Below are positions 1 through 64,000 of a DNA stretch of 64,000 nucleotides, in pieces (positions within the stretch are counted from its first letter, which is position 1; the number at the start of each line of letters is the position of its first letter). The translations under genes and the position numbers were made by a program. Where the stretch lies: NCBI RefSeq assembly GCF_008086115.1, contig NZ_VSIY01000004.1:124001-188000 (forward strand). The letters run 5' to 3'. The notes under the pieces were generated by a model that saw only the letters and a program-made list of their open reading frames with translations, ran no database searches and was not told the origin of the DNA. The DNA is from Maritimibacter fusiformis (GTDB lineage: Bacteria > Pseudomonadota > Alphaproteobacteria > Rhodobacterales > Rhodobacteraceae).

Positions 1-81
1 GCGAAGGTCAGGGGCATGGCGGTCCGGTCCAGGTTTGCGTTGGCGTCAGACTACGCCTTGCGCGCCGGGCCGCAAGACCGG

Positions 82-462
82 TCAGATCGAAAGATCCTGC
101 AAGTCCCAGATCGCGATCAACGAGCTTTCCCCGATCCGTTCAAGCCGGGCAATCGTGGCCGCGAGGGCGGCTGCATCGGTGCTGTCCGACAGGTCGAGCA
201 CATCGCGCGCAACCCGTGCGGTCGAGGTCAGCCCAAGCTGGCGCGATATCGCGATCAGCGCCCTGAGCGTGGCGCGCATCTGGTCGAATCGGTGGGCACG
301 GTATTGCTTGCCGGCCCGCGACAACCCTGCGGCCAGTTCCTCTAGCGCCTGATTCACGACGGTATCCGCCCCGGTCGGCCCGAGATTTCGATACATCGCT
401 TCAAGCTGATCCCGGTCCAGCCGGACCGGTTCTTCATGGCGTAGTCTCAATACGGCAGTCAC
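82..462 (-). CDS. conserved hypothetical protein (126 aa)
   Basis: I do not recognise a characterised family. The protein is soluble and mostly helical, without membrane segments, and ends in the motif IGESSLIAIWDLQDLSI. I chose a GTG start at 462 (protein beginning MTAVLRLRHEEPVRLDRDQ) because a GGGGTG stretch lies just upstream and the extra 36 residues gained by starting at the ATG at 570 are glycine-rich and low in complexity. It is divergent from the carbonic anhydrase gene, with about 145 bases between the starts. Function unknown; the real start could be the ATG at 570. Confidence 0.72.
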   Translation of the reverse strand: MTAVLRLRHEEPVRLDRDQLEAMYRNLGPTGADTVVNQALEELAAGLSRAGKQYRAHRFDQMRATLRALIAISRQLGLTSTARVARDVLDLSDSTDAAALAATIARLERIGESSLIAIWDLQDLSI

Positions 463-607
463 GTTCACACCCCAATTTCCCCCGGCACCCGCCGCACCAT
501 CGCAATCCGAGGTCAAGAAAAGGTTTCCCGCGATGCCATAAATCGCTCGAATTTCATGTAAAACCCGCATAGAAACCGATCAGGGTTCAAGGCCTACAGG
601 GGAGACC

Positions 608-1258
608 ATGAAACACGCACGCCCGCTTCCGAATTATCTCGTCCAGCGCTATCATGGCTGGAAGGCGACATCCTTTGCCGAAAACAAGTCGTGGTACCGC
701 CGGCTTGCGTCCGAAGGACAGCACCCGCGTGCGATGATCATTTCCTGCTGCGACAGCCGCGTGCATGTCACCTCGATCTTCGGGGCCGACCAGGGTGAAT
801 TCTTCATCCACCGCAACATCGCCAACCTGGTGCCGCCCTACGAGCCGGACGGGCAGAAACACGGCACCTCGGCGACGATCGAATACGCGGTGGCGGCGCT
901 GAAGGTGGCGCATATCATCGTGATCGGGCATTCGAGCTGTGGCGGGGTGCGTGGCTTTTATGACATGACCACCGGGGCCGCGCCGGAACTGACCGAGGAC
1001 ACCAGCTTCATCGGGCGCTGGATGGATACGCTCAAACCCGGATATGACCGCGTCAAGGACAGTTGCTCCGGCGATGACTGCGTCGCGGCGCTGGAGCGTC
1101 AGGCGGTGATGGTCTCGCTCGACAACCTCATGACATTCCCCTTCGTCAAGGAAGCCGTGGATGACGAGGTCTTGACCTTGCACGGCTTGTGGCACGACAT
1201 CGGCGAAGGCGCCTTGTTGTGCTATGACCCCGAAAGCGGGGATTTCCAGCCGGTCTGA
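608..1258 (+). CDS. beta-class carbonic anhydrase
   Basis: Reversible hydration of CO2 to bicarbonate in the cytoplasm. The 216-residue protein has the beta-CA signature: C47-C-D49-S-R51 (zinc cysteine and the Asp-Arg dyad) and the second zinc pair H108 and C111 in GHSSCGG. Length is normal for the family. A GGGGAG ribosome site lies eight bases upstream of the ATG. It is followed 32 bases later by the acyltransferase gene on the same strand, but nothing shows a functional link. Family assignment is secure from motifs; the physiological role (carboxylation supply or pH balance) is inference. Confidence 0.95.
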   Translation: MKHARPLPNYLVQRYHGWKATSFAENKSWYRRLASEGQHPRAMIISCCDSRVHVTSIFGADQGEFFIHRNIANLVPPYEPDGQKHGTSATIEYAVAALKVAHIIVIGHSSCGGVRGFYDMTTGAAPELTEDTSFIGRWMDTLKPGYDRVKDSCSGDDCVAALERQAVMVSLDNLMTFPFVKEAVDDEVLTLHGLWHDIGEGALLCYDPESGDFQPV

Positions 1259-1290
1259 CCGTCACGACCGGCACGGTGGGGAGGACCGCC

Positions 1291-1935
1291 GTGATCAAAT
1301 CGGCCGCAGCCGTGATCGTGGGGCACGCGATCACGCTGTTCATTCGCCTTGTCACCGCGCCGCGGGCGATCTGGGCGGGGACAGAACCCGTGCCGCGCCA
1401 GCGGGTCTATTTCGCCAACCACACGTCGAATGCGGATTTCGTGCTGATCTGGGCGGTACTGCCGGGTTTCCTGCGCCGCAACACCCGGCCCGTGGCGGCC
1501 TCGGATTACTGGCTCAAGAACCGGCTGCGCGCCTTTGCCGGGCGCGATGTGTTCAAGGCGGTGCTGATCAACCGCGACCCCGAGGCGCGGGCCGAGGACG
1601 AAGACCCGGTGGCCCGGATGATCGCGGCGCTCGACGCCGGCGCCAGCCTGATCCTGTTTCCCGAGGGCAAGCGCAACCTGACCGACACGCCGCTGCTGGA
1701 ATTCAAGTCCGGCCTCTATCACCTCGCCCGCAAGCGGCCCGATGTCGACCTGGTGCCGACCTGGATCGACAACCTCAACTCGGTGTTGCCCAAGGGCGAG
1801 GTGGTGCCGGTGCCGCTGATCTGCACCGTGACCTTCGGCCCGCCGGTGCATATCGCGCGCGGCGAGGACAAGGCGAGCTTTCTGGGCCGGGCCCATGACG
1901 CGCTCGAAGCGCTGGCGAAGGGGGGCGAGGGATGA
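1291..1935 (+). CDS. lysophospholipid/1-acylglycerol-3-phosphate acyltransferase (PlsC family)
   Basis: Predicted to transfer an acyl group onto a lysophospholipid or acylglycerol phosphate at the inner membrane. An N-terminal hydrophobic helix (about residues 1-25) precedes the HX4D catalytic motif in NHTSNAD (H44, D49) and the FPEGKR substrate motif near residue 123. The GTG at 1291 is taken as start because GGGGAGGA ends five bases upstream; an in-frame GTG at 1276 would lie in the ribosome site itself. The stop overlaps the next gene by four bases (ATGA), so translation with the CdsA-like gene is probably coupled. Substrate is not decided by sequence. Confidence 0.9.
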   Translation: MIKSAAAVIVGHAITLFIRLVTAPRAIWAGTEPVPRQRVYFANHTSNADFVLIWAVLPGFLRRNTRPVAASDYWLKNRLRAFAGRDVFKAVLINRDPEARAEDEDPVARMIAALDAGASLILFPEGKRNLTDTPLLEFKSGLYHLARKRPDVDLVPTWIDNLNSVLPKGEVVPVPLICTVTFGPPVHIARGEDKASFLGRAHDALEALAKGGEG

Positions 1936-2876
1936 TTCACGCCGACTTTTCGTCGCTCGTGACCGGGCTGATCCTGGCGCTGACCGCGGCGACGCTGATC
2001 GCCGGCGGGCTTCGGCGCTGGGGGGTGCCCGAGGGCACCAGCATACTGGTCGAAACCCTGTTCACTCGGATCAATACCTGGTGGGCGATGGTGGTGCTGC
2101 TGTCGCTGGCCGCGTTTTTCGGCCGCGGCGGGGTGGTGGTGCTGTTCGCGATCCTGTCCTTCGCGGCCCTGCGCGAGTTCCTGACCCTGACCGCCAAGCG
2201 CCGCGCCGATCACTGGGTTCTCATGTTCTCGTTTTTCGTGGCGTTGCCCCTGCAATACATCTTTGTCGCGGCCGGCTGGATCGGGCTGATGACGATCTTC
2301 ATTCCGGTCTATGCCTTCCTGTTCCTGCCGGTGCTCGCGGTCCTGCGCGGGGATACGTCCGGGTTTCTGACCCGGGTGGCGGAAACCCAGTGGGGCCTGA
2401 TGCTGTGCATCTTCGCCGCCTCGCATGCGCCGGCGCTGTTGTGGCTGGAGATACCGGACTATTCGCACAAGGCAATCCTGCTGATCGCCTGGCTGACCAT
2501 CGTGGTGCAGGCCGCCGACGTGGCCCATTTCGTCGCCCCCCGGATCATGGGCCGGCACCGCATTGCGCCCGCCGTGCCGCATTCGCGCACCTGGGAGGGC
2601 CTGGTGGGTGCGGTCCTGATCGGAACCGCGCTGGGCACGCTTTTGTGGTGGATCACGCCGTTCAACACCTGGCAGGCCATGCTGATGTCGGCCACGGTGT
2701 CACTGGTCGGCTATGGCGGCGGCATGGTTATGGGGGCGATCAAGCGCGACAAGGGCGTGCGCGACTGGGGCCATCTGATACCGGGACAGGGCGGGTTCAT
2801 AGACCGGCTCGACTCGGTGGTGTTCTCGGCCCCGGTGCTGTTTCACCTGGTGCGGTTTTTCTGGGCCGCGGGCTAG
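1932..2876 (+). CDS. CdsA-like phosphatidate cytidylyltransferase
   Basis: Integral membrane protein of 314 residues with about eight hydrophobic segments. It would make CDP-diacylglycerol from phosphatidate and CTP. The C-terminal signature is recognisable (KRDKGVRDWGHLIPGQGG then FIDRLDS), but it departs from the usual CdsA pattern: the normal KD is RD and the His of HGG is Gln. It overlaps the acyltransferase gene by four bases, so the two form a small phospholipid module. Another cdsA near the isoprenoid/rseP genes is normal in this group, so this may be a divergent second copy. Activity is inferred. Confidence 0.86.
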   Translation: MIHADFSSLVTGLILALTAATLIAGGLRRWGVPEGTSILVETLFTRINTWWAMVVLLSLAAFFGRGGVVVLFAILSFAALREFLTLTAKRRADHWVLMFSFFVALPLQYIFVAAGWIGLMTIFIPVYAFLFLPVLAVLRGDTSGFLTRVAETQWGLMLCIFAASHAPALLWLEIPDYSHKAILLIAWLTIVVQAADVAHFVAPRIMGRHRIAPAVPHSRTWEGLVGAVLIGTALGTLLWWITPFNTWQAMLMSATVSLVGYGGGMVMGAIKRDKGVRDWGHLIPGQGGFIDRLDSVVFSAPVLFHLVRFFWAAG

Positions 2877-2883
2877 TGGCCTG

Positions 2884-2930
2884 CTCGCCTTTCGGGCGAG
2901 TGAGGCGGGCAGGCGCGCCGGGCGCCTGCC
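2884..2930. terminator. paired hairpins between convergent genes
   Basis: Two stem-loops sit between the 3' ends of the CdsA-like gene (+) and a small minus-strand gene: CTCGCC/GGCGAG at 2884-2900 and a perfect nine-base stem GGCAGGCGC/GCGCCTGCC at 2908-2930 with loop GCCGG. There is no T-tract on either side, so intrinsic termination is uncertain. A bidirectional transcript-end structure is the simplest reading. Confidence 0.4.
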
Positions 2931-2939
2931 GTCGCGAAG

Positions 2940-3158
2940 TCAGGCGGCAAGGCGACGCGGCGCGGCCATCGCGGTGCGCGTCGAGCGGAACTCGACCACG
3001 TTGGTCGGCGTCGGGGCTTCCGACCGGCTGCGCGGCGCGTCAAAGGCGCTCTCGAAGATCGAAACCACATTGTCGCCGCGGGTCTGATTGCCGTTCAGCG
3101 AAGCAATGGCGGCCTCGCGTCCGCGGCGGGCTTTGTCAAGAAGGGTCACGTTGGTCAT
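2940..3158 (-). CDS. small basic hypothetical protein (72 aa) with DNVVSI motif
   Basis: Unrecognised. The 72-residue protein is rich in Arg, Ala, Ser and Thr, has no membrane segment, and carries GDNVVSIFESAFDAP near its middle. A GGGAGA ribosome site lies just upstream of the ATG, which supports real translation. The neighbouring minus-strand gene (3208-3402) also contains DNVVSI, so the two may be distant paralogues. It is the last of three codirectional tiny genes. No function can be assigned. Confidence 0.7.
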   Translation of the reverse strand: MTNVTLLDKARRGREAAIASLNGNQTRGDNVVSIFESAFDAPRSRSEAPTPTNVVEFRSTRTAMAAPRRLAA

Positions 3159-3207
3159 CTCGGTATCTCCCGGGGTAAATTTGGGATGAAGGTTCGGTTG
3201 CGGACGC

Positions 3208-3402
3208 TCAGGCGACGCTGCCGAAAGTGCACAGAACGCCGGTGGTGAAGAACACGCCCGAGGCGGTCCGGCGCGGGCGGGTCCGGGTGCGGTAGTCGGC
3301 GATCGAGACGACGTTGTCGCGCAATTCGCCGACGGCGGCCCTGGCAGCGGCGCGGCGGGTGGCGAAGCGGGTGCGATCGAAGGCGATGACGTTGTTTTTC
3401 AT
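3208..3402 (-). CDS. small basic hypothetical protein (64 aa) with DNVVSI motif
   Basis: Unrecognised 64-residue protein beginning MKNNVIAFDRTRFATRR, with RDNVVSIADYR in the middle and a hydrophobic, Cys-containing end (VFFTTGVLCTFGSVA). It is preceded by a good GGGGAAGA ribosome site. The shared DNVVSI motif links it to the gene at 2940-3158. It has a strongly basic N-terminal two thirds and no obvious signal peptide. Nothing in the neighbourhood indicates a job. Confidence 0.7.
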   Translation of the reverse strand: MKNNVIAFDRTRFATRRAAARAAVGELRDNVVSIADYRTRTRPRRTASGVFFTTGVLCTFGSVA

Positions 3403-3483
3403 GGTTCTTCCCCAGTATTGTGGCCGATTGGCCGGTGAGTGAGTGGCAAGCTCGTGAGTGGGTTTCGCAGGGCGATCTGTCGG

Positions 3484-3657
3484 TCAGACCGCTCGGCGGC
3501 GGGTATTCTTCTCCAGCGCGTGATCGAAGATGCTCTCGACCTCGGCGCTGCTGATCGGCGGCAGACGACGCTTGCTGTCAGTCTGGTCGACGCCCTTGCA
3601 GGGGCGCGTGAAGACCAGAATTTCGGCGGTGTTCTTGGTGTCTATGGTGGCAGCCAT
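3484..3657 (-). CDS. very small hypothetical protein (57 aa)
   Basis: A 57-codon gene with an ATG at 3657, a GGAAGA ribosome site about ten bases upstream and a TGA stop at 3484. The product starts MAATIDTKNTAEILVFTRPC and ends HALEKNTRRRAV. It is the first of three codirectional tiny genes with similar spacing (about 50-80 bases). Its segment VESIFDHALE loosely echoes VVSIFESAFD of the gene at 2940-3158. Function unknown; I judge it real from the start context and its place in the set. Confidence 0.6.
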   Translation of the reverse strand: MAATIDTKNTAEILVFTRPCKGVDQTDSKRRLPPISSAEVESIFDHALEKNTRRRAV

Positions 3658-3972
3658 AATTTTGTCTTCCGTCGTCTCATTTCTGTTCCGATATGAACAA
3701 GATCACCCCTGAATCAGGCGGGAATTCTGCCGAATTGGGGCAAGAAGGTGGCGATTCACCATTTTGACACCTTTTTTCCCTTTCCCGAGCGCCAGAAGAC
3801 CGCATCGCTGCCACGTTTCGCCGATTTTCGCCACAGATGTGGCACGACGAATCGGGGTGTGATTCTCGCCCGGAACGCCGGATTCGCGACCGTCCAGAAC
3901 GGAACCGGGCCACAACGCGAAGTTGTGGTCCGGAAAAAACCGATTGGACGCGGCCTGCGAAAAGGGGCGCCG
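3658..3972. other. intergenic region of about 315 bases, no convincing gene
   Basis: Lies between the start of the 57-residue minus-strand gene and the 3' end of the MuiA-family gene. The stretch is less GC-rich than its surroundings, with runs such as CACCTTTTTTCCC near 3769. It should hold the promoter of the three small minus-strand genes, but I cannot pick a clear -35/-10 pair. Open frames here (3677-4009, 3748-4074) lack ribosome sites and recognisable sequence, so I leave them out. Confidence 0.5.
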
Positions 3973-5607
3973 TTACGGATACCAGTTCAGCATCTTGCCT
4001 TCGGGCCAATCCAGCTTGACGGTGATCGAAACCGCCTTGGTCTCGCCCGGCGCCAGCGACAGATCCCAGGCTGATACGCCACGCTTGTCGTCGATGTCCC
4101 GCTCGTCCGGCGCGGGCTGGGCCGTGACCTTCACCCGCAGATCCTCCTGTTCGGAATAGGTCAGCGGGAACAGCGCGCGCACCTGCTGGGTCTCTTCGGT
4201 CAGGTTCTCGACGGTAAAGGTGATCTGCTGCTCGCGGGTGTTGGAGCGCGTGATGATGCCGGCGTCACCCTCGGCATTGCGCGCGAAGATGGTGTCGAGC
4301 CGGATGCCCTCGATCGGACCGAACGGCAGCGTGGTCTCGGCACCGGCGGGGATCAGCGAAATCTGTTCACGCCCGACAAGGTGCCCGTCGCGCAGGATAT
4401 TTGCCATGCCGGGCAGGATCGGCTCGCCGGTCGTGTTGGTCAGGGTCGCCATAACGAAGGCGGTGTCGTCATAGCGCGGTGCGGCCTCGATCGTCGGGTC
4501 GGCCTCGACGGTCAGGGTATCGAGCGCGAGCTCGGCCGCCTCGCCCGAGGCAATGGTGACCGGGTCGGGATAGACATAGGACAGCGACAGCCCGTCCACC
4601 TGCAACGCGGCCGTGGTCATCTTGGGGTCTTCGACAAACAATTCCGCAACCTCGGCACCCATCTCGCGTTCCACCATAGGGGCCGGCGCCGCGTCACCGC
4701 GCATCAGTGTGATTTCGTCGTGGATGCGGGCCTGATCGGGGTCGACGGGCGATGGTCCGACCGCCTCGCCCGGTCGCGCCGTCGAAAGGGTCAGGTCGGC
4801 CTCCGACCACACCCGGCCGGTTTCCTGCACCACGATCAACTTGCGCGCGATATCGAGGCTGCCGGCGTCCCGGTCCAGGTCGAGGTCGTAATCCACCTCC
4901 CACTTGGCATCGCGGGTCAACTCGGTCAGTTCCAGCGTGACCGGCCCGGCGGTCGCAACCGTCACGTCAACCACCAGCATGTCGTTGACCGCGGCGGGCG
5001 GGGCCAGACGGTCGAAGGCGCGCTGGGCGGCCTTTCGTTCGCCCTGCAACTCCTCCAGCGCGTCGAGCAGCGGCCGGAGCGCCGCACTGGCGGCCACCTT
5101 GTCGGCCTGGGCGGCGCCAGTCTCGTTCGTTATGGTGTCGAGCAGGGCCAGCATGGTCTCGGCGTCCACGTCCTCGCCGGGTTTCGCAGCCGCGAGAAAC
5201 GCCAGCCGCGCATCCAGCGCCTGCACCCTGGACCGCGCGGCGGCGATCTCGTCCTCTTGCACCGCGACCGCATCATCGAGCGCCTCGAGCCGGTCGAAGG
5301 CAGCGGCCTGCGCCTCGGTGAACAGGGCCTCGCGGTCGACGCTCATGGCCCGGCGGAACCCAAGCGCGCCGATGGCCACGCCCGGCGAGGTCCTGACGCG
5401 TGGCAGCGCGGTCAGATCGTCGACGCCGGCATAGGGCAGAAATACCCGGTGCTCGCCCGCCGGCAGATCGACGGTGGCGCGCAGGGTCATCTCGGCGCCC
5501 TGCGGATAGACCGTGACCGCCGAGACCGGCGCTTGCGAGAACACCTCGTCGGCCAGCGCGGGGGTGGCGGCAATCAGGGCGATGAGGGAAACGGTTGCGA
5601 GACGCAT
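3973..5607 (-). CDS. MuiA-family (mucoidy inhibitor) protein, DUF4139 domain
   Basis: Exported protein of 544 residues with a typical signal peptide (MRLATVSLIALIAATPALA, cleaved before DEV). The architecture fits the mucoidy-inhibitor MuiA family: an N-terminal beta domain (about 25-120, DUF4140-like), a helical/coiled-coil stretch (about 100-200, with many Glu, Ala and Arg), then a large C-terminal DUF4139 beta domain ending KLDWPEGKMLNWYP. The biochemical function is not known for the family; an envelope role is inferred from export. It lies 111 bases downstream of livF and may have its own promoter. Confidence 0.85.
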   Translation of the reverse strand: MRLATVSLIALIAATPALADEVFSQAPVSAVTVYPQGAEMTLRATVDLPAGEHRVFLPYAGVDDLTALPRVRTSPGVAIGALGFRRAMSVDREALFTEAQAAAFDRLEALDDAVAVQEDEIAAARSRVQALDARLAFLAAAKPGEDVDAETMLALLDTITNETGAAQADKVAASAALRPLLDALEELQGERKAAQRAFDRLAPPAAVNDMLVVDVTVATAGPVTLELTELTRDAKWEVDYDLDLDRDAGSLDIARKLIVVQETGRVWSEADLTLSTARPGEAVGPSPVDPDQARIHDEITLMRGDAAPAPMVEREMGAEVAELFVEDPKMTTAALQVDGLSLSYVYPDPVTIASGEAAELALDTLTVEADPTIEAAPRYDDTAFVMATLTNTTGEPILPGMANILRDGHLVGREQISLIPAGAETTLPFGPIEGIRLDTIFARNAEGDAGIITRSNTREQQITFTVENLTEETQQVRALFPLTYSEQEDLRVKVTAQPAPDERDIDDKRGVSAWDLSLAPGETKAVSITVKLDWPEGKMLNWYP

Positions 5608-5690
5608 GGGCTTGGACCTTTCGAATTGACACTCGCCGACACGCTAACCGGACGCGGGTCCGGCGCATAGCGTTCGCATGTCGCATCGGC

Positions 5691-5709
5691 AAAACCCGGC
5701 GCGGCCGGT
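5691..5709 (-). terminator. weak terminator candidate after livF
   Basis: Read on the minus strand, a five-base stem CCGGC/GCCGG with a three-base loop is followed by GTTTT. It stands just after the livF stop codon and before the MuiA-family gene. The stem is short and the T-run brief, so this is a weak call. Confidence 0.25.
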
Positions 5710-5718
5710 GGCACTGGC

Positions 5719-6423
5719 TCAGAGCGCGAGGTGAGTTTCCTTGATCTCGGGCCGCGCCGCGAATTCCTGCCATGTGCCGTCAAAGGCAATCCGGCCGGTG
5801 TCCATCACCACGATCCGGTCGGTCAGCTTACGGGCGAACCACAGGTTCTGCTCGCACAACAGCAGCCCCATCCCGGTGCTGTCGCACATGTCGCGGATGG
5901 TGCCGACCATGTCCTCGACAATCGCCGGGGCGACGCCCTCGGTCGGTTCATCCAGCAGCATCACGGTCGGGTGCGCGGCCACCGCCCGGGCGATCGCTAG
6001 GATCTGCTGTTGCCCGCCGGACAGCTGGAACCCCATCCGGTCGCGCAGCGGCTCGAGCATCGGGAACTGCGCCAGCACCGCATCAGGGTCGAGGCGCGGG
6101 GCCGAGGAAGGGCGGGCGTGCCCGGCGATCCTGACGTTCTCGCGCACCGTGAGGTGATGATAGATTCGCCGGTCCTCCGGCACCATCTGCAGGCCCAGCC
6201 GGGCGCGTTTATAGGCGGCGCTGCGGCCAAGGCTCCGGCCCTGCCAGCTGACCTTGCCCTCGACACGCGGGCCGGCGTTCATCAGCGATTTCAGCAGCGT
6301 CGACTTGCCCGCGCCGTTGCGCCCCACCACCGCGACGCGTTCCGTCGCGGCCATGCTGAACGACAGGTCGAACAGGATGTGGCTGGGGCCGTAGAAGGCA
6401 TTGATGTCCTCGGCGGCGATCAT
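5719..6423 (-). CDS. livF: branched-chain-type ABC transporter ATP-binding protein (LivF-like)
   Basis: One of the two ATPases of a Liv-type importer. The 234-residue protein has Walker A (GRNGAGKST, about 36-44), the ABC signature LSGGQQQ and Walker B (VMLLDEPTEGVAP), typical of LivF. The ATG at 6423 overlaps the livG stop by four bases; the longer open frame upstream is only a shadow of livG. It is the last gene of the importer set. The name marks the family; the substrate need not be branched-chain amino acids, and the neighbouring CoA and oxoacid enzymes point to a carboxylic acid. Confidence 0.93.
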   Translation of the reverse strand: MIAAEDINAFYGPSHILFDLSFSMAATERVAVVGRNGAGKSTLLKSLMNAGPRVEGKVSWQGRSLGRSAAYKRARLGLQMVPEDRRIYHHLTVRENVRIAGHARPSSAPRLDPDAVLAQFPMLEPLRDRMGFQLSGGQQQILAIARAVAAHPTVMLLDEPTEGVAPAIVEDMVGTIRDMCDSTGMGLLLCEQNLWFARKLTDRIVVMDTGRIAFDGTWQEFAARPEIKETHLAL

Positions 6424-7229
6424 GCGTCCAACTCCTCGTGCTGGTCTTCCTTGCCGAGATAGACCTCGCGCACATGCGGGTCGTTGCGGATGTCCTCGAC
6501 CGGGCCGAGCGCGATGCGCTTGCCCTGGTTCATCACCATAATCCGCGAGGCCAGTCCGAAGATCACCGACATGTCGTGTTCGGTCATGATGACGGTCAGT
6601 TTCTGCCCGGGGGCAGACAATCCGCCCTCGGTCTCGGGCTTCATCACGCGCCGGATCAGGTGGCTGACCTGCTCGCGGTCGACCGGCGACATGCCGGCGG
6701 TGGGTTCGTCCATCATCAGCACACGGGGCCGCCCCGCCAGTGTCACCGCCAGTTCCAGCCGCTTGCGGTCGCCGTGCGACAGGTCGGCGGCCTGCATCTT
6801 CGCCTTGCCCGCCAGCGTCACGCCCTCGAGCAGCCCCATCGCCTCGTCGCGGGTGGGGGCAGAGGGGCGGATCGCCCACCAGGCGTGATCGGTCCTGCCC
6901 TGTGCACGCTTTCGCGCCTCGATCGCGGTCACGACGTTGTCGAGCGCGGTCAGCGGATTGAACACCCGCGCCACCTGAAAGGTGCGCCCCATGCCGGCAC
7001 GAATGCGCAGATGCGGCGGCATCCGGGTCACGTCCTGCCCGTCGAACCGCACCGTTCCGGCATTGGCAAGCGACTCACCGGTCATCACCTTGAACAGCGT
7101 GGTCTTGCCCGCACCGTTCGGGCCGATGATGGCAAAGACCTCGCCCTCGTCCACCCGTGCGTCGATGCCGTGCAGCACCTCGATCGGGCCATAGCTCTTG
7201 GTGATGCGGTCAAGTTCGATGATGCTCAT
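6420..7229 (-). CDS. livG: branched-chain-type ABC transporter ATP-binding protein (LivG-like)
   Basis: Second ATPase of the Liv-type importer, 269 residues. Walker [10 protein letters not shown] near residue 37, signature LSHGDRKRLELA, Walker B VLMMDEPTAGMSPVD and the switch histidine in MTEHDMSV are visible. It carries the extra C-terminal segment usual for LivG. It overlaps livM (7226-7229) and livF by four bases each, so the ATPases and permease are translationally coupled. The signature reads LSHGD rather than LSGGQ, which is common in LivG proteins. Confidence 0.93.
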   Translation of the reverse strand: MSIIELDRITKSYGPIEVLHGIDARVDEGEVFAIIGPNGAGKTTLFKVMTGESLANAGTVRFDGQDVTRMPPHLRIRAGMGRTFQVARVFNPLTALDNVVTAIEARKRAQGRTDHAWWAIRPSAPTRDEAMGLLEGVTLAGKAKMQAADLSHGDRKRLELAVTLAGRPRVLMMDEPTAGMSPVDREQVSHLIRRVMKPETEGGLSAPGQKLTVIMTEHDMSVIFGLASRIMVMNQGKRIALGPVEDIRNDPHVREVYLGKEDQHEELDA

Positions 7230-8242
7230 TTGTCCGCCCGCCTTTCGGTCAGCCGGTCGATCAGCGCGTTCCAGCTGCCGGCGATCCCGGCCCGGAAGGC
7301 GAGGATGACGGCGAGAAGGATCGCCCCGGTGATGATTTCCTGAATGCCGACCAAGGTGCGGGTGGCGTATTCGATGACCATGAAGACGAAGGCCCCGATC
7401 ATCGGTCCCCAGAACGATTGGAGGCCGCCCAGCAGCGTGAACAGGATCGGCTGGGTCGAGCGGACCATGCCGGACAGTTCCGGCGTGACGATCTGCGCCC
7501 AGGGGGCATAGATCGCGCCCGCGCAGCCGGCCACCGCCCCCGAGATCACCAGCGCGGCGAGGCGGCTGCGATGCACGTCGATGCCGATGAAACCCGCGCG
7601 TTCGATATCATGACGCACTGCCAGCAGGCGGCGCCCGAACGGCCCGTGCGTCAGCCACCAGCACAGTCCCAGGATGACCGCTGCGGAAACGCAGATGAAC
7701 CAGTAGTAGGTCGGCCCCGAGGTCAGGTCGATCTCCACCACCCCCAGCGACAGCACCGGCCGGGTGATGTTGGACAGCCCGTCCTCGGACCCGAGCGATC
7801 GCGTGTGCATCAGGGTGTGACGCAGAAGCTCTGACAGCGACAGCGTGAGGATGGCGAAAAAGATGCCGGTGGTGCGCCGGAGCGCCACCAGCCCGACCAG
7901 CATCGCGACCAGCGCCCCGGCCCCGGCCCCGGCCAGAACGATCAGCAGGAAAAACTGGTCATAACCTGCCCGGATCGCTGCCGCCGACACATAGGCCCCG
8001 ATGGCGAACAGCCCGCCCGAGCCGAACGAGGCCAGCCCCGCCCAGCTGAACAGAAGGTTCCAGCCGACCGAATAGACCCCCAGCACCAGGGTCGTTCCGA
8101 CCAGGTAGAGCAGGCCGGAATTGGTCAGGAACGGCATCGCCAGCAAGGTGAGCGTGGCGAGCGCGATCAGCGTGTTGTTGATGCCCGGCCGGGTCAAAGC
8201 CGGCTTTCGCCGAGAATCCCGTTCGGCCAGAGAAGAAGACAT
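7226..8242 (-). CDS. livM: branched-chain-type ABC transporter permease (LivM-like)
   Basis: Membrane permease of 338 residues with about nine to ten hydrophobic segments starting near residue 25 and the LivM-typical stretch LAVRHDIERAGFIGIDVHRSR (cytoplasmic coupling loop). The N-terminus MSSSLAERDSRRKP is cytoplasmic and polar. The gene begins inside the 3' end of livH (49-base overlap), with GGGGATGG upstream of the ATG. It pairs with LivH to form the channel of the importer. Confidence 0.92.
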   Translation of the reverse strand: MSSSLAERDSRRKPALTRPGINNTLIALATLTLLAMPFLTNSGLLYLVGTTLVLGVYSVGWNLLFSWAGLASFGSGGLFAIGAYVSAAAIRAGYDQFFLLIVLAGAGAGALVAMLVGLVALRRTTGIFFAILTLSLSELLRHTLMHTRSLGSEDGLSNITRPVLSLGVVEIDLTSGPTYYWFICVSAAVILGLCWWLTHGPFGRRLLAVRHDIERAGFIGIDVHRSRLAALVISGAVAGCAGAIYAPWAQIVTPELSGMVRSTQPILFTLLGGLQSFWGPMIGAFVFMVIEYATRTLVGIQEIITGAILLAVILAFRAGIAGSWNALIDRLTERRADK

Positions 8243-9060
8243 GTGACCATCCCCACGTAGATCAAGACGCCCGGAAAGCCGGGCAGGAACAGGATGTTGA
8301 GACCGTCGATCACCGCCAGGATGATCGCGGCGATGAAGGCGCCCCGGATGTTGCCAAGCCCGCCGATCACGATGGTGATGAAGGCCATGAGCAGAAAGGT
8401 GTCGCCGAGCGCCGGCGACAGCGTCTGGTTGGGCAGCAACAGCCCCCCGGCCAGACCCGCCAGCGCGAAGGACGCGCCGACCACCATCCTGACCCCGAGC
8501 GGCCCGTTGACGCCCATCAGGTTGCTCATCCAGCCGTCACGGGCGATGGCCACGGCCAGCTTGCCGCTCCACGAACAGTGGATGACATGGTCGAGCACCA
8601 GAAACACCGCCACGCCCGCCCCGATGATGAACAGCGAGAAGCTGGGCACGAAGGTTCCGAAGATCACGACGCCCAGGTCCAGCCCAGGCGGTGGATCGAC
8701 CGAGTGGAATTCGAGCCCCCAGGTCATCTTGATGGCGCCGACGCACAGCAGCATCACTGCGTAGGTGGCAATCAGCATGAAGTGTTCGTCGACATCCTCG
8801 AGCTTGCTGAGAACGAAGTGCTGGACCACAAGGCCCAGCACCCCGACCACCAGCCCCGACAGCATCGACGCGCCGATCAGAACCCAGATCGACCCCGGCA
8901 TGTCGCCGATCAGCGTGCTGGTCAGGTAGGCGCCCAGCATGAAGAAGGCACCATGCGCAAAGTTCAGAATGCGCATGATGCCGAAGATCAGCGTCAGCCC
9001 GGCGGCGACCAGAAAGACCGCCATGCCGAGCGTCAGGCTGTTGATGAACGTGAACAGCAC
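8194..9060 (-). CDS. livH: branched-chain-type ABC transporter permease (LivH-like)
   Basis: Membrane permease of 288 residues, strongly hydrophobic throughout, with the LivH hallmarks GLTLIFGIMRILNFAHG near the N-terminus and the coupling loop ARDGWMSNLMGVN in the second half. Translation probably starts at a GTG (9060). It follows the binding-protein gene by only 12 bases and runs into livM. Together with LivM it forms the transmembrane pore. Confidence 0.92.
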   Translation of the reverse strand: MLFTFINSLTLGMAVFLVAAGLTLIFGIMRILNFAHGAFFMLGAYLTSTLIGDMPGSIWVLIGASMLSGLVVGVLGLVVQHFVLSKLEDVDEHFMLIATYAVMLLCVGAIKMTWGLEFHSVDPPPGLDLGVVIFGTFVPSFSLFIIGAGVAVFLVLDHVIHCSWSGKLAVAIARDGWMSNLMGVNGPLGVRMVVGASFALAGLAGGLLLPNQTLSPALGDTFLLMAFITIVIGGLGNIRGAFIAAIILAVIDGLNILFLPGFPGVLIYVGMVTCLLLWPNGILGESRL

Positions 9061-9072
9061 GGCCCGGGCCGC

Positions 9073-10311
9073 CTATTGCAGTTCACGGCCGGGTGTGGCC
9101 GGTTCGAGGAAATCGACCCCGGCCATCTGGACGCTTTCGAACACCTCCCAGCCGGTTTCGCTGCTCTCGGACTTGCCGAAGCGGATATAGGTCAGGTCGC
9201 CCGCGAACGAATGGTCCTCGGTGCGGAAGGCGACGGTGCCGGTCGCGCCCTGGAAGCTCTGCGCCTCGATCGCCGGGATCAGGTCGGCGGCGGCGGTCGA
9301 TCCGGTGGACCCGATCGCCTCGGCCAGCGTCGCGATACAGTCGTGAGCGACGCCGACGAACCAGTTGGGATAGGGATCGTCGCGCTTCTCGATATAGGCG
9401 GCCAGCAGCGCATCCGAGGTCGGGTTGTTTTCGGCCGCCTGCGGATACCAGCCGGTCCAGCTCCACAGCGAGTCGAGCATCTTGTTGCCCAGCGCCTTTG
9501 CCACCGTCAGCTCGTTGGCGCTGTCGCACATCAGCTTGAACTGCTTGTCCATCTGGAAGCTGCGCGCCTGCTTGTAATAGGTGATCGCATCGGCGCCCTG
9601 AAGGCAGTTGAACAGCCCTTCGGCGCCTGAATTGGTCACCTGCGAGATCTGATTGCGGAAATCGGCGCCGTTGTAGGGCACCAGGATCGGCTCCTGCATG
9701 TTGACCTCGCGCCCGTCGGCGGCGGCCTTGGCGCGCATCCCGGCTTCGAAGGCGTCGGTGATGTCCTTCAGAGATTGCACATCCGAGCGCACCATCGCCC
9801 AGTTGCTGATCTCGGGGAAGCGTTCGGCCATCAGGTGGCCGTAGCCGCCGAAACACATCGGCGAGGAATAACCCAGCCGGAACATGTTGCGCGTGTAGTT
9901 CTGGTGCGTGATCGCCAGCGACGAGGTGCCGACCACCATCATCGTGACATCGTTCTGCTCGAGCAGCGGCAGCGTCGCCAGCACGTTGGCGGTAAAGGTG
10001 CCCTGCGCGAACAGCTTGACGCCGTCGCCGGCCAGTTCGCGGAAAGCCACCAGCGCGCCGTCGGGCGAGTTGCGGTCGTCGCGCACGATCAGCTCGATCG
10101 GCTGACCGTTGACGCCGCCCCTGGCGTTGATCAGGTCGACGGCAAGCTCGCAGCCGTCCTGAATATACTGGCCATAGATCTGGCCCGGTCCGCTCAACGT
10201 GGTGATCAGGCCGATCCTGATCGGCTCCGATTGCGCGCGCAGGAACTTCGGCGCGGCGGCGGTTCCCAGAACGGCGGTCGTGCCGAGCATGAAATGGCGT
10301 CTGTCCAACAT
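9073..10311 (-). CDS. ABC transporter substrate-binding protein (LivK/type I periplasmic fold)
   Basis: Periplasmic ligand-binding protein of 412 residues that selects the substrate for the Liv-type importer. The N-terminus (MLDRRHFMLGTTAVLGTAAAP) looks like a signal peptide with a possible twin-arginine start. The mature part begins IRIGLITTLSGPGQIYGQ, typical of the peripla_BP family, and contains LINARGGVNGQPIEL. It is longer than LivK of enterics, like binding proteins for aromatic or short-chain acids, but the ligand cannot be read from sequence. It lies 74 bases downstream of the ligase-like gene. Confidence 0.9.
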   Translation of the reverse strand: MLDRRHFMLGTTAVLGTAAAPKFLRAQSEPIRIGLITTLSGPGQIYGQYIQDGCELAVDLINARGGVNGQPIELIVRDDRNSPDGALVAFRELAGDGVKLFAQGTFTANVLATLPLLEQNDVTMMVVGTSSLAITHQNYTRNMFRLGYSSPMCFGGYGHLMAERFPEISNWAMVRSDVQSLKDITDAFEAGMRAKAAADGREVNMQEPILVPYNGADFRNQISQVTNSGAEGLFNCLQGADAITYYKQARSFQMDKQFKLMCDSANELTVAKALGNKMLDSLWSWTGWYPQAAENNPTSDALLAAYIEKRDDPYPNWFVGVAHDCIATLAEAIGSTGSTAAADLIPAIEAQSFQGATGTVAFRTEDHSFAGDLTYIRFGKSESSETGWEVFESVQMAGVDFLEPATPGRELQ

Positions 10312-10385
10312 TTTGTCTCCTCCCGTGAGTGTTGTTCTTCAGTGTTGTGCCGCCCCGTTCTTCCTCCCCGGGGCGGGCCGATGTG

Positions 10386-11879
10386 TCAGGCCATGTCGGC
10401 CTGCACGATCTGCTTGATGCGCGCGCGCATGATCTGCCCGGTCGCCGGCGTTCGCGGCAGTTCGGGCAATGCGATGATGCGGCGCGGATGCTTGTAGGGG
10501 GCGATGCGCCCCTCAAGATATGAGCGGATGGCCGAGACCGGCGGGCAGGGCGTGCCGTTTTCCAGTTCGGTCACCATGCAGACGATTTCGCCCCAGGTGC
10601 TGTCGTCCAGCCCGACCACGGCCACGCCCCGGATGCCGGGAAACCCCTGCAGGGCCAGTTCGACCTCGGCGGGCGCGATGGCCTCACCGCCCGAGCGGAT
10701 CACTTCGCGGGCGCGGCCGGTGATGGTGATGAACCCGTCGGCATCGCACTCGGCCAGATCGCCTGTCCGATACCAGCCGTCCTGAAACACCTCGGTGCTC
10801 TGCTCCGGAAGGTCGAAATAGCCCGACATCACCGTCGGCCCGCGCAACTGCAACTCGCCGTCACAGATGCGCGCCTCGATGCCCGGACCCGGCATCCCGA
10901 CCGAGCCGGGGCGGCGCGAGATTTCGTCGTCGTGCAGCGAGCAGGCACCGCCGAATTCGGTCGAGCCATAGAAAACGCCCCGGCTGGCATTGGGAAACCG
11001 TTCGGCCAGCCGAACCATCAACGCCGGATCAAAGCGGGACGTGCCCGAGCCGATGGCACGCAACCGGGTGCCGTCGAAGGCGACGGGGCTGGCGAGGATA
11101 CGCTCCCACACCGCCGGGATGGCATAGAGGAAGGCCGGATCGTGCCGCGCGATGGCCTCGGCGATGCCGTCGCCGCTGGCCTCGGGCACGAAATGGATCG
11201 GGCGTTTGTGCGCCCAGTTCTCAAGCAGGTAGTTCCATCCGGCCCAGTGAAACATCGGAAAGGTCAGAAGTTCGCCCCGCCCGCCGGCGGACACGAACCG
11301 CGAGGCCCCGAGATGCGAGCGCAGCCAGCTTGCCCGGTGCGACAGAACCACCCCCTTGGGTCGACCGGTCGAGCCGGAGGTGAGAAAGATCGCGTGCGCA
11401 TCGTCTTCCCGGGTCGGCGAGGGAGCATCGACCTGTGCGGGCGCGGCCTCAAGTCGTGGGCCGAGTGCGTCCGAGCCGTCCGGTGCCGTATCGCCCAAGG
11501 TCGCATGGCGCGGCACGGCGGTGTGCAGAGCAGCCGTCATTTCCGCCCCGCGGGTCTGGTCCTGCACCAGCACCGCCGGGCGCAGGTAGGCGACGATCTC
11601 GGCAACTTCGGCCAGGTTGCAGGCGGGGTTGATCGGGGTAAAGGCCGCGCCGATGTGCTGGCTGGCGAAGAACAACGCGATCTGCTCCAGCGTGAATTCG
11701 GCCTGCACCGCAACCCGGTCGCCATGCCCGAGGCCCAGATCGCCCAGCACCTTGACATAGCGCCCGGTCAACGACCTGACATCGTCGAACCGCATCGCCT
11801 CGTCGCCCAGTGTCGCGGCCAGCGCATCGGGCGCGGTGTTGGCCGCGACGGTCAGGATGGAATGGACAAGCTGGGTCAT
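10386..11879 (-). CDS. AMP-dependent synthetase/ligase homologue with altered A10 lysine
   Basis: ANL-superfamily protein of 497 residues, predicted to activate a carboxylic acid to an acyl-AMP/acyl-CoA. Visible motifs are the phosphate-binding loop FLTSGSTGRPKGVVLSH (about 169-185), GSTEFGG, the hinge region YRTGDLAECDADGF and GRAREVIRSGGE. In the A10 motif PRTPATGQIMRARI the normally conserved lysine is Gln 482 (CAG codon at 10434-10436), so adenylation may be impaired or differently supported. The gene is 24 bases downstream of the TPP-subunit gene and should be in the same transcript. The substrate is unknown. Confidence 0.88.
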   Translation of the reverse strand: MTQLVHSILTVAANTAPDALAATLGDEAMRFDDVRSLTGRYVKVLGDLGLGHGDRVAVQAEFTLEQIALFFASQHIGAAFTPINPACNLAEVAEIVAYLRPAVLVQDQTRGAEMTAALHTAVPRHATLGDTAPDGSDALGPRLEAAPAQVDAPSPTREDDAHAIFLTSGSTGRPKGVVLSHRASWLRSHLGASRFVSAGGRGELLTFPMFHWAGWNYLLENWAHKRPIHFVPEASGDGIAEAIARHDPAFLYAIPAVWERILASPVAFDGTRLRAIGSGTSRFDPALMVRLAERFPNASRGVFYGSTEFGGACSLHDDEISRRPGSVGMPGPGIEARICDGELQLRGPTVMSGYFDLPEQSTEVFQDGWYRTGDLAECDADGFITITGRAREVIRSGGEAIAPAEVELALQGFPGIRGVAVVGLDDSTWGEIVCMVTELENGTPCPPVSAIRSYLEGRIAPYKHPRRIIALPELPRTPATGQIMRARIKQIVQADMA

Positions 11880-11903
11880 GGCTGATGGTCTCCGCGTTAC
11901 CGA

Positions 11904-12710
11904 TCAGTCGTCACTGTCGTCATCGGATGCCGCGCCGGCATCCTTCAATTCGCCTAGGCCATAGACCTTTCCCAGCGATTCCATCATGTATTCGGCGCCT
12001 TCGCCGGGCGGCACGAACCAGCCGGTGGGACACATCGTGAGAATCTCCATCAGCGCCAGCCCATGCCCGTCCATCGGGCGCTGAAACGCCTTGCGGATCA
12101 TCTTGCGCGTCGCGTTGATCGAGGCGGCATTGTGGACAGAGCCGCGCGCGACATAGCCGGCGCCGGGCATCTGCGACAGGATCTCGGCCAGTTGGATGGG
12201 GTTGCCGTGATAGCCCGCATCGCGCCCCTCGATGGTGTTCTTGGTGCGTTGCCCGATCACCGACGAGGCCGTCATCTGCCCGCCGGTGTCGCCGAACACG
12301 CCATTGTTCAGCATGAAACAGGTGACATCCTCGCCGCGTGCGGCGGTCTGCATGATTTCGGCCAACCCTTCACTGGTCATGTCGCCGTCGCCTTGAAGCG
12401 TCCAGATCGCCACGCCGGGCCGCATCCGCTTCATCCCGGTGGCAACCGCAGGCGCGCGCCCGTGCAGGCACAGTGTCGAGTCCACATCCATCAGCATGAT
12501 GAACGAGCCGTAGCAGCCGTGCCCGAGGATGCAGACGTTGTTTTGCGTCAGTTCAAGCTCCTCGATCACCTCGAGGATCAGACGGATCGCCACCGGCTCG
12601 CCGCAACCGGCGCACAGGTGGTGGTCTTCCTTCAACAGCAGCGACGGCTTGAACTCGGCGGTCTTCGTCGCGGGGCGCTGGGGCGGCAGGCTGGTGTCGA
12701 TGGCTCTCAC
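11904..12710 (-). CDS. 2-oxoacid:ferredoxin oxidoreductase, TPP-binding beta subunit
   Basis: Carries thiamine diphosphate and decarboxylates a 2-oxoacid to the acyl-CoA level. The 268-residue protein shows HHLCAGCGEP (C33, C36), the TPP/Mg motif GDGD at 107-110 with the asparagines of LNNGVFGDTGGQ about 25 residues on, and the HGR motif. This matches the beta subunits of VOR/KOR/POR-type enzymes. It overlaps the alpha-subunit gene by four bases. The N-terminal 20 residues are variable. The oxoacid (branched-chain, aryl or other) cannot be decided from sequence. Confidence 0.92.
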   Translation of the reverse strand: MRAIDTSLPPQRPATKTAEFKPSLLLKEDHHLCAGCGEPVAIRLILEVIEELELTQNNVCILGHGCYGSFIMLMDVDSTLCLHGRAPAVATGMKRMRPGVAIWTLQGDGDMTSEGLAEIMQTAARGEDVTCFMLNNGVFGDTGGQMTASSVIGQRTKNTIEGRDAGYHGNPIQLAEILSQMPGAGYVARGSVHNAASINATRKMIRKAFQRPMDGHGLALMEILTMCPTGWFVPPGEGAEYMMESLGKVYGLGELKDAGAASDDDSDD

Positions 12711-13822
12711 AGGTATGCTCCCATTCCGGTGTAGGGCAGTTCGGTCAGCGGCTTGCCGGCCAACTGGTCCAGGATGCGGGTGCGGATCACGCGGGCATCC
12801 ATCAGAGGCCCGATGTTGAGGCCGGAATCGTCGAAACTGATCCCGCCGATCGGCTTGATCCGGTCGCGGCCTTCAACGGCAAGGCGCACGTCGTCGATCA
12901 TCTGCCCGGCGTTCAATTCGAACACGAGGATATTGCTGGCGTTTTCGGTCGCCGCCTCGAGGGCTTCGGAGGGGAAGGGCCAGAGCGTGACCGGGCGGAA
13001 AAACCCGATCTTGTGCCCTTCGGCGCGCAATTCGCGCACCACGTGTTCCACGAACTTGCCGCCGGAGCCGAAGGCTACGACCACGCATTCGGCGTCGTCG
13101 CAAAAGCCCTGTTCATGGCGTGCCTCGGCCTTGGCGATCCGGTCGAACTTGTCCGCGATCTGGCGCCAATAGCCGTCGGGCCCGACGCCGGGCCGGTTCG
13201 CCTTGCCGCCACCGAAGGTCCAGATCCATCGAGACGCGCCGGTGCCGCCCATGGTGCCGTCCAGCGCCCAGTCTTTCGGGGGCAGCGTTTCAAGCTCCGG
13301 CACCGGCAGGGCGGTGCCCATCTGGGTGCGCGCAATCAGGTTGTCGGCCATAAAGATCACCGGCACGCGGTATTTGTCGGCGACGTGAAAGGCGAGGTGC
13401 GTGTGCTCGACCGCTTCGTGCAGATCTTTTGGCGCGAAGGTCACGGTGCGATAATCGCCCCAGCCGCCGCCCCGGGTCGCCTGGAAATAATCCTGCTGAT
13501 TGCGGGCGATGTTGAAGATCACCAGCGGCGTTTCGTTCAGCGCCGCCTCGGCAATCGCCTCCTGCATCAGGGCCAGCCCCTGACCGCAGGAGCCGGTCGC
13601 CGCCCGTGCCCCGACCTGGGCCGCGCCCAGCGCCATGTTGACCGCCTGAAGCTCGGAATCGGCATTGATGCAGACCCCGTCGACCCGGGGCAACTTGGCT
13701 GCCATATGCTCCAGCAATTCGGTCGCGGGGGCCATGGGATAGCCGGCAAAGAACCGGGCGCCGGCCAGAAGAGCGGCCTCGACGATGGCTTCGGAGCCGT
13801 CCAGCAGGCGCATTTCGGTCAT
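12707..13822 (-). CDS. 2-oxoacid:ferredoxin oxidoreductase, alpha subunit (VorB-like)
   Basis: Catalytic partner of the TPP subunit, 371 residues. The N-terminal POR_N domain is seen in EAALLAGARFFAGYPMAPATE and GSCGQGLALMQEAIAEA, followed by ARNQQDYFQATRGGG and a central/C-terminal transketolase-C-like domain (VVVAFGSGGKFVEHVV, FFRPVTLWPFP). It most resembles 3-methyl-2-oxobutanoate (2-ketoisovalerate) ferredoxin oxidoreductase alpha chains. ATGA overlaps join it to the ferredoxin gene upstream and the beta gene downstream, so the subunits are made together. Confidence 0.92.
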   Translation of the reverse strand: MTEMRLLDGSEAIVEAALLAGARFFAGYPMAPATELLEHMAAKLPRVDGVCINADSELQAVNMALGAAQVGARAATGSCGQGLALMQEAIAEAALNETPLVIFNIARNQQDYFQATRGGGWGDYRTVTFAPKDLHEAVEHTHLAFHVADKYRVPVIFMADNLIARTQMGTALPVPELETLPPKDWALDGTMGGTGASRWIWTFGGGKANRPGVGPDGYWRQIADKFDRIAKAEARHEQGFCDDAECVVVAFGSGGKFVEHVVRELRAEGHKIGFFRPVTLWPFPSEALEAATENASNILVFELNAGQMIDDVRLAVEGRDRIKPIGGISFDDSGLNIGPLMDARVIRTRILDQLAGKPLTELPYTGMGAYL

Positions 13823-14109
13823 CGGATCGTCTCCTCGGTCGCCGTGGTCTCGTCGATGGGGTCGTCATAGCGATAGATTTCGAACACGAAGTCGGGGCAG
13901 ACCTGCAGGCAGGCCGTGCAGCCGGTGCAGCCCGGCTCCAGGATCGGGTAGAGATACCCGAGGCTGTTGCCCTCGGTTGACATGGTCAGCACCTGCGGCG
14001 GGCATGCCGGGATGCACAATTCGCAGCCCTTGCAACGGTCGATGTCGATCACCACGGTGCCGCGCGTGACCGCGCGCGCCGGCGCCTTGTCTTCTGTCCG
14101 AGCGGTCAT
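13819..14109 (-). CDS. 2-oxoacid:ferredoxin oxidoreductase, 2x[4Fe-4S] ferredoxin-like delta subunit
   Basis: Electron-transfer subunit of 96 residues with two complete [4Fe-4S] motifs: C26, C29, C32, C36 (CKGCELCIPACP) and C61, C64, C67, C71 (CTGCTACLQVCP). It would pass electrons from the TPP site to a soluble acceptor. It overlaps both the gamma and alpha genes by four bases, fixing it as a subunit and not a free ferredoxin. It has an unusual acidic tail (DDPIDETTATEE). Confidence 0.93.
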   Translation of the reverse strand: MTARTEDKAPARAVTRGTVVIDIDRCKGCELCIPACPPQVLTMSTEGNSLGYLYPILEPGCTGCTACLQVCPDFVFEIYRYDDPIDETTATEETIR

Positions 14110-14702
14110 GCCGGGATGCTTTCGGCCAGATACGGCGCCGGGTGGCGGCCCGAGAGACCCTCGGCCCGGATGTGTTCGGCGCCCAGCGCGATGGCGCTGG
14201 CGTTGGTTCCGGCATGTTGCTTGCGGTAGGGCGGCAGTTGTTCGGTCATCGCCTCTTCGAGCGACTGAAGCCCGATCGCGCCGGTCAGTTCCGAAAACGC
14301 CCCCATCATCGCCATCGAGGCCGACAGCCGGTTGCCCGCCCGGGTGCCCAGCGCAAGGGCGGGGACGCGCACCAGTATGTGCCCTTCGGTGTCGGGCAGC
14401 GCGTCCGCGATGGTTTCCTCGGCCAGGATCAGACTGCCGGGACGCAGGCGCGGGCCGACCTTTTCCCAGAACGAATGCGACATCGCGATGGCGGTGCCCG
14501 CCGAGGGCAGGTTGGGCAGCGCGCGCACGGGGTCGGGTCCGATCACCACGGTAACGACCGAACTGCCGCCGCGCATGTGCCCGCCGAATTCGCCCGAAAA
14601 CATGACGTGACGATCCTCGCGCAGCGCGGCCAGCGCGATCGTCTTGCCGATCAGTTGAACGCCCTGACCGCCGATACCGGACACGAATAGATCGAGTTCC
14701 AA
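14106..14702 (-). CDS. 2-oxoacid:ferredoxin oxidoreductase, gamma subunit
   Basis: POR gamma-type subunit of 198 residues with the diagnostic FVSGIGGQGVQLIGKT at the N-terminus and FGGHMRGG. I place the start at the TTG at 14702: AAGGAG stands eight bases upstream, the family's beta strand starts immediately after it, and a promoter-like pair lies just before. An in-frame ATG at 14792 would add 30 polar residues unlike the family and would sit upstream of that promoter. It is the first gene of the minus-strand operon gamma-delta-alpha-beta-ligase-Liv. Confidence 0.9.
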   Translation of the reverse strand: MELDLFVSGIGGQGVQLIGKTIALAALREDRHVMFSGEFGGHMRGGSSVVTVVIGPDPVRALPNLPSAGTAIAMSHSFWEKVGPRLRPGSLILAEETIADALPDTEGHILVRVPALALGTRAGNRLSASMAMMGAFSELTGAIGLQSLEEAMTEQLPPYRKQHAGTNASAIALGAEHIRAEGLSGRHPAPYLAESIPA

Positions 14703-14729
14703 CAGTTCCGCTCCTTGCCGTTTCGACGA

Positions 14730-14758
14730 GGATAATGCACAGCGATTTCGCATTTCAA
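14730..14758 (-). promoter_or_regulatory. putative promoter of the oxidoreductase/Liv operon
   Basis: On the minus strand TTGAAA (14758-14753), a 17-base spacer and TTATCC (14735-14730) precede the gamma-subunit TTG start by about 30 bases, leaving room for a short leader with the AAGGAG ribosome site. The -35 is good and the -10 is weak. It is consistent with the TTG start and with transcription separate from the TetR gene. Confidence 0.4.
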
Positions 14759-14900
14759 TGCTTTTTTCATCGTCAGACCGAAATTTCGTCACTGAATAGA
14801 AAAACGGTCGAGACGCACAGCAATTCCGACCCGCCGTGGCAGCGGTCAGACCCGCGCAGCGGGCATCGGGATCAATTGGAGGGGTAGAGAATCGGTCGCG

Positions 14901-15623
14901 TCAGTCGCGCGCCGGTCCGGGTTTTCGTGCGGGCGACGGCTCATCCGTCATGAGGCCGCCGAACAGCATCCTGGTCATTTCCGCGGCGATGTTGTCGGGC
15001 GTCCCGATCTCTGGCCGATACCATTCGCGCGACCAGATCACGGTTCCGAGGATCACCTGCGTGGCAATCGAAGGGCTGAGCCCCGGGCGCAATTCGCCGC
15101 GCGCGGCGGCTTCGCTGACCAGGTCGCGCCAGATGTCGAGGAACTCGTGCAGCAGCTCGTAATGCTCGTCCTTCACCTCGACCGGCAGTTGATTCACGAT
15201 ATTCCCGTGGGCCGCGATCCCTGCCTTGTTCGCGGCGGACACCCGCATGTAGGTCTGGATCGCGGCGGCGATCTTGTCGCGGCTGCTGGTCTCGGGGCCG
15301 AGGTCTTCGAGCGTCTGGCACAGGCTGTCGAGGTTGGTGCGGATCACTCGGTTCACGATCTCGGCGGCGATCACGTCCTTGGTGGTGAAGTGATAGCGCA
15401 GGGCGGTCACATGCATCCCCAGCTCGTCCGAGATGTCCGACAGCTTGGTCAGGTAGTAACCCTTGCGCGCGAAGATCTGCGCGGCGGTTTCGAGGATGGC
15501 GGCCTGCACGCCCTCGGTCTTGCGGCTGATCTTGCGATTGCTCGCCAGCGGCGAGGCACGATTGACGCGCTTGCTGCCCGTCTTTTTCTGCGGTGCCGCG
15601 TCTGAGCGTCGTGAACCTGGCAT
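14901..15623 (-). CDS. TetR/AcrR-family transcriptional regulator
   Basis: DNA-binding repressor of 240 residues. A basic N-terminal extension (about 35 residues) precedes the TetR helix-turn-helix (ILETAAQIFARKGYYLTKLSDISDELGM through LRYHFTTKDVIAAEIV, about 41-90). The rest is the variable ligand-binding helical domain. It stands between the minus-strand oxidoreductase operon and the plus-strand SDR/reductase pair, so it is the natural candidate to regulate both, perhaps sensing an acyl-CoA or the imported acid. That regulatory scope is inference. Confidence 0.92.
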   Translation of the reverse strand: MPGSRRSDAAPQKKTGSKRVNRASPLASNRKISRKTEGVQAAILETAAQIFARKGYYLTKLSDISDELGMHVTALRYHFTTKDVIAAEIVNRVIRTNLDSLCQTLEDLGPETSSRDKIAAAIQTYMRVSAANKAGIAAHGNIVNQLPVEVKDEHYELLHEFLDIWRDLVSEAAARGELRPGLSPSIATQVILGTVIWSREWYRPEIGTPDNIAAEMTRMLFGGLMTDEPSPARKPGPARD

Positions 15624-15666
15624 TGCGTTTCTCTCGTTCCGGGCGGTCGAGCGTTCAGATTAGCAA

Positions 15667-15697
15667 GGTGTATGCGTCTATGCACCATGCCTTTCAA
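15667..15697. promoter_or_regulatory. putative TetR promoter with overlapping palindromic operator
   Basis: On the minus strand TTGAAA (15697-15692) and CATACA (15674-15669) are separated by 17 bases upstream of the TetR gene. An imperfect palindrome of the form GGTGyAT...ATrCACC (15667-15686) fills the spacer and the -10, where a bound repressor would block RNA polymerase. It lies in the divergent TetR/SDR intergenic region, so it may control both directions. Based on sequence symmetry only. Confidence 0.45.
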
Positions 15698-15763
15698 ACT
15701 TTTCTGTTGCAACATGAAAAAAACGAAGTTTAAGGTTATCTCGACGCAAAAGGGGAACGTGCC

Positions 15764-16513
15764 GTGGAACTGTCGTTTGCGGAAAAACGGGTGTTGATCG
15801 CCGGGGCAAGTCGCGGTCTGGGGCGTGTGGCGGCGCGGGCGATGGCCTCTGCCGGTGCGCGTGTGGCACTGGGAAGCCGCGACGACGCCGCATTGCAGGC
15901 GGTGCTGTCGGGCCTTCCCGGCACGGGCCATTTCGCGGCATCGGCGGATCTTGCCACGGCGGCCGGGTGCGCGGATTGGGCCGGGCGGGCGCAGGCGGCG
16001 CTGGGCGGTGTGGATGTTCTGCTTGTGACCGTCACGGCGGGCGCGACCGGGCGATCCGATGATGACTTCCGCACGAGCTTCGAAACCGACCTGATGGCGC
16101 CGGTCCGGCTGGTCGAGGCCTGCCGCGACGCCCTTGTCGCCAGTCAGGGCGCGGTGCTTGTGTGCTCGTCGCGCACCGCGCGCGGGCATGTGCCGCAGAC
16201 CATGGCCTACGGCGCGGCCAAGCTGGGGCTGGAACATGTCGTGACCTGCCTGGCCGCCGAATTCGCCGACAGGGCCGTGCGGATCAACGCCATCGCCCCC
16301 GGCTCGACGCGCTTTGATGGAGGCTTCTGGGACCAGGCCGAGACCGAGCGGCCCGACCTCTACCGGCGCACGCTGGCAAAGCTGCCGGCGGGGCGTCTGG
16401 GAACCGCCGCCGACATCCTGCCGAGCGTGCTGTTCCTGTGCTCCGACGCCGCGCGCTGGATCACCGGGCAGACGCTGCTGGTCGATGGTGGCCAGACTCT
16501 GGCCACGGATTAA
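15764..16513 (+). CDS. SDR-family NAD(P)-dependent oxidoreductase
   Basis: Classical short-chain dehydrogenase of 249 residues. The nucleotide-binding motif GASRGLG is at 14-20, a catalytic serine at 135/136 and Y149-x3-K153 (YGAAK) complete the active site, and the C-terminus ITGQTLLVDGGQ is typical. The N-terminal cofactor loop with SRDD suggests NADP preference weakly. It starts at a GTG with AAAGGGG upstream. It is the first gene of the divergent unit and is followed by ferredoxin-NADP reductase. A plausible role is oxidising a hydroxyl intermediate to the 2-oxoacid, which is inference. Confidence 0.9.
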   Translation: MELSFAEKRVLIAGASRGLGRVAARAMASAGARVALGSRDDAALQAVLSGLPGTGHFAASADLATAAGCADWAGRAQAALGGVDVLLVTVTAGATGRSDDDFRTSFETDLMAPVRLVEACRDALVASQGAVLVCSSRTARGHVPQTMAYGAAKLGLEHVVTCLAAEFADRAVRINAIAPGSTRFDGGFWDQAETERPDLYRRTLAKLPAGRLGTAADILPSVLFLCSDAARWITGQTLLVDGGQTLATD

Positions 16514-16538
16514 CCCACCGCTGCAATTCGGAGAGACC

Positions 16539-17321
16539 ATGCCCGCAAGCGATCTTCAGACCGTGACCGACGTCACCCATTGGGACGACAACCTGTTCTC
16601 GTTCCACGTCACCCGACCCGAAAGCCTGCGGTTCCGGTCCGGTGAGTTCGTGATGATCGGACTGCCCGACGACAACGGAAAACCGCTGCTGCGCGCCTAT
16701 TCCATCGCCGCGCCGTTCTGGGCGGATGAGCTGGAATTCTACTCCATCAAGGTCGAGAACGGCCCCCTGACCTCGCGTCTGCGCCACATCAAGCCCGGCG
16801 ACGAGATCATCCTGCGCCCCAAGCCCGTCGGCACGCTGGTGCACGACGCGCTCTTGCCCGGCAAGCGCCTCTGGCTGCTGGCCACCGGCACGGGGTTCGC
16901 GCCCTTCGCCTCGATCCTGCGCGATGTCGAGACCTATGAGCGTTTCGAACAGGTCATCGTCATGCACGCCTGCCGGACCGCCAGCGAACTGGCATACGGC
17001 GCCAGCGTTATCGCCGCGCTGCCGGAGACGCCGCTGGTCGATGAACTGTGCAACGGGCGCGTGCTTTATTATCCGACCACAACCCGGGAGCCGTCGGCGC
17101 AGATGGGGCGGATCACAGACACGATTGCCTCGGGGCAGGTGTTTCGCGACCTCGGCGTCGACGCCTTCGATCCGGCGCGGGACCGGGCGATGGTCTGCGG
17201 CAGCTATGCCTTCAACGTCGATGCCAAAGCGCTGCTGGAAAGGCTCGGTCTGCGCGAGGGCGCGAACAGCGAGCCGCGTGAGTTCGTGGTGGAAAAGGCG
17301 TTTGTCGGGGACGGGGTGTGA
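16539..17321 (+). CDS. ferredoxin--NADP reductase
   Basis: Bacterial-type FNR of 260 residues that exchanges electrons between ferredoxin and NADP(H). The FAD motif RAYS is at 52-55, the NADP motif GTGFAPF at 117-123, a CGSYAFN segment lies near the end and the C-terminus EFVVEKAFVGDGV is typical of subclass I FPR. The start at 16539 has CGGAGAG upstream; the longer frame from 16314 is inside the SDR gene. Its place beside a ferredoxin-dependent oxoacid oxidoreductase suggests it drains those electrons to NADP+, although a general FNR role is possible. Confidence 0.93.
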   Translation: MPASDLQTVTDVTHWDDNLFSFHVTRPESLRFRSGEFVMIGLPDDNGKPLLRAYSIAAPFWADELEFYSIKVENGPLTSRLRHIKPGDEIILRPKPVGTLVHDALLPGKRLWLLATGTGFAPFASILRDVETYERFEQVIVMHACRTASELAYGASVIAALPETPLVDELCNGRVLYYPTTTREPSAQMGRITDTIASGQVFRDLGVDAFDPARDRAMVCGSYAFNVDAKALLERLGLREGANSEPREFVVEKAFVGDGV

Positions 17322-17342
17322 CCGGGCGAACGAAAACGCCAT

Positions 17343-17374
17343 AAAAAAACCGCCGGACCTGACAGGCCCGGCGG
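17343..17374 (-). terminator. rho-independent terminator of asd
   Basis: Read on the minus strand, a 12-base stem with one mismatch (CCGCCGGGCCTG/CAGGTCCGGCGG, 17374-17350) is followed by seven T residues (17349-17343). It stands 25 bases after the asd stop codon. The AGGCCCGGCGG core is followed on the plus strand by no T-run, so it works mainly for asd. Confidence 0.88.
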
Positions 17375-17398
17375 CGATTTCCAGAAACCCGAAGAGAT

Positions 17399-18421
17399 CT
17401 AGCCCTTCTTCAGAACCTCGCGGCCCAGAAGTTCGGCGATCTGCACCGCGTTCAGCGCCGCGCCCTTGCGCAGATTGTCGGACACGCACCACAGGTTCAG
17501 CCCGTTCTCGATGGTCGAGTCCTGCCGGATACGGCTGATGAAGGTGGCATAATCGCCGGCGCATTCCACCGGGGTGACATAGCCACCGTCCTCGCGCTTG
17601 TCGACGACCAGGATGCCCGGCGCCTCGCGCAGGATGTCGCGGGCCTCGTCCTCGTCGAGGAAATCCTCGAACTCGATGTTGATCGCTTCGGAATGACCGA
17701 CGAACACCGGCACCCGCACGCAGGTGGCCGTGACCTTGATCTTCGGGTCGACGATCTTCTTGGTCTCGGCGACCATTTTCCATTCCTCCTTGGTCGAGCC
17801 GTCTTCGAGAAAGACGTCGATATGGGGAATGACGTTGAAGGCGATCTGCTTGGTGAACTTCGACGGCTCGCGTTCCTGACCCGGCACATACATGCCCTTG
17901 GTCTGGTCCCAAAGCTCGTCCATGCCTTCCTTGCCCGCGCCCGACACCGATTGATAGGTCGAGACCACGACGCGCTTGATCCGGGCGCGGTCATGCAGCG
18001 GTTTCAGCGCCACCACCATCTGCGCGGTCGAACAGTTGGGGTTGGCGATGATGTTCTTCTTGGAATAGCCGTGGATCGCCTCGGGGTTCACCTCGGGCAC
18101 GATCAGCGGCACCTGCGGGTCGTAGCGGTAGAGCGACGAGTTGTCGATCACCACACAGCCCGCCTTGGCGGCGATGGGCGCATATTTCTTCGTCGCGTCC
18201 GAACCGATGGCGAACAGCGCCATGTCCCAGCCGGTGAAGTCGAAGGTATCCAGATCCTTGGTCTTGAGGGTCTCGTCGCCAAAACTCACTTCGGTGCCGA
18301 GAGAGCGGCGCGAGGCGAGCGCGACGATCTCGTCGATCGGGAACTGGCGTTCGGCCAGAATGTTCAGCATTTCACGGCCCACGTTGCCCGTGGCGCCGCA
18401 GACGACGACCTTGTAGCCCAT
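17399..18421 (-). CDS. asd: aspartate-semialdehyde dehydrogenase
   Basis: Reduces aspartyl phosphate to aspartate semialdehyde with NADPH in the lysine/threonine/methionine and diaminopimelate pathway. The 340-residue protein begins MGYKVVVCGATGNVGREM (Rossmann motif GATGNVG, 9-15) and has the active-site cysteine C130 in NPNCSTAQM and the region VGHSEAINIEF. The ATG at 18421 is preceded by AAGGAG at nine bases; an in-frame start 12 codons upstream adds residues foreign to the family. It stands alone, with its own terminator. Confidence 0.97.
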   Translation of the reverse strand: MGYKVVVCGATGNVGREMLNILAERQFPIDEIVALASRRSLGTEVSFGDETLKTKDLDTFDFTGWDMALFAIGSDATKKYAPIAAKAGCVVIDNSSLYRYDPQVPLIVPEVNPEAIHGYSKKNIIANPNCSTAQMVVALKPLHDRARIKRVVVSTYQSVSGAGKEGMDELWDQTKGMYVPGQEREPSKFTKQIAFNVIPHIDVFLEDGSTKEEWKMVAETKKIVDPKIKVTATCVRVPVFVGHSEAINIEFEDFLDEDEARDILREAPGILVVDKREDGGYVTPVECAGDYATFISRIRQDSTIENGLNLWCVSDNLRKGAALNAVQIAELLGREVLKKG

Positions 18422-18800
18422 CTGGCTGTGCTCCTTCGTTGACTTCTTGGCGATCAAGACGCCCGGCTGATACCTGAAACCCCCCGAAGGTAAAAGGGGG
18501 GTGCACGCCGATTAACGTTGACTTCATCCCGATATGATGTGATGAGGCCGCAACTTTCTTGCGGCCGCGTGAGCCGCCCGCCGAGACGACCCCGGGTCGC
18601 CGGCACGGAAAGACATGAGGCGCGATGAACCGGATCGGTCGGCGTCACACAGGTTCCCACATCACGCAGGGGGGTCAACGGGCCGGACGGTGGCAGGGCA
18701 GGGGCCTTGCCGCGAGGCTGGACCGAACCTTTGCACTGACCGGGCGCATTCTGCGCCGCGGACCCGTCATGCGGCCCCTTGGCGCCGCGGAAAGAGATAC
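18422..18800. other. long intergenic region/leader upstream of the DEAD-box helicase
   Basis: About 380 bases without a convincing gene between divergent asd and the helicase. It contains a perfect eight-base stem-loop GGCCGCAA-CTTTC-TTGCGGCC (18546-18566) without a T-run, and a -10-like TATGAT near 18535 that would give the helicase a leader of about 260 bases. Long structured leaders are common for cold-regulated DEAD-box helicase genes. Open frames here have no ribosome sites or recognisable sequence. Confidence 0.45.
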
Positions 18801-20066
18801 ATGACTACATTCGACACGCTCGGGCTCGACCCGAAGCTGCTCGCCGCCGTGAAGGCCGCGGGCTATGACAAACCGACCCCGATCCAGATCGAGGCCATCC
18901 CGGCCGTTCTGGGCGGGCGCGACGTGATGGGCCTGGCCCAGACCGGCACCGGCAAGACGGCGGCGTTCGGCCTGCCCTTGATCCACAAGCTGATGACGTC
19001 GCACGACAAGCGCGAGCCGAAGACCACCCGCGCGCTGATCCTGGCGCCGACCCGTGAACTGGTCAGCCAGATCGCCGACCACCTCCGGGTCTACGTCAAG
19101 GGCACGCACATGAAGGTCGTCACCGTTGTCGGCGGTGTCTCGATCGGTCGCCAGGCCGAGAATCTGTCGCGCGGCACCGATATCCTTGTGGCGACGCCGG
19201 GCCGGCTGATCGACCTGATGGACCGCGGCGCGATCCGACTGGATGCCGCCACCTTCCTGGTGCTGGACGAGGCCGACCACATGCTCGACATGGGCTTCAT
19301 CCACGCGCTGCGCCGGATCGCGCCGAAGCTGGGCACGCCGCGTCAGACCATGCTGTTCTCGGCCACCATGCCCAAGCAGATGGAAGAGATCGCAGGCGCC
19401 TATCTGACCAGCCCGCTGCGGGTGCAGGTCGCCACCCCGGGCCGGGCCGCCGACAAGATCACCCAGGGCGTGCACTGGGCCGATGGCAAGGACCACAAGG
19501 TCACCTTGCTCAAGAACTACCTGAACGCCTCGCCCGAGGGTCTCGCGCTGGTCTTCGGGCGCACCAAGCACGGGGCCGAACGTCTGATGAAGCACCTTGT
19601 TTCGGAGGGCTACGACGCGGTGTCGATCCACGGCAACAAGTCGCAGGGCCAGCGTGACCGGGCGCTGAAGGCATTTCGTGACGGCCAGGCGCGTATCCTC
19701 GTCGCCACCGATGTTGCGGCGCGCGGCATCGACATTCCGGGGGTCAGCCACGTCTACAACTTCGACCTGCCGGAAGTGCCGGAAAACTACGTCCACCGGA
19801 TCGGGCGCACCGCGCGGGCAGGCGCCGATGGCGATGCCATCGCTTTTGTCGCAGGCGACGAGATCGGGCTTCTGCGCCAGATCGAGAAGACCATGAAGAT
19901 CGAGATCCCCGTGCTCGGCGGCAACCGGCCCGAAGAGGTCGCACCGGCCAAGCGTGGCGGGCGCGGTGGCGGCGGCGGCGGTGGCCGGCGCTCACAGCCG
20001 CATGCCAGTAAGCCGAAACCGCAGGGCGCGAAACGTCGTCGACCGCGCCAACGACGGGCGGCCTGA
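18801..20066 (+). CDS. DEAD-box ATP-dependent RNA helicase
   Basis: Unwinds RNA duplexes in ribosome assembly or mRNA turnover. The 421-residue protein has the Q motif (GYDKPTPIQ), AQTGTGKT, PTRELVSQ, TPGRL, DEADHMLDMGF, SATMP and the helicase C motifs (ATDVAARGIDIPG, YVHRIGRTARAG). The tail is Gly/Arg-rich then basic (about 380-421), as in RhlE-type proteins binding structured RNA. The start is the ATG at 18801, with AAAGAG just upstream. RhlE-like identity is likely, but several paralogues exist in this group. Confidence 0.95.
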   Translation: MTTFDTLGLDPKLLAAVKAAGYDKPTPIQIEAIPAVLGGRDVMGLAQTGTGKTAAFGLPLIHKLMTSHDKREPKTTRALILAPTRELVSQIADHLRVYVKGTHMKVVTVVGGVSIGRQAENLSRGTDILVATPGRLIDLMDRGAIRLDAATFLVLDEADHMLDMGFIHALRRIAPKLGTPRQTMLFSATMPKQMEEIAGAYLTSPLRVQVATPGRAADKITQGVHWADGKDHKVTLLKNYLNASPEGLALVFGRTKHGAERLMKHLVSEGYDAVSIHGNKSQGQRDRALKAFRDGQARILVATDVAARGIDIPGVSHVYNFDLPEVPENYVHRIGRTARAGADGDAIAFVAGDEIGLLRQIEKTMKIEIPVLGGNRPEEVAPAKRGGRGGGGGGGRRSQPHASKPKPQGAKRRRPRQRRAA

Positions 20067-20077
20067 CCGGATCGGGC

Positions 20078-21262
20078 TCAGTCGGTGCGGTCTTGCGAGA
20101 ACAGATAGATCGCCAGACCGATCACGACCGGGATGCCGAAGAACAGAAACAGCGTCTGGTAGGCGGCCACCGGGTCGCCTCCGGCGCTGGCGGCAGCAAA
20201 GACCGACCCCGAGGCGAACTGGAACACCCCGACGCCCCCGATCCCGAACAGATTGAGCAACGTCACCCCCCGACCCGTCAGATGCGCGGGAAAGAAGCTG
20301 CGCGCATGCGCCATGATCGCCGGAAAGGACGCGCCGAACAGACCGGCGGCGGCCAGCAGGATCGTGGCGCTGGCAACCCCGCTTTGCGGCCAGAGCCACA
20401 GCCCGAAGATGCACAGGGCCGACAGCGTGTTACCCCAGAAGACCACCCATTTGCGCGTGCCGAACACCCGGTCTAGCGGGCCATAAAGGACGTTGCCGAT
20501 GATCATCGCGATGCCCATCGCCAGCGTGACGAGCCCGATGCCGCTGGCGTCCAGCCCGTAGATGTCGCTCATGTAGGGGCCGGCCCAAAGCCCGCGCAAC
20601 CCTGCGGATGGGGCATAGCTGAAGAACTGGATCGGGATGATCAGCCACAGCGCCGGCATTTTCAGCAGCGTCAGCAAAGACCCCTTGGGCTCGCCCTCGG
20701 CAGAGGCAACGGGTGGCGGGTCCTGGACCAGGAACCAGACCAGCAGGGCGACGGTGATGGTGATTGCGGTCAGACCCCAAAGCGTCTCGCGCCAGCCGAA
20801 CGCCTCGACCGCCCAGGCCATCGGCAGGGAGCCCGCGATATTGCCGAACGCGCCGAATCCGATGGTTGCCCCGGCCAGCGTGCCGAACATGTTGGTCGAG
20901 AACATGCGCGCGAAGATGAAGAAGGACGCCATCAGGACCGGGGCGCAGGCGATTCCCAGCAGCACCATCGAGGCCTGGATGTGCCAGGGCGCACTGGCCA
21001 GCGCGAACAGCGCCGCACCACCGCCGCCACCAACGCCCAGCAGCACCGCCGCCGTGCGGCGTGGCCCGACATGGTCGAGCGCCCAACCCACCGGGATCTG
21101 CATCGCCGCGAAGGTCAGGAACCACAGGCCAGATGCGCGTGACAGGGCCTCGGCGCTGGCGCCGAGATCGGTGGACAGCACCGGCGTCATGACCGGCAGG
21201 AACGCGCGGTAGAACTGGCTCAGCACATAGGCCACCACCAGGGCTGCAAGTCCTGCGCGCAT
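20078..21262 (-). CDS. major facilitator superfamily transporter
   Basis: Twelve-helix carrier of 394 residues. The N-terminal half shows an MFS loop 2-3 motif variant (GWALDHVGPRRTA) and the second half the equivalent LYGPLDRVFGTRKW. The start at 21262 is preceded by GGGAGGA; the frame extends 18 codons upstream without a ribosome site. It converges on the helicase gene with an 11-base gap. No substrate can be inferred from motifs or neighbours. Confidence 0.9.
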   Translation of the reverse strand: MRAGLAALVVAYVLSQFYRAFLPVMTPVLSTDLGASAEALSRASGLWFLTFAAMQIPVGWALDHVGPRRTAAVLLGVGGGGGAALFALASAPWHIQASMVLLGIACAPVLMASFFIFARMFSTNMFGTLAGATIGFGAFGNIAGSLPMAWAVEAFGWRETLWGLTAITITVALLVWFLVQDPPPVASAEGEPKGSLLTLLKMPALWLIIPIQFFSYAPSAGLRGLWAGPYMSDIYGLDASGIGLVTLAMGIAMIIGNVLYGPLDRVFGTRKWVVFWGNTLSALCIFGLWLWPQSGVASATILLAAAGLFGASFPAIMAHARSFFPAHLTGRGVTLLNLFGIGGVGVFQFASGSVFAAASAGGDPVAAYQTLFLFFGIPVVIGLAIYLFSQDRTD

Positions 21263-21393
21263 GTCTGTCCTCCCTGATCCTGCCGGGGTCTGTCCGATTT
21301 CCGGCTTAACTGACACCGCTTTGACGGCCGTCGCAAGGGCGATCGTCCGCGCGGGTCAAGGCCGTTGCCGGTCTGGCGCGCAGCGGGCCGCGC

Positions 21394-21720
21394 CTAGTGT
21401 TGGCTGACGCGTTCGATATAGGCGCGCAGTTCCTCGGCTTCCTGCCGGGCCTCGCGAAGCCCGTCCATTGCGGCCCGCAATTCGGCTTCGGTCTGGTGCA
21501 ACTGGTTGGCCATCTCGGCCTCGCGCTGTTGCAGGTAGATGATCGCCTGATCGCGGGTTTCCTCGGCTTCGTGAAGCGACTGTGCCAGGCGGTCGATCTC
21601 GCCCATGTCGGCGCCCGCAACCCGCGTGAACCGATGGATCAGCCAGTGCGCGAACCACCCCAGCGCGAAGGCGACGAACAGGATGATCGCCGTCACGATG
21701 ATGAACTCGGTTCTGTTCAT
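21394..21720 (-). CDS. membrane-anchored coiled-coil protein (108 aa)
   Basis: Small protein with one N-terminal transmembrane helix (about 6-28, TEFIIVTAIILFVAFALGWF) followed by a continuous charged coiled coil (about 40-105) ending AYIERVSQH. The ribosome site AAGGAAAAGGGAT is good. It lies 15 bases downstream of the OmpA-family gene on the same strand and probably shares its transcript, suggesting an envelope-associated partner. No characterised family recognised. Confidence 0.8.
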   Translation of the reverse strand: MNRTEFIIVTAIILFVAFALGWFAHWLIHRFTRVAGADMGEIDRLAQSLHEAEETRDQAIIYLQQREAEMANQLHQTEAELRAAMDGLREARQEAEELRAYIERVSQH

Positions 21721-21735
21721 ATCCCTTTTCCTTGT

Positions 21736-23787
21736 CTAGCCGTCGTCGCCGCTGTCCGGGCGCGGTTTGGGCCGTTTGCCCTCAAGCTCCGGGTCCGCCA
21801 CAACCGGCGCCTCTGCACCGGCCGCCGTGTCTTCCCCAACGTCCGGTGCTGCCGTGTCGTCCGGCGTTTCTTCCCCATCGCCGGCTTCTGCGTCCGGCGT
21901 GTCGCCGTCACCGACTTCGCCTTCTTCGGGCGTGTCGGTCGGTGCGGCCTCTTCGGGTTCCCCGTTCCCGGTGCCGATCAGCCGGAATTCGATCCGGCGA
22001 TTGGCCTCGCGTCCCTCTTCGGTGTCGTTGTCCGCGATCGGGTTTTCCTCGCCATAGCCATGCGCGGTCAGGTTCGAGGTCAGCACCCGGCGCGCCAGAA
22101 GCGCGTTCACCACCGCGTCGGCCCGGCGTTGCGACAGGGCCTTGTTCATCTCTTCGCGGCCCTGGCTGTCGGTGTATCCGCCGATTTCCATTGCCACGTC
22201 GGGGCAAGCTTTCAGGATGCCGGCGATCTCGTCCAGCGACGCGGCCGAAGAGGCCTCGATATCGGCGGAGCCGGGCGGAAAGGTGATCTTGTCGGTCGCC
22301 ATCACCTTGTTGATGCTGGTGACGCATTCCTCCGGCGTGGGCAGAGCGGCGATCGGGTCAAAGCGTTCTTCGTAGGTGACGTTCACCCTGAAATCCTGCG
22401 CCTCGCCCAGTTTCTCCGACAGGATGCGCGATATCTCGGCGCTGGCGTTCTTGTCGCCGGTGACACCGCTGAGGTCCACGACCTCGGGCTGCACCACGGC
22501 GGCGCCGTTGGCCAGATGCGACAACGCCTCGACCGCGGCCAGTGCGCGCACCGACCAGCCGCGCGGCAGGGTCGGGTCGATGCGCATCGCGGCATAGACG
22601 TTCTCGACCCCGAAATGGGCGCGCGCAAAGCTCTCGGTGATGGCGCGCTCCTGCTCGTCCGCGATCCGGCCGCGCAGTTGCACCAGCCCCTCGGGGCTGA
22701 GGGTGGCGACGAACTCGGGCGGGCCGTCGCTGTCGCCGGTGCCCGAGATCGACACCGGATCGGGCAGCACGGCATGAAGCGAGAACACATCCGGCAGATC
22801 GGCCTCAAGCTCGCCGATGACACGGTCGAACAGGGCCTGCGGCGTATCGGCGGCGGCCACCAGGGTAACGTCGGCGTCGGAAAAGGTCAGCGAGCCGCCG
22901 CCCAGCTCGGACACCGCCCGGATGCCGCGCGCCACCGCGTCGGGCCATTGCGGCGACGGCACGCCCAGCCCGATGGTGCAGTCGGGCCGCCCGGACACGC
23001 CGGCTGCAATCCCCGCCGACACGATCGTGCCGCGCCCCCGCTCGGTATGGGCGGTGCAGGCGTCGAAGCGTGCCCCGGCGGCGTCGAGGGTAAAACGCAG
23101 CGTGAACGGCGTGATGACCGGACGCGGTGCCGAGATATGCAGCGCCACCCGCATCCCGCCCGGCGCCCGGCGCGACAGGTCCAGTTCCCACTGTTTCTTC
23201 TGTTCGGGCGAATCCGCCACCGCCTCGATCTCGACACGCTCTGCGTCCATCGAGATCTTGGCGCGGGGCAAGGTGGCAAGCGCTGCAAGCGCATAGTCCA
23301 GCGCCTCGGTCCAGCGGTCGGGCATCGGGTAGTCGGCGGTTTCCAGCAGGTCCGTCACATCGGTCTTGGCGGCGATCGCGGCCAGCGTGTCCGCCAGCGC
23401 CTCGCGGTCGACCGCGGCGGGGATCAGCCCGATCATCGACACGCCGCTTTCGTTGCGCAACATCTCGACCGAAAAGCGCGGCGGCGTGATCGCCTCTGCC
23501 GCCGGCACGTCCATCTCGTCGATCACCCGGCCGGAATCGACCACGCCGCCGGCGACCGACAGGGCCTTGAACCGGGTGGTCTCGTTCGGGGCGGTGCCGG
23601 ACAAAATGACCTGAAGCCCGGTGGTCTCGACCTTGGCCCAGTCCTGCCCCTCGAGCAGCAAGGCCCGTTCCACGCCTGACCGCGACGCCGATTCAATCGC
23701 GTTCACAGCGGTCAGAGCCGCCAGCAGCGAGACCCCGAAGGCCACGACGAAGATCGCTGGCGTCAGCACGAACTTGGACAGGCGCAT
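21736..23787 (-). CDS. large OmpA-family protein with BON-like repeats
   Basis: Envelope protein of 683 residues. An N-terminal hydrophobic segment (about 8-30) acts as signal or anchor. It is followed by several repeated BON-like alpha/beta units (about 40-480) and then an OmpA C-terminal peptidoglycan-binding domain (about 495-610) with GGYTDSQGREEMNKALSQRRA and ANRRIEFRLI. The last 70 residues are low-complexity Glu/Asp/Pro/Gly. The OmpA domain should bind peptidoglycan. The function of the large N-terminal part is unknown. Confidence 0.87.
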   Translation of the reverse strand: MRLSKFVLTPAIFVVAFGVSLLAALTAVNAIESASRSGVERALLLEGQDWAKVETTGLQVILSGTAPNETTRFKALSVAGGVVDSGRVIDEMDVPAAEAITPPRFSVEMLRNESGVSMIGLIPAAVDREALADTLAAIAAKTDVTDLLETADYPMPDRWTEALDYALAALATLPRAKISMDAERVEIEAVADSPEQKKQWELDLSRRAPGGMRVALHISAPRPVITPFTLRFTLDAAGARFDACTAHTERGRGTIVSAGIAAGVSGRPDCTIGLGVPSPQWPDAVARGIRAVSELGGGSLTFSDADVTLVAAADTPQALFDRVIGELEADLPDVFSLHAVLPDPVSISGTGDSDGPPEFVATLSPEGLVQLRGRIADEQERAITESFARAHFGVENVYAAMRIDPTLPRGWSVRALAAVEALSHLANGAAVVQPEVVDLSGVTGDKNASAEISRILSEKLGEAQDFRVNVTYEERFDPIAALPTPEECVTSINKVMATDKITFPPGSADIEASSAASLDEIAGILKACPDVAMEIGGYTDSQGREEMNKALSQRRADAVVNALLARRVLTSNLTAHGYGEENPIADNDTEEGREANRRIEFRLIGTGNGEPEEAAPTDTPEEGEVGDGDTPDAEAGDGEETPDDTAAPDVGEDTAAGAEAPVVADPELEGKRPKPRPDSGDDG

Positions 23788-23852
23788 CTTGGCTATGGTC
23801 CCGGGTTGTCCCTAAACTCCGCTTCCTTACGGCGGTTGCCGAGCGGTGGCAA

Positions 23853-24821
23853 TCAAAGGAGCGCGGCAGCGGCAAGAAACAGCACAGGGATCAACCCGGC
23901 ATCGCGGTTGGAGCGAAACAGGCGCAGGCAGGTTTCCGGCGCCTCGGTGTCAAGCTGGTTGAGCTGCCAGGCCATGTGCCAGCCCATGAACCACGCCCCG
24001 CCCAGCGCCACCACCAACGCCAGCACCGAGCGGTCGGGGGTAAAGGCCAGCACGATCGCCAGCGTCATCAAAAGGACCGTCGCCACAAGGAACCCGCGCA
24101 GCCACGGCACGGTGCGGTCGCCGAACAGGCGCGCGGTGGACTTCACTCCGATCAGCGCGTCGTCCTCCTTGTCCTGGTGCGCATAGATGGTGTCGTAGAA
24201 CAGCGTCCAGGCCATGCCCGCCGCATAGAGCGCCACCGCGGGCCAGCCCAGCGCGCCGGTATGGGCGGTGTAGGCGAGAAGCGCGCCCCAGTTGAACGCG
24301 ATGCCGAGAAAGACCTGCGGCCACCAGGTGAACCGCTTGGCGAACGGGTAGATCGCGACCGGGACCAGCGCGATCAGCCCCAGCAGGATCGCGTTGGGGT
24401 GGAAGGTGATCAGGATCAGGAAGGCGACAAGCGCCTGCGCCACGAGATAGCTCAGCGCCTGCCGCACGCTGACCTGCCCCGAGGGGATCGGGCGCGAGCG
24501 GGTGCGCTCGACCGCGCCGTCGATGTTGCGGTCGGTGATGTCGTTCCAGGTGCAGCCCGCGCCGCGCATCAGCCAGGCACCGATGCCGCAGCCCGCGAAG
24601 ATCCACAGATCCTGCCAGCCCGCCGAATTGGTCTGGCCGATGCCCAGGAGCAGCCCCCACCAGCACGGCAGCAGCAACAGCCATGTGCCGATCGGCCGGT
24701 CTGCGCGCGACAGACGCAGATAGGGTCGGGCCCAAAGCGGCGCCAGCCGGTCGACCCAGTTGCCCCGCACCGCGTCGGCAACCTGCCCTTTCGCCTCTGG
24801 CATCCCCGGTTGTGCCGCCAT
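23853..24821 (-). CDS. ubiA: 4-hydroxybenzoate polyprenyltransferase
   Basis: Integral membrane prenyltransferase that attaches the polyprenyl tail to 4-hydroxybenzoate in ubiquinone synthesis. The first aspartate motif N93-D94-x2-D97-x3-D101 (NDITDRNIDG) and the second (DTIYAHQDKEDD) are intact, and the YAxQDKxDD form matches UbiA. There are eight to nine hydrophobic helices in 322 residues. The ATG at 24821 gives MAAQPGMPEAKGQVADAV; nine codons more are open upstream but overlap the divergent rsmE start. Only 11 bases separate the two divergent start codons. Confidence 0.94.
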   Translation of the reverse strand: MAAQPGMPEAKGQVADAVRGNWVDRLAPLWARPYLRLSRADRPIGTWLLLLPCWWGLLLGIGQTNSAGWQDLWIFAGCGIGAWLMRGAGCTWNDITDRNIDGAVERTRSRPIPSGQVSVRQALSYLVAQALVAFLILITFHPNAILLGLIALVPVAIYPFAKRFTWWPQVFLGIAFNWGALLAYTAHTGALGWPAVALYAAGMAWTLFYDTIYAHQDKEDDALIGVKSTARLFGDRTVPWLRGFLVATVLLMTLAIVLAFTPDRSVLALVVALGGAWFMGWHMAWQLNQLDTEAPETCLRLFRSNRDAGLIPVLFLAAAALL

Positions 24822-24832
24822 AGTTTGCCCCC

Positions 24833-25555
24833 ATGATGGACCGCGCAAAAATCCGCCTCTTTGTAGACGCGCCCTTGGGTCAGGGGCAATCCGTCGATCT
24901 GAACCGCGACCAGGCGCACTACCTTTTCGGGGTGATGCGGCTGAAACCCGGCGCGTGCGTGGCGCTGTTCAACGGGCATGAGGGCGAGTGGACCGCCGAG
25001 GTGGCCGAGGCCGGCAAGCGCGCCGGGCGGCTGGTCTGTCTCGGGCAGGCGGCACCGCAGCTCGATCCGCCCGACCTTTGGCTGATGTTCGCCCCGATCA
25101 AGAAGGCACGCACCGATTTCATCGTCGAGAAGGCCGCCGAAATGGGTGCGGCGCGGATCGTACCGGTGCTGACCGAATACACCAATTCCGAACGGGTCCG
25201 GGTCGACCGGCTGCAAGCCCACGCGGTCGAGGCCGCCGAGCAATGCGGCGGCACCTTCGTGCCGGAGGTGGCCGAACCGCTCACGTTCGACCGGTTGCTG
25301 GAGGACTGGCCCGAGGACCGGCACATCATGTTCTGTGACGAGGGGCTGGCCGGCGCGTCGCGGGGACTGGCTGTGCATGATGGAAAATGGGCGATCCTGA
25401 TCGGTCCCGAAGGCGGCTTTTCCGGGCGTGAGCGCGAGCGCCTGCGCGCCATGCCGAACGCCCATCCGGTCAGCCTCGGCCCGCGCATCCTGCGCGCCGA
25501 TACCGCGGCGGTGGCGGCGCTGACCCTGTGGCAAACCACGATGGGGGACTGGTGA
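24833..25555 (+). CDS. rsmE: 16S rRNA (uracil(1498)-N(3))-methyltransferase
   Basis: Methylates U1498 of 16S rRNA with S-adenosylmethionine. The 240-residue protein has the N-terminal PUA-like domain (FVDAPLGQGQSVDLNRDQAHYL) and the C-terminal knot motifs LIGPEGGFSGRERERL and LGPRILRADTAAVAAL. There are tandem ATG codons at 24833 and 24836 with no ribosome site; a TAGTTT element six bases upstream suggests a leaderless mRNA. It ends overlapping the GNAT gene (TGATG). Confidence 0.95.
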   Translation: MMDRAKIRLFVDAPLGQGQSVDLNRDQAHYLFGVMRLKPGACVALFNGHEGEWTAEVAEAGKRAGRLVCLGQAAPQLDPPDLWLMFAPIKKARTDFIVEKAAEMGAARIVPVLTEYTNSERVRVDRLQAHAVEAAEQCGGTFVPEVAEPLTFDRLLEDWPEDRHIMFCDEGLAGASRGLAVHDGKWAILIGPEGGFSGRERERLRAMPNAHPVSLGPRILRADTAAVAALTLWQTTMGDW

Positions 25556-26415
25556 TGCTGCGTGCCGCCCGCGCGGGTGATGAACCGGCGATAGAGGCCT
25601 TTCTTGCCGCCCAAGCCGAGACCAGCATGTTCCTGCGCGCCAATCTCGAACACCTCGGCCTGTTCGACCGGGTCAGCCCGACCGGAACCGCCTTTCATGT
25701 GCTCGAAACGGCGAACGGCATCAGCGGCGTGTTCGGCCTGTCCAACGCGGGCTTTGTGCTGTGCCAGGCCCCGCATGCGACCGATGACGACTGGTCGGGC
25801 CTGGTGCGGGCGCTGGCGGGGCGGGCCGTTTCCGGCATCGCCGGCGAGGCGGCTCAGGTGGAGCGTGCGAAAGATGTCCTGGGTCTGCGCCGGGCGGCTT
25901 ACAGCCTCGACGACCCCGAACCGCTCTATCGCCTCGACCTTGCAACGCTGACGGTTCCAGAAGGGCCGGGAAAGTTGCGAAAACCGGACACCACCGACCG
26001 CGATCTCCTGTTTCGCTGGACCCGCGCCTATTCCGCCGAACTCCATATGAGTTCGGCCCGGATGCTCGACGAGGAAGCCCACGGGCGAACCGACCGGGCC
26101 ATCGCCTCGGGCGATGCGCGCCTGCTGATCATCGACGGAACGCCGGTGGCGATGACGGCCCTGAACGCGCGCGCGGCGGACATGGTGCAGATCGGCGGCG
26201 TGTTCACCCCGCCCGACCTGCGCGGGCGCGGCCACGCGCGCCGTGCCGTCGCCTTGCACCTGCACGAAGTGCGGCAAGGCGGGGTCAGGACCGCGATCCT
26301 GTTTGCCTCCGGCCCGGCGGCCTGCCGCGCCTATGAGGCCATCGGCTTTGAACGGATCGGGCGCTACACCCTGGCGATCCTGACATCTCCGGTGACACTC
26401 GGGAGGGCACCATGA
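25555..26415 (+). CDS. GNAT-family N-acetyltransferase
   Basis: Acyl-CoA dependent N-acyltransferase of 286 residues; substrate unknown. The C-terminal half has the acetyl-CoA loop GGVFTPPDLRGRGHARRAV and beta-strand/helix elements ending FERIGRYTLAI. The N-terminal half (about 1-140) is a degenerate GNAT-like domain, so the protein may be a tandem GNAT. Its ATG overlaps the rsmE stop (TGATG), and its own stop overlaps the next gene by four bases, giving a three-gene coupled unit. Confidence 0.88.
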   Translation: MLRAARAGDEPAIEAFLAAQAETSMFLRANLEHLGLFDRVSPTGTAFHVLETANGISGVFGLSNAGFVLCQAPHATDDDWSGLVRALAGRAVSGIAGEAAQVERAKDVLGLRRAAYSLDDPEPLYRLDLATLTVPEGPGKLRKPDTTDRDLLFRWTRAYSAELHMSSARMLDEEAHGRTDRAIASGDARLLIIDGTPVAMTALNARAADMVQIGGVFTPPDLRGRGHARRAVALHLHEVRQGGVRTAILFASGPAACRAYEAIGFERIGRYTLAILTSPVTLGRAP

Positions 26416-26924
26416 GCTTCATCCGACCCGAAGCCATCGCCGGGCTGAAACGCTGGCGCGGCGTGATCGCGGCCGGGTTCGTGCTGGCGCTGGGCCTGTG
26501 GTGGGGGCTGACCTCGCTGGGCCTGATCCGCTGGATCGGCTGGGTTCTGGCCATCTTCGGCGGCGCGGCGGTCTGGACCGGCATCCAGCGGGCGCGGTTT
26601 CGCGGCGGTCATGGCGGGGTCGGCGTGGTCGCGGTCGATGAACGCCAGATCGCCTATCTCGCGCCGGTGGGCGGCGGCTTTGCCTCGATCGAGGCACTGA
26701 CCGAGGTGGCCATTGCGCCCGACCGATCGGGCCTGCCGGTCTGGCGGTTTCGCTCCGGCATGGAGCTTTTGACGATCCCGGCGGCGGCGGAAGGGACCGA
26801 GGCGCTGTTCGACGCGCTCACAGCGCTTCCGGGTGTCGACATCGAGGCGGCGATCCGCGCCAGCCGCACCCGGCCGGATCGCACCGTCGTGATCTGGTCC
26901 AAGCCGCGCCCGCGGCTGCATTGA
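26412..26924 (+). CDS. hypothetical membrane protein (170 aa)
   Basis: Not recognised beyond conserved hypothetical. Two closely spaced transmembrane helices (about 17-36 and 40-58) are followed by a soluble beta-rich domain (about 65-170) with VVAVDERQIAYLAPVGGGF and VWRFRSGMELLTIP, reminiscent of bacterial PH-like domains. It overlaps the GNAT gene by four bases and ends 54 bases before gshA. Confidence 0.82.
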   Translation: MSFIRPEAIAGLKRWRGVIAAGFVLALGLWWGLTSLGLIRWIGWVLAIFGGAAVWTGIQRARFRGGHGGVGVVAVDERQIAYLAPVGGGFASIEALTEVAIAPDRSGLPVWRFRSGMELLTIPAAAEGTEALFDALTALPGVDIEAAIRASRTRPDRTVVIWSKPRPRLH

Positions 26925-26978
26925 CACGCCCGGCGCATTGGCCCACCAACGATCCCCAGACGTAGCGAAGGAACAGAC

Positions 26979-28349
26979 ATGTCGATCCCACAATCCGGCG
27001 GCGGCCCGATCGAACGGCCCGAACAACTGGCCGAGTATCTCGAAAGCGGGTGCAAGCCCAAGGAAGACTGGCGCATCGGCACCGAGCACGAGAAGTTCGG
27101 CTACTGCAAGGACACGCTGATGCCCTTGCCCTATGACGGGCCGCGCTCGATCAAGGCGATGCTTGAGGGGTTGCGCGACACCTATGGCTGGAACCCGATC
27201 TACGAAGGCGAGCATATCATCGGGCTGGAGCTGAAAGGCGCCAACATCAGCCTGGAGCCGGGCGGGCAGTTGGAACTGTCCGGCGCACCCCTGGGCTCGA
27301 TCCACCAGACCTGCGACGAGGTGAACGAGCACCTGCGCGAAGTGCGCTCGGTCGCCGACCGGATCGGCGCGCGGTTCATCGGGCTGGGGGCAGCGCCCGA
27401 GTGGACGCACGAAGACATGCCGATGATGCCCAAGGGCCGTTACCGGCTGATGACCGACTACATGGACACGGTCGGAAACCTCGGCAAGCAGATGATGTAT
27501 CGCACCTGCACGGTGCAGGTGAACCTCGATTTCGCCTCCGAGACGGACATGGTGAAGAAGTTCCGCGTCGGGCTGGCGCTGCAGCCGGTGGCGACGGCGT
27601 TGTTCGCCAGTTCGCCGTTCCTCGAAGGCAAGCCCAACGGCCACAAATCCTGGCGCTCGCGCATCTGGCGCGATCTCGATCCGGCGCGAACCGGGATGCT
27701 GCCTTTCGTGTTCGAAGAGGGGATGGGGTTCCAGCGCTATGTCGATTACGCACTCGATGTGCCGATGTATTTCGTCTATCGCGACGGCAAGTATATCGAC
27801 GCGTTGGGCCAGTCGTTCCGCGACTTCATGGTGGGCAAACTGCCGGCGCTGCCGGGCGAAGTGCCGACGTTGTCGGATTGGGCAGATCATCTGACCACGA
27901 TCTTCCCCGAGGTGCGTATCAAGAAGTTTATGGAAATGCGCGGCGCCGATGGCGGTCCGTGGCGGAGGATCTGTGCGCTGCCGGCCTTCTGGGTCGGCCT
28001 GATGTATGACCAGGAGGCGCTGGACGCCGCCTGGGATCTGGTCAAGGGCTGGGATGCCGAAACCCGCGAGGCGCTGCGCGTGGCCGCCAGTGTCGACGCG
28101 CTGGATGCCCAGGTCGGCAAGATCAACATGCGGGTGCTGGCCGAAAACGTGCTCGACATCTCACGCGCCGGGCTGAGGCGCCGGGCCAAGCCCGGATTCA
28201 GCGGCATGGTGCCGGATGAGCGGCATTTCCTCAACACGCTGGAGGACAGCGTCGAGGACGGAAAGACGCTGGCCGACGAATTGCTCGAACATTACCACGG
28301 CGACTGGAACGGTGATGTGAGCCGGGTCTACGCCGAATACAGCTATTGA
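26979..28349 (+). CDS. gshA: glutamate--cysteine ligase, plant/alphaproteobacterial type
   Basis: First step of glutathione synthesis: ATP-dependent joining of glutamate and cysteine in the cytoplasm. The 456-residue protein matches the plant-type (class II) family, with GTEHEKFGYCKDT near the N-terminus, LEPGGQLELSGAPLGSIHQT for substrate binding, and KGRYRLMTDYMDTVG. Length is typical. A GCGAAGGAACAGAC ribosome region precedes the ATG. A long hairpin follows the stop codon. Confidence 0.96.
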   Translation: MSIPQSGGGPIERPEQLAEYLESGCKPKEDWRIGTEHEKFGYCKDTLMPLPYDGPRSIKAMLEGLRDTYGWNPIYEGEHIIGLELKGANISLEPGGQLELSGAPLGSIHQTCDEVNEHLREVRSVADRIGARFIGLGAAPEWTHEDMPMMPKGRYRLMTDYMDTVGNLGKQMMYRTCTVQVNLDFASETDMVKKFRVGLALQPVATALFASSPFLEGKPNGHKSWRSRIWRDLDPARTGMLPFVFEEGMGFQRYVDYALDVPMYFVYRDGKYIDALGQSFRDFMVGKLPALPGEVPTLSDWADHLTTIFPEVRIKKFMEMRGADGGPWRRICALPAFWVGLMYDQEALDAAWDLVKGWDAETREALRVAASVDALDAQVGKINMRVLAENVLDISRAGLRRRAKPGFSGMVPDERHFLNTLEDSVEDGKTLADELLEHYHGDWNGDVSRVYAEYSY

Positions 28350-28355
28350 AAGGTC

Positions 28356-28381
28356 GGCAAGGCGGCATGGGCCGCCTTGCC
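28356..28381. terminator. perfect hairpin between convergent gshA and DUF805 gene
   Basis: An eleven-base perfect stem GGCAAGGCGGC/GCCGCCTTGCC with loop ATGG begins seven bases after the gshA stop. No T-tract follows on either strand, so it may stop transcription with help or protect the 3' end. Its position between convergent genes suggests bidirectional use. Confidence 0.5.
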
Positions 28382-28398
28382 TGATCTCGCACCGGGGA

Positions 28399-28863
28399 TC
28401 AGTGACCCGAGACCGGCGGCACGCGCGAGCGGCTGAAATCGCCGCCGTCACCGTCCCCCGGCCCGGCATGGCCCAGCGGATCGGGGCCGAACCGGTTCGC
28501 GCCGCGTGTGCCCTGGGTCGCGAAGAAGACGATCAGCACGATGAAGCCGATCAGCGGGATCAGCCCGATCAGCAGCCACCAGCCCGAGCGGTTGGTGTCA
28601 TGCAGACGCCGCGCGCCGACCGCGAGGTTCGGAAGCAGCATCGCCAGCGAGAAGATGCCGCTGAAGATCGGCGTGTTGGTCGAGGCCGAAAAGCCGGTGT
28701 CGGTCACAACGGTGGTGCCGAACAGTGTCGAATCGACAATCGACAGCGCGATGCTGACCAGCCAGACGAAGAGGATGAACCACCAGAATTCGGACCGCTG
28801 CGCGCGACCGGAAAAGGTGGCATACTTTGATAAACAGGTTCTGATTGATTGTCCGAACGTCAA
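28399..28863 (-). CDS. DUF805 membrane protein
   Basis: Small inner-membrane protein of 154 residues with the DUF805 pattern: CLSKYATFSGRAQRSEFWWFILF at the N-terminus, four hydrophobic helices and the GARRLHDTNRSGWWLLIGLIP motif. It has a Gly/Asp-rich hydrophilic tail (about 125-154). Translation begins at a TTG (28863) supported by a strong GGGAGGAG ribosome site six bases upstream. Function of the family is not established. Confidence 0.93.
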   Translation of the reverse strand: MTFGQSIRTCLSKYATFSGRAQRSEFWWFILFVWLVSIALSIVDSTLFGTTVVTDTGFSASTNTPIFSGIFSLAMLLPNLAVGARRLHDTNRSGWWLLIGLIPLIGFIVLIVFFATQGTRGANRFGPDPLGHAGPGDGDGGDFSRSRVPPVSGH

Positions 28864-28958
28864 TTCCGTCTCCTCCCATGGTTGGCATCCCCAATCAGAT
28901 GGTGCGCTGTTTTCGGCCCTGAATCAATGGTTTCCGGCCGGCGGATAGCGGACCACCC

Positions 28959-29564
28959 TCACTTCTTGCCGATTTTCGGCTCGTGCCCCGTGAGCAGCCG
29001 GGCGATGTTCTGGTGGTGGCGGATGAAGATCAGCACCGCCAGCGCAATTGTCAGGATAAGAACGCCGGGATATCCCAGCGCAAAGGCCCAGACCGGGGTC
29101 AGCGCCGCTGCCGCCAGACCGGCCAGCGAGGAGATGCGAAACAGCGCCGCAACCGCCAGCCAGGTCAGGGCAGCCGCCAGCCCGACCGGCCAGGCGATCG
29201 CCAGAACCGTGCCCAGCCAGGTCGCCACCCCCTTGCCGCCCTTGAAGCCGAGATAGACCGGAAAGCAATGCCCGAGATAGGCCGCGAAACCTGCCAGTTG
29301 TGCCGCATCCTCGGCCAGCAGGGTCCGGGCAAGGATGACCGCGAAGGCGCCCTTGCCGACGTCACCGATCAGGGTCAGGGCCGCCGCCGGTTTGTTGCCG
29401 GTGCGCAGCACGTTGGTTGCCCCGATGTTGCCCGACCCGATCTTGCGCAGATCGCCCAGCCCGAACAGCCGCGCAAAGACGATTCCGAAGGGCACCGACC
29501 CAAGCAGGTAGCCGAGCACCGCGGTCAGGGCGAGAAGGGGCAGGGAGGTGACGAGGTCGGGCAT
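28959..29564 (-). CDS. plsY: glycerol-3-phosphate acyltransferase PlsY
   Basis: Acylates glycerol-3-phosphate from acyl-phosphate at the inner membrane, the first committed step of phospholipid synthesis. The 201-residue, multi-helix protein contains the three PlsY motifs: GSVPFGIVFAR, GSGNIGATNVLRT and HCFPVYLGFKGGKGVAT. It is 71 bases downstream of the pseudo-dihydroorotase gene on the same strand and may be the last gene of the pyrB transcript. Confidence 0.95.
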   Translation of the reverse strand: MPDLVTSLPLLALTAVLGYLLGSVPFGIVFARLFGLGDLRKIGSGNIGATNVLRTGNKPAAALTLIGDVGKGAFAVILARTLLAEDAAQLAGFAAYLGHCFPVYLGFKGGKGVATWLGTVLAIAWPVGLAAALTWLAVAALFRISSLAGLAAAALTPVWAFALGYPGVLILTIALAVLIFIRHHQNIARLLTGHEPKIGKK

Positions 29565-29635
29565 GATGTTCTATCTCGCGGCGCGGTGGTTCGGGTAAGG
29601 GGAAAGGGGGCTTTATGGGGAAGTGCGCTGGCCGG

Positions 29636-30898
29636 TCACGGGCCGAACACGCGCTCGCCGCCCACCCATGTGCCCAAAACCTTGCCCTCCATCCGGGCTT
29701 CGTCGAACGGCGTGTTCTTGGATTTCGAGCGCAGCTTGAAGCGGTTCAGAACGAACGGTGCGTCGGGGTCGAACAGCACCAGGTCGGCAGGAGCGCCATC
29801 TGCCAGCGATCCGCCGGGCAGGCCGAACCGCCGCGCCGGGTTGGTCGACAGCGCCCGCCACAGCGTCGGCAGATCGACCGCGCCCGCGTGAACCAGCCGC
29901 ATCGCGGCGGGCAGCAGCGTTTCCAGCGCCACAGCGCCCGAAGCGGCCTCTTCGAACGGCAGGCGCTTGGTTTCTTCGTCCTGCGGCGTGTGCATTGAAC
30001 TGATGATGTCGATCAGGCCGGACGCCACCGCCTCGACCATCGCAAGGCGGTCGTCCTCGGACCTGAGCGGCGGCTTCAACTTGAAGAAGGTGCGGTAGTC
30101 GCCCACGTCCAGCTCGTTCAGCGTCAGGTGGTGGATGTTGATGCCTGCGGTCACATCCAGCCCGGCGGCCTTGGCGCGCTCGAGCGGTCCCAGCGACACG
30201 GCTGCGGACAGGTTGTCGGCGTGGTAGCGCGCGCCGGTCATCTCGACCAGCGCCAGGTCACGCTCCAGCCCCATGCGCTCGGCCATCGGCGACACGGCGG
30301 GCAGGCCGCGCAGCGTGGCGAACTTGCCCGAGGTCACGGCGGCACCGTTGCTCAGCCCCGGTTCCTGCGGATGCGCGATGACCAGCGCGCCGAGGCTGCG
30401 GGCATAGGTCAGCGCGCGCGAAAACACCTTGGTGTCGGCGATCACCCGGTCGCAATCGGTGAAGGCAACCGCGCCCGCGTCCATCAGAAAGCCGATCTCG
30501 ACCATCTCGTGCCCGGCGCGGCCCTTGGTCAGCGCCGCCATGGTGTGGATGCGCACCGGCGTCAGTTCGCGCGCCCGGCGGGTGACGAATTGCAGCGTCT
30601 CGGGCGTGTCGATGGCGGGCGTGGTGTCGGGGCGGGTGACCATCGTGGTGACACCGCCCGCCGCCGCCGCGGCCCCGGCGGTGCGAAAGCTTTCCTTGTG
30701 ACGCTCGCCCGGCTCGCCGATCTTGACGCCGATATCGACGATCCCCGGCGCAAGGCACTTGCCGGCGCAGTCGATCACCTCGCCTTCGGGCGCAAGGTCG
30801 CGCCCGGCGATCACGCCATCGCGGACCGTCAGGCTGCCGCGTGTCTCGGCCCCGGTTTCCGGGTCGATCAGGCGGGCGTTGGTGAATGTCGTGGTCAT
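29636..30898 (-). CDS. dihydroorotase-like protein, predicted non-catalytic (PyrC')
   Basis: Amidohydrolase-fold protein of 420 residues, homologous to type I dihydroorotase. The metal-binding HxH after strand 1 is replaced: VDIGVKIGEPGE (G57, K59) where active enzymes have DxHxHxREPG. The later DHAPH motif reads SMHTPQ (Met in place of the metal Asp), and the CHxS histidine region reads ADNLSA. Only H176 remains clearly. As in the pyrBC' type of aspartate transcarbamoylase, it probably acts structurally for PyrB. It is often annotated simply as pyrC; a true dihydroorotase must lie elsewhere. Overlaps the upstream gene by four bases. Confidence 0.9.
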   Translation of the reverse strand: MTTTFTNARLIDPETGAETRGSLTVRDGVIAGRDLAPEGEVIDCAGKCLAPGIVDIGVKIGEPGERHKESFRTAGAAAAAGGVTTMVTRPDTTPAIDTPETLQFVTRRARELTPVRIHTMAALTKGRAGHEMVEIGFLMDAGAVAFTDCDRVIADTKVFSRALTYARSLGALVIAHPQEPGLSNGAAVTSGKFATLRGLPAVSPMAERMGLERDLALVEMTGARYHADNLSAAVSLGPLERAKAAGLDVTAGINIHHLTLNELDVGDYRTFFKLKPPLRSEDDRLAMVEAVASGLIDIISSMHTPQDEETKRLPFEEAASGAVALETLLPAAMRLVHAGAVDLPTLWRALSTNPARRFGLPGGSLADGAPADLVLFDPDAPFVLNRFKLRSKSKNTPFDEARMEGKVLGTWVGGERVFGP

Positions 30899-31428
30899 GC
30901 CGCCGATCCTTCCTGCACCTTGCGAAACAGCCGGTAGACGGCGTCGCCATCCGCGATCCGCTCGAACCCGACCGGCACGGTATAGCGGCGCCCCTTGTTG
31001 CCGCGCCGTTCCTCGCGGGCGAAATGGATCGTGGCCCATGGCCCGGCGGTGAAGTCGAGCGCGGTTTCCGCGGTGATCGGATAGCTTTGCAGCCGTTTGC
31101 CCTTGAAGGGCAGGTTGGTGGCGATGAAGGCGCGCCGGTCGGTCAGCGTGTACCAGGTGCCGCGCCGGCGCAGCGTGTCCCAGTAGGTGCCGAAGAAGAT
31201 GATCCCGACACCGGCCGAGAAATGGATCAGCCCGAACATCCAGAACACGCCGCCCGCGCGCGATGCCATCACCATCCAGAACAGCGCAAAGCCCGCGAAG
31301 AACAGCCCGAACACGGCGATGAAGACCGTGCCGATACTGAGATGGAACGAAGGGTCGGGGCGCCCCTGCCAGACGATCCGCTCGCCCTCGTCGAGGATGC
31401 CGTCCCAGCCCGCCGGTGCCGTGCTCAT
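30895..31428 (-). CDS. membrane protein with bacterial PH-like domain (177 aa)
   Basis: Two transmembrane helices (about 29-50 and 58-82) follow an N-terminal segment GILDEGERIVWQGRPDP, typical of bPH/YdbT-like proteins, and a PH-like domain (about 90-170) contains TWYTLTDRRAFIATNLPFKG. Homologues in this operon position are sometimes labelled aspartate carbamoyltransferase subunit by context only; nothing here resembles that enzyme. ATGA overlaps on both sides couple it to the next membrane gene and to the pseudo-dihydroorotase. Confidence 0.85.
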   Translation of the reverse strand: MSTAPAGWDGILDEGERIVWQGRPDPSFHLSIGTVFIAVFGLFFAGFALFWMVMASRAGGVFWMFGLIHFSAGVGIIFFGTYWDTLRRRGTWYTLTDRRAFIATNLPFKGKRLQSYPITAETALDFTAGPWATIHFAREERRGNKGRRYTVPVGFERIADGDAVYRLFRKVQEGSAA

Positions 31429-31844
31429 GCCGTCGCCCCTTCGATGACCGCCTTGGTTCCGGCCGGGTCGGCCTGATACTTGAGCATGAACTTGTCGCCC
31501 GCGCGCGTCACCACCTGGGCCGCCGAGAAGATCGTGCGCACCTTGACGATGTCGCCGCGCGCAAGGCTCACCCCGGCGGGCGAGATCAGCCGCCGGTCGG
31601 TCAGGTGCCAGGTCATGCCGATCTGCTCTGACGCCACATAGACACCGCGCACCGCGATCGCCAGGACCGCGCCGACCACGCCGGTCCAGGGGTGGGGGTT
31701 GCCGATCGCCATCAGGATCGCCACCGCCCCGACCGAGCCGATGGCCGCCAGCATCACGTGTTCCTTGATGTAGGTCGCGCGGCTGCCGGTGAAACTGGCG
31801 ATCAGGGTTTCGCCCTCGGCGAGCGGCGGCGCAGTCGCGGTCAT
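31425..31844 (-). CDS. membrane protein with bacterial PH-like domain (139 aa)
   Basis: Related in layout to its downstream neighbour: two central hydrophobic helices (about 32-48 and 52-70), then a small PH-like domain with TWHLTDRRLISPAGVSLARGDI. The N-terminal LAEGETLIASFTGSR corresponds to the GERIVWQGR element of the neighbour. The two genes look like diverged duplicates. It overlaps the genes on either side by four bases in the pyrB operon. Function unknown. Confidence 0.83.
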   Translation of the reverse strand: MTATAPPLAEGETLIASFTGSRATYIKEHVMLAAIGSVGAVAILMAIGNPHPWTGVVGAVLAIAVRGVYVASEQIGMTWHLTDRRLISPAGVSLARGDIVKVRTIFSAAQVVTRAGDKFMLKYQADPAGTKAVIEGATA

Positions 31845-32386
31845 GCAAGCCCCCAGACGAGGATTGCCAGCAGCGCCAGCCCGAGCACGGTCAGGATCAG
31901 CGCGCGCCGCATCGCGGGGGTGTAGGACGACGGCCCGGACGGGCCGGTGACGATGCCGGAGGTGCTTTCGAAACCCGGCAGGGGGATTGCCGGGGTGAGG
32001 GAATAGGGTGCCTCGTAGCGGCCAACGAAGGTCAGCGGCGGCTTGGGGTCAAACCGGCCCTGCCTGCCGGACAGGGCCTGCGAATAGACCAGCACCACCG
32101 GTTTGCTGAGCGCGCCGAGCTTTTCGGTGTCGGCGGCGACCTGGTCGGGGTCCATGCCGTTGGCCTCGGTCAGGTAACGCGCAAGGCCGTATTCGGCGAT
32201 ATCCGCGGGGGCGAAGACCTCGACGAAATCCGGGTTCAGCCAGTCGGCGCCCAGGGCCTCGCCCAGCGGCCAGCCTGCTTCGGTGCGGGCCTTGAACTCG
32301 TCGAGCGCCTCGATGGGCAGGTCGGCGGTGAACAGCCACACCGCGCGGGTATCGGCGCGTTCGGGAAATTGCATCGGGTCGGTCAT
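31841..32386 (-). CDS. hypothetical tail-anchored protein (181 aa)
   Basis: No known family recognised. A soluble N-terminal domain (about 1-120: [36 protein letters not shown]) is followed by a Pro/Gly/Ser-rich linker and one C-terminal transmembrane helix (about 160-180, [19 protein letters not shown]), so the domain should face the cytoplasm. It overlaps pyrB and the next membrane gene by four bases each, placing it in the pyrimidine operon. Confidence 0.83.
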
Positions 32387-33339
32387 GCCATGACTCCTTT
32401 GTCCGTCCGGGCCGCGCGCAGGTTGCGCGCCAGCAGGTCCATCGCCGCCATGCGCACCGCCACGCCCATCTCGACCTGTTCCTGGATCACCGAGCGATTG
32501 ATGTCGTCGGCCAGGGTTCCGTCGATCTCGACGCCACGATTCATCGGGCCGGGGTGCATCACGATGGCGTCGTCTTTCGCATAGGACAGCTTTTCCGCGT
32601 CCAGCCCGAAGCGGTGGTAGTATTCCCGCTCCGACGGGATGAAGCCGCCGTCCATTCGTTCGCGTTGCAGCCTGAGCATCATTACCACATCCGCGCCCTC
32701 AAGCCCCGCGCGCATGTCGTCGAACACCTCGACACCGAACTGGTCGATCTGCGACGGCATCAGCGTCGGCGGGCCGACAAGGCGCACGCGGTTTTCCATC
32801 TTGCCCAGAAGGATCAGGTTCGAGCGCGCCACCCGGCTGTGCGCGATGTCGCCGCAGATCGCGATGGTCAGCCGGTGTAGCCGGCCCTTCTCGCGCCGGA
32901 TCGTCAGCGCGTCGAGCAAGGCCTGTGTCGGGTGCTCGTGGCGGCCGTCGCCGGCGTTCAGCACCGCGCAATTCACCTTGTCAGCCAACAGGTTGACCGC
33001 CCCCGAGCTTGGATGACGCACGACCAGAAGGTCGGGGTGCATGGCGTTCAGGGTCATCGCCGTGTCGATCAGGGTTTCGCCCTTTTTGATCGAGGATGCC
33101 TGCATCGCCATGTTCATCACGTCGGCACCAAGGCGCTTGCCCGCGATCTCGAAACTCGCCTGGGTGCGGGTCGAGGCCTCGAAGAACATGTTGATCTGGG
33201 TCAGCCCCTCCAGCGCGTTGGCGCGTTTCAGGGCCGAACGGTTCAGATCGGCATAGCGGTCGGCCAGATCGAGAATGGTGGTGATTTCCGTGGGGTGAAG
33301 CGGCTCGATCCCCAGAAGATGGCGGTGACGGAAGCTCAT
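32383..33339 (-). CDS. pyrB: aspartate carbamoyltransferase catalytic subunit
   Basis: Condenses carbamoyl phosphate and aspartate in de novo pyrimidine synthesis. The 318-residue protein has [18 protein letters not shown] (carbamoyl-phosphate loop STRT), the lysine of [31 protein letters not shown] and [12 protein letters not shown]. The ATG at 33339 ([12 protein letters not shown]) is the natural start; the frame stays open upstream without family resemblance. First gene of the operon pyrB-181aa-139aa-177aa-pyrC'. No pyrI regulatory chain is seen. Confidence 0.96.
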
Positions 33340-33466
33340 GTGCGGGCCCTCGTTTTCCCGGTGTATAAGAAGCGCGGGCGGTTCGGGCAAGGCGCGTCGG
33401 GGCGCAAGAGCCTGCGCGCACCGCCCGCCATTGCCCCGGGTCGCGGCGCGCCATAGCTTGGGGGTC

Positions 33467-34252
33467 ATGGAATCGACGCTGGACTGGCACGGCGCCAAGG
33501 CGCTTCTGGAATGGTATATCGAACTCGGCGCGGTGGACGCGATCGGGGATGAGCCCGTCAACCGTTACAACCTCGCCGAGACCGCGCCCAAACCGAGACG
33601 AGCCGAGGCTGCGCCCGCCCCTGACCCGGTGCCCCAGGTGCGCGTCGATCCTGTTGCCGAGGCCAAGCAGCGCGCGGCGGCGGCGCAGAGCCTGGGCGAA
33701 CTGGCCGAGAGCATGGCGGCCTTCGACGGCTGCGAGCTGAAGAAAGGTGCGCGCAATTTCGTGTTCGCCGATGGCAACCCGGCGGCGCGGGTGATGATCG
33801 TGGGCGAGGCGCCGGGGCGCGATGAGGATATCGAAGGCAAGCCCTTCGTCGGGCGCGCCGGGCAGCTTCTCGACCGGATGCTGGCGGCAATCGGCCTGTC
33901 GCGCGCCAGCCCGGATGCCGAGGCGGCGGTCTATATCACCAACCTTTTGCCCTGGCGTCCGCCGCAGAACCGCGAGCCGACGCCAGAGGAAATGGCCATG
34001 CTGACGCCGTTTCTGGAGCGTCACATCCAGCTTGCCGACCCCGATGTGCTGATCCTGATGGGCAACACGCCGTGTTCGGCGCTGCTGGGTCGGCGAGGTA
34101 TTCTCAGGATGCGCGGCACCTGGGCCGAGGCGATGGGCAAGCCGGCGATGCCGATGACCCACCCGGCCTATCTCTTGCGCAACCCGGCGGCCAAGCGCGA
34201 GGCCTGGGCCGACCTTCTGGACATCCGCGCGAAACTCAGGGGCGAGGCATGA
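33467..34252 (+). CDS. family 4-like uracil-DNA glycosylase lacking the Fe-S cysteines
   Basis: Removes uracil from DNA by base excision. The 261-residue protein has an N-terminal region specific to alphaproteobacterial members (about 1-80) and the glycosylase domain with GEAPGRDED (113-121) and HPAYLLR (232-238), the two family 4 motifs. The four cluster cysteines of family 4 are not present: the CxxC is FDGC (only C89), and the NL..CRPP and later cysteine sites are W163 and L179. The only other cysteine is C203. No ribosome site precedes the ATG; a TTGCCC-17-TAGCTT pair suggests a leaderless mRNA. Confidence 0.87.
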
Positions 34253-34845
34253 GAATACTGGCGTTTTCCGATCTGCATCTGGCCCGGGGCCGCGCCGCCG
34301 ATCTGGTCGCGGCCAGCGCCAGTGCCGACCTAGTGATCGGGGCGGGCGATTTCTGCACCATGCGCAAGGGGCTGGACGAGGCGATGGCGATGCTGTCGGG
34401 GATCGCCGCGCCCTTCGTGATGGTGCCGGGCAACAGCGAAAGCATCGACGAACTCAACGCCGCTGCGCCCGCCCGCGCGCACGTGTTGCATGGCGCCGGG
34501 GTCGAGATCGAGGGGCTGCGCCTGTTCGGGCTGGGCTACGGCGTGCCGGTGACGCCGTTCGGAGACTGGTCCTGCGACCTGACCGAGGTTGACGCGGCGG
34601 CGATGCTGGCGGCTTGCGAGGCCGCCGATATCCTGATCACCCATTCGCCGCCCAAGGGCGTGGCCGACCGGATGACCGGCGGCGTCTCGCTCGGCTCGAC
34701 CGCGATCCGCAAGGCGGTGGAGCGGGTGCAGCCGCACTGGAACCTGTGCGGCCATATCCACGACTCGTGGGGCGAGCGCGGCTGGATCGGCAAAACCGAG
34801 GTCTGGAACCTGGGGCCGACGGTGAACTGGATCGAAACGGACTAG
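34249..34845 (+). CDS. metallophosphoesterase
   Basis: Calcineurin-like phosphoesterase of 198 residues. Metal-binding motifs are visible: SDLH (D8, H10), GAGD, PGNSE (a variant of GNHE), THSPP and GHIH near the end. The short single domain resembles small YfcE/UshA-like MPEs that act on nucleotides or phosphodiesters; the substrate is not decided. It overlaps the uracil-DNA glycosylase gene by four bases, which hints at a nucleic-acid or nucleotide role. Confidence 0.9.
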   Translation: MRILAFSDLHLARGRAADLVAASASADLVIGAGDFCTMRKGLDEAMAMLSGIAAPFVMVPGNSESIDELNAAAPARAHVLHGAGVEIEGLRLFGLGYGVPVTPFGDWSCDLTEVDAAAMLAACEAADILITHSPPKGVADRMTGGVSLGSTAIRKAVERVQPHWNLCGHIHDSWGERGWIGKTEVWNLGPTVNWIETD

Positions 34846-34854
34846 GGGCAAGAC

Positions 34855-35397
34855 ATGGGCAAGATCGACGAGACTCGGGATTTCATTCCCGTCCGCATTG
34901 CGGTGCTGACGGTCTCCGACAGCCGCACGCTGGCCGAGGATCGGTCCGGCGATACCCTCGTCGCGCGCCTGGAGGCGGCGGGGCACCTGCTGGCCGACCG
35001 CATGATCCTGCCCGATGAGCGCGGCCAGATCGCCGACCAGTTGCGCGCCTGGAGCCTCGATCCCGAGATCGACGTGATCATCTCGACCGGCGGCACCGGG
35101 CTGACCGGCCGCGATGTGACGGTCGAGGCCCACCGCGATGTCTACGAGAAGGAAATCGAGGCCTTCGCCACCGTCTTCACCATCGTCAGCATGAAAAAGA
35201 TCGGCACCAGCGCCGTGCAGTCGCGCGCGACCGGCGGTGTCGCCAACGGCACCTACCTGTTCGCGTTGCCCGGGTCGACCGGGGCCTGCAAGGATGCCTG
35301 GGACGAGATCCTGCAATATCAGCTCGACTATCGCCACATGCCCTGCAACTTTGTCGAAATTTTTCCGCGTCTGGACGAACACAAGCGACGGAAATGA
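34855..35397 (+). CDS. moaB: molybdenum cofactor biosynthesis protein B
   Basis: MoaB/MogA-type protein of 180 residues for molybdopterin adenylylation. It shows RIAVLTVSDSRTLAEDRSGD, the substrate loop STGGTGLTGRDVTVEA and NGTYLFALPGSTGACKDAW. It starts nine bases after the phosphoesterase stop, with GGGGCAAGAC upstream. moaD and moaE are found 18 kb away in the window, so the cofactor genes are scattered here. Confidence 0.94.
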   Translation: MGKIDETRDFIPVRIAVLTVSDSRTLAEDRSGDTLVARLEAAGHLLADRMILPDERGQIADQLRAWSLDPEIDVIISTGGTGLTGRDVTVEAHRDVYEKEIEAFATVFTIVSMKKIGTSAVQSRATGGVANGTYLFALPGSTGACKDAWDEILQYQLDYRHMPCNFVEIFPRLDEHKRRK

Positions 35398-35501
35398 TCC
35401 TCACGCCCGTTTGACCCCGTAACGGGTGCGCCTCTTTGCCAATTGCGCCGCTTGCGGCGGGGCGGCAAGGTTGGGTCGCGCGATACACGAGGGGCACGAC
35501 G

Positions 35502-36974
35502 ATGCGATTTTTCCGCCGCAGCCTGACCGGGCTTTTCCTGCTGGCCGTCACCGTTGCCGTGCTGGCGCTGGCCGGGCAGATGTTGCGCAGCGCGATCGAG
35601 GAGCGGATGGCGCGCGAAACCCGCTCGATGCCATCGCGCGAACGGGTGTTTGCCGTCAACGCGGTGACCATCACCCCCGAAGAGGTGGTGCCGATGCTCG
35701 AAGCGTTCGGCGAGGTGCGGTCGCGCCGGGCGCTGGAAATCCGGGTGCAGACGGGCGGACGTGTCATCGAACTGGCGGACGGGTTCGAAGAAGGCGGCAG
35801 GGTCGAGGCGGGCCAGATGCTGCTGCGCGTCGATCCGACCGATCTCGAGGATGCGCTGGCGCTGGCGCGGACCGATCTGGCCGAGGCCGAGGCGGAACGT
35901 GCGGACGCAAAGGCGGCGCTGGAGATCGCCCGCGACGACCTGGACAGTGCCGAGCGGCAGGCGGCGCTGCGCGAGCAGGCCCTGGCGCGGCAACGTGACC
36001 TGGCCGATCGCGGCGTGGTGACCGAGGCAACGGTCGAGGCGGCGGCGCTTCAGGCGGCGACGGCGGGGCAGGCGGTGCTGTCCAAACGCTCGGCGCTGGC
36101 CAATGCCGGTGCGCGGGTTGCGCAGGCCGAGAACACGCTGGCACGGCGCAAGATCGCGCTGGACGAGGCCGCGCGGCGGCTGGCGGAGACCGAGATCACC
36201 GCCGCCTATTCCGGCGTGTTGTCCGGGGTCAGCGTGGCCGAGGGCCGGGTGGTGACCGCCAACGAACAGATCGCGACGCTGATTGATCCCGATGCGCTCG
36301 AGGTCTCGTTCCGGGTCTCGACGGCGCAGTATGCGCGGCTGATCGACGAGGCCGGCAGCCTGATGAAGTCGGACGTGACCGCGCGGCTTGATGTTTCGGG
36401 CGTGGACCTGATCGCCGAGGGCCGGATCGACCGGGAAAGCGCCGAGGTCGGGGCGGGTCTGACCGGGCGGCTTCTGTTCGCGCGTCTGGATGGCGCGCGC
36501 GGGTTCCGGCCCGGCGATTTTGTCACCGTCGCGGTGCGCGAGCCGAAACTCACCGGCGTCGCGGTTCTGCCGGCAACGGCGGTGGATGCGGCCGGAACGG
36601 TGCTGGTGATCGGTGAGGGCGAGCGGCTGGAGGTCGCGCCGGTCGAGATACTGCGGCGGCAGGGCGACAACGTTCTGGTGCGCGCACCCGATCTTCATGG
36701 CCGCGCGGTGGTGGCCGAACGCTCGCCGGTTCTGGGCGCGGGCATTCGCGTGCGCATCCTGAAGCGGGGGCCGGACGAGGCCGGGGCGGCAGCCCCGCCC
36801 GCCGAACCCGAGATGATCGCGCTGGACGATGATCGCCGGGCGCGGCTGATCGCTTTTGTCGAAAGTAACCAGTCGATGCCCGCCGACGCCAAGGAACGTA
36901 TCCTGACCCAGTTGCGCGCCCCCGAGGTGCCAGCCGAGACCATCGAGCGGCTCGAACGCCGGATGGGGGGCTGA
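35502..36974 (+). CDS. RND efflux periplasmic adaptor (membrane fusion protein)
   Basis: Periplasmic adaptor of 490 residues linking an RND pump to the outer membrane. An N-terminal membrane anchor (about 9-30) is followed by the lipoyl half (GEVRSRRALEIRVQTGGRVIEL), a long alpha-helical hairpin rich in Ala/Glu/Arg (about 115-225), the second lipoyl half (ITAAYSGVLSGVSVAEGR), a beta-barrel (VSFRVSTAQYARLI) and a membrane-proximal domain. An extra C-terminal tail (about 445-490, IAFVESNQSMPADAKERIL) is unusual. The ATG at 35502 is preceded by GAGGGG. Confidence 0.92.
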   Translation: MRFFRRSLTGLFLLAVTVAVLALAGQMLRSAIEERMARETRSMPSRERVFAVNAVTITPEEVVPMLEAFGEVRSRRALEIRVQTGGRVIELADGFEEGGRVEAGQMLLRVDPTDLEDALALARTDLAEAEAERADAKAALEIARDDLDSAERQAALREQALARQRDLADRGVVTEATVEAAALQAATAGQAVLSKRSALANAGARVAQAENTLARRKIALDEAARRLAETEITAAYSGVLSGVSVAEGRVVTANEQIATLIDPDALEVSFRVSTAQYARLIDEAGSLMKSDVTARLDVSGVDLIAEGRIDRESAEVGAGLTGRLLFARLDGARGFRPGDFVTVAVREPKLTGVAVLPATAVDAAGTVLVIGEGERLEVAPVEILRRQGDNVLVRAPDLHGRAVVAERSPVLGAGIRVRILKRGPDEAGAAAPPAEPEMIALDDDRRARLIAFVESNQSMPADAKERILTQLRAPEVPAETIERLERRMGG

Positions 36975-36975
36975 G

Positions 36976-39900
36976 ATGGCAACGCACCCCCGCGACATGG
37001 CTGGCGGCATCCTCAGTTATTTCACCCGCCACCGCACCGCGGCCAACCTGCTGTTGGTGGTGCTGATCGCGGTCGGGCTGTTCAGCCTGCCCAGAATGCG
37101 GGCGCAGTTCTTTCCCGATATCGTCATCGACAGCGTGACGGTCTCAGTCGGCTGGCAGGGCGCCGGGGCCGAGGACGTGGACCGCGCCATCGTGCAGGTG
37201 CTGGAGCCCGCGCTTCTGGCCGTCGAAGGGGTCGAATCGACCAGCGCACGCTCGTCCGAGGGATCTGCGCGCATCCGGCTTGAGTTCGAGCCGGACTGGG
37301 ACATGGCGCGCGCCGCCGACGATGTGCAGGCGGCGGTCGACGCGGTCGCGACCCTGCCCTCGGATGCCGACGACCCCAACGTGCGGCGCGGCAACTGGCG
37401 CGATCCGGTGACCGATGTGGTCATCACCGGCCCGGTCGGGATCGACCAGTTGGCTCGGTTCGGCGACGAAATGATCGCGCGGCTGTTTGCCGTCGGGGTG
37501 ACGCGGACCTCGATCCAGGGCGTCGTGGCGCCCGAGACGGTGGTGGAGGTCACGTCGGCCTCGCTGGTGCGCAACGATGTCAGCCTGTCCGAGATCGCCG
37601 CCGCGATTGCCGAAGAGGCCGCCACCGCGCCCGCCGGCGATGTCTCGTCGGGGGCCGCGAGGGTGCGCACCGGGGTCGAGAAGCGCAGCGTCGAGGATAT
37701 TGCCTCGGTGGTGCTGCGCTCGAACCCGGATGGCTCCAAGCTGACGGTGGGCGATGTTGCAGAGGTGCGCGTCGAGGGCATCGACCGCAACGCGGCCTAT
37801 TTCGTCGGCACCGACCCGGCGGTCACCATTTCGGTCAGCCGCTCGGCGCAGGGCGATGCCATCTCGATGCAGGCAAGCGTCGAGGAGGTGGCCGCCGCGA
37901 TGCTGCCGACCCTGCCCGAAGGCGTGGCCATCGACCTGATCCGCACCCGTGCCGAAGTGATCACCGGGCGGCTGCAGATCCTGCTTCAGAACGGGCTGCT
38001 GGGGCTTGGGCTGGTGCTGGTCCTGTTGTTTCTGTTTCTCAACAGCCGCACCGCCTTCTGGGTGGCCGCCGGCATTCCGGTGTCGATGCTGACGGCGATC
38101 ACGCTGATGTACATGGCCGGGCTGACCTTCAACATGATCTCGATCTTCGCGCTGATCATCACGCTGGGGATCGTGGTGGACGATGCCATCGTGGTGGGCG
38201 AGCACGCCGATTTCCGGGCAAGGCGGCGCGGCGAAGACCCGACCACCGCCGCCGAGAACGCCGCCCGCAAGATGTTTCCGCCGGTGTTTTCCGCCACCCT
38301 GACCACGATCATCGCGTTCTTCGGCCTGACCGCGATCAGCGGGCGGTTCGGCGAGATGATCGCCGATATCCCCTTTACCGTGATCGCGGTGCTGGGCGCG
38401 TCGCTGGTGGAATGTTTCGTGATCCTGCCCAACCACATGCGCCACGCGCTGGTGCATTCGGCGCGCGACCATTGGTATGACTGGCCGTCGCGGCAGGTGA
38501 ACAAGGGCTTTCGGGTGGTGCGCGACGGGCTTTTCCGCCCGTTGATCGGCTGGGTGATCCGGCTGCGTTACCCGGTCCTGGCGGGCGCGCTGCTGCTGCT
38601 GGCCAGCCAGGTTGTGCTGTTCATCCGGGGCGACGTGCAGTTTCGCTTTTTCGACGCGCCGGAGCAGGGCACCGTCACCGCCAACTACGCGATGGCGCCG
38701 GGTGCGACCAGGGACGATACGCTGGAGATGATGCGGCTTTTGCAGGCTGCCATCGACGACTACGGCGATGCGCTGGCCGCCGAGGGGGGTATCGACCCCA
38801 TCGACTATGTGCTGGCGCAGGTCGGCGGCTCGGCCGGGCGCGGTCTGGCTTCGGCCGAGGGCAAGTCGGCGGAACTTCTTGGCGCGGTCAGCATCGAGTT
38901 GATCGACGCCGACGCCCGGCCGATGTCGTCCTTCGCCTTCGTGTCCGGCCTGCAGGACCGGGTGCCGAAACATCCCATGCTCGAGGAACTCAGTTTCCGG
39001 GGCGGCCGCTTCGGCCCCGGCGGCGATGCGCTGGATGTCGAGTTGACGGGCGCCGACGCCGAGGTGCTCAAGGCGGCGGCGGAAGATCTCAAGACAGCCG
39101 TGGGCCGCTATCCCGAGGTGTCGGCGGTCGAGGACAGCCTGGCCTATGACAAGGAAGAGCTTGTGCTGGAACTGACGCCGCAAGGGCAGGCGCTGGGCTT
39201 CACCATCGACACGCTGGGCCGGGTGCTGCGCGACCGGCTGAACGGGATCGAGGCGGCGACATTCCCCGACGGGATGCGCTCGTCCGCGATCCGGGTCGAA
39301 CTGCCGCCGGACGAGTTGACCGCCGATTTCCTCGACCGCACACGGATGCGCACCAATGCGGGGCAATACGTCAGCCTTGCCGATATCGTCACCGTCACGT
39401 CGCGCACCGGGTTTTCCACCGTGGTGCGCGAGAACGGCCAGCGCGTCGTGTCGGTGACCGGCGACATCGACGAAAGCAATCCCGACCGCGCCGCCGAGAT
39501 CCAGCGGGCGCTGGAGACCGACATCCTGCCGACCCTGGCCGAGGAGCACGGCATTTCCTACCGCATCTCGGGGCTGTCAGAACAGCAGGACACCTTCCTG
39601 TCGGATGCACGCCTTGGCCTGATCCTGACGCTGATCGGCATCTTCCTGACGCTGGCCTGGATCTTTTCAAGCTGGACCCGCCCCATCGTGGTTATGGCGA
39701 TCATCCCCTTCGGTTTGATCGGTGCGATCTGGGGGCACAATGTCTGGGGGGTGCCGATGTCGATGTTCTCGATTGTCGGGCTGATCGGCATGGTGGGGAT
39801 CATCATCAACGATTCCATCGTGCTGGTCGCCACGATCGACGAATATGGCCGCGACCGGGGCGTGATCCCGGCAATCATCGACGCGGTGGCCGACCGTCTG

Positions 39901-40365
39901 CGCCCGGTGTTCCTGACCACCGCGACGACCGTGCTGGGGCTGGCGCCCCTGCTCTATGAGCCGTCGAGCCAGGCGCAGTTCCTCAAGCCGACCGTGGTGA
40001 CACTGGTGTTCGGGCTGGGGTTCGGCTTTTTCCTCGTGCTCCTGATCGTGCCGGCCATTGTCGCGGTGCAGGAGGACGTGGGCAAGCAGGTCCGGGCCCT
40101 GCGCCGCCTGCTGCGCGGCGGCCATCGGCGCGCACGCGGTGCGGCGGTTGCGCTGGGCGGGCTGGCGGTGCTGATCGCGGCGCTGTTCGTGGCGACGATG
40201 GGCTGGGTGCTGGCGTTCGGTGCCTTGCCCGGCGGGCTGTTTCCCGGCGGCACCCCGATCCTGATCGCGACGGCGGTGTTTGTCACGGGCAGTGCGCTGA
40301 TCCTGGTGCTGGCGTGGCTGGTGGCGGCGGTGGTGCACCTGGTTGTCCGGCGACGGCTGGTCTAG
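36976..40365 (+). CDS. RND-family efflux pump inner-membrane transporter
   Basis: Proton-driven pump of 1129 residues. The N-terminal helix (FTRHRTAANLLLVVLIAVGLFSLP), two large periplasmic loops and two blocks of membrane helices follow the AcrB/MmpL plan. TM4 holds the proton-relay aspartates in LGIVVDDAIVVGEH. It is longer than usual because, after the normal last helix, about 90 residues add two more hydrophobic segments (GGLAVLIAALFVATMGWVLA and ILIATAVFVTGSALILVLAW). It begins one base after the adaptor stop. Substrate unknown. Its stop codon shares CTAG with the convergent gene. Confidence 0.94.
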   Translation: MATHPRDMAGGILSYFTRHRTAANLLLVVLIAVGLFSLPRMRAQFFPDIVIDSVTVSVGWQGAGAEDVDRAIVQVLEPALLAVEGVESTSARSSEGSARIRLEFEPDWDMARAADDVQAAVDAVATLPSDADDPNVRRGNWRDPVTDVVITGPVGIDQLARFGDEMIARLFAVGVTRTSIQGVVAPETVVEVTSASLVRNDVSLSEIAAAIAEEAATAPAGDVSSGAARVRTGVEKRSVEDIASVVLRSNPDGSKLTVGDVAEVRVEGIDRNAAYFVGTDPAVTISVSRSAQGDAISMQASVEEVAAAMLPTLPEGVAIDLIRTRAEVITGRLQILLQNGLLGLGLVLVLLFLFLNSRTAFWVAAGIPVSMLTAITLMYMAGLTFNMISIFALIITLGIVVDDAIVVGEHADFRARRRGEDPTTAAENAARKMFPPVFSATLTTIIAFFGLTAISGRFGEMIADIPFTVIAVLGASLVECFVILPNHMRHALVHSARDHWYDWPSRQVNKGFRVVRDGLFRPLIGWVIRLRYPVLAGALLLLASQVVLFIRGDVQFRFFDAPEQGTVTANYAMAPGATRDDTLEMMRLLQAAIDDYGDALAAEGGIDPIDYVLAQVGGSAGRGLASAEGKSAELLGAVSIELIDADARPMSSFAFVSGLQDRVPKHPMLEELSFRGGRFGPGGDALDVELTGADAEVLKAAAEDLKTAVGRYPEVSAVEDSLAYDKEELVLELTPQGQALGFTIDTLGRVLRDRLNGIEAATFPDGMRSSAIRVELPPDELTADFLDRTRMRTNAGQYVSLADIVTVTSRTGFSTVVRENGQRVVSVTGDIDESNPDRAAEIQRALETDILPTLAEEHGISYRISGLSEQQDTFLSDARLGLILTLIGIFLTLAWIFSSWTRPIVVMAIIPFGLIGAIWGHNVWGVPMSMFSIVGLIGMVGIIINDSIVLVATIDEYGRDRGVIPAIIDAVADRLRPVFLTTATTVLGLAPLLYEPSSQAQFLKPTVVTLVFGLGFGFFLVLLIVPAIVAVQEDVGKQVRALRRLLRGGHRRARGAAVALGGLAVLIAALFVATMGWVLAFGALPGGLFPGGTPILIATAVFVTGSALILVLAWLVAAVVHLVVRRRLV

Positions 40366-41168
40366 GGCGCGGGATCGCAACCCCGGATATCGACCGCGCG
40401 CCCGGCGGCCAGAACCGTCAGACGCAGGCTTTGCGTGTCGAGGTCGAAGGGCTTGCCCGCAGCCGGCACAAGATCGACCGAGGCCGAGAGAATCCCGCCA
40501 TCGCGCCCGGTGATCGCTTCCGAGGCCCATGTTTCGGGGTTGGCGGGTTCGATCACCACGTGCTCATCGTCGCCGAGGCGGGGCAGATCGAGACTGGCGA
40601 TGACGCGCACGCCATCGGCAATCGGCGCGACCGCGCAGCGCGCGGCGACCAGCCCGGCCTCATCCGCGCTGTCGGGCTGACGCGCCAGCGCCAGGGTGAT
40701 GCGGCTGTCCTCGCCGCCACCTGTCGGTAACGCGCCGGTGAACGAGGCATCGAACGGCACGCAGATCTCGTGGCAGACGCCCATGCGCACCTCGGCCACC
40801 AGTCCCACCGGGGCGGCGGGATCGAGCGGGATCACCTCCATCGGGATCACGACCTCGTCGCTGTAGACCAGCGTGGTCATGCCGTTGGTGTGCATCACCT
40901 CGGGCACCGGCCAGTGAAACCGCACCTCGGCCAGGTTTTCCGACCCGGCCCAGTCGAACATCGGCGGAATCCCGGCCTCGCCCGGTGCGCGCCAGTAGGT
41001 CTTCCAGCCGTCCGCAAGGGTGATCCTGAGCGCGGCCATGTGATGCCCGCCGTCCTCGCGCCAGCCCGGCAACACCTCGAGCACGGCAGGCGTGCCGATC
41101 GGCGCGTCGGCATGCGCGGGGGTCGCCAACAGCGCGGCGGAAAGGATGGCGGTCAGGCTGCGGATCAT
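40362..41168 (-). CDS. exported DsbD N-terminal-domain-like protein
   Basis: Periplasmic protein of 268 residues with a clear signal peptide (MIRSLTAILSAALLATPAHA, cleaved before DAP). The body resembles the N-terminal immunoglobulin-like domain of DsbD, with GWKTYWRAPGEAGIPP and a redox-like pair C132-x3-C136 in MGVCHEICVPF. The membrane and thioredoxin parts of DsbD are absent. It may shuttle electrons in periplasmic thiol reduction or cytochrome/copper maturation, which is inference. It converges on the RND gene and shares the CTAG stop. Confidence 0.85.
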   Translation of the reverse strand: MIRSLTAILSAALLATPAHADAPIGTPAVLEVLPGWREDGGHHMAALRITLADGWKTYWRAPGEAGIPPMFDWAGSENLAEVRFHWPVPEVMHTNGMTTLVYSDEVVIPMEVIPLDPAAPVGLVAEVRMGVCHEICVPFDASFTGALPTGGGEDSRITLALARQPDSADEAGLVAARCAVAPIADGVRVIASLDLPRLGDDEHVVIEPANPETWASEAITGRDGGILSASVDLVPAAGKPFDLDTQSLRLTVLAAGRAVDIRGCDPAP

Positions 41169-41290
41169 GCGATCCGATATAGACCAGGTTCGCGCCAGGG
41201 GAAGTCACATTCGCGCCAGACGGGCGGTGGGGCGCCGAGCGCGCCGTGTCGCACTTGCAAAACCGCAACGCGCGGGCACATCTATTGGTC

Positions 41291-41866
41291 ATGACCCGGA
41301 CCGACACGCCCGATGACCTGAGCGGCAAGCTCCTGATCGCCATGCCCGGCATGGGCGATCCGCGTTTTTCGAACGCGGTTGTGCTGATCTGCGCCCAGTC
41401 CGACGAGGGCGCAATGGGGATCATCATCAACAAGCGGGTGCCCGATCTGTCGCTCGACGATCTGCTGGAACAACTCGAGATCGACCGTGGCGCGGGCAGC
41501 GCCGGGGTCGGTGTGTTCTTTGGCGGTCCGGTCGAAGGCGGGCGCGGTTTCGTGCTGCATTCGGCGGACTATGACGGAAACCCCTCGACCCTGCGGGTCG
41601 ACGACAAGATCGCGATGACCGCGACCAAGGATATCCTGGTCGATATTGCCAGGGGCAGCGGCCCCGCCGAAGTGCTTCCGGCGCTGGGCTATTCCGGCTG
41701 GGGGCCGGGGCAGCTTGAAGGTGAATTGCAGCAAAACGCCTGGCTGATGGTCGACGCCGACGCCGCCATCGTGTTCGACCCGGACGACAGCGGCAAATGG
41801 GCACGGTCGCTGCGCAAGCTCGGGATCGACCCCTCGATGCTCTCCTCCGGCGGCGGAAGGGCCTAA
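41291..41866 (+). CDS. YqgE/AlgH family protein
   Basis: Cytoplasmic protein of 191 residues of the UPF0301 family, whose biochemical role is not settled. Family features are DLSGKLLIAMPGMGDPRFSNAVVLIC, GAMGIIINK, FFGGPVEGGRGFVLHS and GYSGWGPGQLEGEL. I prefer the ATG at 41291; it has no ribosome site and a promoter-like TTGCAA lies about 30 bases upstream. A GTG at 41246 would add 15 residues. The stop overlaps the convergent phosphatase gene by four bases. Confidence 0.92.
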   Translation: MTRTDTPDDLSGKLLIAMPGMGDPRFSNAVVLICAQSDEGAMGIIINKRVPDLSLDDLLEQLEIDRGAGSAGVGVFFGGPVEGGRGFVLHSADYDGNPSTLRVDDKIAMTATKDILVDIARGSGPAEVLPALGYSGWGPGQLEGELQQNAWLMVDADAAIVFDPDDSGKWARSLRKLGIDPSMLSSGGGRA

Positions 41867-42342
41867 CGGGGTGCTGCCTCGCACGCCCAGCGAAACTGTG
41901 CATCGGTTTCCACCGCGCAGGGGCGTGCGGCACGCAGACGATTGAGCGCCGGATAGGGCGCCTCTCCCGCTTCGATCATCAGCCGCAGTGCCACCGCACC
42001 GGACCGCCCGCACCCGGCATAGCATTGCACCAGCACCCGCCCGCCCGCCTCAAGCACGCGGTGCAAACGGTCGGACACGTCATCCCATTCCGCCATGAAT
42101 GCCGCCCCCGGTGCGCCCATGTCGGGGACCGGCAGGTGAACGTGGCCAATGCCCCTGCGGGACAGATCGCTTAGGTAGGGGCCGTGAAGCTCCGCGTCTT
42201 CCGACAGCACCAGCACCACGTCCGGTCGCCAACCGAGCGCCGCCGCGACGTCGCCGGAATAGAAACTGCCGCCGCCGGGAATCGGGCAGAGGCCGACGAC
42301 GCCCGCCGCCAGGGTCAGTTCCGTTATCTGAAATCCGGCCAT
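41863..42342 (-). CDS. dual-specificity/tyrosine phosphatase-like protein
   Basis: Cysteine phosphatase of 159 residues with the CX5R active-site loop C107-YAGCG-R113 in VQCYAGCGRSGAVAL and a probable general-acid region LPVPDMGAP (D74). The start at 42342 is preceded by GGAGG. It is divergent from dnaX and convergent with yqgE. The substrate (protein, lipid or nucleotide phosphate) is not decided by sequence. Confidence 0.87.
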   Translation of the reverse strand: MAGFQITELTLAAGVVGLCPIPGGGSFYSGDVAAALGWRPDVVLVLSEDAELHGPYLSDLSRRGIGHVHLPVPDMGAPGAAFMAEWDDVSDRLHRVLEAGGRVLVQCYAGCGRSGAVALRLMIEAGEAPYPALNRLRAARPCAVETDAQFRWACEAAPR

Positions 42343-42412
42343 GATGCCTCCGGCGGTGGACGCGCAGCCCGGCACGGACTAGGTTTGCCCGGCAACCAGC
42401 GCAGGGGAAATC

Positions 42413-44152
42413 ATGTCCGAATCCGGCCCGCAAGCCTATCAGGTTCTGGCGCGCAAATACCGCCCGGAAACCTTTGCCGACCTTGTCGGGCAGGATGCGA
42501 TGGTGCGCACCCTGAAAAACGCCTTCGAATCGGACCGGATCGCGCAGGCCTTCATCATGACCGGCATTCGCGGCGTCGGAAAGACAACCACCGCGCGGAT
42601 CATTGCCAAGGGGATGAATTGTATCGGCGCCGATGGCACCGGCGGGCCGACGGTCGAGCCATGCGGCACGTGCGAGCATTGCGTGGCGATCTCCGAGGGC
42701 CGGCATGTCGACGTGATGGAGATGGACGCGGCCTCGCGCACGGGCGTCGGGGACATCCGCGAGTTGATCGACAGCGTGCATTACCGGGCGGCCTCGGCGC
42801 GCTACAAGATCTACATCATCGACGAAGTGCACATGCTGTCGAAAAGCGCCTTCAACGCGCTGTTGAAGACGCTCGAGGAACCGCCGGCGCATGTGAAATT
42901 CATCTTTGCCACCACCGAGATCCGGCAGGTGCCGGTGACCGTGCTGTCGCGCTGCCAGCGTTTCGATCTGCGCCGGATCGAACCCGAGGACATGATCGCG
43001 CTGCTGCGCCGGGTCGCCGATGCGGAAGGTGCCGGGATCACCGACGAGGCGCTGGCGCTGATCACCCGCGCCGCCGAAGGCTCGGCCCGCGATGCGCAGA
43101 GCCTTCTGGATCAGGCGATTTCGCATGGCGCGGGCGAGACCACCGCCGATCAGGTGCGCGCGATGCTGGGGCTGGCCGACCGGGGCCGGGTGATGGACCT
43201 GTTCGACATGATCCTCAAGGGCGACGCCGCCGGAGCGCTGTCGGAACTGTCGGCGCAATATGCCGATGGCGCCGATCCGATGGTGGTGCTGCGCGATCTG
43301 GCCGAGGTCAGCCACTGGATCAGCGTCGTCAAGATCACCCCCGAGGCGGTCGAAGACCCGACCATCAGCCCGGACGAACGCACCCGCGGGCAGGCGCTGG
43401 CGGGGGCGGTGCCGCTTCGGGTGCTCAGCCGGATGTGGCAGATGCTGCTCAAGGCGCTTGAAGAGGTGGCTCTGGCCCCCAACGCGATGATGGCGGCCGA
43501 AATGGCGGTGATCCGGCTGACCCATGTGGCCGACCTGCCTTCGCCGGAAGACCTGGTGCGCCGCTTGCAGGACAGCCCGCCGCCACCCGCACCCGGCGGT
43601 GGCGGGAGCGCACCGGCCGGCAACGGCGCGAACGGGACTTCGGCGCGCGGCGGCAATGGTGGCGGGGCATCGGGAGGCGGCGTCACCGCGCTGGCGGTGC
43701 AGGAAGAAACCGCGCTGGCCCGGTTCATGCAGTTCGACGACGTGGTCGGCCTGATCCGCGCCAACCGCGACGTGCAATTGCTGATCGAGGTCGAAACCGG
43801 CCTGCGGCTGGCGGCCTATCAACCGGGGCGGATCGAATTCACCCCGACCGAAAAGGCACCCAGCGACCTGGCGACGCGGCTTGCCCAGCGTTTGCAGGGC
43901 TGGACCGGCGTGCGCTGGGGCGTCACGCTGGTGAACGGCTGCACCGCGCCCACCATCGCCGAAATCCGCGATGCCGAACGGCTGGAGCTTGAGCGTGCGG
44001 CGATGGAGCACCCTATGGTCAAGGCGGTCTTCGCGGCGTTTCCGAAGGCGGAAATCACCGCCATCCGAACCCCCGACGACATCGCCGCCCGGGCCGCCCA
44101 GGAGGCCCTGCCCGAGGTCGAGGACGAATGGGACCCGTTCGAGGAAGAGTGA
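42413..44152 (+). CDS. dnaX: DNA polymerase III subunit gamma/tau
   Basis: ATPase of the clamp loader and organiser of the replisome, 579 residues. It has Walker A GIRGVGKT (51-58), zinc cysteines C70, C84, C87 and C90, Walker B IIDEVH (135-140) and the SRC sensor region (VLSRCQRFDLR). The middle (about 385-425) is a Pro/Gly linker, and the C-terminal part (about 430-579) is the tau-type domain ending in an acidic tail EVEDEWDPFEEE. The ATG at 42413 follows GCAGGGGAAATC. First of dnaX-ybaB-recR. Confidence 0.96.
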   Translation: MSESGPQAYQVLARKYRPETFADLVGQDAMVRTLKNAFESDRIAQAFIMTGIRGVGKTTTARIIAKGMNCIGADGTGGPTVEPCGTCEHCVAISEGRHVDVMEMDAASRTGVGDIRELIDSVHYRAASARYKIYIIDEVHMLSKSAFNALLKTLEEPPAHVKFIFATTEIRQVPVTVLSRCQRFDLRRIEPEDMIALLRRVADAEGAGITDEALALITRAAEGSARDAQSLLDQAISHGAGETTADQVRAMLGLADRGRVMDLFDMILKGDAAGALSELSAQYADGADPMVVLRDLAEVSHWISVVKITPEAVEDPTISPDERTRGQALAGAVPLRVLSRMWQMLLKALEEVALAPNAMMAAEMAVIRLTHVADLPSPEDLVRRLQDSPPPPAPGGGGSAPAGNGANGTSARGGNGGGASGGGVTALAVQEETALARFMQFDDVVGLIRANRDVQLLIEVETGLRLAAYQPGRIEFTPTEKAPSDLATRLAQRLQGWTGVRWGVTLVNGCTAPTIAEIRDAERLELERAAMEHPMVKAVFAAFPKAEITAIRTPDDIAARAAQEALPEVEDEWDPFEEE

Positions 44153-44230
44153 CGCGAACCGGGCGCACCCTTGTGGCCACGGTCCGCCAACCGTATCTAG
44201 CACCCGAAACCACCCCGATGGGAGAGATTT

Positions 44231-44578
44231 ATGATCAAGGGATTGGGCAATCTCGGCGACATGGCCAAGATGATGAAGGCCGCGCAGGAGATGCAGACGA
44301 AGATGACCGAGGCGCAGGCGGCGCTGGACACGATCATCGTGACCGGCGAAAGCGGTGCCGGACTGGTCAAGGCCGCCGCCACGGCCAAGGGCGAGTTGAC
44401 CGGGCTGGACATCGACCCGTCGATCTTTGACCCGAACGAGAAAGAGGTCGTCGAGGACCTGATCCTCGCCGCGATCAAGGACGCGCAGGCCAAGGCCAGC
44501 GCGCGGATGGAAAGCGAGATGGCCAAGATCACCGAGGGGCTGGGCCTGCCCGCCGGCATGAAAAACCCGTTCGGCTGA
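44231..44578 (+). CDS. YbaB/EbfC nucleoid-associated protein
   Basis: Small dimeric DNA-binding protein of 115 residues. The family pattern is clear: [25 protein letters not shown] (helical start), [21 protein letters not shown] and [14 protein letters not shown], ending in a Gly/Pro tail. GGGAGAG precedes the ATG. It lies between dnaX and recR, the conserved arrangement in many bacteria, and likely shares their transcript. Confidence 0.95.
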
Positions 44579-44585
44579 CCCCGGC

Positions 44586-45182
44586 ATGACGACCGCCCCG
44601 CGCGAGATCGAAGAGCTGATCGAGCTGATGGCCAAGCTGCCCGGCCTCGGCCCGCGCTCGGCCCGGCGCGCGGTGCTTTACCTGATCCGCAAGCGCGGCA
44701 TCCTTCTGCACCCGCTGGCCGACGCGATGCACGCGGTCGCCGCGACGGCGCGAGAATGCATCACTTGCGGCAATGTCACCACCACCGAGGTGTGCGAGAT
44801 CTGTTCATCGCAAAAGCGCGCCATCGGCGAGATCTGCGTCGTCGAGGATGTCGCCGATCTCTGGGCGATGGAGCGCGCGGGCATGTTCAAGGGCCGCTAT
44901 CACGTCCTCGGCGGCACGCTGTCGGCGCTCGATGCCATCGGCCCCGACGATCTGCGCATCCCCCGTCTGGTGCGGCGGGTGGCGGATGAGGGCATCACCG
45001 AAGTGATCCTTGCGCTCAACGCCACCATCGACGGCCAGACCACCGCGCATTACATCGCCGAGGAACTGGAGGGCCGTTGCGCCGTCACCTCGCTGGCGCA
45101 AGGCGTGCCGGTCGGGGGTGAACTGGATTACCTCGACGACGGCACCATTTCCGCCGCGCTCAGGGCACGCAAGGCACTGTGA
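44586..45182 (+). CDS. recR: recombination protein RecR
   Basis: Works with RecF/RecO in gap repair. The 198-residue protein has the helix-hairpin-helix ([14 protein letters not shown]), the C4 zinc finger C58, C61, C70, C73 ([16 protein letters not shown]) and the Toprim domain ([33 protein letters not shown]). Length is standard. It starts seven bases after the ybaB stop without a strong ribosome site, so it is probably coupled. Confidence 0.97.
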
Positions 45183-45246
45183 TCCACCGGCACTGGTAGC
45201 GCTCGCGGAAATCCACTAGAGAACCCCGACTGACAGGGAGAATGAC

Positions 45247-46176
45247 GTGGCATCCATGGTATCGGTGCAGGGTCTGAGCAAGATCTATGACGACGGTTTC
45301 AAAGCCCTCGATTCGGTCGACCTCGAAATCGAGGAAGGCGAGGTGCTGGCGCTTCTTGGGCCGAACGGCGCCGGCAAGACGACGCTGATCTCGGCGATCT
45401 GCGGCATCGCAACGGCGACCAGCGGCACGGTCACCGTGGGCGGGCATGACAACGTGCGCGACTTTCGCGCCGCGCGCAGCATGATCGGGCTGGTGCCGCA
45501 GGAACTGACCATCGAGAACTTCGAGACCGTCTTCAACACGGTGCGCTTCACCCGTGGCCTGTTCGGCAAGCCGCGTGACGATGCCTATCTGGAAAAGCTG
45601 CTGCGCCAGCTCACCCTGTGGGACAAGAAGGACAACCGCCTTCTGACCCTCTCGGGCGGCATGAAGCGCCGTGTGATGATCGCCAAGGCACTGAGCCACG
45701 AGCCGCGCGTCCTGTTCCTCGATGAGCCGACCGCGGGCGTCGATGTCGAACTGCGCAAGGAGATGTGGGACGTGATGCGCGACCTCAAGGGCTCGGGCGT
45801 CACCATCATCCTGACCACCCATTACATCGAAGAGGCCGAGGCGATGGCCGACCGGGTGGCGGTGATCAACAAGGGCGAGATCCTGCTGGTTCAGGACAAG
45901 GCCGAACTGATGAAGCAGATGGGCAAGAAGACCCTGACCGTCGATCTGGATGCGCCGGTCGACAGCCTGCCCGACAGCCTCGCGCAACGCGGCGTCGAAC
46001 TGGGCGCGGACCGCAAGAGCCTGATCTACACCTATGACACCGCCGCCAGGAAAACCGGCATTACCGACCTTCTGGCCGATATCCGCAAGGCGGGGCTGCA
46101 CCTGACCGATGTGCACACGAAACAAAGCTCGCTCGAAGATATCTTCGTCGGGCTGGTGACGGAGGACGCAGCATGA
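45247..46176 (+). CDS. ABC exporter ATP-binding protein (YadG-like)
   Basis: ATPase of 309 residues paired with the next gene's ABC-2 permease. Walker [10 protein letters not shown] (about 37-45), signature [15 protein letters not shown], Walker [17 protein letters not shown] and switch histidine TTHYIEEAE are intact. The C-terminal 80 residues are the regulatory extension usual for DrrA/YadG proteins. Translation probably starts at the GTG at 45247, with GGGAG upstream; an ATG nine bases later is possible. It overlaps the permease gene by four bases. The cargo is unknown. Confidence 0.93.
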
Positions 46177-46934
46177 ATTTCCAGGCGATCCGCGCGATCT
46201 ATATCTTCGAAATGAACCGCACCTTCCGCACCATCTGGCAGTCGATCGTGTCGCCGGTGGTCTCGACCTCGCTCTACTTCGTGGTATTCGGCGCCGCCAT
46301 CGGCAGCCGCATCCAGGAGGTCGAGGGCGTAAGCTACGGCGCCTTCATCGTGCCCGGGCTGATGATGCTGACGGTGCTGATGCAATCGGTCTCGAACGCA
46401 GGCTTCGGCATCTTCTTTCCCAAGTTCACCGGCACGATCTACGAAATCCTGTCGGCCCCGATCAGCGTGCTCGAGATCATCATCGGCTATGTCGGGGCAG
46501 CGGCGACCAAGGCGCTGATGATCGGGCTGATCATCCTGGGCACCGCCACGTTTTTCGTCGACCTTGAAATCCAGCACCCGTTCTGGATGATCGGGTTCCT
46601 CGTCATCACCTGTTTCAGCTTCGCGATGCTGGGGTTCATCCTCGGCATCTGGGCCAACAATTTCGAACAGCTTCAACTTGTGCCGATGCTTCTGATCACG
46701 CCGCTGGTGTTTCTCGGCGGCTCTTTTTACTCGGTCAGCATGCTGCCGGAGGCCTGGCAGAAGGTGGCGATGTTCAACCCGGTGCTCTACCTGATCTCGG
46801 GATTTCGCTGGGCGTTCTTCGGCATGGCCGACGTGCCGGTCGGCTGGTCGCTCGCCGCCATTGGCGTGTTCTGCGCGATCTGCGTGGTGGCGATCTGGAC
46901 GATCTTCAGGACGGGCTGGCGGCTTCGGGCGTGA
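46173..46934 (+). CDS. ABC-2 type transporter permease (YadH-like)
   Basis: Six-helix ABC-2 permease of 253 residues. The family motif region [24 protein letters not shown] and the ending [27 protein letters not shown] are typical of YadH-like exporters. An N-terminal amphipathic segment [16 protein letters not shown] is followed by helices near 30, 60, 110, 145, 175 and 230. Its ATG overlaps the ATPase stop. Confidence 0.93.
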
Positions 46935-47007
46935 CGCGGTGCAACAGGCGCGGGGAAAGCGTGCGCGCACCTTGTGGTCGCCGGATGGGGGTTCTACATC
47001 AGGCGCT

Positions 47008-47805
47008 ATGAAACGCTGGATCCCTTTCGTGCCGTCCGACCCCATGGTCGCGGTCATTCGCCTGCACGGCACCATCTCGACCGGCGCGCGCGGTCAGCTT
47101 AACGACATCACGCTGGCGCCGCAGATCGAAAAAGCCTTCCGGCGCGGCAAACCCAAGGCGGTTGCACTGTCGATCAACTCGCCGGGCGGCTCGCCGGTGC
47201 AGTCGTCGCTGATTGCCGCGCGCATCCGCCGCCTGGCCGACGAAAAGGAAATCCCGGTCTTTGCCTTCGTCGAGGACGCGGCCGCCTCCGGTGGCTACTG
47301 GCTGGCCTGCGCGGGAGACCGGATCTTTGCCGACCGAAGCTCGATCATCGGCTCGATCGGGGTGGTGATGGCCTATTTCGGCTTTCAGGATTTCATTCGA
47401 AAATACGGGATCGAGCGGCGCATCCACACGGCCGGCGACAACAAGTCACAACTCGATCCGTTTCGTCCCGAAGATCCCGAGGATGTCGCGCGGATCACGG
47501 CGATCAGCAACGATATCCACAAGACCTTCATCGACCACGTCCGAACCGCGCGCGGCGACCGTCTGGCCGAGGATGAGCGGCTGTTCAACGGCGAATTCTG
47601 GACGGCCGACACCGCGCGGGACCTTGGCCTGATCGACGGGATCGGCCACCTGGTGCCGGTGATGAAGGCCGAATACGGTGACAAGGTGCGGTTTGCCGTC
47701 TATGGCCCGCGCAAATCGCTGTTCCAGAGGTTTGGCGCGCGGGTCGCGCTCGATGCGCTCGACGCCGTCGAGGAACGTGCGCACTGGGCACGGCTCGGGC
47801 TTTGA
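47008..47805 (+). CDS. S49 family peptidase (SppA/SohB-like)
   Basis: Membrane-associated or cytoplasmic serine protease of 265 residues with a Ser-Lys dyad. Visible are the crotonase-like core VALSINSPGGSPVQSS, S94 in EDAAASGGYWLA, IGSIGVVMAYF and a candidate lysine K146 in AGDNKSQLDPF. It lacks the tandem repeat of E. coli SppA. No N-terminal anchor is evident. The ATG has no ribosome site; TTGTGG-17-TACATC ends seven bases before it, suggesting a leaderless mRNA. The next small gene starts one base after its stop. Confidence 0.92.
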   Translation: MKRWIPFVPSDPMVAVIRLHGTISTGARGQLNDITLAPQIEKAFRRGKPKAVALSINSPGGSPVQSSLIAARIRRLADEKEIPVFAFVEDAAASGGYWLACAGDRIFADRSSIIGSIGVVMAYFGFQDFIRKYGIERRIHTAGDNKSQLDPFRPEDPEDVARITAISNDIHKTFIDHVRTARGDRLAEDERLFNGEFWTADTARDLGLIDGIGHLVPVMKAEYGDKVRFAVYGPRKSLFQRFGARVALDALDAVEERAHWARLGL

Positions 47806-47806
47806 C

Positions 47807-47974
47807 ATGATTTTCAAGATCATCACCGGCTTTCTGGTCTTTCTTGTCGTGCTGGCACTGTTCGGGCGGTTTCGGTTCCCGGGGCAGGACCGGCTGGCCA
47901 ATGCCACCTGTCCGAAATGCGGCCGCTACCGTATCGGCAAGGGCCCATGCCCGTGCGAGAAGAAGAAAGGCTGA
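47807..47974 (+). CDS. small membrane protein with zinc-ribbon-like tail (55 aa)
   Basis: A 55-residue protein: one transmembrane helix (about 3-21, FKIITGFLVFLVVLALFG) then a short Cys-rich tail with CPKCGRYRIGKGPCPC, a likely zinc site with four cysteines. Start is the ATG at 47807, one base after the peptidase stop; longer in-frame starts lie inside that gene. The antiporter gene starts three bases after its stop. Function unknown, but the tight placement supports a real gene, perhaps accessory to the peptidase. Confidence 0.8.
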   Translation: MIFKIITGFLVFLVVLALFGRFRFPGQDRLANATCPKCGRYRIGKGPCPCEKKKG

Positions 47975-47977
47975 TCC

Positions 47978-49009
47978 TTGGACTTCTTCTACGCGACCCT
48001 CGGCCTCGTGATCCTGTTGCTTGCCGGTGACAGCCTGGTGCGCGGCGCGGTGAACCTGTCGCTGCGCCTGGGCGTGCCGGCGTTGATCGTATCCCTTACG
48101 GTCGTGGCCTTCGGCACTTCGGCGCCGGAGCTCCTGATCGGCATCAAGGCCGTCCTCGACAAGGTGCCAGGACTTGCGATGGGCAACGTGGTCGGGTCCA
48201 ACACCGCGAACGTGCTGCTGGTGCTGGGGGTGCCTGCCCTGATCACCGGGCTTCACACCGCCGATTGCGACACGCGGCGCAACTATCTCTCGATGCTGGC
48301 GGCGACCGTGCTGTTCATGGTGCTGGCGACCGGCGGGGTGTTCGGCTTCTGGCAGGGGCTGACTCTTCTGGCCGGGCTCGGGCTGATGCTGACCTCGGCC
48401 TTCCAGGAGGCTCTGAGCCATCGCCGCAAGCTGGCCACCGAACGACGGGCCGCGCTGGAGGCGGCGGGTGCCATCGTCGACCCCGAGGCGCTCGAGGCCG
48501 AGGCAGAAGCCGAAGCCGAAGCCGAGGAAGAAGGCGAGGTCGAAGGTGCCGACCCGGACATGCCCTGGGCCAAGGTGATCCTGTTCCTGGTGCTCGGCAT
48601 GATCGGGCTGCCGCTGGGCGCCGATATCCTTGTAGATGCCTCGACCAGCATCGCGCGCGATTTCGGCATGTCCGAGACCGTGATCGGGCTGACGCTGGTG
48701 GCGCTGGGCACCTCGCTGCCGGAACTGGCCACGACGGTGATGGCGGCGATGCGCCGACAGGCCGACGTGGCGTTGGGCAACGTGATCGGGTCGAACATGT
48801 TCAACCTGCTCGCGATCATCGGCATTTCCGCGCTGGTCGGGCCGATCCCGGTCGAACCCGGGATGCTGCGCTTTGACCTGTGGGTGATGCTGGCATCGTC
48901 GCTTCTGTTGGCGCCTTTCGTGTTCCGGGGCTGGCACATGGGGCGAAGCTGGGGCATCGTCTTTTGCGGGCTGTATCTGGTCTACGTGGTGGTGTTGTTG
49001 GGAGGCTGA
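47978..49009 (+). CDS. calcium/sodium antiporter family protein
   Basis: Inner-membrane cation exchanger of the CaCA family, 343 residues, with ten to eleven helices in two inverted halves. The two alpha repeats are seen as AFGTSAPELLIG/GNVVGSNTANVLLVLG and ALGTSLPELATT/GNVIGSNMFNLLAIIG. The central cytoplasmic loop (about 167-190) is extremely acidic, with long Glu/Ala runs that may sense calcium. It starts at TTG 47978 with AGAAAGG upstream. It is followed directly by the SDR gene. Confidence 0.93.
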   Translation: MDFFYATLGLVILLLAGDSLVRGAVNLSLRLGVPALIVSLTVVAFGTSAPELLIGIKAVLDKVPGLAMGNVVGSNTANVLLVLGVPALITGLHTADCDTRRNYLSMLAATVLFMVLATGGVFGFWQGLTLLAGLGLMLTSAFQEALSHRRKLATERRAALEAAGAIVDPEALEAEAEAEAEAEEEGEVEGADPDMPWAKVILFLVLGMIGLPLGADILVDASTSIARDFGMSETVIGLTLVALGTSLPELATTVMAAMRRQADVALGNVIGSNMFNLLAIIGISALVGPIPVEPGMLRFDLWVMLASSLLLAPFVFRGWHMGRSWGIVFCGLYLVYVVVLLGG

Positions 49010-49011
49010 TG

Positions 49012-49794
49012 ATGGGCAAGCGTGCCTTGGTGACCGGCGCGGGGGCGCGGCTGGGGCAGGCGATGGCGATCTGCCTTGCCGGGCGAGGCCACGACGTTGC
49101 CGTGCATTATGCCGGGTCCGAAGACGGTGCCGCCGAAACGGTGCGGCTGTGCCGGGCCAAGGGCGTGCGCGCCGTGGCGCTGCAGGCCGATCTGCTGGAC
49201 ATGGCAGCAACTGAGGCGCTGGTGCCGCGCGCCGTCGAGGCTCTGGGCGGGCCGCTGTCGGTGCTGGTCAACAACGCCTCGGTGTTCGAATACGACACCC
49301 TCGCCAGCGCCACGCCCGAAAGCTGGGACAGGCACCTGAACTCGAACCTGCGCGCGCCGCTGTTTCTGACCCAGGCCTTCGCGGCACAGGCGCCCGGCGC
49401 CACCACCGACGACAACGGCGAGCCGCTGGCCCAGGCGCTGGTGGTCAACATGATCGACCAGCGGGTGCACAAGCTGACACCGGAATTCATGACCTACACG
49501 CTGGCCAAGATGGGGCTGTGGGCGCTGACCCGCACCGCCGCGCAGGCGCTGGCCCCCGACATCCGGGTCAACGCGATCGGCCCGGGGCCGACCCTGATCG
49601 GCGCCCGCCAGAGCGAGGCGCATTTCGCCCTCCAACGCGCCAACACGGTGCTGGGGCGGGGCGCGAACCCGCAGGACGTGACCGGCGCGCTGGCCTATTT
49701 CCTGGATGCCACCGCGGTCACCGGGCAATTGCTCTCGGTCGATGGCGGGCAGCATCTGGGCTGGCGAACGCCGGATGTTGTCGGCGTCGAATAG
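49012..49794 (+). CDS. SDR oxidoreductase resembling pteridine reductase/FolM
   Basis: Short-chain reductase of 260 residues. TGAGARLG (8-15) and NNAS (87-90) are standard, and the tyrosine and lysine are Y162 and K166 (YTLAK). The usual catalytic Ser position reads VVNMIDQRVHKLTPEF (NMID, 146-149), as in PTR1 and FolM pteridine reductases, where Asp takes that role. It may therefore reduce dihydropterins. I use the ATG at 49012, six bases after GGAGG; an ATG at 49009 overlaps the antiporter stop. Confidence 0.85.
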   Translation: MGKRALVTGAGARLGQAMAICLAGRGHDVAVHYAGSEDGAAETVRLCRAKGVRAVALQADLLDMAATEALVPRAVEALGGPLSVLVNNASVFEYDTLASATPESWDRHLNSNLRAPLFLTQAFAAQAPGATTDDNGEPLAQALVVNMIDQRVHKLTPEFMTYTLAKMGLWALTRTAAQALAPDIRVNAIGPGPTLIGARQSEAHFALQRANTVLGRGANPQDVTGALAYFLDATAVTGQLLSVDGGQHLGWRTPDVVGVE

Positions 49795-49956
49795 CCTGCC
49801 TTGCGACAACTTGTGCACTTGAGCCAAAACTTGCCTATTTCCCACCAACTTCTCGCAATGAATTCATTAGTTTACCAATTGGCAATCTTTTTTTAGAGAA
49901 AAAACAACAACTTGGTGGCCTGCCTAAAAATTAGGCACGGCTACGAAGCCAGCCGT

Positions 49957-49984
49957 TTGCAAAGGGAAATCCGGGGTCGATAAA
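49957..49984 (+). promoter_or_regulatory. uvrC: putative uvrC promoter
   Basis: TTGCAA (49957-49962), a 16-base spacer and GATAAA (49979-49984) form a reasonable sigma-70-like pair 100 bases before the uvrC start. It is called by sequence only. No GTTC-N7-GTTC SOS box of the alphaproteobacterial type is seen nearby. Confidence 0.35.
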
Positions 49985-49998
49985 ACCTGTCCCCGGAG

Positions 49999-50017
49999 TT
50001 ATCCACAGAATCTGTGG
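49999..50017. promoter_or_regulatory. DnaA-box sequence within a short palindrome
   Basis: TTATCCACA (49999-50007) is a perfect match to the DnaA box consensus. It overlaps the palindrome CCACAGA-A-TCTGTGG (50003-50017). It lies downstream of the putative uvrC promoter. A single box could bind DnaA as a regulator; it could also be chance. Confidence 0.4.
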
Positions 50018-50083
50018 GCATGTTTCCTCTTGTGCGCGGCGCGTTAAGATTGCAGCGAGACCGGGAATCAGCGGACGGGCAGG

Positions 50084-51961
50084 ATGAGCGACGGCAGCAA
50101 CAGCACCGAGGCGGCACCGGCTCTGCGCGGCCACGCGTTGATTGCCGATGAAGTCAAGCGGCTGGACAACTCGCCGGGTGTCTACCGGATGCTCGACGAC
50201 AAGGGGCGGGTGCTCTACGTCGGCAAGGCAAAGAGCCTGAAAAAGCGTGTCTCGAACTATGCCAAGCCGACCGGGCATTCCGCCCGGATCGCACGGATGA
50301 TCTCGCAGACCGCCGGCATGATGTTCCTGACCACGCGGTCGGAAACCGAGGCGCTGCTGCTGGAACAGAACCTGATCAAGCAACTCAAACCGCATTTCAA
50401 CGTGCTGTTGCGCGATGACAAGTCGTTCCCGAACATCCTGGTCACCGACCACGCATACCCGCAGATCGCAAAGCACCGGGGCGCGAAAAAGGCTAAGGGC
50501 GCCTATTTCGGCCCCTTCGCCAGCGCCGATGCGGTGAACCGGACGTTGAACCAGTTGCAGAAGGTGTTTCTGCTGCGCAACTGCTCGGACGCGATGTTCG
50601 ACAGCCGCACGCGGCCCTGCCTGCTCTACCAGATCAAGCGCTGCTCGGCCCCCTGCGTCGGCAAGATCAGCGAGGCCGACTATGCCGGGCTGGTGCGCGA
50701 TGCCGAGCGTTTCCTGTCCGGGCGCACCACCAAGGTGCAGGAAGATCTTGCCGAACAGATGCAGGCGGCCAGCGAGGCGATGGAGTTCGAGCGCGCGGCG
50801 GCGCTGCGCGACCGTATCCGCGCGCTGACGCAGGTGCAGTCGAGCCAGGGCATCAATCCGCGCGGCGTGACCGAGGCCGACGTGATCGCGCTGCACATGG
50901 AAGGTGGGCAGGCCTGCGTTCAGGTCTTTTTCATCCGCGCCAACCAGAGCTGGGGCAACCGCGATTTCTTTCCGCGCACCGGGGCCGGGGCGGGCGAGGC
51001 CGAGGTGTTGCAGGCATTCGTCGGGCAGTTCTACGACCAGAAACAGCCGCCGCGAATGATCCTGCTCAGCCACCCGATCGAAGACCCCGAACTGATGGCC
51101 CTGGCCCTGACGGAGAAAGCCGGGCGCAAGGTCGAGCTTGCGGTGCCCTTGCGCGGGGAAAAGGCCGAGCTGGTCGCGAACGCCGCCCGAAACGCCCGCG
51201 AAAGCCTGGGCCGGAAGATGGCCGAGACCGCGACGCAGGCGAAACTGCTGGACGGTCTGGCCGAGGCCTTCGGGCTGGAGGGGCCGCCGGGCCGGATCGA
51301 GGTCTATGACAACTCGCACATCCAGGGCGCGCATGCGGTCGGGGCGATGATTGTGGCGGGGCCGGACGGCTACATGAAAAGCCAGTATCGCAAGTTCAAC
51401 ATCAAGGACGAGACACTGACCCCCGGCGACGATTTCGCGATGATGGCAGAGGTTCTGACGCGCCGTTTCAAGCGGCTGCTGAAAGAAGACCCGGACCGCG
51501 AGACCGAGGCCTGGCCGGACCTGTTGCTGATCGACGGTGGCGCCGGTCAGGTCAGCGCCGTCAACCGGATCATGGAGGATCTGGGGGTCGAGGACATCGC
51601 CATGATCGGTGTCGCCAAGGGCGTCGACCGCGACGCCGGCAAGGAGGAATTCCACCGCATCGGCAAGCGCCCGATAGCCCTGCGGCGCAACGATCCGGTG
51701 CTCTATTTCATCCAGCGCCTGCGCGACGAGGCGCACCGTTTCGCCATCGGCACGCACCGCGCCAAGCGGGCCAAGGCGGTGGGGGCGACGCCGCTCGACG
51801 ATATTCCCGGCGTCGGCGCAACGCGAAAGCGCGCGCTCTTGATGCATTTCGGATCGGCCAAGGCGGTGGGGCGGGCCTCGCTTGCCGACCTTCAGGCGGT
51901 GCCTGGTATTTCTGCGGCGATGGCGGAGACGATCCATGGTTTCCTGAATGAAAAGGGCTGA
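50084..51961 (+). CDS. uvrC: excinuclease ABC subunit C
   Basis: Makes the two incisions in nucleotide excision repair. The 625-residue protein has the GIY-YIG nuclease domain ([26 protein letters not shown], about 30-55), a UvrB-binding UVR motif ([29 protein letters not shown] region near 220), the RNase H-like endonuclease domain ([29 protein letters not shown]) and a C-terminal helix-hairpin-helix pair ([19 protein letters not shown]). Length is typical. Confidence 0.97.
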
Positions 51962-52071
51962 GGGGGCCGAACGACGGAACCGGGGCGCGGCTGCGTTGAA
52001 ATGGCGTCGGGTGCGCGGGACGGATCGCCGCATGGCTTTCCCCGACTGACCAGACCGGCTATGGATCAGCA

Positions 52072-52743
52072 ATGAAGTGGACGCTGCCAAATATCCTGAC
52101 TATCGCCCGGCTGATCGCGGTGCCGATCCTGCCGATCATGTTCCTGTTCTTTGCCCGGCCCTGGGCGGACTGGTATGCGATGGTGCTGTTCATCATCGCC
52201 GCGACCACCGACTATATCGACGGCTACCTTGCCCGCGCGTGGAAGCTGGAAACGCTGTTCGGCGCGGCGATGGACCCGATTGCCGACAAGGCGCTGGTGA
52301 TCATCGCGCTTCTGGTCATCAACGGCTATTCCGGTCTGACGCCCTGGATCCTGCTGCCCTCGGCCCTGATCATCTACCGCGAGATTTTCGTGTCCGGCCT
52401 GCGCGAGACACTGGGCGCAAAGGCGCGGGCGCTGAAGGTCACCAACCTGGCCAAGTGGAAAACCACCGCCCAGATGGTGGCGATCACGCTGATCTTTGCA
52501 AAAGGGCTGTTCGAACATTACGTGGTGATGCAGACCTTCGGCATGGACGACGCGATGATCGGTGCGGTCCTGTCGGGCGACGAGATCGACCATTTCGGGC
52601 TGCGCTGGAAGGCGGCGGCGATGACTTGGTCGGGCAATGCCGGCATCATCCTGCTGTGGGGGGCCGCGGTTCTGACCGTGGTGACCGGGTGGGACTATTT
52701 CCGCAAGTCCATGCCGTTTCTGAAGGAGAGGCCTGATGCTTGA
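52072..52743 (+). CDS. pgsA: CDP-diacylglycerol--glycerol-3-phosphate 3-phosphatidyltransferase
   Basis: Makes phosphatidylglycerol phosphate at the inner membrane. The 223-residue, five-to-six-helix protein has the full CDP-alcohol phosphotransferase motif: D50-G51-x2-A54-R55-x8-G64-x3-D68-x3-D72. The N-terminus MKWTLPNILTIARLIAVPIL is typical of PgsA. It overlaps moaD by eight bases, so pgsA-moaD-moaE are likely one operon. Confidence 0.96.
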   Translation: MKWTLPNILTIARLIAVPILPIMFLFFARPWADWYAMVLFIIAATTDYIDGYLARAWKLETLFGAAMDPIADKALVIIALLVINGYSGLTPWILLPSALIIYREIFVSGLRETLGAKARALKVTNLAKWKTTAQMVAITLIFAKGLFEHYVVMQTFGMDDAMIGAVLSGDEIDHFGLRWKAAAMTWSGNAGIILLWGAAVLTVVTGWDYFRKSMPFLKERPDA

Positions 52744-52984
52744 TGTTCTCTATTTCGCCTGGGTGCGCGAACGTATCGGCGAGCCGCGCGAGACGGTCGA
52801 GACCGGGGCGACAACCGTGGCCGGGCTGGTCGATGAGTTGAAGGCGCGCGAAGAGCGCTACGCGCTGGCCTTCTCGGACCTTTCCGCGCTGCGCGTGGCG
52901 GTCGACCAGGAACTTGCCGATTTCGACGCGCCGCTGGCAGGTGCACGCGAAGTCGCGTTCTTCCCGCCGATGACGGGCGGCTGA
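52736..52984 (+). CDS. moaD: molybdopterin synthase sulfur carrier subunit
   Basis: Ubiquitin-like small subunit of 82 residues that carries sulfur on its C-terminal Gly-Gly (REVAFFPPMTGG). The N-terminus MLDVLYFAWVRERIGEPRE is typical. It starts within the end of pgsA and its stop overlaps the moaE start (TGATG), so the two subunits are made together. Confidence 0.95.
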   Translation: MLDVLYFAWVRERIGEPRETVETGATTVAGLVDELKAREERYALAFSDLSALRVAVDQELADFDAPLAGAREVAFFPPMTGG

Positions 52985-53418
52985 TGCGTATCCGGGTGCA
53001 AGAGGAGCCGTTCGATCCGGGGGCCGAACTAGACGGATTCGGCGCCGGGGCAGATGTTGGCGCGGTGGTCAGTTTCACGGGCATGGTGCGCGGTGACGGC
53101 GGCCTGAGCCGGATGGAGATCGAGCATTATCCCGGCATGACCGAAAAGGCGATTGCCGCGATCGCGGGCGAGGCGGTGGCGCGCTGGAATCTCGCCGATT
53201 GCCTTGTCATCCACCGTCACGGGCCGATGCGGCCCGGCGAGCGGATCATGATGGTCGCCACCGCCAGCCGCCATCGGGCGTCGGCCTTCGAGGCGGCGGA
53301 ATTCCTGATGGATTACCTTAAGTCGCGCGCGCCCTTCTGGAAAAAGGAATACGGGGCCGATGGCGCCGAATGGGTGGCGGCGCGCGACGAGGACGAGGAC
53401 GCGCTGGGCCGCTGGTAG
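52984..53418 (+). CDS. moaE: molybdopterin synthase catalytic subunit
   Basis: Large subunit of molybdopterin synthase, 144 residues, converting cyclic pyranopterin monophosphate to molybdopterin. Family motifs are GAVVSFTGMVRGDGGLSRMEIEHYPGM, VIHRHGPMRPGE, and the C-terminal KSRAPFWKKEYGADGAEWV, which includes the catalytic lysines. It converges on rsgA with a 28-base gap. Confidence 0.96.
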   Translation: MRIRVQEEPFDPGAELDGFGAGADVGAVVSFTGMVRGDGGLSRMEIEHYPGMTEKAIAAIAGEAVARWNLADCLVIHRHGPMRPGERIMMVATASRHRASAFEAAEFLMDYLKSRAPFWKKEYGADGAEWVAARDEDEDALGRW

Positions 53419-53446
53419 CCGTGCGCGGTGCTTCGGCCTTTCCGCC

Positions 53447-54499
53447 TCACTCCCGATAGCGCGGTTTGGCCCGCTTGATCTCTTTCACGATCTTGCCGAA
53501 CCGTTTGCCCCGCGCATTCGCCTGCGCCAGGCTTTCGGAATGGCGAGCCTCTTCCAGTTTGAGCTTTTGCCAGCGCGCCAGCCGGTCCGGGTCCAGGTCG
53601 CCGGCCTCGATCGCCGCCTGAACCGCGCACCCCGGCTCGGTGTCGTGCTGGCAGTCGGTGAAGCGGCAGCCAGCGGCCAGTTCCGCGACATCGGCAAACA
53701 CCGCGTCGATGCCTTCCTCGACACCCGCCAGCCGAACCGCCCGCATCCCCGGCGTGTCGATCAGCCAGCCGCCATCCTTCAGCCGGTGAAAACTGCGCGC
53801 GGTGGTGGTGTGGCGGCCCTTGGCGTCGTCGTCGCGGATGTCCTGCGTGACGATGTCATCGCCGGTCAGCGTTGCCGCCAGCGTCGATTTCCCGACCCCG
53901 GACGACCCCAGCAGGGCCACGGTCTGCACCGGCCCGCACCAATCGGCCAGTTGCGCCGCCGCATCGCTATCGCGCGCATCAAGCGCCACGACCGGCACCG
54001 ACGGGGCCAGATCGCGCAGGGCGTCGAGATAGGGGTCGAGGTCGTCGCACAGGTCGGCCTTGGTCATGACGAAAACCGGCTGCACCCCGGCTGCCAGCGC
54101 CAGCGCCAGGAACCGCTCCAGCCGCGCCGGGTTGAAATCCTCGTTGAAGGACGAGGTGATGAACAGGGTGTCGACATTGGCCGCGATCAACTGGTCGCGC
54201 ACATCGGTCCCGGCGGCGCGGCGATGCAGCAGCGATTTGCGGTCAAGCACCCGGTCGATGCGATCCGCCTCTGGGTCGCTTGCGGTGTCGGCCAGCACCC
54301 AGTCGCCCACCGCGACCTCGCCGGTGGTCAGGCCGGGTGGCAACAGCAGGGTGCGCGGCCCGTCCTCGCCCAGCGCCTCTACCCGGTCGCGATGAACGGA
54401 GGTTAGGCGGACCGGGGTCAGGCGGCCGATTTCGTCGATGTCGAGCTGACGCAGGAATTCCGCGTTCCAGCCAAGCTCTTTCAGGTTTGGATATGTCAA
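53447..54499 (-). CDS. rsgA: ribosome small-subunit-dependent GTPase RsgA
   Basis: Circularly permuted GTPase that checks 30S subunit maturation. The 350-residue protein has the OB-fold N-terminal domain, the permuted G motifs (FVMTKADL for G4, LGSSGVGKSTLAATL for G1, DTPGMR for G3) and the C-terminal zinc site (FTDCQHDTEPGCAVQAAIE). The start is a TTG at 54499 with AAGG eight bases upstream. It is encoded downstream of the SRP RNA gene on the same strand. Confidence 0.94.
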   Translation of the reverse strand: MTYPNLKELGWNAEFLRQLDIDEIGRLTPVRLTSVHRDRVEALGEDGPRTLLLPPGLTTGEVAVGDWVLADTASDPEADRIDRVLDRKSLLHRRAAGTDVRDQLIAANVDTLFITSSFNEDFNPARLERFLALALAAGVQPVFVMTKADLCDDLDPYLDALRDLAPSVPVVALDARDSDAAAQLADWCGPVQTVALLGSSGVGKSTLAATLTGDDIVTQDIRDDDAKGRHTTTARSFHRLKDGGWLIDTPGMRAVRLAGVEEGIDAVFADVAELAAGCRFTDCQHDTEPGCAVQAAIEAGDLDPDRLARWQKLKLEEARHSESLAQANARGKRFGKIVKEIKRAKPRYRE

Positions 54500-54597
54500 G
54501 GAAGTGCCCTTGTGTGAACCACGTTGCGCCTTTGGCGCCGGATCAGGGGGCGGATTGCCCCGGTTCTATGCGACAGGCATCAACACTCCACTTGGTC

Positions 54598-54638
54598 GCC
54601 TTGCATCGCAAGGCACATTCGCACCTCGCTGCGCGAGG
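54598..54638 (-). terminator. two tandem hairpins after the SRP RNA
   Basis: On the minus strand the SRP RNA is followed by CCTCGC/GCGAGG (54638-54624) and GCCTTGC/GCAAGGC (54614-54598), each with a three-base loop. Neither has a T-run, so they may be 3' processing or Rho-linked structures. They lie between the RNA gene and rsgA. Confidence 0.4.
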
Positions 54639-54645
54639 CACTCAG

Positions 54646-54744
54646 GTGAGAGGCTGGACAACGACCCAAGCGGGGCTCGTTACGGCTGCTTCCTTCCGGA
54701 TCTGACCGGGTTGGCGAGGCGCTTGCCCGCGCCAACCTCTCGAT
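54646..54744 (-). ncRNA. ffs: signal recognition particle RNA (4.5S, small bacterial type)
   Basis: RNA scaffold of the signal recognition particle, binding Ffh. On the minus strand the invariant Ffh-binding hairpin reads GGTCAGATCCGGAAGGAAGC, then AGCC (GGAA tetraloop and adenosine-rich internal loop), at about 54706-54683. The ends pair: GAGAGGTTGG at the 5' side (from 54741) with CCAGCCTCTC at the 3' side (to 54648). Length of about 97 nucleotides fits the bacterial small form. Exact ends are estimated from the closing helix. Confidence 0.95.
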
Positions 54745-54748
54745 CCGC

Positions 54749-54777
54749 GATATAATGCGGCAGACGCGCCGTTGCAA
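54749..54777 (-). promoter_or_regulatory. ffs: promoter of the SRP RNA gene
   Basis: On the minus strand TTGCAA (54777-54772), a 17-base spacer and TATATC (54754-54749) end seven to eight bases before the predicted RNA 5' end. Spacing and position are ideal for a strong constitutive promoter. It sits immediately downstream of the stop codon of the 5'-nucleotidase-family gene. Confidence 0.75.
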
Positions 54778-54779
54778 GT

Positions 54780-56660
54780 TCAGAGCGTGACCCGAAAGCG
54801 CTGAAACCCGTCGGCGCCGATCGGGCCGTGCGCGAGGTTGGGGAGGGGTGCGTCCCCGACGATCCCGGCAGCCTTCGGTGCCGATAGCACCTCGATTCGC
54901 GCGCCAAGCGGGGCCGTCAGGCGCCACGTGGCCAAGGGCGCGTGGTCATAGGGCCCCTCGGCGGTCAGCCATTCCGCGATCACGTCGCGCATCGGTGTCT
55001 CGGGCGAGATGACGACCTGTTCGGGGTTGAACCCCGGATACAGGCCGCTGCGGTTCAGGCGAAAGGAATTGGTGACCAGCACCGCGCGCGCGCCGGGGGC
55101 CAGCGCCAGTCCGCTGACCCTCCGCGCCGAAGGGTCGGCCAGACGGCCGTCGGGCGCGAAGCGTGCCGGTTGGCCCAGGTTGATCCGGTAGTCCACCCCG
55201 GCAACCCCTTCGGCGGCATAGGCCGGCAGGGCGGGGTGCATCAGGCGGGTGGTCTTGCCGGGGGCGGCGCGGTTGAACACCGAGGCGGCGCGCTCCAGCC
55301 ATTCCGCCAGCGCGGCGCCGGTCAGGACCACGGCGCTCAGCGTGTTGGGATAGGGATACAATTCGGCCAGCCCTGCGCGGGTGATCGGCCCGGCGGGGAG
55401 GTCGGTGAAAAGGCCCGGCCCGGCCAGCCCGCCGCATTTGAACGGCGCGGCGGATGCAAGGATCGGAAGTCCGGCCAGCGGGGTTCCGGCCAGCGCCCGG
55501 GCGGCGAACCAGGCCGATGCGCGTTGCACCACGTCGACAGCCGGCGCGGGGGCCAGCGTGGCGAAATAGCTGTGCAGCCGATGGCGGCTTGCGCCGACCG
55601 GTTGGCGCAGGGTGTCGCGCGTCCTCGCATGGGCGCGCTGCAGGGAACGGGCGATGTCCGGCGCGGGTGTGGGCGGCCCGTCCCCGGTGCGTGTGACCGA
55701 GCGGACATGCGCGCTCGACCGTGCAACCTGCCACTGGCCCGGCGCCGTTTCGGTCAAACGCAGGTCGATCACCCCGAGGTGCGACCCCCAGAAGCCCGGC
55801 GAGACCACCGGAGTCCCGTGAATTTTCCCCCGCTGGGTATCGGCAGCACCAGACGGGGCGCGCGGGTCGGGAAAAACGCCATGGTCGTGCCCGGCAATGA
55901 TCGCGTCGATCCCCGCGACCCCGGCCAGCGGCACCACCGCGTTTTCCATGCCGGGCCGATGCGTCGCCGCACCGATGCCGGAATGCGCCAGCACGATGAC
56001 CAGGTCGGCCTCCATCGCGCGCAGGTATGGCACCATCTGGCGAGCGGTCTCGACGATGTCGCGCACCTCGTGGTCGGTATCGGCCAGCCCGGGCAGTTGG
56101 CCCGGCGGCAGAAACCCGAGCACCCCGACACAGATGTCGCGGCTGACACCCCCCGGCCCGGTGAGCTTGCGCCGCAGCAGGGCGAACGGCGCCGCGAAAG
56201 CCATCGCCGGGCGGTCGGCGGCGGTGTTGAGCGTGAGGTTCGAGCACACCACCGGAAACGGCGCCTTGCGCAGAACCTCGCCGAGAAAGCCGGTGCCGTG
56301 GTCGAAATCATGGTTGCCCAACGTCACCGCGTCGTAATCCAGCGCCCGCATCGCCGCGATGATTGGATGCACCCCGCGCATCGGGTCCGCACCGTTCGCC
56401 TGCGCCAGCACGTCACCGACCGGCGAGCCGTGCAGGAAATCGCCGTTGTCCAGAAGAAGCGTGTTCGCCGCCTCGGCGCGGGCCTGGTGGATCAGTCGCG
56501 CGGTATGGGCGAATCCCTGCCGGGGCGAGGGCGTGTCGGCGACGTAGTCATAGGGCAGGATGTTCATGTGCAGATCGGTCGTTGCCAGAATGCGCAACCC
56601 GATCTCGTCGTTGACCGGCTGGACGGCGCCGGCCGGCAGGGAAAGGAATGGGCGGCTCAT
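54780..56660 (-). CDS. 5'-nucleotidase/2',3'-cyclic phosphodiesterase family protein
   Basis: Two-domain nucleotidase of the UshA/CpdB family, about 626 residues. The metallophosphatase domain has ATTDLHMN, LLDNGDFLHGSP, LGNHDFDHG, AHSGIG and IAGHDHGVF; the C-terminal half is the 5'-nucleotidase substrate domain (LAELYPYPNTLSAVVLTGAAL, GVDYRINL). Unlike most members it shows no signal peptide; the start region is MSRPFLSLPAGAVQPVNDEIGL directly before the first motif. I use the ATG at 56660; one at 56672 adds four residues. Divergent from nudC. Confidence 0.9.
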   Translation of the reverse strand: MSRPFLSLPAGAVQPVNDEIGLRILATTDLHMNILPYDYVADTPSPRQGFAHTARLIHQARAEAANTLLLDNGDFLHGSPVGDVLAQANGADPMRGVHPIIAAMRALDYDAVTLGNHDFDHGTGFLGEVLRKAPFPVVCSNLTLNTAADRPAMAFAAPFALLRRKLTGPGGVSRDICVGVLGFLPPGQLPGLADTDHEVRDIVETARQMVPYLRAMEADLVIVLAHSGIGAATHRPGMENAVVPLAGVAGIDAIIAGHDHGVFPDPRAPSGAADTQRGKIHGTPVVSPGFWGSHLGVIDLRLTETAPGQWQVARSSAHVRSVTRTGDGPPTPAPDIARSLQRAHARTRDTLRQPVGASRHRLHSYFATLAPAPAVDVVQRASAWFAARALAGTPLAGLPILASAAPFKCGGLAGPGLFTDLPAGPITRAGLAELYPYPNTLSAVVLTGAALAEWLERAASVFNRAAPGKTTRLMHPALPAYAAEGVAGVDYRINLGQPARFAPDGRLADPSARRVSGLALAPGARAVLVTNSFRLNRSGLYPGFNPEQVVISPETPMRDVIAEWLTAEGPYDHAPLATWRLTAPLGARIEVLSAPKAAGIVGDAPLPNLAHGPIGADGFQRFRVTL

Positions 56661-56835
56661 CCGCGCGAACATCCTTGTGAACAGCCAGAAAACGCTAACC
56701 AGCGGAAAAACCGATTTCCAGTTAAGGGCGTGATGCTCGGCAATAAAACACCTTCAAGATGTATAAAGGTCACGCCCCCTTCGCATGGCGGGGACAATCG
56801 GGGTAGGCTCTGCGAAAACAGCGCATGAGGCTTTC

Positions 56836-57813
56836 ATGGACATCGCGGACAACGTGACCTTCGGTGGCGGCGGGCTGGACCGGCAGGCGCATCGGCGCGG
56901 GGAAAGCGGGTTGATCCTGACCGACCCGGCGACGCGGATGCTGGGGTTCTGGCGCGGCCGGCCCCTGATCACCGGCGACCGCACCTCGGGACGTGCTGCG
57001 CCCGTGCTGCTGCCGTCCGATCACGCCTTGTTCGCCCATGCCTCCGAGTTGCGGGTGTTTCTTGGCGGGGCGACCGGGCAGTCGCTGTTTGCCGCCGATC
57101 TGTCCGGGTGGGAGCCTGCCGACCGGGTCGCAGCCGACCTTGGCCCCGGACGCGCCGGCGACGATGTGCCGGCGCCGCCCTTGCCCGATCTGCCGGAGGA
57201 CGCGCGCTTTGCCGACATGCGCGGATTGCTTGCCGTGCTCGACCCGCTGGGGGCCGAGATCGCGGCGACCGCCAAGGGCATCCTGGAATGGCACCGGGGG
57301 CATCGGTTCTGCGCCAATTGCGGCGCCCCGACCGCACCGATAGCCGGCGGCTGGCAACGCGGCTGCCCCGAGTGCGGCCGGCCGCATTTCCCGCGCACCG
57401 ATCCGGTGGTGATCATGCTGGTGACGCATGGCAATTCCCTGCTGCTCGGCCGCTCGCCGGGCTGGCCCGAGGGGATGTATTCGCTGCTGGCGGGTTTCAT
57501 GGAGCCGGGCGAGACCATCTCGATGGCGGTGCGCCGCGAGGTGGCCGAGGAAACCGGCGTGCCGGTAACCGCGGTCAAACCGCTGGCCAGCCAGCCCTGG
57601 CCCTGGCCGACGACCCTGATGATCGGGTGCACGGCAGAGGCGGTCGGGCGCGACATCACGCTGGACCCGACCGAGCTCGAGGACGCGATCTGGGTCACGC
57701 GCGAGGATCTGGCGGAGATTTTCGCGGCCCGGCATCCGGTCATCCGCCCGGCCCGAAAAGGCGCCATCGCGCATTTCCTGATGCAGTTGTGGCTTGCGGA
57801 CCGGCTGGAATGA
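56836..57813 (+). CDS. nudC: NAD(+) diphosphatase
   Basis: Hydrolyses NADH/NAD to NMN(H) and AMP and can decap NAD-capped RNA. The 325-residue protein has an N-terminal NudC domain, a zinc ribbon C159-x2-C162...C177-x2-C180, the Nudix box 220-242 (GFMEPGE...REVAEETGV) and the NudC-specific SQPWPWP (252-258). The ATG at 56836 with TGAGG upstream is preferred to an in-frame start 17 codons earlier. Confidence 0.95.
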   Translation: MDIADNVTFGGGGLDRQAHRRGESGLILTDPATRMLGFWRGRPLITGDRTSGRAAPVLLPSDHALFAHASELRVFLGGATGQSLFAADLSGWEPADRVAADLGPGRAGDDVPAPPLPDLPEDARFADMRGLLAVLDPLGAEIAATAKGILEWHRGHRFCANCGAPTAPIAGGWQRGCPECGRPHFPRTDPVVIMLVTHGNSLLLGRSPGWPEGMYSLLAGFMEPGETISMAVRREVAEETGVPVTAVKPLASQPWPWPTTLMIGCTAEAVGRDITLDPTELEDAIWVTREDLAEIFAARHPVIRPARKGAIAHFLMQLWLADRLE

Positions 57814-57862
57814 GGCAAGACTCGCGCCCGAAAACCAAGAACCGGAACGGGGAGCGGCTGGC

Positions 57863-58333
57863 ATGAAAATCGCGACGCGCGAGGACATCGCAGCGCCGAT
57901 AGAGGTGGTATTCGCGCAGCTTGCGGATTTCGACGGATACGAACGCGCGGCGCTCCGGCGCGGGGCCGAGGTCACCCGGACGGACGACCTGAGCGTGCCG
58001 GGGATCGGCATGTCGTGGAATGCCGCTTTCGATTACCGGGGCAAGGAACGCAAGGTCAGGATCGAGCTGACCGACTATGACCCGCCGAACGCGATGATCC
58101 TGGCGACCCACAGCACCGGGGCCGATATCGTGATCGTGATCGACCTTGTCGCGATGTCGAAAACCCGCACCCGGATGAACCTGTCGGTCGACACCCGCCC
58201 CCGGTCGCTGCCGGCCAAGGTGTTCGTCCAGTCGCTGAAACTGGCGCGTTCAAGCGTGCTGAAACGGTTTCGCAAGCGGGTGGCCGATTTCGCGGGCGAC
58301 CTCGAGGACCGGTGCAAGCGCCGGATGGCCTGA
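57863..58333 (+). CDS. SRPBCC (START-like) family protein
   Basis: Single-domain protein of 156 residues with the helix-grip fold pattern of polyketide-cyclase/START-like proteins: IATREDIAAPIEVVFAQLADFDGYERAAL at the N-terminus, alternating beta strands, and a long C-terminal helix (about 115-156). It would bind a hydrophobic ligand; identity unknown. It begins 49 bases after nudC with GGGGAGCGG upstream and ends two bases from the convergent pheA stop. Confidence 0.87.
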   Translation: MKIATREDIAAPIEVVFAQLADFDGYERAALRRGAEVTRTDDLSVPGIGMSWNAAFDYRGKERKVRIELTDYDPPNAMILATHSTGADIVIVIDLVAMSKTRTRMNLSVDTRPRSLPAKVFVQSLKLARSSVLKRFRKRVADFAGDLEDRCKRRMA

Positions 58334-58335
58334 CG

Positions 58336-59175
58336 TCAGCTTGCGTGGCGTCGCGGATCGGCGGGATACACTCCGAGAATGTCCAGGTGATTGGTGAAAT
58401 AGTCCAACTCTTCCAGCGCACGCCGGACCGGCGCGTCGTCCGGGTGCCCTTCGATGTCGGCATAGAACTGCGTCGCGGTGAATGACCCGTCGACCATGTA
58501 GCTTTCCAGCTTGGTCATGTTCACACCGTTGGTCGCGAACCCGCCCATCGCCTTGTAGAGCGCGGCGGGAATGTTGCGGACCTGGAAGACGAAGGTCGTC
58601 ATCATCCCGTCCATGCCGCGCCGGGTGAGGTCGATCTCGCGCCCCATGATCACGAAACGGGTGGTGTTGTGGCCGTGATCCTCGATGTCGCGGGCCAGAA
58701 CGTCTAGGCCGTAGATCTCGGCGGCCAGTTCCGAGGCCAGCACGCCTTCACCTGGCGTGCGGTGATGCGCCAGCTCGGCCGCCGCGCCGGCGCTGTCGGC
58801 GGCGGCATGACCCTTGATGCCATGCAGGCGCAGGAATTGCGCCGATTGCGGCAGCAACACGAGGTGCGCGCGCACATCGGTGATGTCGGACAGCTTGGCA
58901 CCGGGCAGACCCAGCAGACAGATGCGCACCCGCACGAAGGCCTCGTCAAGGATGTGCAGCCCGCTTTCGGGCAGCAACCGGTGAATGTCGGCAACCCGTC
59001 CGTAGGTCGAATTCTCGACCGGCAGCATCGCCTGGTCGGCGGCCCCGTCGCGCACCGCCGCGATCACCTCTTCGAAGGTGGCGCAAGGCAGCGCCTCCAT
59101 GTCGGGACGGGCCTCGCGGCAGGCATCGTGGGAATAGGCTCCGGGCTCTCCCTGAAAGGCAATTCGGCCGGTCAT
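58336..59175 (-). CDS. pheA: prephenate dehydratase
   Basis: Converts prephenate to phenylpyruvate in phenylalanine synthesis. The 279-residue monofunctional enzyme has RIAFQGEPGAYSHDACRE, LPVENSTYGRVADIHRLL, the catalytic HNTTRFVIMG and a C-terminal ACT domain (about 190-275) with LESYMVDGSFTATQFYADIEGHP for phenylalanine feedback. There is no chorismate mutase domain. It is divergent from the cytochrome c gene. Confidence 0.96.
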   Translation of the reverse strand: MTGRIAFQGEPGAYSHDACREARPDMEALPCATFEEVIAAVRDGAADQAMLPVENSTYGRVADIHRLLPESGLHILDEAFVRVRICLLGLPGAKLSDITDVRAHLVLLPQSAQFLRLHGIKGHAAADSAGAAAELAHHRTPGEGVLASELAAEIYGLDVLARDIEDHGHNTTRFVIMGREIDLTRRGMDGMMTTFVFQVRNIPAALYKAMGGFATNGVNMTKLESYMVDGSFTATQFYADIEGHPDDAPVRRALEELDYFTNHLDILGVYPADPRRHAS

Positions 59176-59293
59176 GACGGAGGTCTTTCGCTGTTGCGGA
59201 CAGGATGCGCGTTTCGTCGCGCCTCATATCGCTTGAAAACCGCCAAGGGAAGCGGATAGAAGGCGATGACTCAGGGATAGCACGGATCGCGAC

Positions 59294-59827
59294 ATGTTCG
59301 ACACAATGACCATCACCAAGGTGCTCGCCAGCCTCGCCGGCGCACTTCTGATCTTTCTGTTCGCCAATTGGGCGGCAAGCTCGCTCTACCACGTCGGCGC
59401 CGAAGCGCATGGCGACGAGGAGGGGCCGGTCCAGGGTTACGTGATCGCCCAGCCGGAAGAGGAAGAGGAGGAAGCCGAGGAGGAAGAAGTCGCCGAAGTC
59501 ACCTTCGAGGACGTCTTTGCCGAGGCCGATGTCGCCGCCGGCGAAAAGGCCTTCAACAAGTGCAAGTCCTGCCACTCGATCGAGGAAGGCAAGAATGGCA
59601 CCGGCCCGTCGCTCTATGGTGTGGTCGGCGCCGATATCGCGCATCTGGATGATTACAACTACTCCGACGCGGTGGCCGGGCTTGAGGGCGAATGGACGCC
59701 GGAGCGCCTGAACGACTGGCTCGCCGACCCGCGCGGCTTTGCCCCCGGCACCAAGATGACGCTGGCCACCAAGAAGCTCGAGGACCGTGCCAACGTGATC
59801 GCCTATCTCGCGACCATCGGCGGTTGA
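59294..59827 (+). CDS. membrane-anchored cytochrome c (CycM/c552-like)
   Basis: Electron carrier on the periplasmic face, probably between complex III and cytochrome oxidase. One N-terminal transmembrane anchor (about 8-32) is followed by a highly acidic linker (about 55-70, runs of Glu) and a class I cytochrome domain with haem motif C90-K-S-C93-H94 and methionine ligand M155 (PGTKM). The layout matches Paracoccus CycM. A strong terminator follows. Confidence 0.94.
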   Translation: MFDTMTITKVLASLAGALLIFLFANWAASSLYHVGAEAHGDEEGPVQGYVIAQPEEEEEEAEEEEVAEVTFEDVFAEADVAAGEKAFNKCKSCHSIEEGKNGTGPSLYGVVGADIAHLDDYNYSDAVAGLEGEWTPERLNDWLADPRGFAPGTKMTLATKKLEDRANVIAYLATIGG

Positions 59828-59847
59828 TCCGCCCCGACCTGACATCA

Positions 59848-59886
59848 GGGGCCGCCCGGGAAACCGGCGCGGCCCTTTTCTTTTTT
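59848..59886 (+). terminator. rho-independent terminator of the cytochrome c gene
   Basis: A seven-base stem GGGCCGC/GCGGCCC (59849-59855 with 59869-59875), extended inside by CCGG/CCGG with a one-base bulge, is followed by TTTTCTTTTTT. It begins about 20 bases after the stop codon. The clearest plus-strand intrinsic terminator in the window. Confidence 0.92.
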
Positions 59887-59993
59887 CTCCGCCCACGCGG
59901 CGTTCACGAATTCTCGCCTTGAACAGCAGGACCGGCGCGCCTTAGCTTGTTGCACGGCCCCCGGCCCGGCCCCGACACGATGGAGGAATGCCC

Positions 59994-61898
59994 ATGCGAC
60001 CCGAGACCGACCGCCCCCGTGCCCAAAGCGCGACCCGTGCCGAGAATCCCGCCGCCCGGTTCCTGCTCTGGCCGCTGTCGGCGCTGGTTCTGGTGCTGTC
60101 GGCTCTGTCGGCTCTGGCTCAGGACACCACCACGTCGCATGCGTTCTCGTATTTCGGCACCCCGAAGTATGACGCGGATTTCGCGAACCTCGACTACGTC
60201 AATCCCGACGCGCCCAAGGGCGGCGAGATCGCGATCTGGACGATGGGCACCTTCGACAGCTTCAACCCCTACACCCGCAAGGGTGTGGCCGGTGCGCTGG
60301 CCTCGATCAACATCGAGCGGATCATGACCGAGACCGCCGACGAGATCGGCGTGTCCTACTGCCTGCTGTGCGAAACGCTGGAATACCCCGAGGATCATTC
60401 CTGGGTGATCTTCACCCTGCGCCCCGAAGCGGCCTTTGCCGACGGCTCGCCGGTCACCGCCGAGGATGTCGCCTTTACCCACGACCTTTTCATGGAGCAG
60501 GGCCTGCCCAGCTTCCGTGAGGGCGTGGCGCGGATCATCGCCGGCGTCGAGGTGTTGGACGAGTCCCGGGTGAAGTTCACCTTTACCGAAGACAGCCCGA
60601 AACGCGACCGCATCAGCCAGGCCGGGGCCAGCCCGGTGATGTCGAAGGCGTGGTATGAGGAAAATGGCGCCCGGCTGGACGAAAGCCGCCTGGAGATGGC
60701 GCTGGGCACCGGCGCCTACATGCTCGACCGTTACGACATCAACCAGCGCATCGTCTATCGCCGCAACCCGGACTACTGGGCCGCCGATCTGCCGATCATG
60801 CGCGGGCGCAACAATTTCGACACCATCCGCGTCGAGTATTTCGCCGACAGCGATGCCGCCTTCGAAGCCTTCAAGGCCGGCGCCTATACCTTCCGCATCG
60901 AGAACAGCTCGAAACAATGGGCCACAGGCTATGATTTCGACGCGCTCGAGGCGGGCCATGTGATCAAGGCCGAACTGCCCGACGGAACGCAGGCATCCGG
61001 GCAAGCCTTCGTGTTCAACCTGCGCCGCGACAAGTTCAAGGATGTGCGGGTGCGCGAGGCGATCAGCCGGATGTTCAACTTCGAATGGTCGAACGAAACC
61101 CTGTTCTACGGGCTTTACGAGCGGATCACCGGATTTGCCACCAACAGCTACAACGAGGCGACAGGGCTGCCCTCGCCCGAGGAACTGGCCGTGCTGGAGC
61201 CGATTGCCGACCTTCTGCCCGAGGGCGTGCTGACTGACGAAGTCTACATGCCGCCGGTGTCTGGCAATCGCCAGCTTGACCGGGGGCAGTTGCGGATCGC
61301 CTCGGCCCTTTTGGACGAGGCCGGCTGGGCGGTCGGCGACGACGGCATCCGCCGCAATGCCGCCGGTGAAACCCTTTCCGTCGAGTTCCTCGAATACTCA
61401 CCGGCCTTCGACCGGGTGGTGCAGCCCTTTGTCGCCAACCTCGAGGCGCTGGGCGTCGCGGCCACCCTGAACCGCGTCGACAACGCGCAATACGTCGAGC
61501 GCACCCGCAACATGGACTTCGACATCATCACTGACCACCTGGCATTGGGGTATGAGCCGGGGTCCGGGCTGGAGCAGAAATTCGGCTCGAAAGAGGCGAA
61601 CAACAGCGTCTTCAATACCCCCGGCCTGGCCGATCCCGCGGTCGATGCCCTGATCGACGTGATCCGCAACGCTGAGACGCGCGAGGAAATGGTGCCCGCG
61701 GTGCAGGCGCTGGACCGGGTGATGCGGGCAATGAAGATCGTGACGCCGCAATGGTACAAGGACGTTCATACCGTCGCCTATTTCAACATGTTCGAACACC
61801 CCGAGAACCTGCCGCCCTATGATCTCGGCTATCTCGACTTCTGGTGGTTCGACGCCGACAAGCATGCGGCGCTGAAACAGGCCGGCGCGCTGCGCTAA
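59994..61898 (+). CDS. yejA: extracellular solute-binding protein of a peptide ABC importer (YejA-like)
   Basis: Periplasmic binding protein (SBP family 5) of 634 residues that delivers oligopeptides to the adjacent permeases. A long basic n-region precedes the hydrophobic signal core (FLLWPLSALVLVLSALSALA). The mature start HAFSYFGTPKYDADFANLDYVNPDAPKGG is typical of YejA. The ATG at 59994 lies seven bases after GGAGG; an ATG at 59988 is too close to it. It is followed by yejB and yejE homologues on the same strand. Confidence 0.92.
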   Translation: MRPETDRPRAQSATRAENPAARFLLWPLSALVLVLSALSALAQDTTTSHAFSYFGTPKYDADFANLDYVNPDAPKGGEIAIWTMGTFDSFNPYTRKGVAGALASINIERIMTETADEIGVSYCLLCETLEYPEDHSWVIFTLRPEAAFADGSPVTAEDVAFTHDLFMEQGLPSFREGVARIIAGVEVLDESRVKFTFTEDSPKRDRISQAGASPVMSKAWYEENGARLDESRLEMALGTGAYMLDRYDINQRIVYRRNPDYWAADLPIMRGRNNFDTIRVEYFADSDAAFEAFKAGAYTFRIENSSKQWATGYDFDALEAGHVIKAELPDGTQASGQAFVFNLRRDKFKDVRVREAISRMFNFEWSNETLFYGLYERITGFATNSYNEATGLPSPEELAVLEPIADLLPEGVLTDEVYMPPVSGNRQLDRGQLRIASALLDEAGWAVGDDGIRRNAAGETLSVEFLEYSPAFDRVVQPFVANLEALGVAATLNRVDNAQYVERTRNMDFDIITDHLALGYEPGSGLEQKFGSKEANNSVFNTPGLADPAVDALIDVIRNAETREEMVPAVQALDRVMRAMKIVTPQWYKDVHTVAYFNMFEHPENLPPYDLGYLDFWWFDADKHAALKQAGALR

Positions 61899-61919
61899 GC
61901 GAAGGACACAGCAACCGGC

Positions 61920-63074
61920 ATGGGTGCCTATATCCTCCGGCGACTTCTGCTGATCATACCGACGCTGTTCGGAATCATGGTCATCAACTTCGCCCTGACC
62001 CAGTTCGTGCCCGGCGGGCCGATCGAGCAGATCATCGCCCAGATGCAGGGCGAGGGGGACGTGTTCGAGGCGATCTCGGGCGGCGGCCAGGAGGCTGCCG
62101 ATAGCTCCGGCGGCGGCGATGAGAAATACCTCGGCGCGCGCGGCTTGCCGCAGGATTTCCTCGACGAGTTGGAAATCGAGATGGGCTTTGCCCGCGTCGT
62201 CTGCGGCCCCGATCACGTCGGAGAGCCCGACATCCGGGCGCCCGATTGCGTGAAGGAGGAAATCCCGGCGCTGGAACGCTTCGTCAACATGATGTGGCGC
62301 TACCTGCAGTTCGATTTCGGCGAAAGCTATTTCCGCTCGATCGGGGTGTTCGAACTGATTGCCGAGAAACTGCCGGTGTCGGTCACGCTGGGGCTGTGGT
62401 CGACGGTGATCGCCTATATCGTCTCGATCCCGCTGGGCATCAAGAAGGCGGTGCGCGACGGCTCGCGCTTCGACACCGCGACATCGGCCATCATCATCGT
62501 GGCCTATGCCATCCCCGGTTTCCTGTTCGCGATCCTGCTGCTGGTGCTGTTCGCGGGGGGGTCATACTGGCAGATATTCCCCTTGCGCGGCCTGACCTCG
62601 GACAATTGGGATGAACTCAGCATGGTTGGCAAGGTGCTGGACTATTTCTGGCACATCACCCTGCCGGTGCTGGCCTCGACCATCGCCAGTTTCGCGACCC
62701 TGACGCTTCTGACCAAGAACAGCTTTCTCGACGAGATCAAGAAGCAATACGTCATCACCGCCCGCGCCAAGGGGCTGTCGGAGCGCCGCGTGCTCTATGG
62801 CCATGTGTTCCGCAACGCCATGCTGATCGTGATTTCCGGCTTTCCGGCGCTGTTCATCGGCGTGTTCTTCGGCGGCTCGCTGATCATCGAGACGATCTTT
62901 TCGCTCGATGGGCTGGGCCGGCTGGGGTTCGAGGCGGCGGTGGCGCGGGATTATCCGATCATCTTCGGCACCCTCTTTGTCTTCGGGCTGGTCGGGCTGA
63001 TCGTCGGCATCCTGTCGGACCTGATGTATGTCTTCGTCGACCCGCGCATCGACTTTGAAAGGCGTGAGGCATGA
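61920..63074 (+). CDS. yejB: peptide ABC transporter permease (YejB-like)
   Basis: Inner-membrane permease of 384 residues with six helices. It has the DppB-type N-terminus MGAYILRRLLLIIPTLFGIMV, a long Gly/Asp/Glu-rich periplasmic insert (about 40-85) common in YejB proteins, and the cytoplasmic EAA-type loop ITARAKGLSERRVLYGHVFRNAM. The C-terminus VDPRIDFERREA is typical. It overlaps the next permease gene by four bases. Confidence 0.94.
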   Translation: MGAYILRRLLLIIPTLFGIMVINFALTQFVPGGPIEQIIAQMQGEGDVFEAISGGGQEAADSSGGGDEKYLGARGLPQDFLDELEIEMGFARVVCGPDHVGEPDIRAPDCVKEEIPALERFVNMMWRYLQFDFGESYFRSIGVFELIAEKLPVSVTLGLWSTVIAYIVSIPLGIKKAVRDGSRFDTATSAIIIVAYAIPGFLFAILLLVLFAGGSYWQIFPLRGLTSDNWDELSMVGKVLDYFWHITLPVLASTIASFATLTLLTKNSFLDEIKKQYVITARAKGLSERRVLYGHVFRNAMLIVISGFPALFIGVFFGGSLIIETIFSLDGLGRLGFEAAVARDYPIIFGTLFVFGLVGLIVGILSDLMYVFVDPRIDFERREA

Positions 63075-64000
63075 GGCGGGCCGGAATGCCGCGGGCCAAG
63101 GCACCGGCGGACCACGCCCCGGCGCGCACCGGGGCAGATGCGCCGCGTGGTTCCGAGCGGCGCCGCATCATGAAGCTCTCGCCGCTCAACCAGCGCCGCT
63201 GGCGCAATTTCCGCCGCAACCGACGCGCCTTCTGGTCGCTGATCGTCTTTTCCGTGCTGTTCGGCCTGACGCTCGCCGCCGAGTTCATCGCCAACGACAA
63301 GCCCATCCTCGTCAGCTACCACGGTGAATTGCGCGCACCGATCTTCCGGTTCTACCCGGAAACCGCCTTCGGCGGCGACTTTCGCACCGAGGCGGTCTAT
63401 GGCGATATCGAGGTGCAATGCCTGATCGTCTCGGGCGGGCTGACGGAGTGTTTCGACGACCCCGAAGCGATCCTCGAAGACGCCCGGGACGGCATCGTCG
63501 CGGGTGTGGAGATCGACAAGGGCTGGCTGCTCTGGCCGCCGATCCCCTACAGCTACGACACCATAAACGACATCGGCGGCGCCGCGCCTTCGGCGCCGGA
63601 CGGCGATCATTGGCTGGGCACCGACGACACCGCCCGTGACGTGCTGGCGCGGGTGATCTACGGCTTTCGCCTGTCTGTCATCTTCACCCTGATCGTGACG
63701 GTCCTGACCTCGTTGATCGGCATCGCGGCGGGGGCGGTGCAGGGCTATTTCGGTGGCTGGGTCGACCTTGTCTTTCAGCGGATGCTGGAAATCTGGGGGT
63801 CCACCCCGTCGCTTTACGTCATCATCATCCTGTTCGCGATCCTGGGGCGAAGCTTCTGGCTTCTGGTCTTCGTCACGGTCCTGTTCGGCTGGCCGGCGCT
63901 GGTCGGCGTGGTGCGCGCCGAATTCCTGCGCGCGCGCAATTTCGAATACGTGCGCGCCGCCAAGGCGCTGGGGGTCTCGAACCGGGTGATCATGTTCCGC
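63071..64000 (+). CDS. yejE: peptide ABC transporter permease (YejE-like), partial
   Basis: Second permease of the peptide importer, cut by the window end after 310 codons with no stop. The frame starts at the ATG at 63071, overlapping the yejB stop. After a basic, proline-rich N-terminal extension come SPLNQRRWRNFRRNRRAFWSLIVF, the periplasmic domain with HWLGTDDTARDVLARVIYGFRLS, and helices ending in ARNFEYVRAAKALGVSN, the start of the EAA loop. The 3' end and a probable yejF ATPase gene lie outside. Confidence 0.93.
   Translation, partial: MRRAGMPRAKAPADHAPARTGADAPRGSERRRIMKLSPLNQRRWRNFRRNRRAFWSLIVFSVLFGLTLAAEFIANDKPILVSYHGELRAPIFRFYPETAFGGDFRTEAVYGDIEVQCLIVSGGLTECFDDPEAILEDARDGIVAGVEIDKGWLLWPPIPYSYDTINDIGGAAPSAPDGDHWLGTDDTARDVLARVIYGFRLSVIFTLIVTVLTSLIGIAAGAVQGYFGGWVDLVFQRMLEIWGSTPSLYVIIILFAILGRSFWLLVFVTVLFGWPALVGVVRAEFLRARNFEYVRAAKALGVSNRVIMFR

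What the first reader, a model, noticed from the sequence alone, without database searches (positions are those of the whole stretch)
5719..17321. Import-to-acyl-CoA cassette built on an Fe-S 2-oxoacid oxidoreductase
Seen: gamma, delta, alpha and beta subunits of a VOR/KOR-type enzyme joined by ATGA overlaps, then an AMP-ligase homologue and all five Liv transporter genes on one strand; a TetR regulator; a divergent SDR and ferredoxin-NADP reductase. Known: such four-subunit enzymes oxidise 2-oxoacids to acyl-CoA with ferredoxin and are often oxygen-sensitive, so their use in a probably aerobic marine-type alphaproteobacterium is notable. Inferred: a dedicated catabolic route, with the SDR making the oxoacid and FNR recycling electrons to NADPH. 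The substrate is unknown; this is the best candidate for an undescribed system in the window.
Basis: partly seen in the sequence, partly recalled or inferred. Interest (0 to 1): 0.62.

Follow-up and report, generated by a model that had tools for sequence, protein, structure and literature searches.

The report
Mobile 2-oxoacid-to-acyl-CoA gene island
A respiring alphaproteobacterium carries an inserted set of genes, also found in soil and water bacteria of several phyla, that probably takes up and oxidises an unidentified 2-hydroxy or 2-oxo acid with an iron-sulphur enzyme normally associated with anaerobes, nearly always partnered by a CoA-ligase look-alike that has lost its key catalytic lysine.

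Summary
5719-17321 encodes gamma, delta, alpha and beta subunits of a four-subunit Fe-S/TPP 2-oxoacid oxidoreductase, an AMP-ligase homologue, five Liv genes, TetR, SDR and a ferredoxin-NADP reductase. It behaves as one mobile unit. It lies between asd and muiA, which adjoin each other in 7 of 22 same-family relatives. The alpha gene is in 1 of 293 genomes of the order. The same set recurs in Aminobacter, Corticibacterium, Nitratireductor, Azospirillum and (without FNR) Terrarubrum, mostly with an added ferredoxin FdxA. The oxidoreductase is an undescribed subfamily of the VorB-like group in Actinomycetota, Myxococcota and Pseudomonadota, with a remodelled substrate pocket. The ligase homologue co-evolves with it like a fifth subunit, and in 73 of 73 readable members the adenylation lysine (motif A10) is Gln. 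D-2-hydroxyacid dehydrogenases recur beside the core elsewhere, supporting 2-hydroxyacid to 2-oxoacid to acyl-CoA catabolism, with electrons to NADP through FdxA/FNR. The substrate, and what the Gln-ligase does, remain unknown. I found no description of this system in the papers searched. New variant of a known kind; interest 0.6.

The parts
5719..6423 (-). LivF-type ABC ATPase
   Evidence: tblastn 59% to the Aminobacter cassette gene at the same place; ATGA overlap with LivG
6420..7229 (-). LivG-type ABC ATPase
7226..8242 (-). LivM-type permease
8194..9060 (-). LivH-type permease
   Evidence: 72% identical to the Aminobacter cassette gene
9073..10311 (-). periplasmic substrate-binding protein (Peripla_BP_6), not a curated Leu/Ile/Val binder
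   Evidence: PF13458 1.6e-59; NF011933 68 bits against cut-off 477; nearest solved chain 3i45
10386..11879 (-). AMP-ligase (ANL) homologue with Gln482 in place of the A10 lysine
   Evidence: PF00501 and PF13193; A10 K to Q in 73/73 readable subfamily members; model pLDDT 91.7
11904..12710 (-). beta subunit: TPP-binding, four Cys for the proximal 4Fe-4S cluster, Asp at the StOFOR Leu123 position
   Evidence: PF02775
12707..13822 (-). alpha subunit: POR_N + PFOR_II, YPMAP motif, shortened active-site loop
   Evidence: PF01855 and PF17147
13819..14109 (-). delta subunit, 2x[4Fe-4S] ferredoxin (two CxxCxxCxxxCP motifs)
   Evidence: PF12838; sequence
14106..14792 (-). gamma subunit (POR domain); true start uncertain
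   Evidence: PF01558 9e-27
14901..15623 (-). TetR-family regulator, upstream of gamma on the same strand
   Evidence: PF00440 and PF17932; 51% to the Aminobacter cassette TetR
15708..15719 (+). putative operator half-site TGCAACATGAAA between tetR and SDR
   Evidence: 11/12 match to the half-site of the palindrome upstream of gamma in Aminobacter cassettes
15764..16513 (+). SDR oxidoreductase, divergent from tetR
   Evidence: PF13561; 43% to the SDR of the Aminobacter and Terrarubrum cassettes
16539..17321 (+). ferredoxin-NADP reductase-like flavoprotein
   Evidence: best NCBIfam match NF008178, 117.9 bits, below cut-off 390; 50% to the cassette FNR of Aminobacter
5608..17398 (.). insertion unit between muiA (3973-5607) and asd (17399-18457)
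   Evidence: asd and muiA adjoin in 7 of 22 same-family relatives examined, two of them also keeping the DEAD helicase upstream of asd

Best explanation
The island is a horizontally acquired, TetR-controlled catabolic module for an unidentified 2-hydroxy/2-oxo carboxylic acid. A Liv-type ABC transporter imports the acid (family-level inference). A dehydrogenase makes or supplies the 2-oxoacid; GlcD or D-2-hydroxyacid dehydrogenases do this in relatives, the host enzyme here is unknown, and the SDR is a candidate only. The GDAB complex binds the 2-oxoacid by alpha Arg107, decarboxylates it on TPP and passes two electrons through the beta and delta 4Fe-4S clusters to a ferredoxin (FdxA; in this host a chromosomal copy), from which FNR reduces NADP+; the acyl group ends as acyl-CoA. 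The AMP-ligase homologue acts as a dedicated partner, most likely in the CoA/thioester half of the chemistry or in holding or channelling the acyl product, not as an ordinary ATP-dependent acid:CoA ligase, because its adenylation lysine is missing. Shown here by computation: gene content, conservation, insertion, co-evolution, residue signatures. Inferred: reaction direction, electron route, substrate class, role of the Gln-ligase.
For: Unit: the same set and core order in 11/11 alphaproteobacterial loci with flank, and an empty site between asd and muiA in relatives. Oxidoreductase chemistry: POR, POR_N, PFOR_II, TPP and 2x4Fe-4S domains; TPP-activating Glu and carboxylate Arg kept in 85/85, the four beta Cys kept wherever alignable; alpha fold matches OGOR, OorA and PFOR. 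Electron route: FdxA and FNR recur in the cassettes; a chromosomal FdxA is present in this genome. Substrate side: GlcD-type flavoprotein in 3 alphaproteobacterial cassettes, nearest solved relative mitochondrial D-lactate dehydrogenase at 1e-155; a D-2-hydroxyacid dehydrogenase-family gene near the core in 14/23 clade II loci. Product side: an acyl-CoA dehydrogenase near the core in 21/24 clade III loci. Partner ligase: Mantel r 0.84 with alpha and 0.90 with beta, as high as alpha-beta 0.87; among 2958 plasmids with ligase matches the best nine, and the only listed ones at 40% identity or more, are the nine with alpha. Missing lysine: against a lysine reported as fully conserved in class I adenylate-forming enzymes (PMC6122825, PMC8388817). 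Precedent: EdcC, an indolepyruvate-oxidoreductase-family enzyme, works in aerobic estrogen breakdown (PMC7793797).
Against: No substrate, no expression data and no biochemistry. The window lacks GlcD, the D-2-hydroxyacid dehydrogenase and a cassette FdxA. The carboxylate-binding Thr of YPITP, essential in the Sulfolobus enzyme (PMC5020499), is Ala here and Ser, Ala or Leu across clade I, so a plain 2-oxoacid substrate is not certain. A standard OFOR needs no ligase-like partner, so the role given to that protein is a guess. Nine genomes with alpha have no Gln-ligase match, among them two large Virgisporangium isolate drafts, so it is not universal.
Confidence: 0.5

Rival explanations
1. Ordinary peripheral pathway: the AMP-ligase homologue is an active acid:CoA ligase despite the Gln, activating the same or a related acid, and the oxidoreductase handles a parallel 2-oxoacid.
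For: Motifs A3, A5 and A7 and the A8 Arg are kept; the model takes the usual ANL fold close to ATP-bound MatB.
Against: The A10 lysine is Gln in 73/73 readable members with a one-residue insertion and a new invariant Arg395, while 22/22 full-length generic ligases in the same loci keep Lys; Lys mutants of other ANL enzymes lose or greatly slow adenylation (PMC6122825).
Confidence: 0.2
2. Reductive direction: an imported acid is turned into acyl-CoA, and NADPH through FNR and ferredoxin drives the oxidoreductase to carboxylate it to a 2-oxoacid.
For: FNR and ferredoxin can run either way; OFORs are reversible (established knowledge); a transporter and a ligase homologue are encoded.
Against: The ligase lacks its adenylation lysine. 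GlcD/LDHD-type dehydrogenases and acyl-CoA dehydrogenases beside the core fit oxidation. The host is respiratory.
Confidence: 0.1
3. The oxidoreductase does not use CoA: it oxidises its substrate to an enzyme-bound or free acyl product that the Gln-ligase takes over and converts to a thioester, the two proteins together being one new enzyme system.
For: Co-evolution as tight as between true subunits; loss of the adenylation lysine only; pocket changes in alpha and beta (acid at beta 123, 10-11 residue loop deletion, T to S/A/L); oxalate oxidoreductase shows that OFOR relatives can act without CoA (established knowledge).
Against: No direct evidence on CoA; some genomes have alpha but no Gln-ligase match.
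Confidence: 0.15
4. Chance neighbours: separate transporter, ligase and oxidoreductase operons that happen to adjoin.
For: The Liv genes of this type are absent near the core outside the alphaproteobacterial clade.
Against: 11/11 conserved set in several orders, joint insertion, co-evolution.
Confidence: 0.02

Closest known systems
VorB-type 2-oxoisovalerate:ferredoxin oxidoreductase (NCBIfam NF005507; Bacteroidota, Clostridia)
   Same: best-scoring family for alpha (293.7 bits); separate gamma, delta, alpha, beta genes
   Different: below the curated cut-off of 399; split from the VorB references by a long 100/99 branch; active-site loop of 3 residues against 13-14; Asp/Glu at beta 123 against Met/Leu; has a ligase-like partner and sits in aerobes
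Phenylglyoxylate oxidoreductase PadEFGHI (Azoarcus/Aromatoleum)
   Same: OFOR relative used to break down an aromatic acid to an acyl-CoA
   Different: curated models far from met (alpha 62 bits against 700); no Pad-type NADH subunit in the cassette, electrons apparently go to FdxA/FNR; Gln-ligase partner
EdcC of Novosphingobium estrogen degradation (PMC7793797)
   Same: OFOR-superfamily enzyme serving catabolism in an aerobic alphaproteobacterium, thought to make a CoA ester from a 2-oxoacid
   Different: indolepyruvate-oxidoreductase family; different substrate; no Gln-ligase or Liv transporter described with it in the passages read
Class I adenylate-forming (ANL) acyl-CoA ligases: FadD13, MatB, feruloyl-CoA synthetase
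   Same: fold (TM 0.90 to MatB) and motifs A3, A5, A7, A8 Arg
   Different: A10 Lys replaced by Gln in every readable member; linked to one oxidoreductase subfamily
Oxalate oxidoreductase (Moorella)
   Same: OFOR relative with altered carboxylate motif
   Different: YPIRP motif and Arg31 absent (YPMAP here); NF045791 46 bits against cut-off 500

Membership tests
2-oxoacid:acceptor oxidoreductase (OFOR) superfamily | gamma (POR), delta (2x4Fe-4S), alpha (POR_N/PFOR_II) and beta (TPP_C) domains | tested here: met
   all above Pfam cut-offs
2-oxoacid:acceptor oxidoreductase (OFOR) superfamily | four beta Cys, TPP-activating Glu, carboxylate Arg (StOFOR Arg344) | tested here: met
   conserved in all rows that could be aligned
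2-oxoacid:acceptor oxidoreductase (OFOR) superfamily | YPITP motif Thr that binds the substrate carboxylate | tested here: not met
   YPMAP in the window; S/A/L in clade I, T in clades II and III; essential in StOFOR (PMC5020499). The superfamily is defined by its domains; this departure marks a divergent subfamily, not a standard OFOR
VOR (VorB, NF005507) | curated model score | tested here: not met
   293.7 against 399 bits
KOR/OGOR | curated models NF006412 and NF007206; beta Lys49 that StOFOR needs for 2-oxoglutarate | tested here: not met
   237.9 against 411 and 178.6 against 579 bits; Ser at beta 49
Phenylglyoxylate dehydrogenase (Pad) | curated Pad models | tested here: not met
   alpha 62.3 against 700, beta 36.3 against 700, gamma 38.5 against 300 bits
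Oxalate oxidoreductase | YPIRP motif, NF045791 | tested here: not met
   YPMAP; 46.3 against 500 bits
ANL acyl-CoA ligase | AMP-binding and C-terminal domains; motifs A3, A5, A7, A8 Arg | tested here: met
ANL acyl-CoA ligase | catalytic lysine of motif A10 | tested here: not met
   Gln in 73/73 readable members
ANL acyl-CoA ligase | ATP-dependent CoA thioester formation | not testable with these tools
   needs the purified protein
Liv/HAAT ABC transporter | two permeases, two ATPases, Peripla_BP_6 binding protein | tested here: met
Branched-chain amino acid transporter (specificity) | curated Leu/Ile/Val SBP model NF011933 | tested here: not met
   68.1 against 477 bits
Ferredoxin-NADP reductase | FAD and NAD(P) domains | tested here: met
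   PF00970 and PF00175; equivalog NF008178 below cut-off, so activity is inferred

The most novel reading that the evidence does not exclude
The oxidoreductase and the lysine-less AMP-ligase homologue form one new enzyme system, found in aerobes of several phyla, in which the ANL protein performs only acyl transfer/thioesterification (or another non-adenylating step) on the product of a CoA-independent or otherwise altered TPP/Fe-S oxidation: a new use of both folds.
Probability: 0.3. Interest if true: 0.82.

Novelty: new variant of a known kind. Interest (0 to 1): 0.6.

Why it matters
Four-subunit ferredoxin-linked 2-oxoacid oxidoreductases are mostly known from anaerobes. Here a whole subfamily (248 relatives confirmed in one scan of species genomes) sits largely in lineages usually regarded as aerobic, and in alphaproteobacteria in mobile catabolic islands. 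It is tied to an adenylate-forming-family protein without the lysine that is otherwise conserved throughout that class. If the Gln-ligase is a true partner, it would be a natural case of an ANL protein whose adenylation half has been switched off, and it would correct automatic annotations ("3-methyl-2-oxobutanoate dehydrogenase", "AMP-binding protein/CoA ligase") in many genomes.

Tried and rejected
VOR, KOR, phenylglyoxylate, indolepyruvate and oxalate enzymes as family labels: curated models not met and residue tests. A 2-oxoglutarate substrate: the beta Lys49 equivalent is absent. Loss of the CoA-binding Lys125 of StOFOR as an argument against CoA use: dropped, because the VorB references also have Gly there. 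Foreign base composition as evidence of transfer: none seen, 64-68% GC throughout; the empty site and the sporadic distribution carry that claim. Substrate from the binding protein's nearest solved chains: matches too weak (best 69.7 bits). Literature for a prior description: eight searches found none, but the library lacks most subscription journals. A first Pfam call failed on a bad coordinate and was repeated without it. Clusters c7 and c19 in the first neighbour map are antisense shadow ORFs of beta and were ignored; the profile map replaces them.
Full report
Observation. On the minus strand run tetR, gamma, delta, alpha, beta, an AMP-ligase homologue, the binding protein and livH, livM, livG, livF; SDR and FNR run divergently. 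Overlaps are ATGA (gamma/delta, delta/alpha) and GTGA (alpha/beta).

It is one inserted unit. In this genome the island lies between muiA (3973-5607) and asd (17399-18457). In 7 of 22 same-family relatives muiA directly follows asd, and in two of these the DEAD-box helicase also precedes asd, exactly as in the window without the island. The alpha subunit is found in 1 of 293 genomes of the order and 4 of 385 of the class at the thresholds used. The base composition does not differ from the flanks, so the source was either similar or the island is not very recent.

It recurs whole elsewhere. A plasmid search gave 73-76% identical alpha subunits in six Aminobacter plasmids and one of Terrarubrum. 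The neighbourhoods read (two Aminobacter, one Terrarubrum) hold the same genes in the same core order, with FNR after livF in Aminobacter (absent in Terrarubrum) and a ferredoxin gene fdxA beside gamma. A scan of species genomes found 248 relatives, of which 80 loci were kept. With profiles of each component, 12 loci form the alphaproteobacterial cassette clade; all 11 with at least 5 kb of flank carry GDAB, ligase, five Liv genes, TetR and SDR, and 10 each carry FNR and FdxA. The window has no cassette FdxA, but its genome has one on another contig.

The oxidoreductase is a distinct subfamily. The 85 alpha sequences are set apart from the VorB references by a 100/99-supported branch of length 1.88; only three distant references were used. 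Alpha scores 293.7 bits on the VorB model against a cut-off of 399. Between the substrate-carboxylate Arg and the next conserved Asp there are 3 residues in 85/85 against 13-14 in the references. At the position of Sulfolobus beta Leu123, which lines the substrate side chain (PMC5020499), all 37 readable clade I members have Asp and all 46 readable clade II/III members have Glu, where references have Met or Leu. The Thr of YPITP is kept in clades II and III but is Ser, Ala or Leu in clade I, Ala in the window. Catalytic Glu, Arg and cluster Cys are kept. So the enzyme is very probably active but with an altered pocket; a polar or cationic side chain is one reading of the acid, which I treat as a lead only.

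The ligase homologue is a tied partner and is abnormal. Sequence distances of ligase and alpha correlate at r = 0.84, ligase and beta at 0.90, compared with 0.87 for alpha and beta; none of 999 permutations came near (shared ancestry contributes to all of these). Among 2958 plasmids with ligase matches the nine best, and the only listed ones at 40% identity or more, are the nine that carry alpha; the next is at 32-34%. Counting ligases within the loci (63) and on other contigs of the same genomes (10), 73 of the 82 that could be examined have one; nine genomes lack a match, including two large Virgisporangium isolate drafts. In all 73 readable A10 motifs (63 in the loci, 10 more) the lysine is Gln within LPRTxATGQ-like sequence, with a one-residue insertion; generic ligases in the same loci have Lys, 22/22 among full-length ones. 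A second invariant change puts Arg (window Arg395) at an A8 position that is mostly Ile in generic ligases. The literature read calls this lysine fully conserved and needed for adenylation (PMC6122825, PMC8388817). The predicted fold is nevertheless that of a normal ANL enzyme.

Direction and substrate. Three alphaproteobacterial cassettes carry a GlcD-like flavoprotein whose nearest solved relative is mitochondrial D-lactate dehydrogenase (1e-155). Fourteen of 23 clade II loci carry a gene of the D-2-hydroxyacid dehydrogenase family. Most clade III loci (21/24) carry an acyl-CoA dehydrogenase. These point to 2-hydroxyacid to 2-oxoacid to acyl-CoA and on to beta-oxidation-like steps. The SDR is conserved, but it also persists beside GlcD, so it need not be the oxoacid maker. 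The host has six haem-copper oxidase matches and normal 2-oxoacid dehydrogenase E1 genes, so the island is not needed for central metabolism.

Regulation. Aminobacter cassettes share a palindrome TTCAACATGAAATTTCATGTTSAA upstream of gamma and half-sites between SDR and tetR. The window has TGCAACATGAAA at 15708 between tetR and SDR. This is a post hoc motif and only suggestive.

Verdict. What it works like: a ferredoxin-linked 2-oxoacid catabolic module. What it is: a new subfamily of the OFOR superfamily plus a lysine-less ANL partner, in mobile islands in alphaproteobacteria and in mainly aerobic lineages elsewhere. What remains open: substrate, the CoA step and the partner's reaction.

Noticed in passing
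L001 (G000:C11:227246-230908): The same genome carries a second, unrelated OFOR with separate gamma and alpha ORFs (POR_N 243 bits).
   Followed up: partly
L053, L054: Two records titled Bifidobacterium breve place among Acidimicrobiia in the alpha tree; probably mislabelled metagenome assemblies.
   Followed up: no
L040 and L043: An 'Acidobacteriota' and an 'Actinomycetes' MAG have almost identical alpha subunits and flanks; one contig is probably binned wrongly.
   Followed up: no
L044, L047: Virgisporangium genomes have the oxidoreductase but no Gln-ligase match; their best ligase matches have a normal lysine. A test case for whether the partner is dispensable.
   Followed up: partly
L021, L026, L028, L032-L034, L037: In these actinobacterial loci the delta gene sits apart from gamma, behind a GntR-like regulator.
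   Followed up: no
L083:12615-12944 and clade II loci: A conserved small cupin-like protein of about 109 aa without a Pfam match lies beside the core in 8 of 23 clade II loci.
   Followed up: no
L008:9774-10427: The Terrarubrum cassette carries an extra alpha/beta hydrolase between tetR and fdxA, perhaps releasing the acid from an ester.
   Followed up: no
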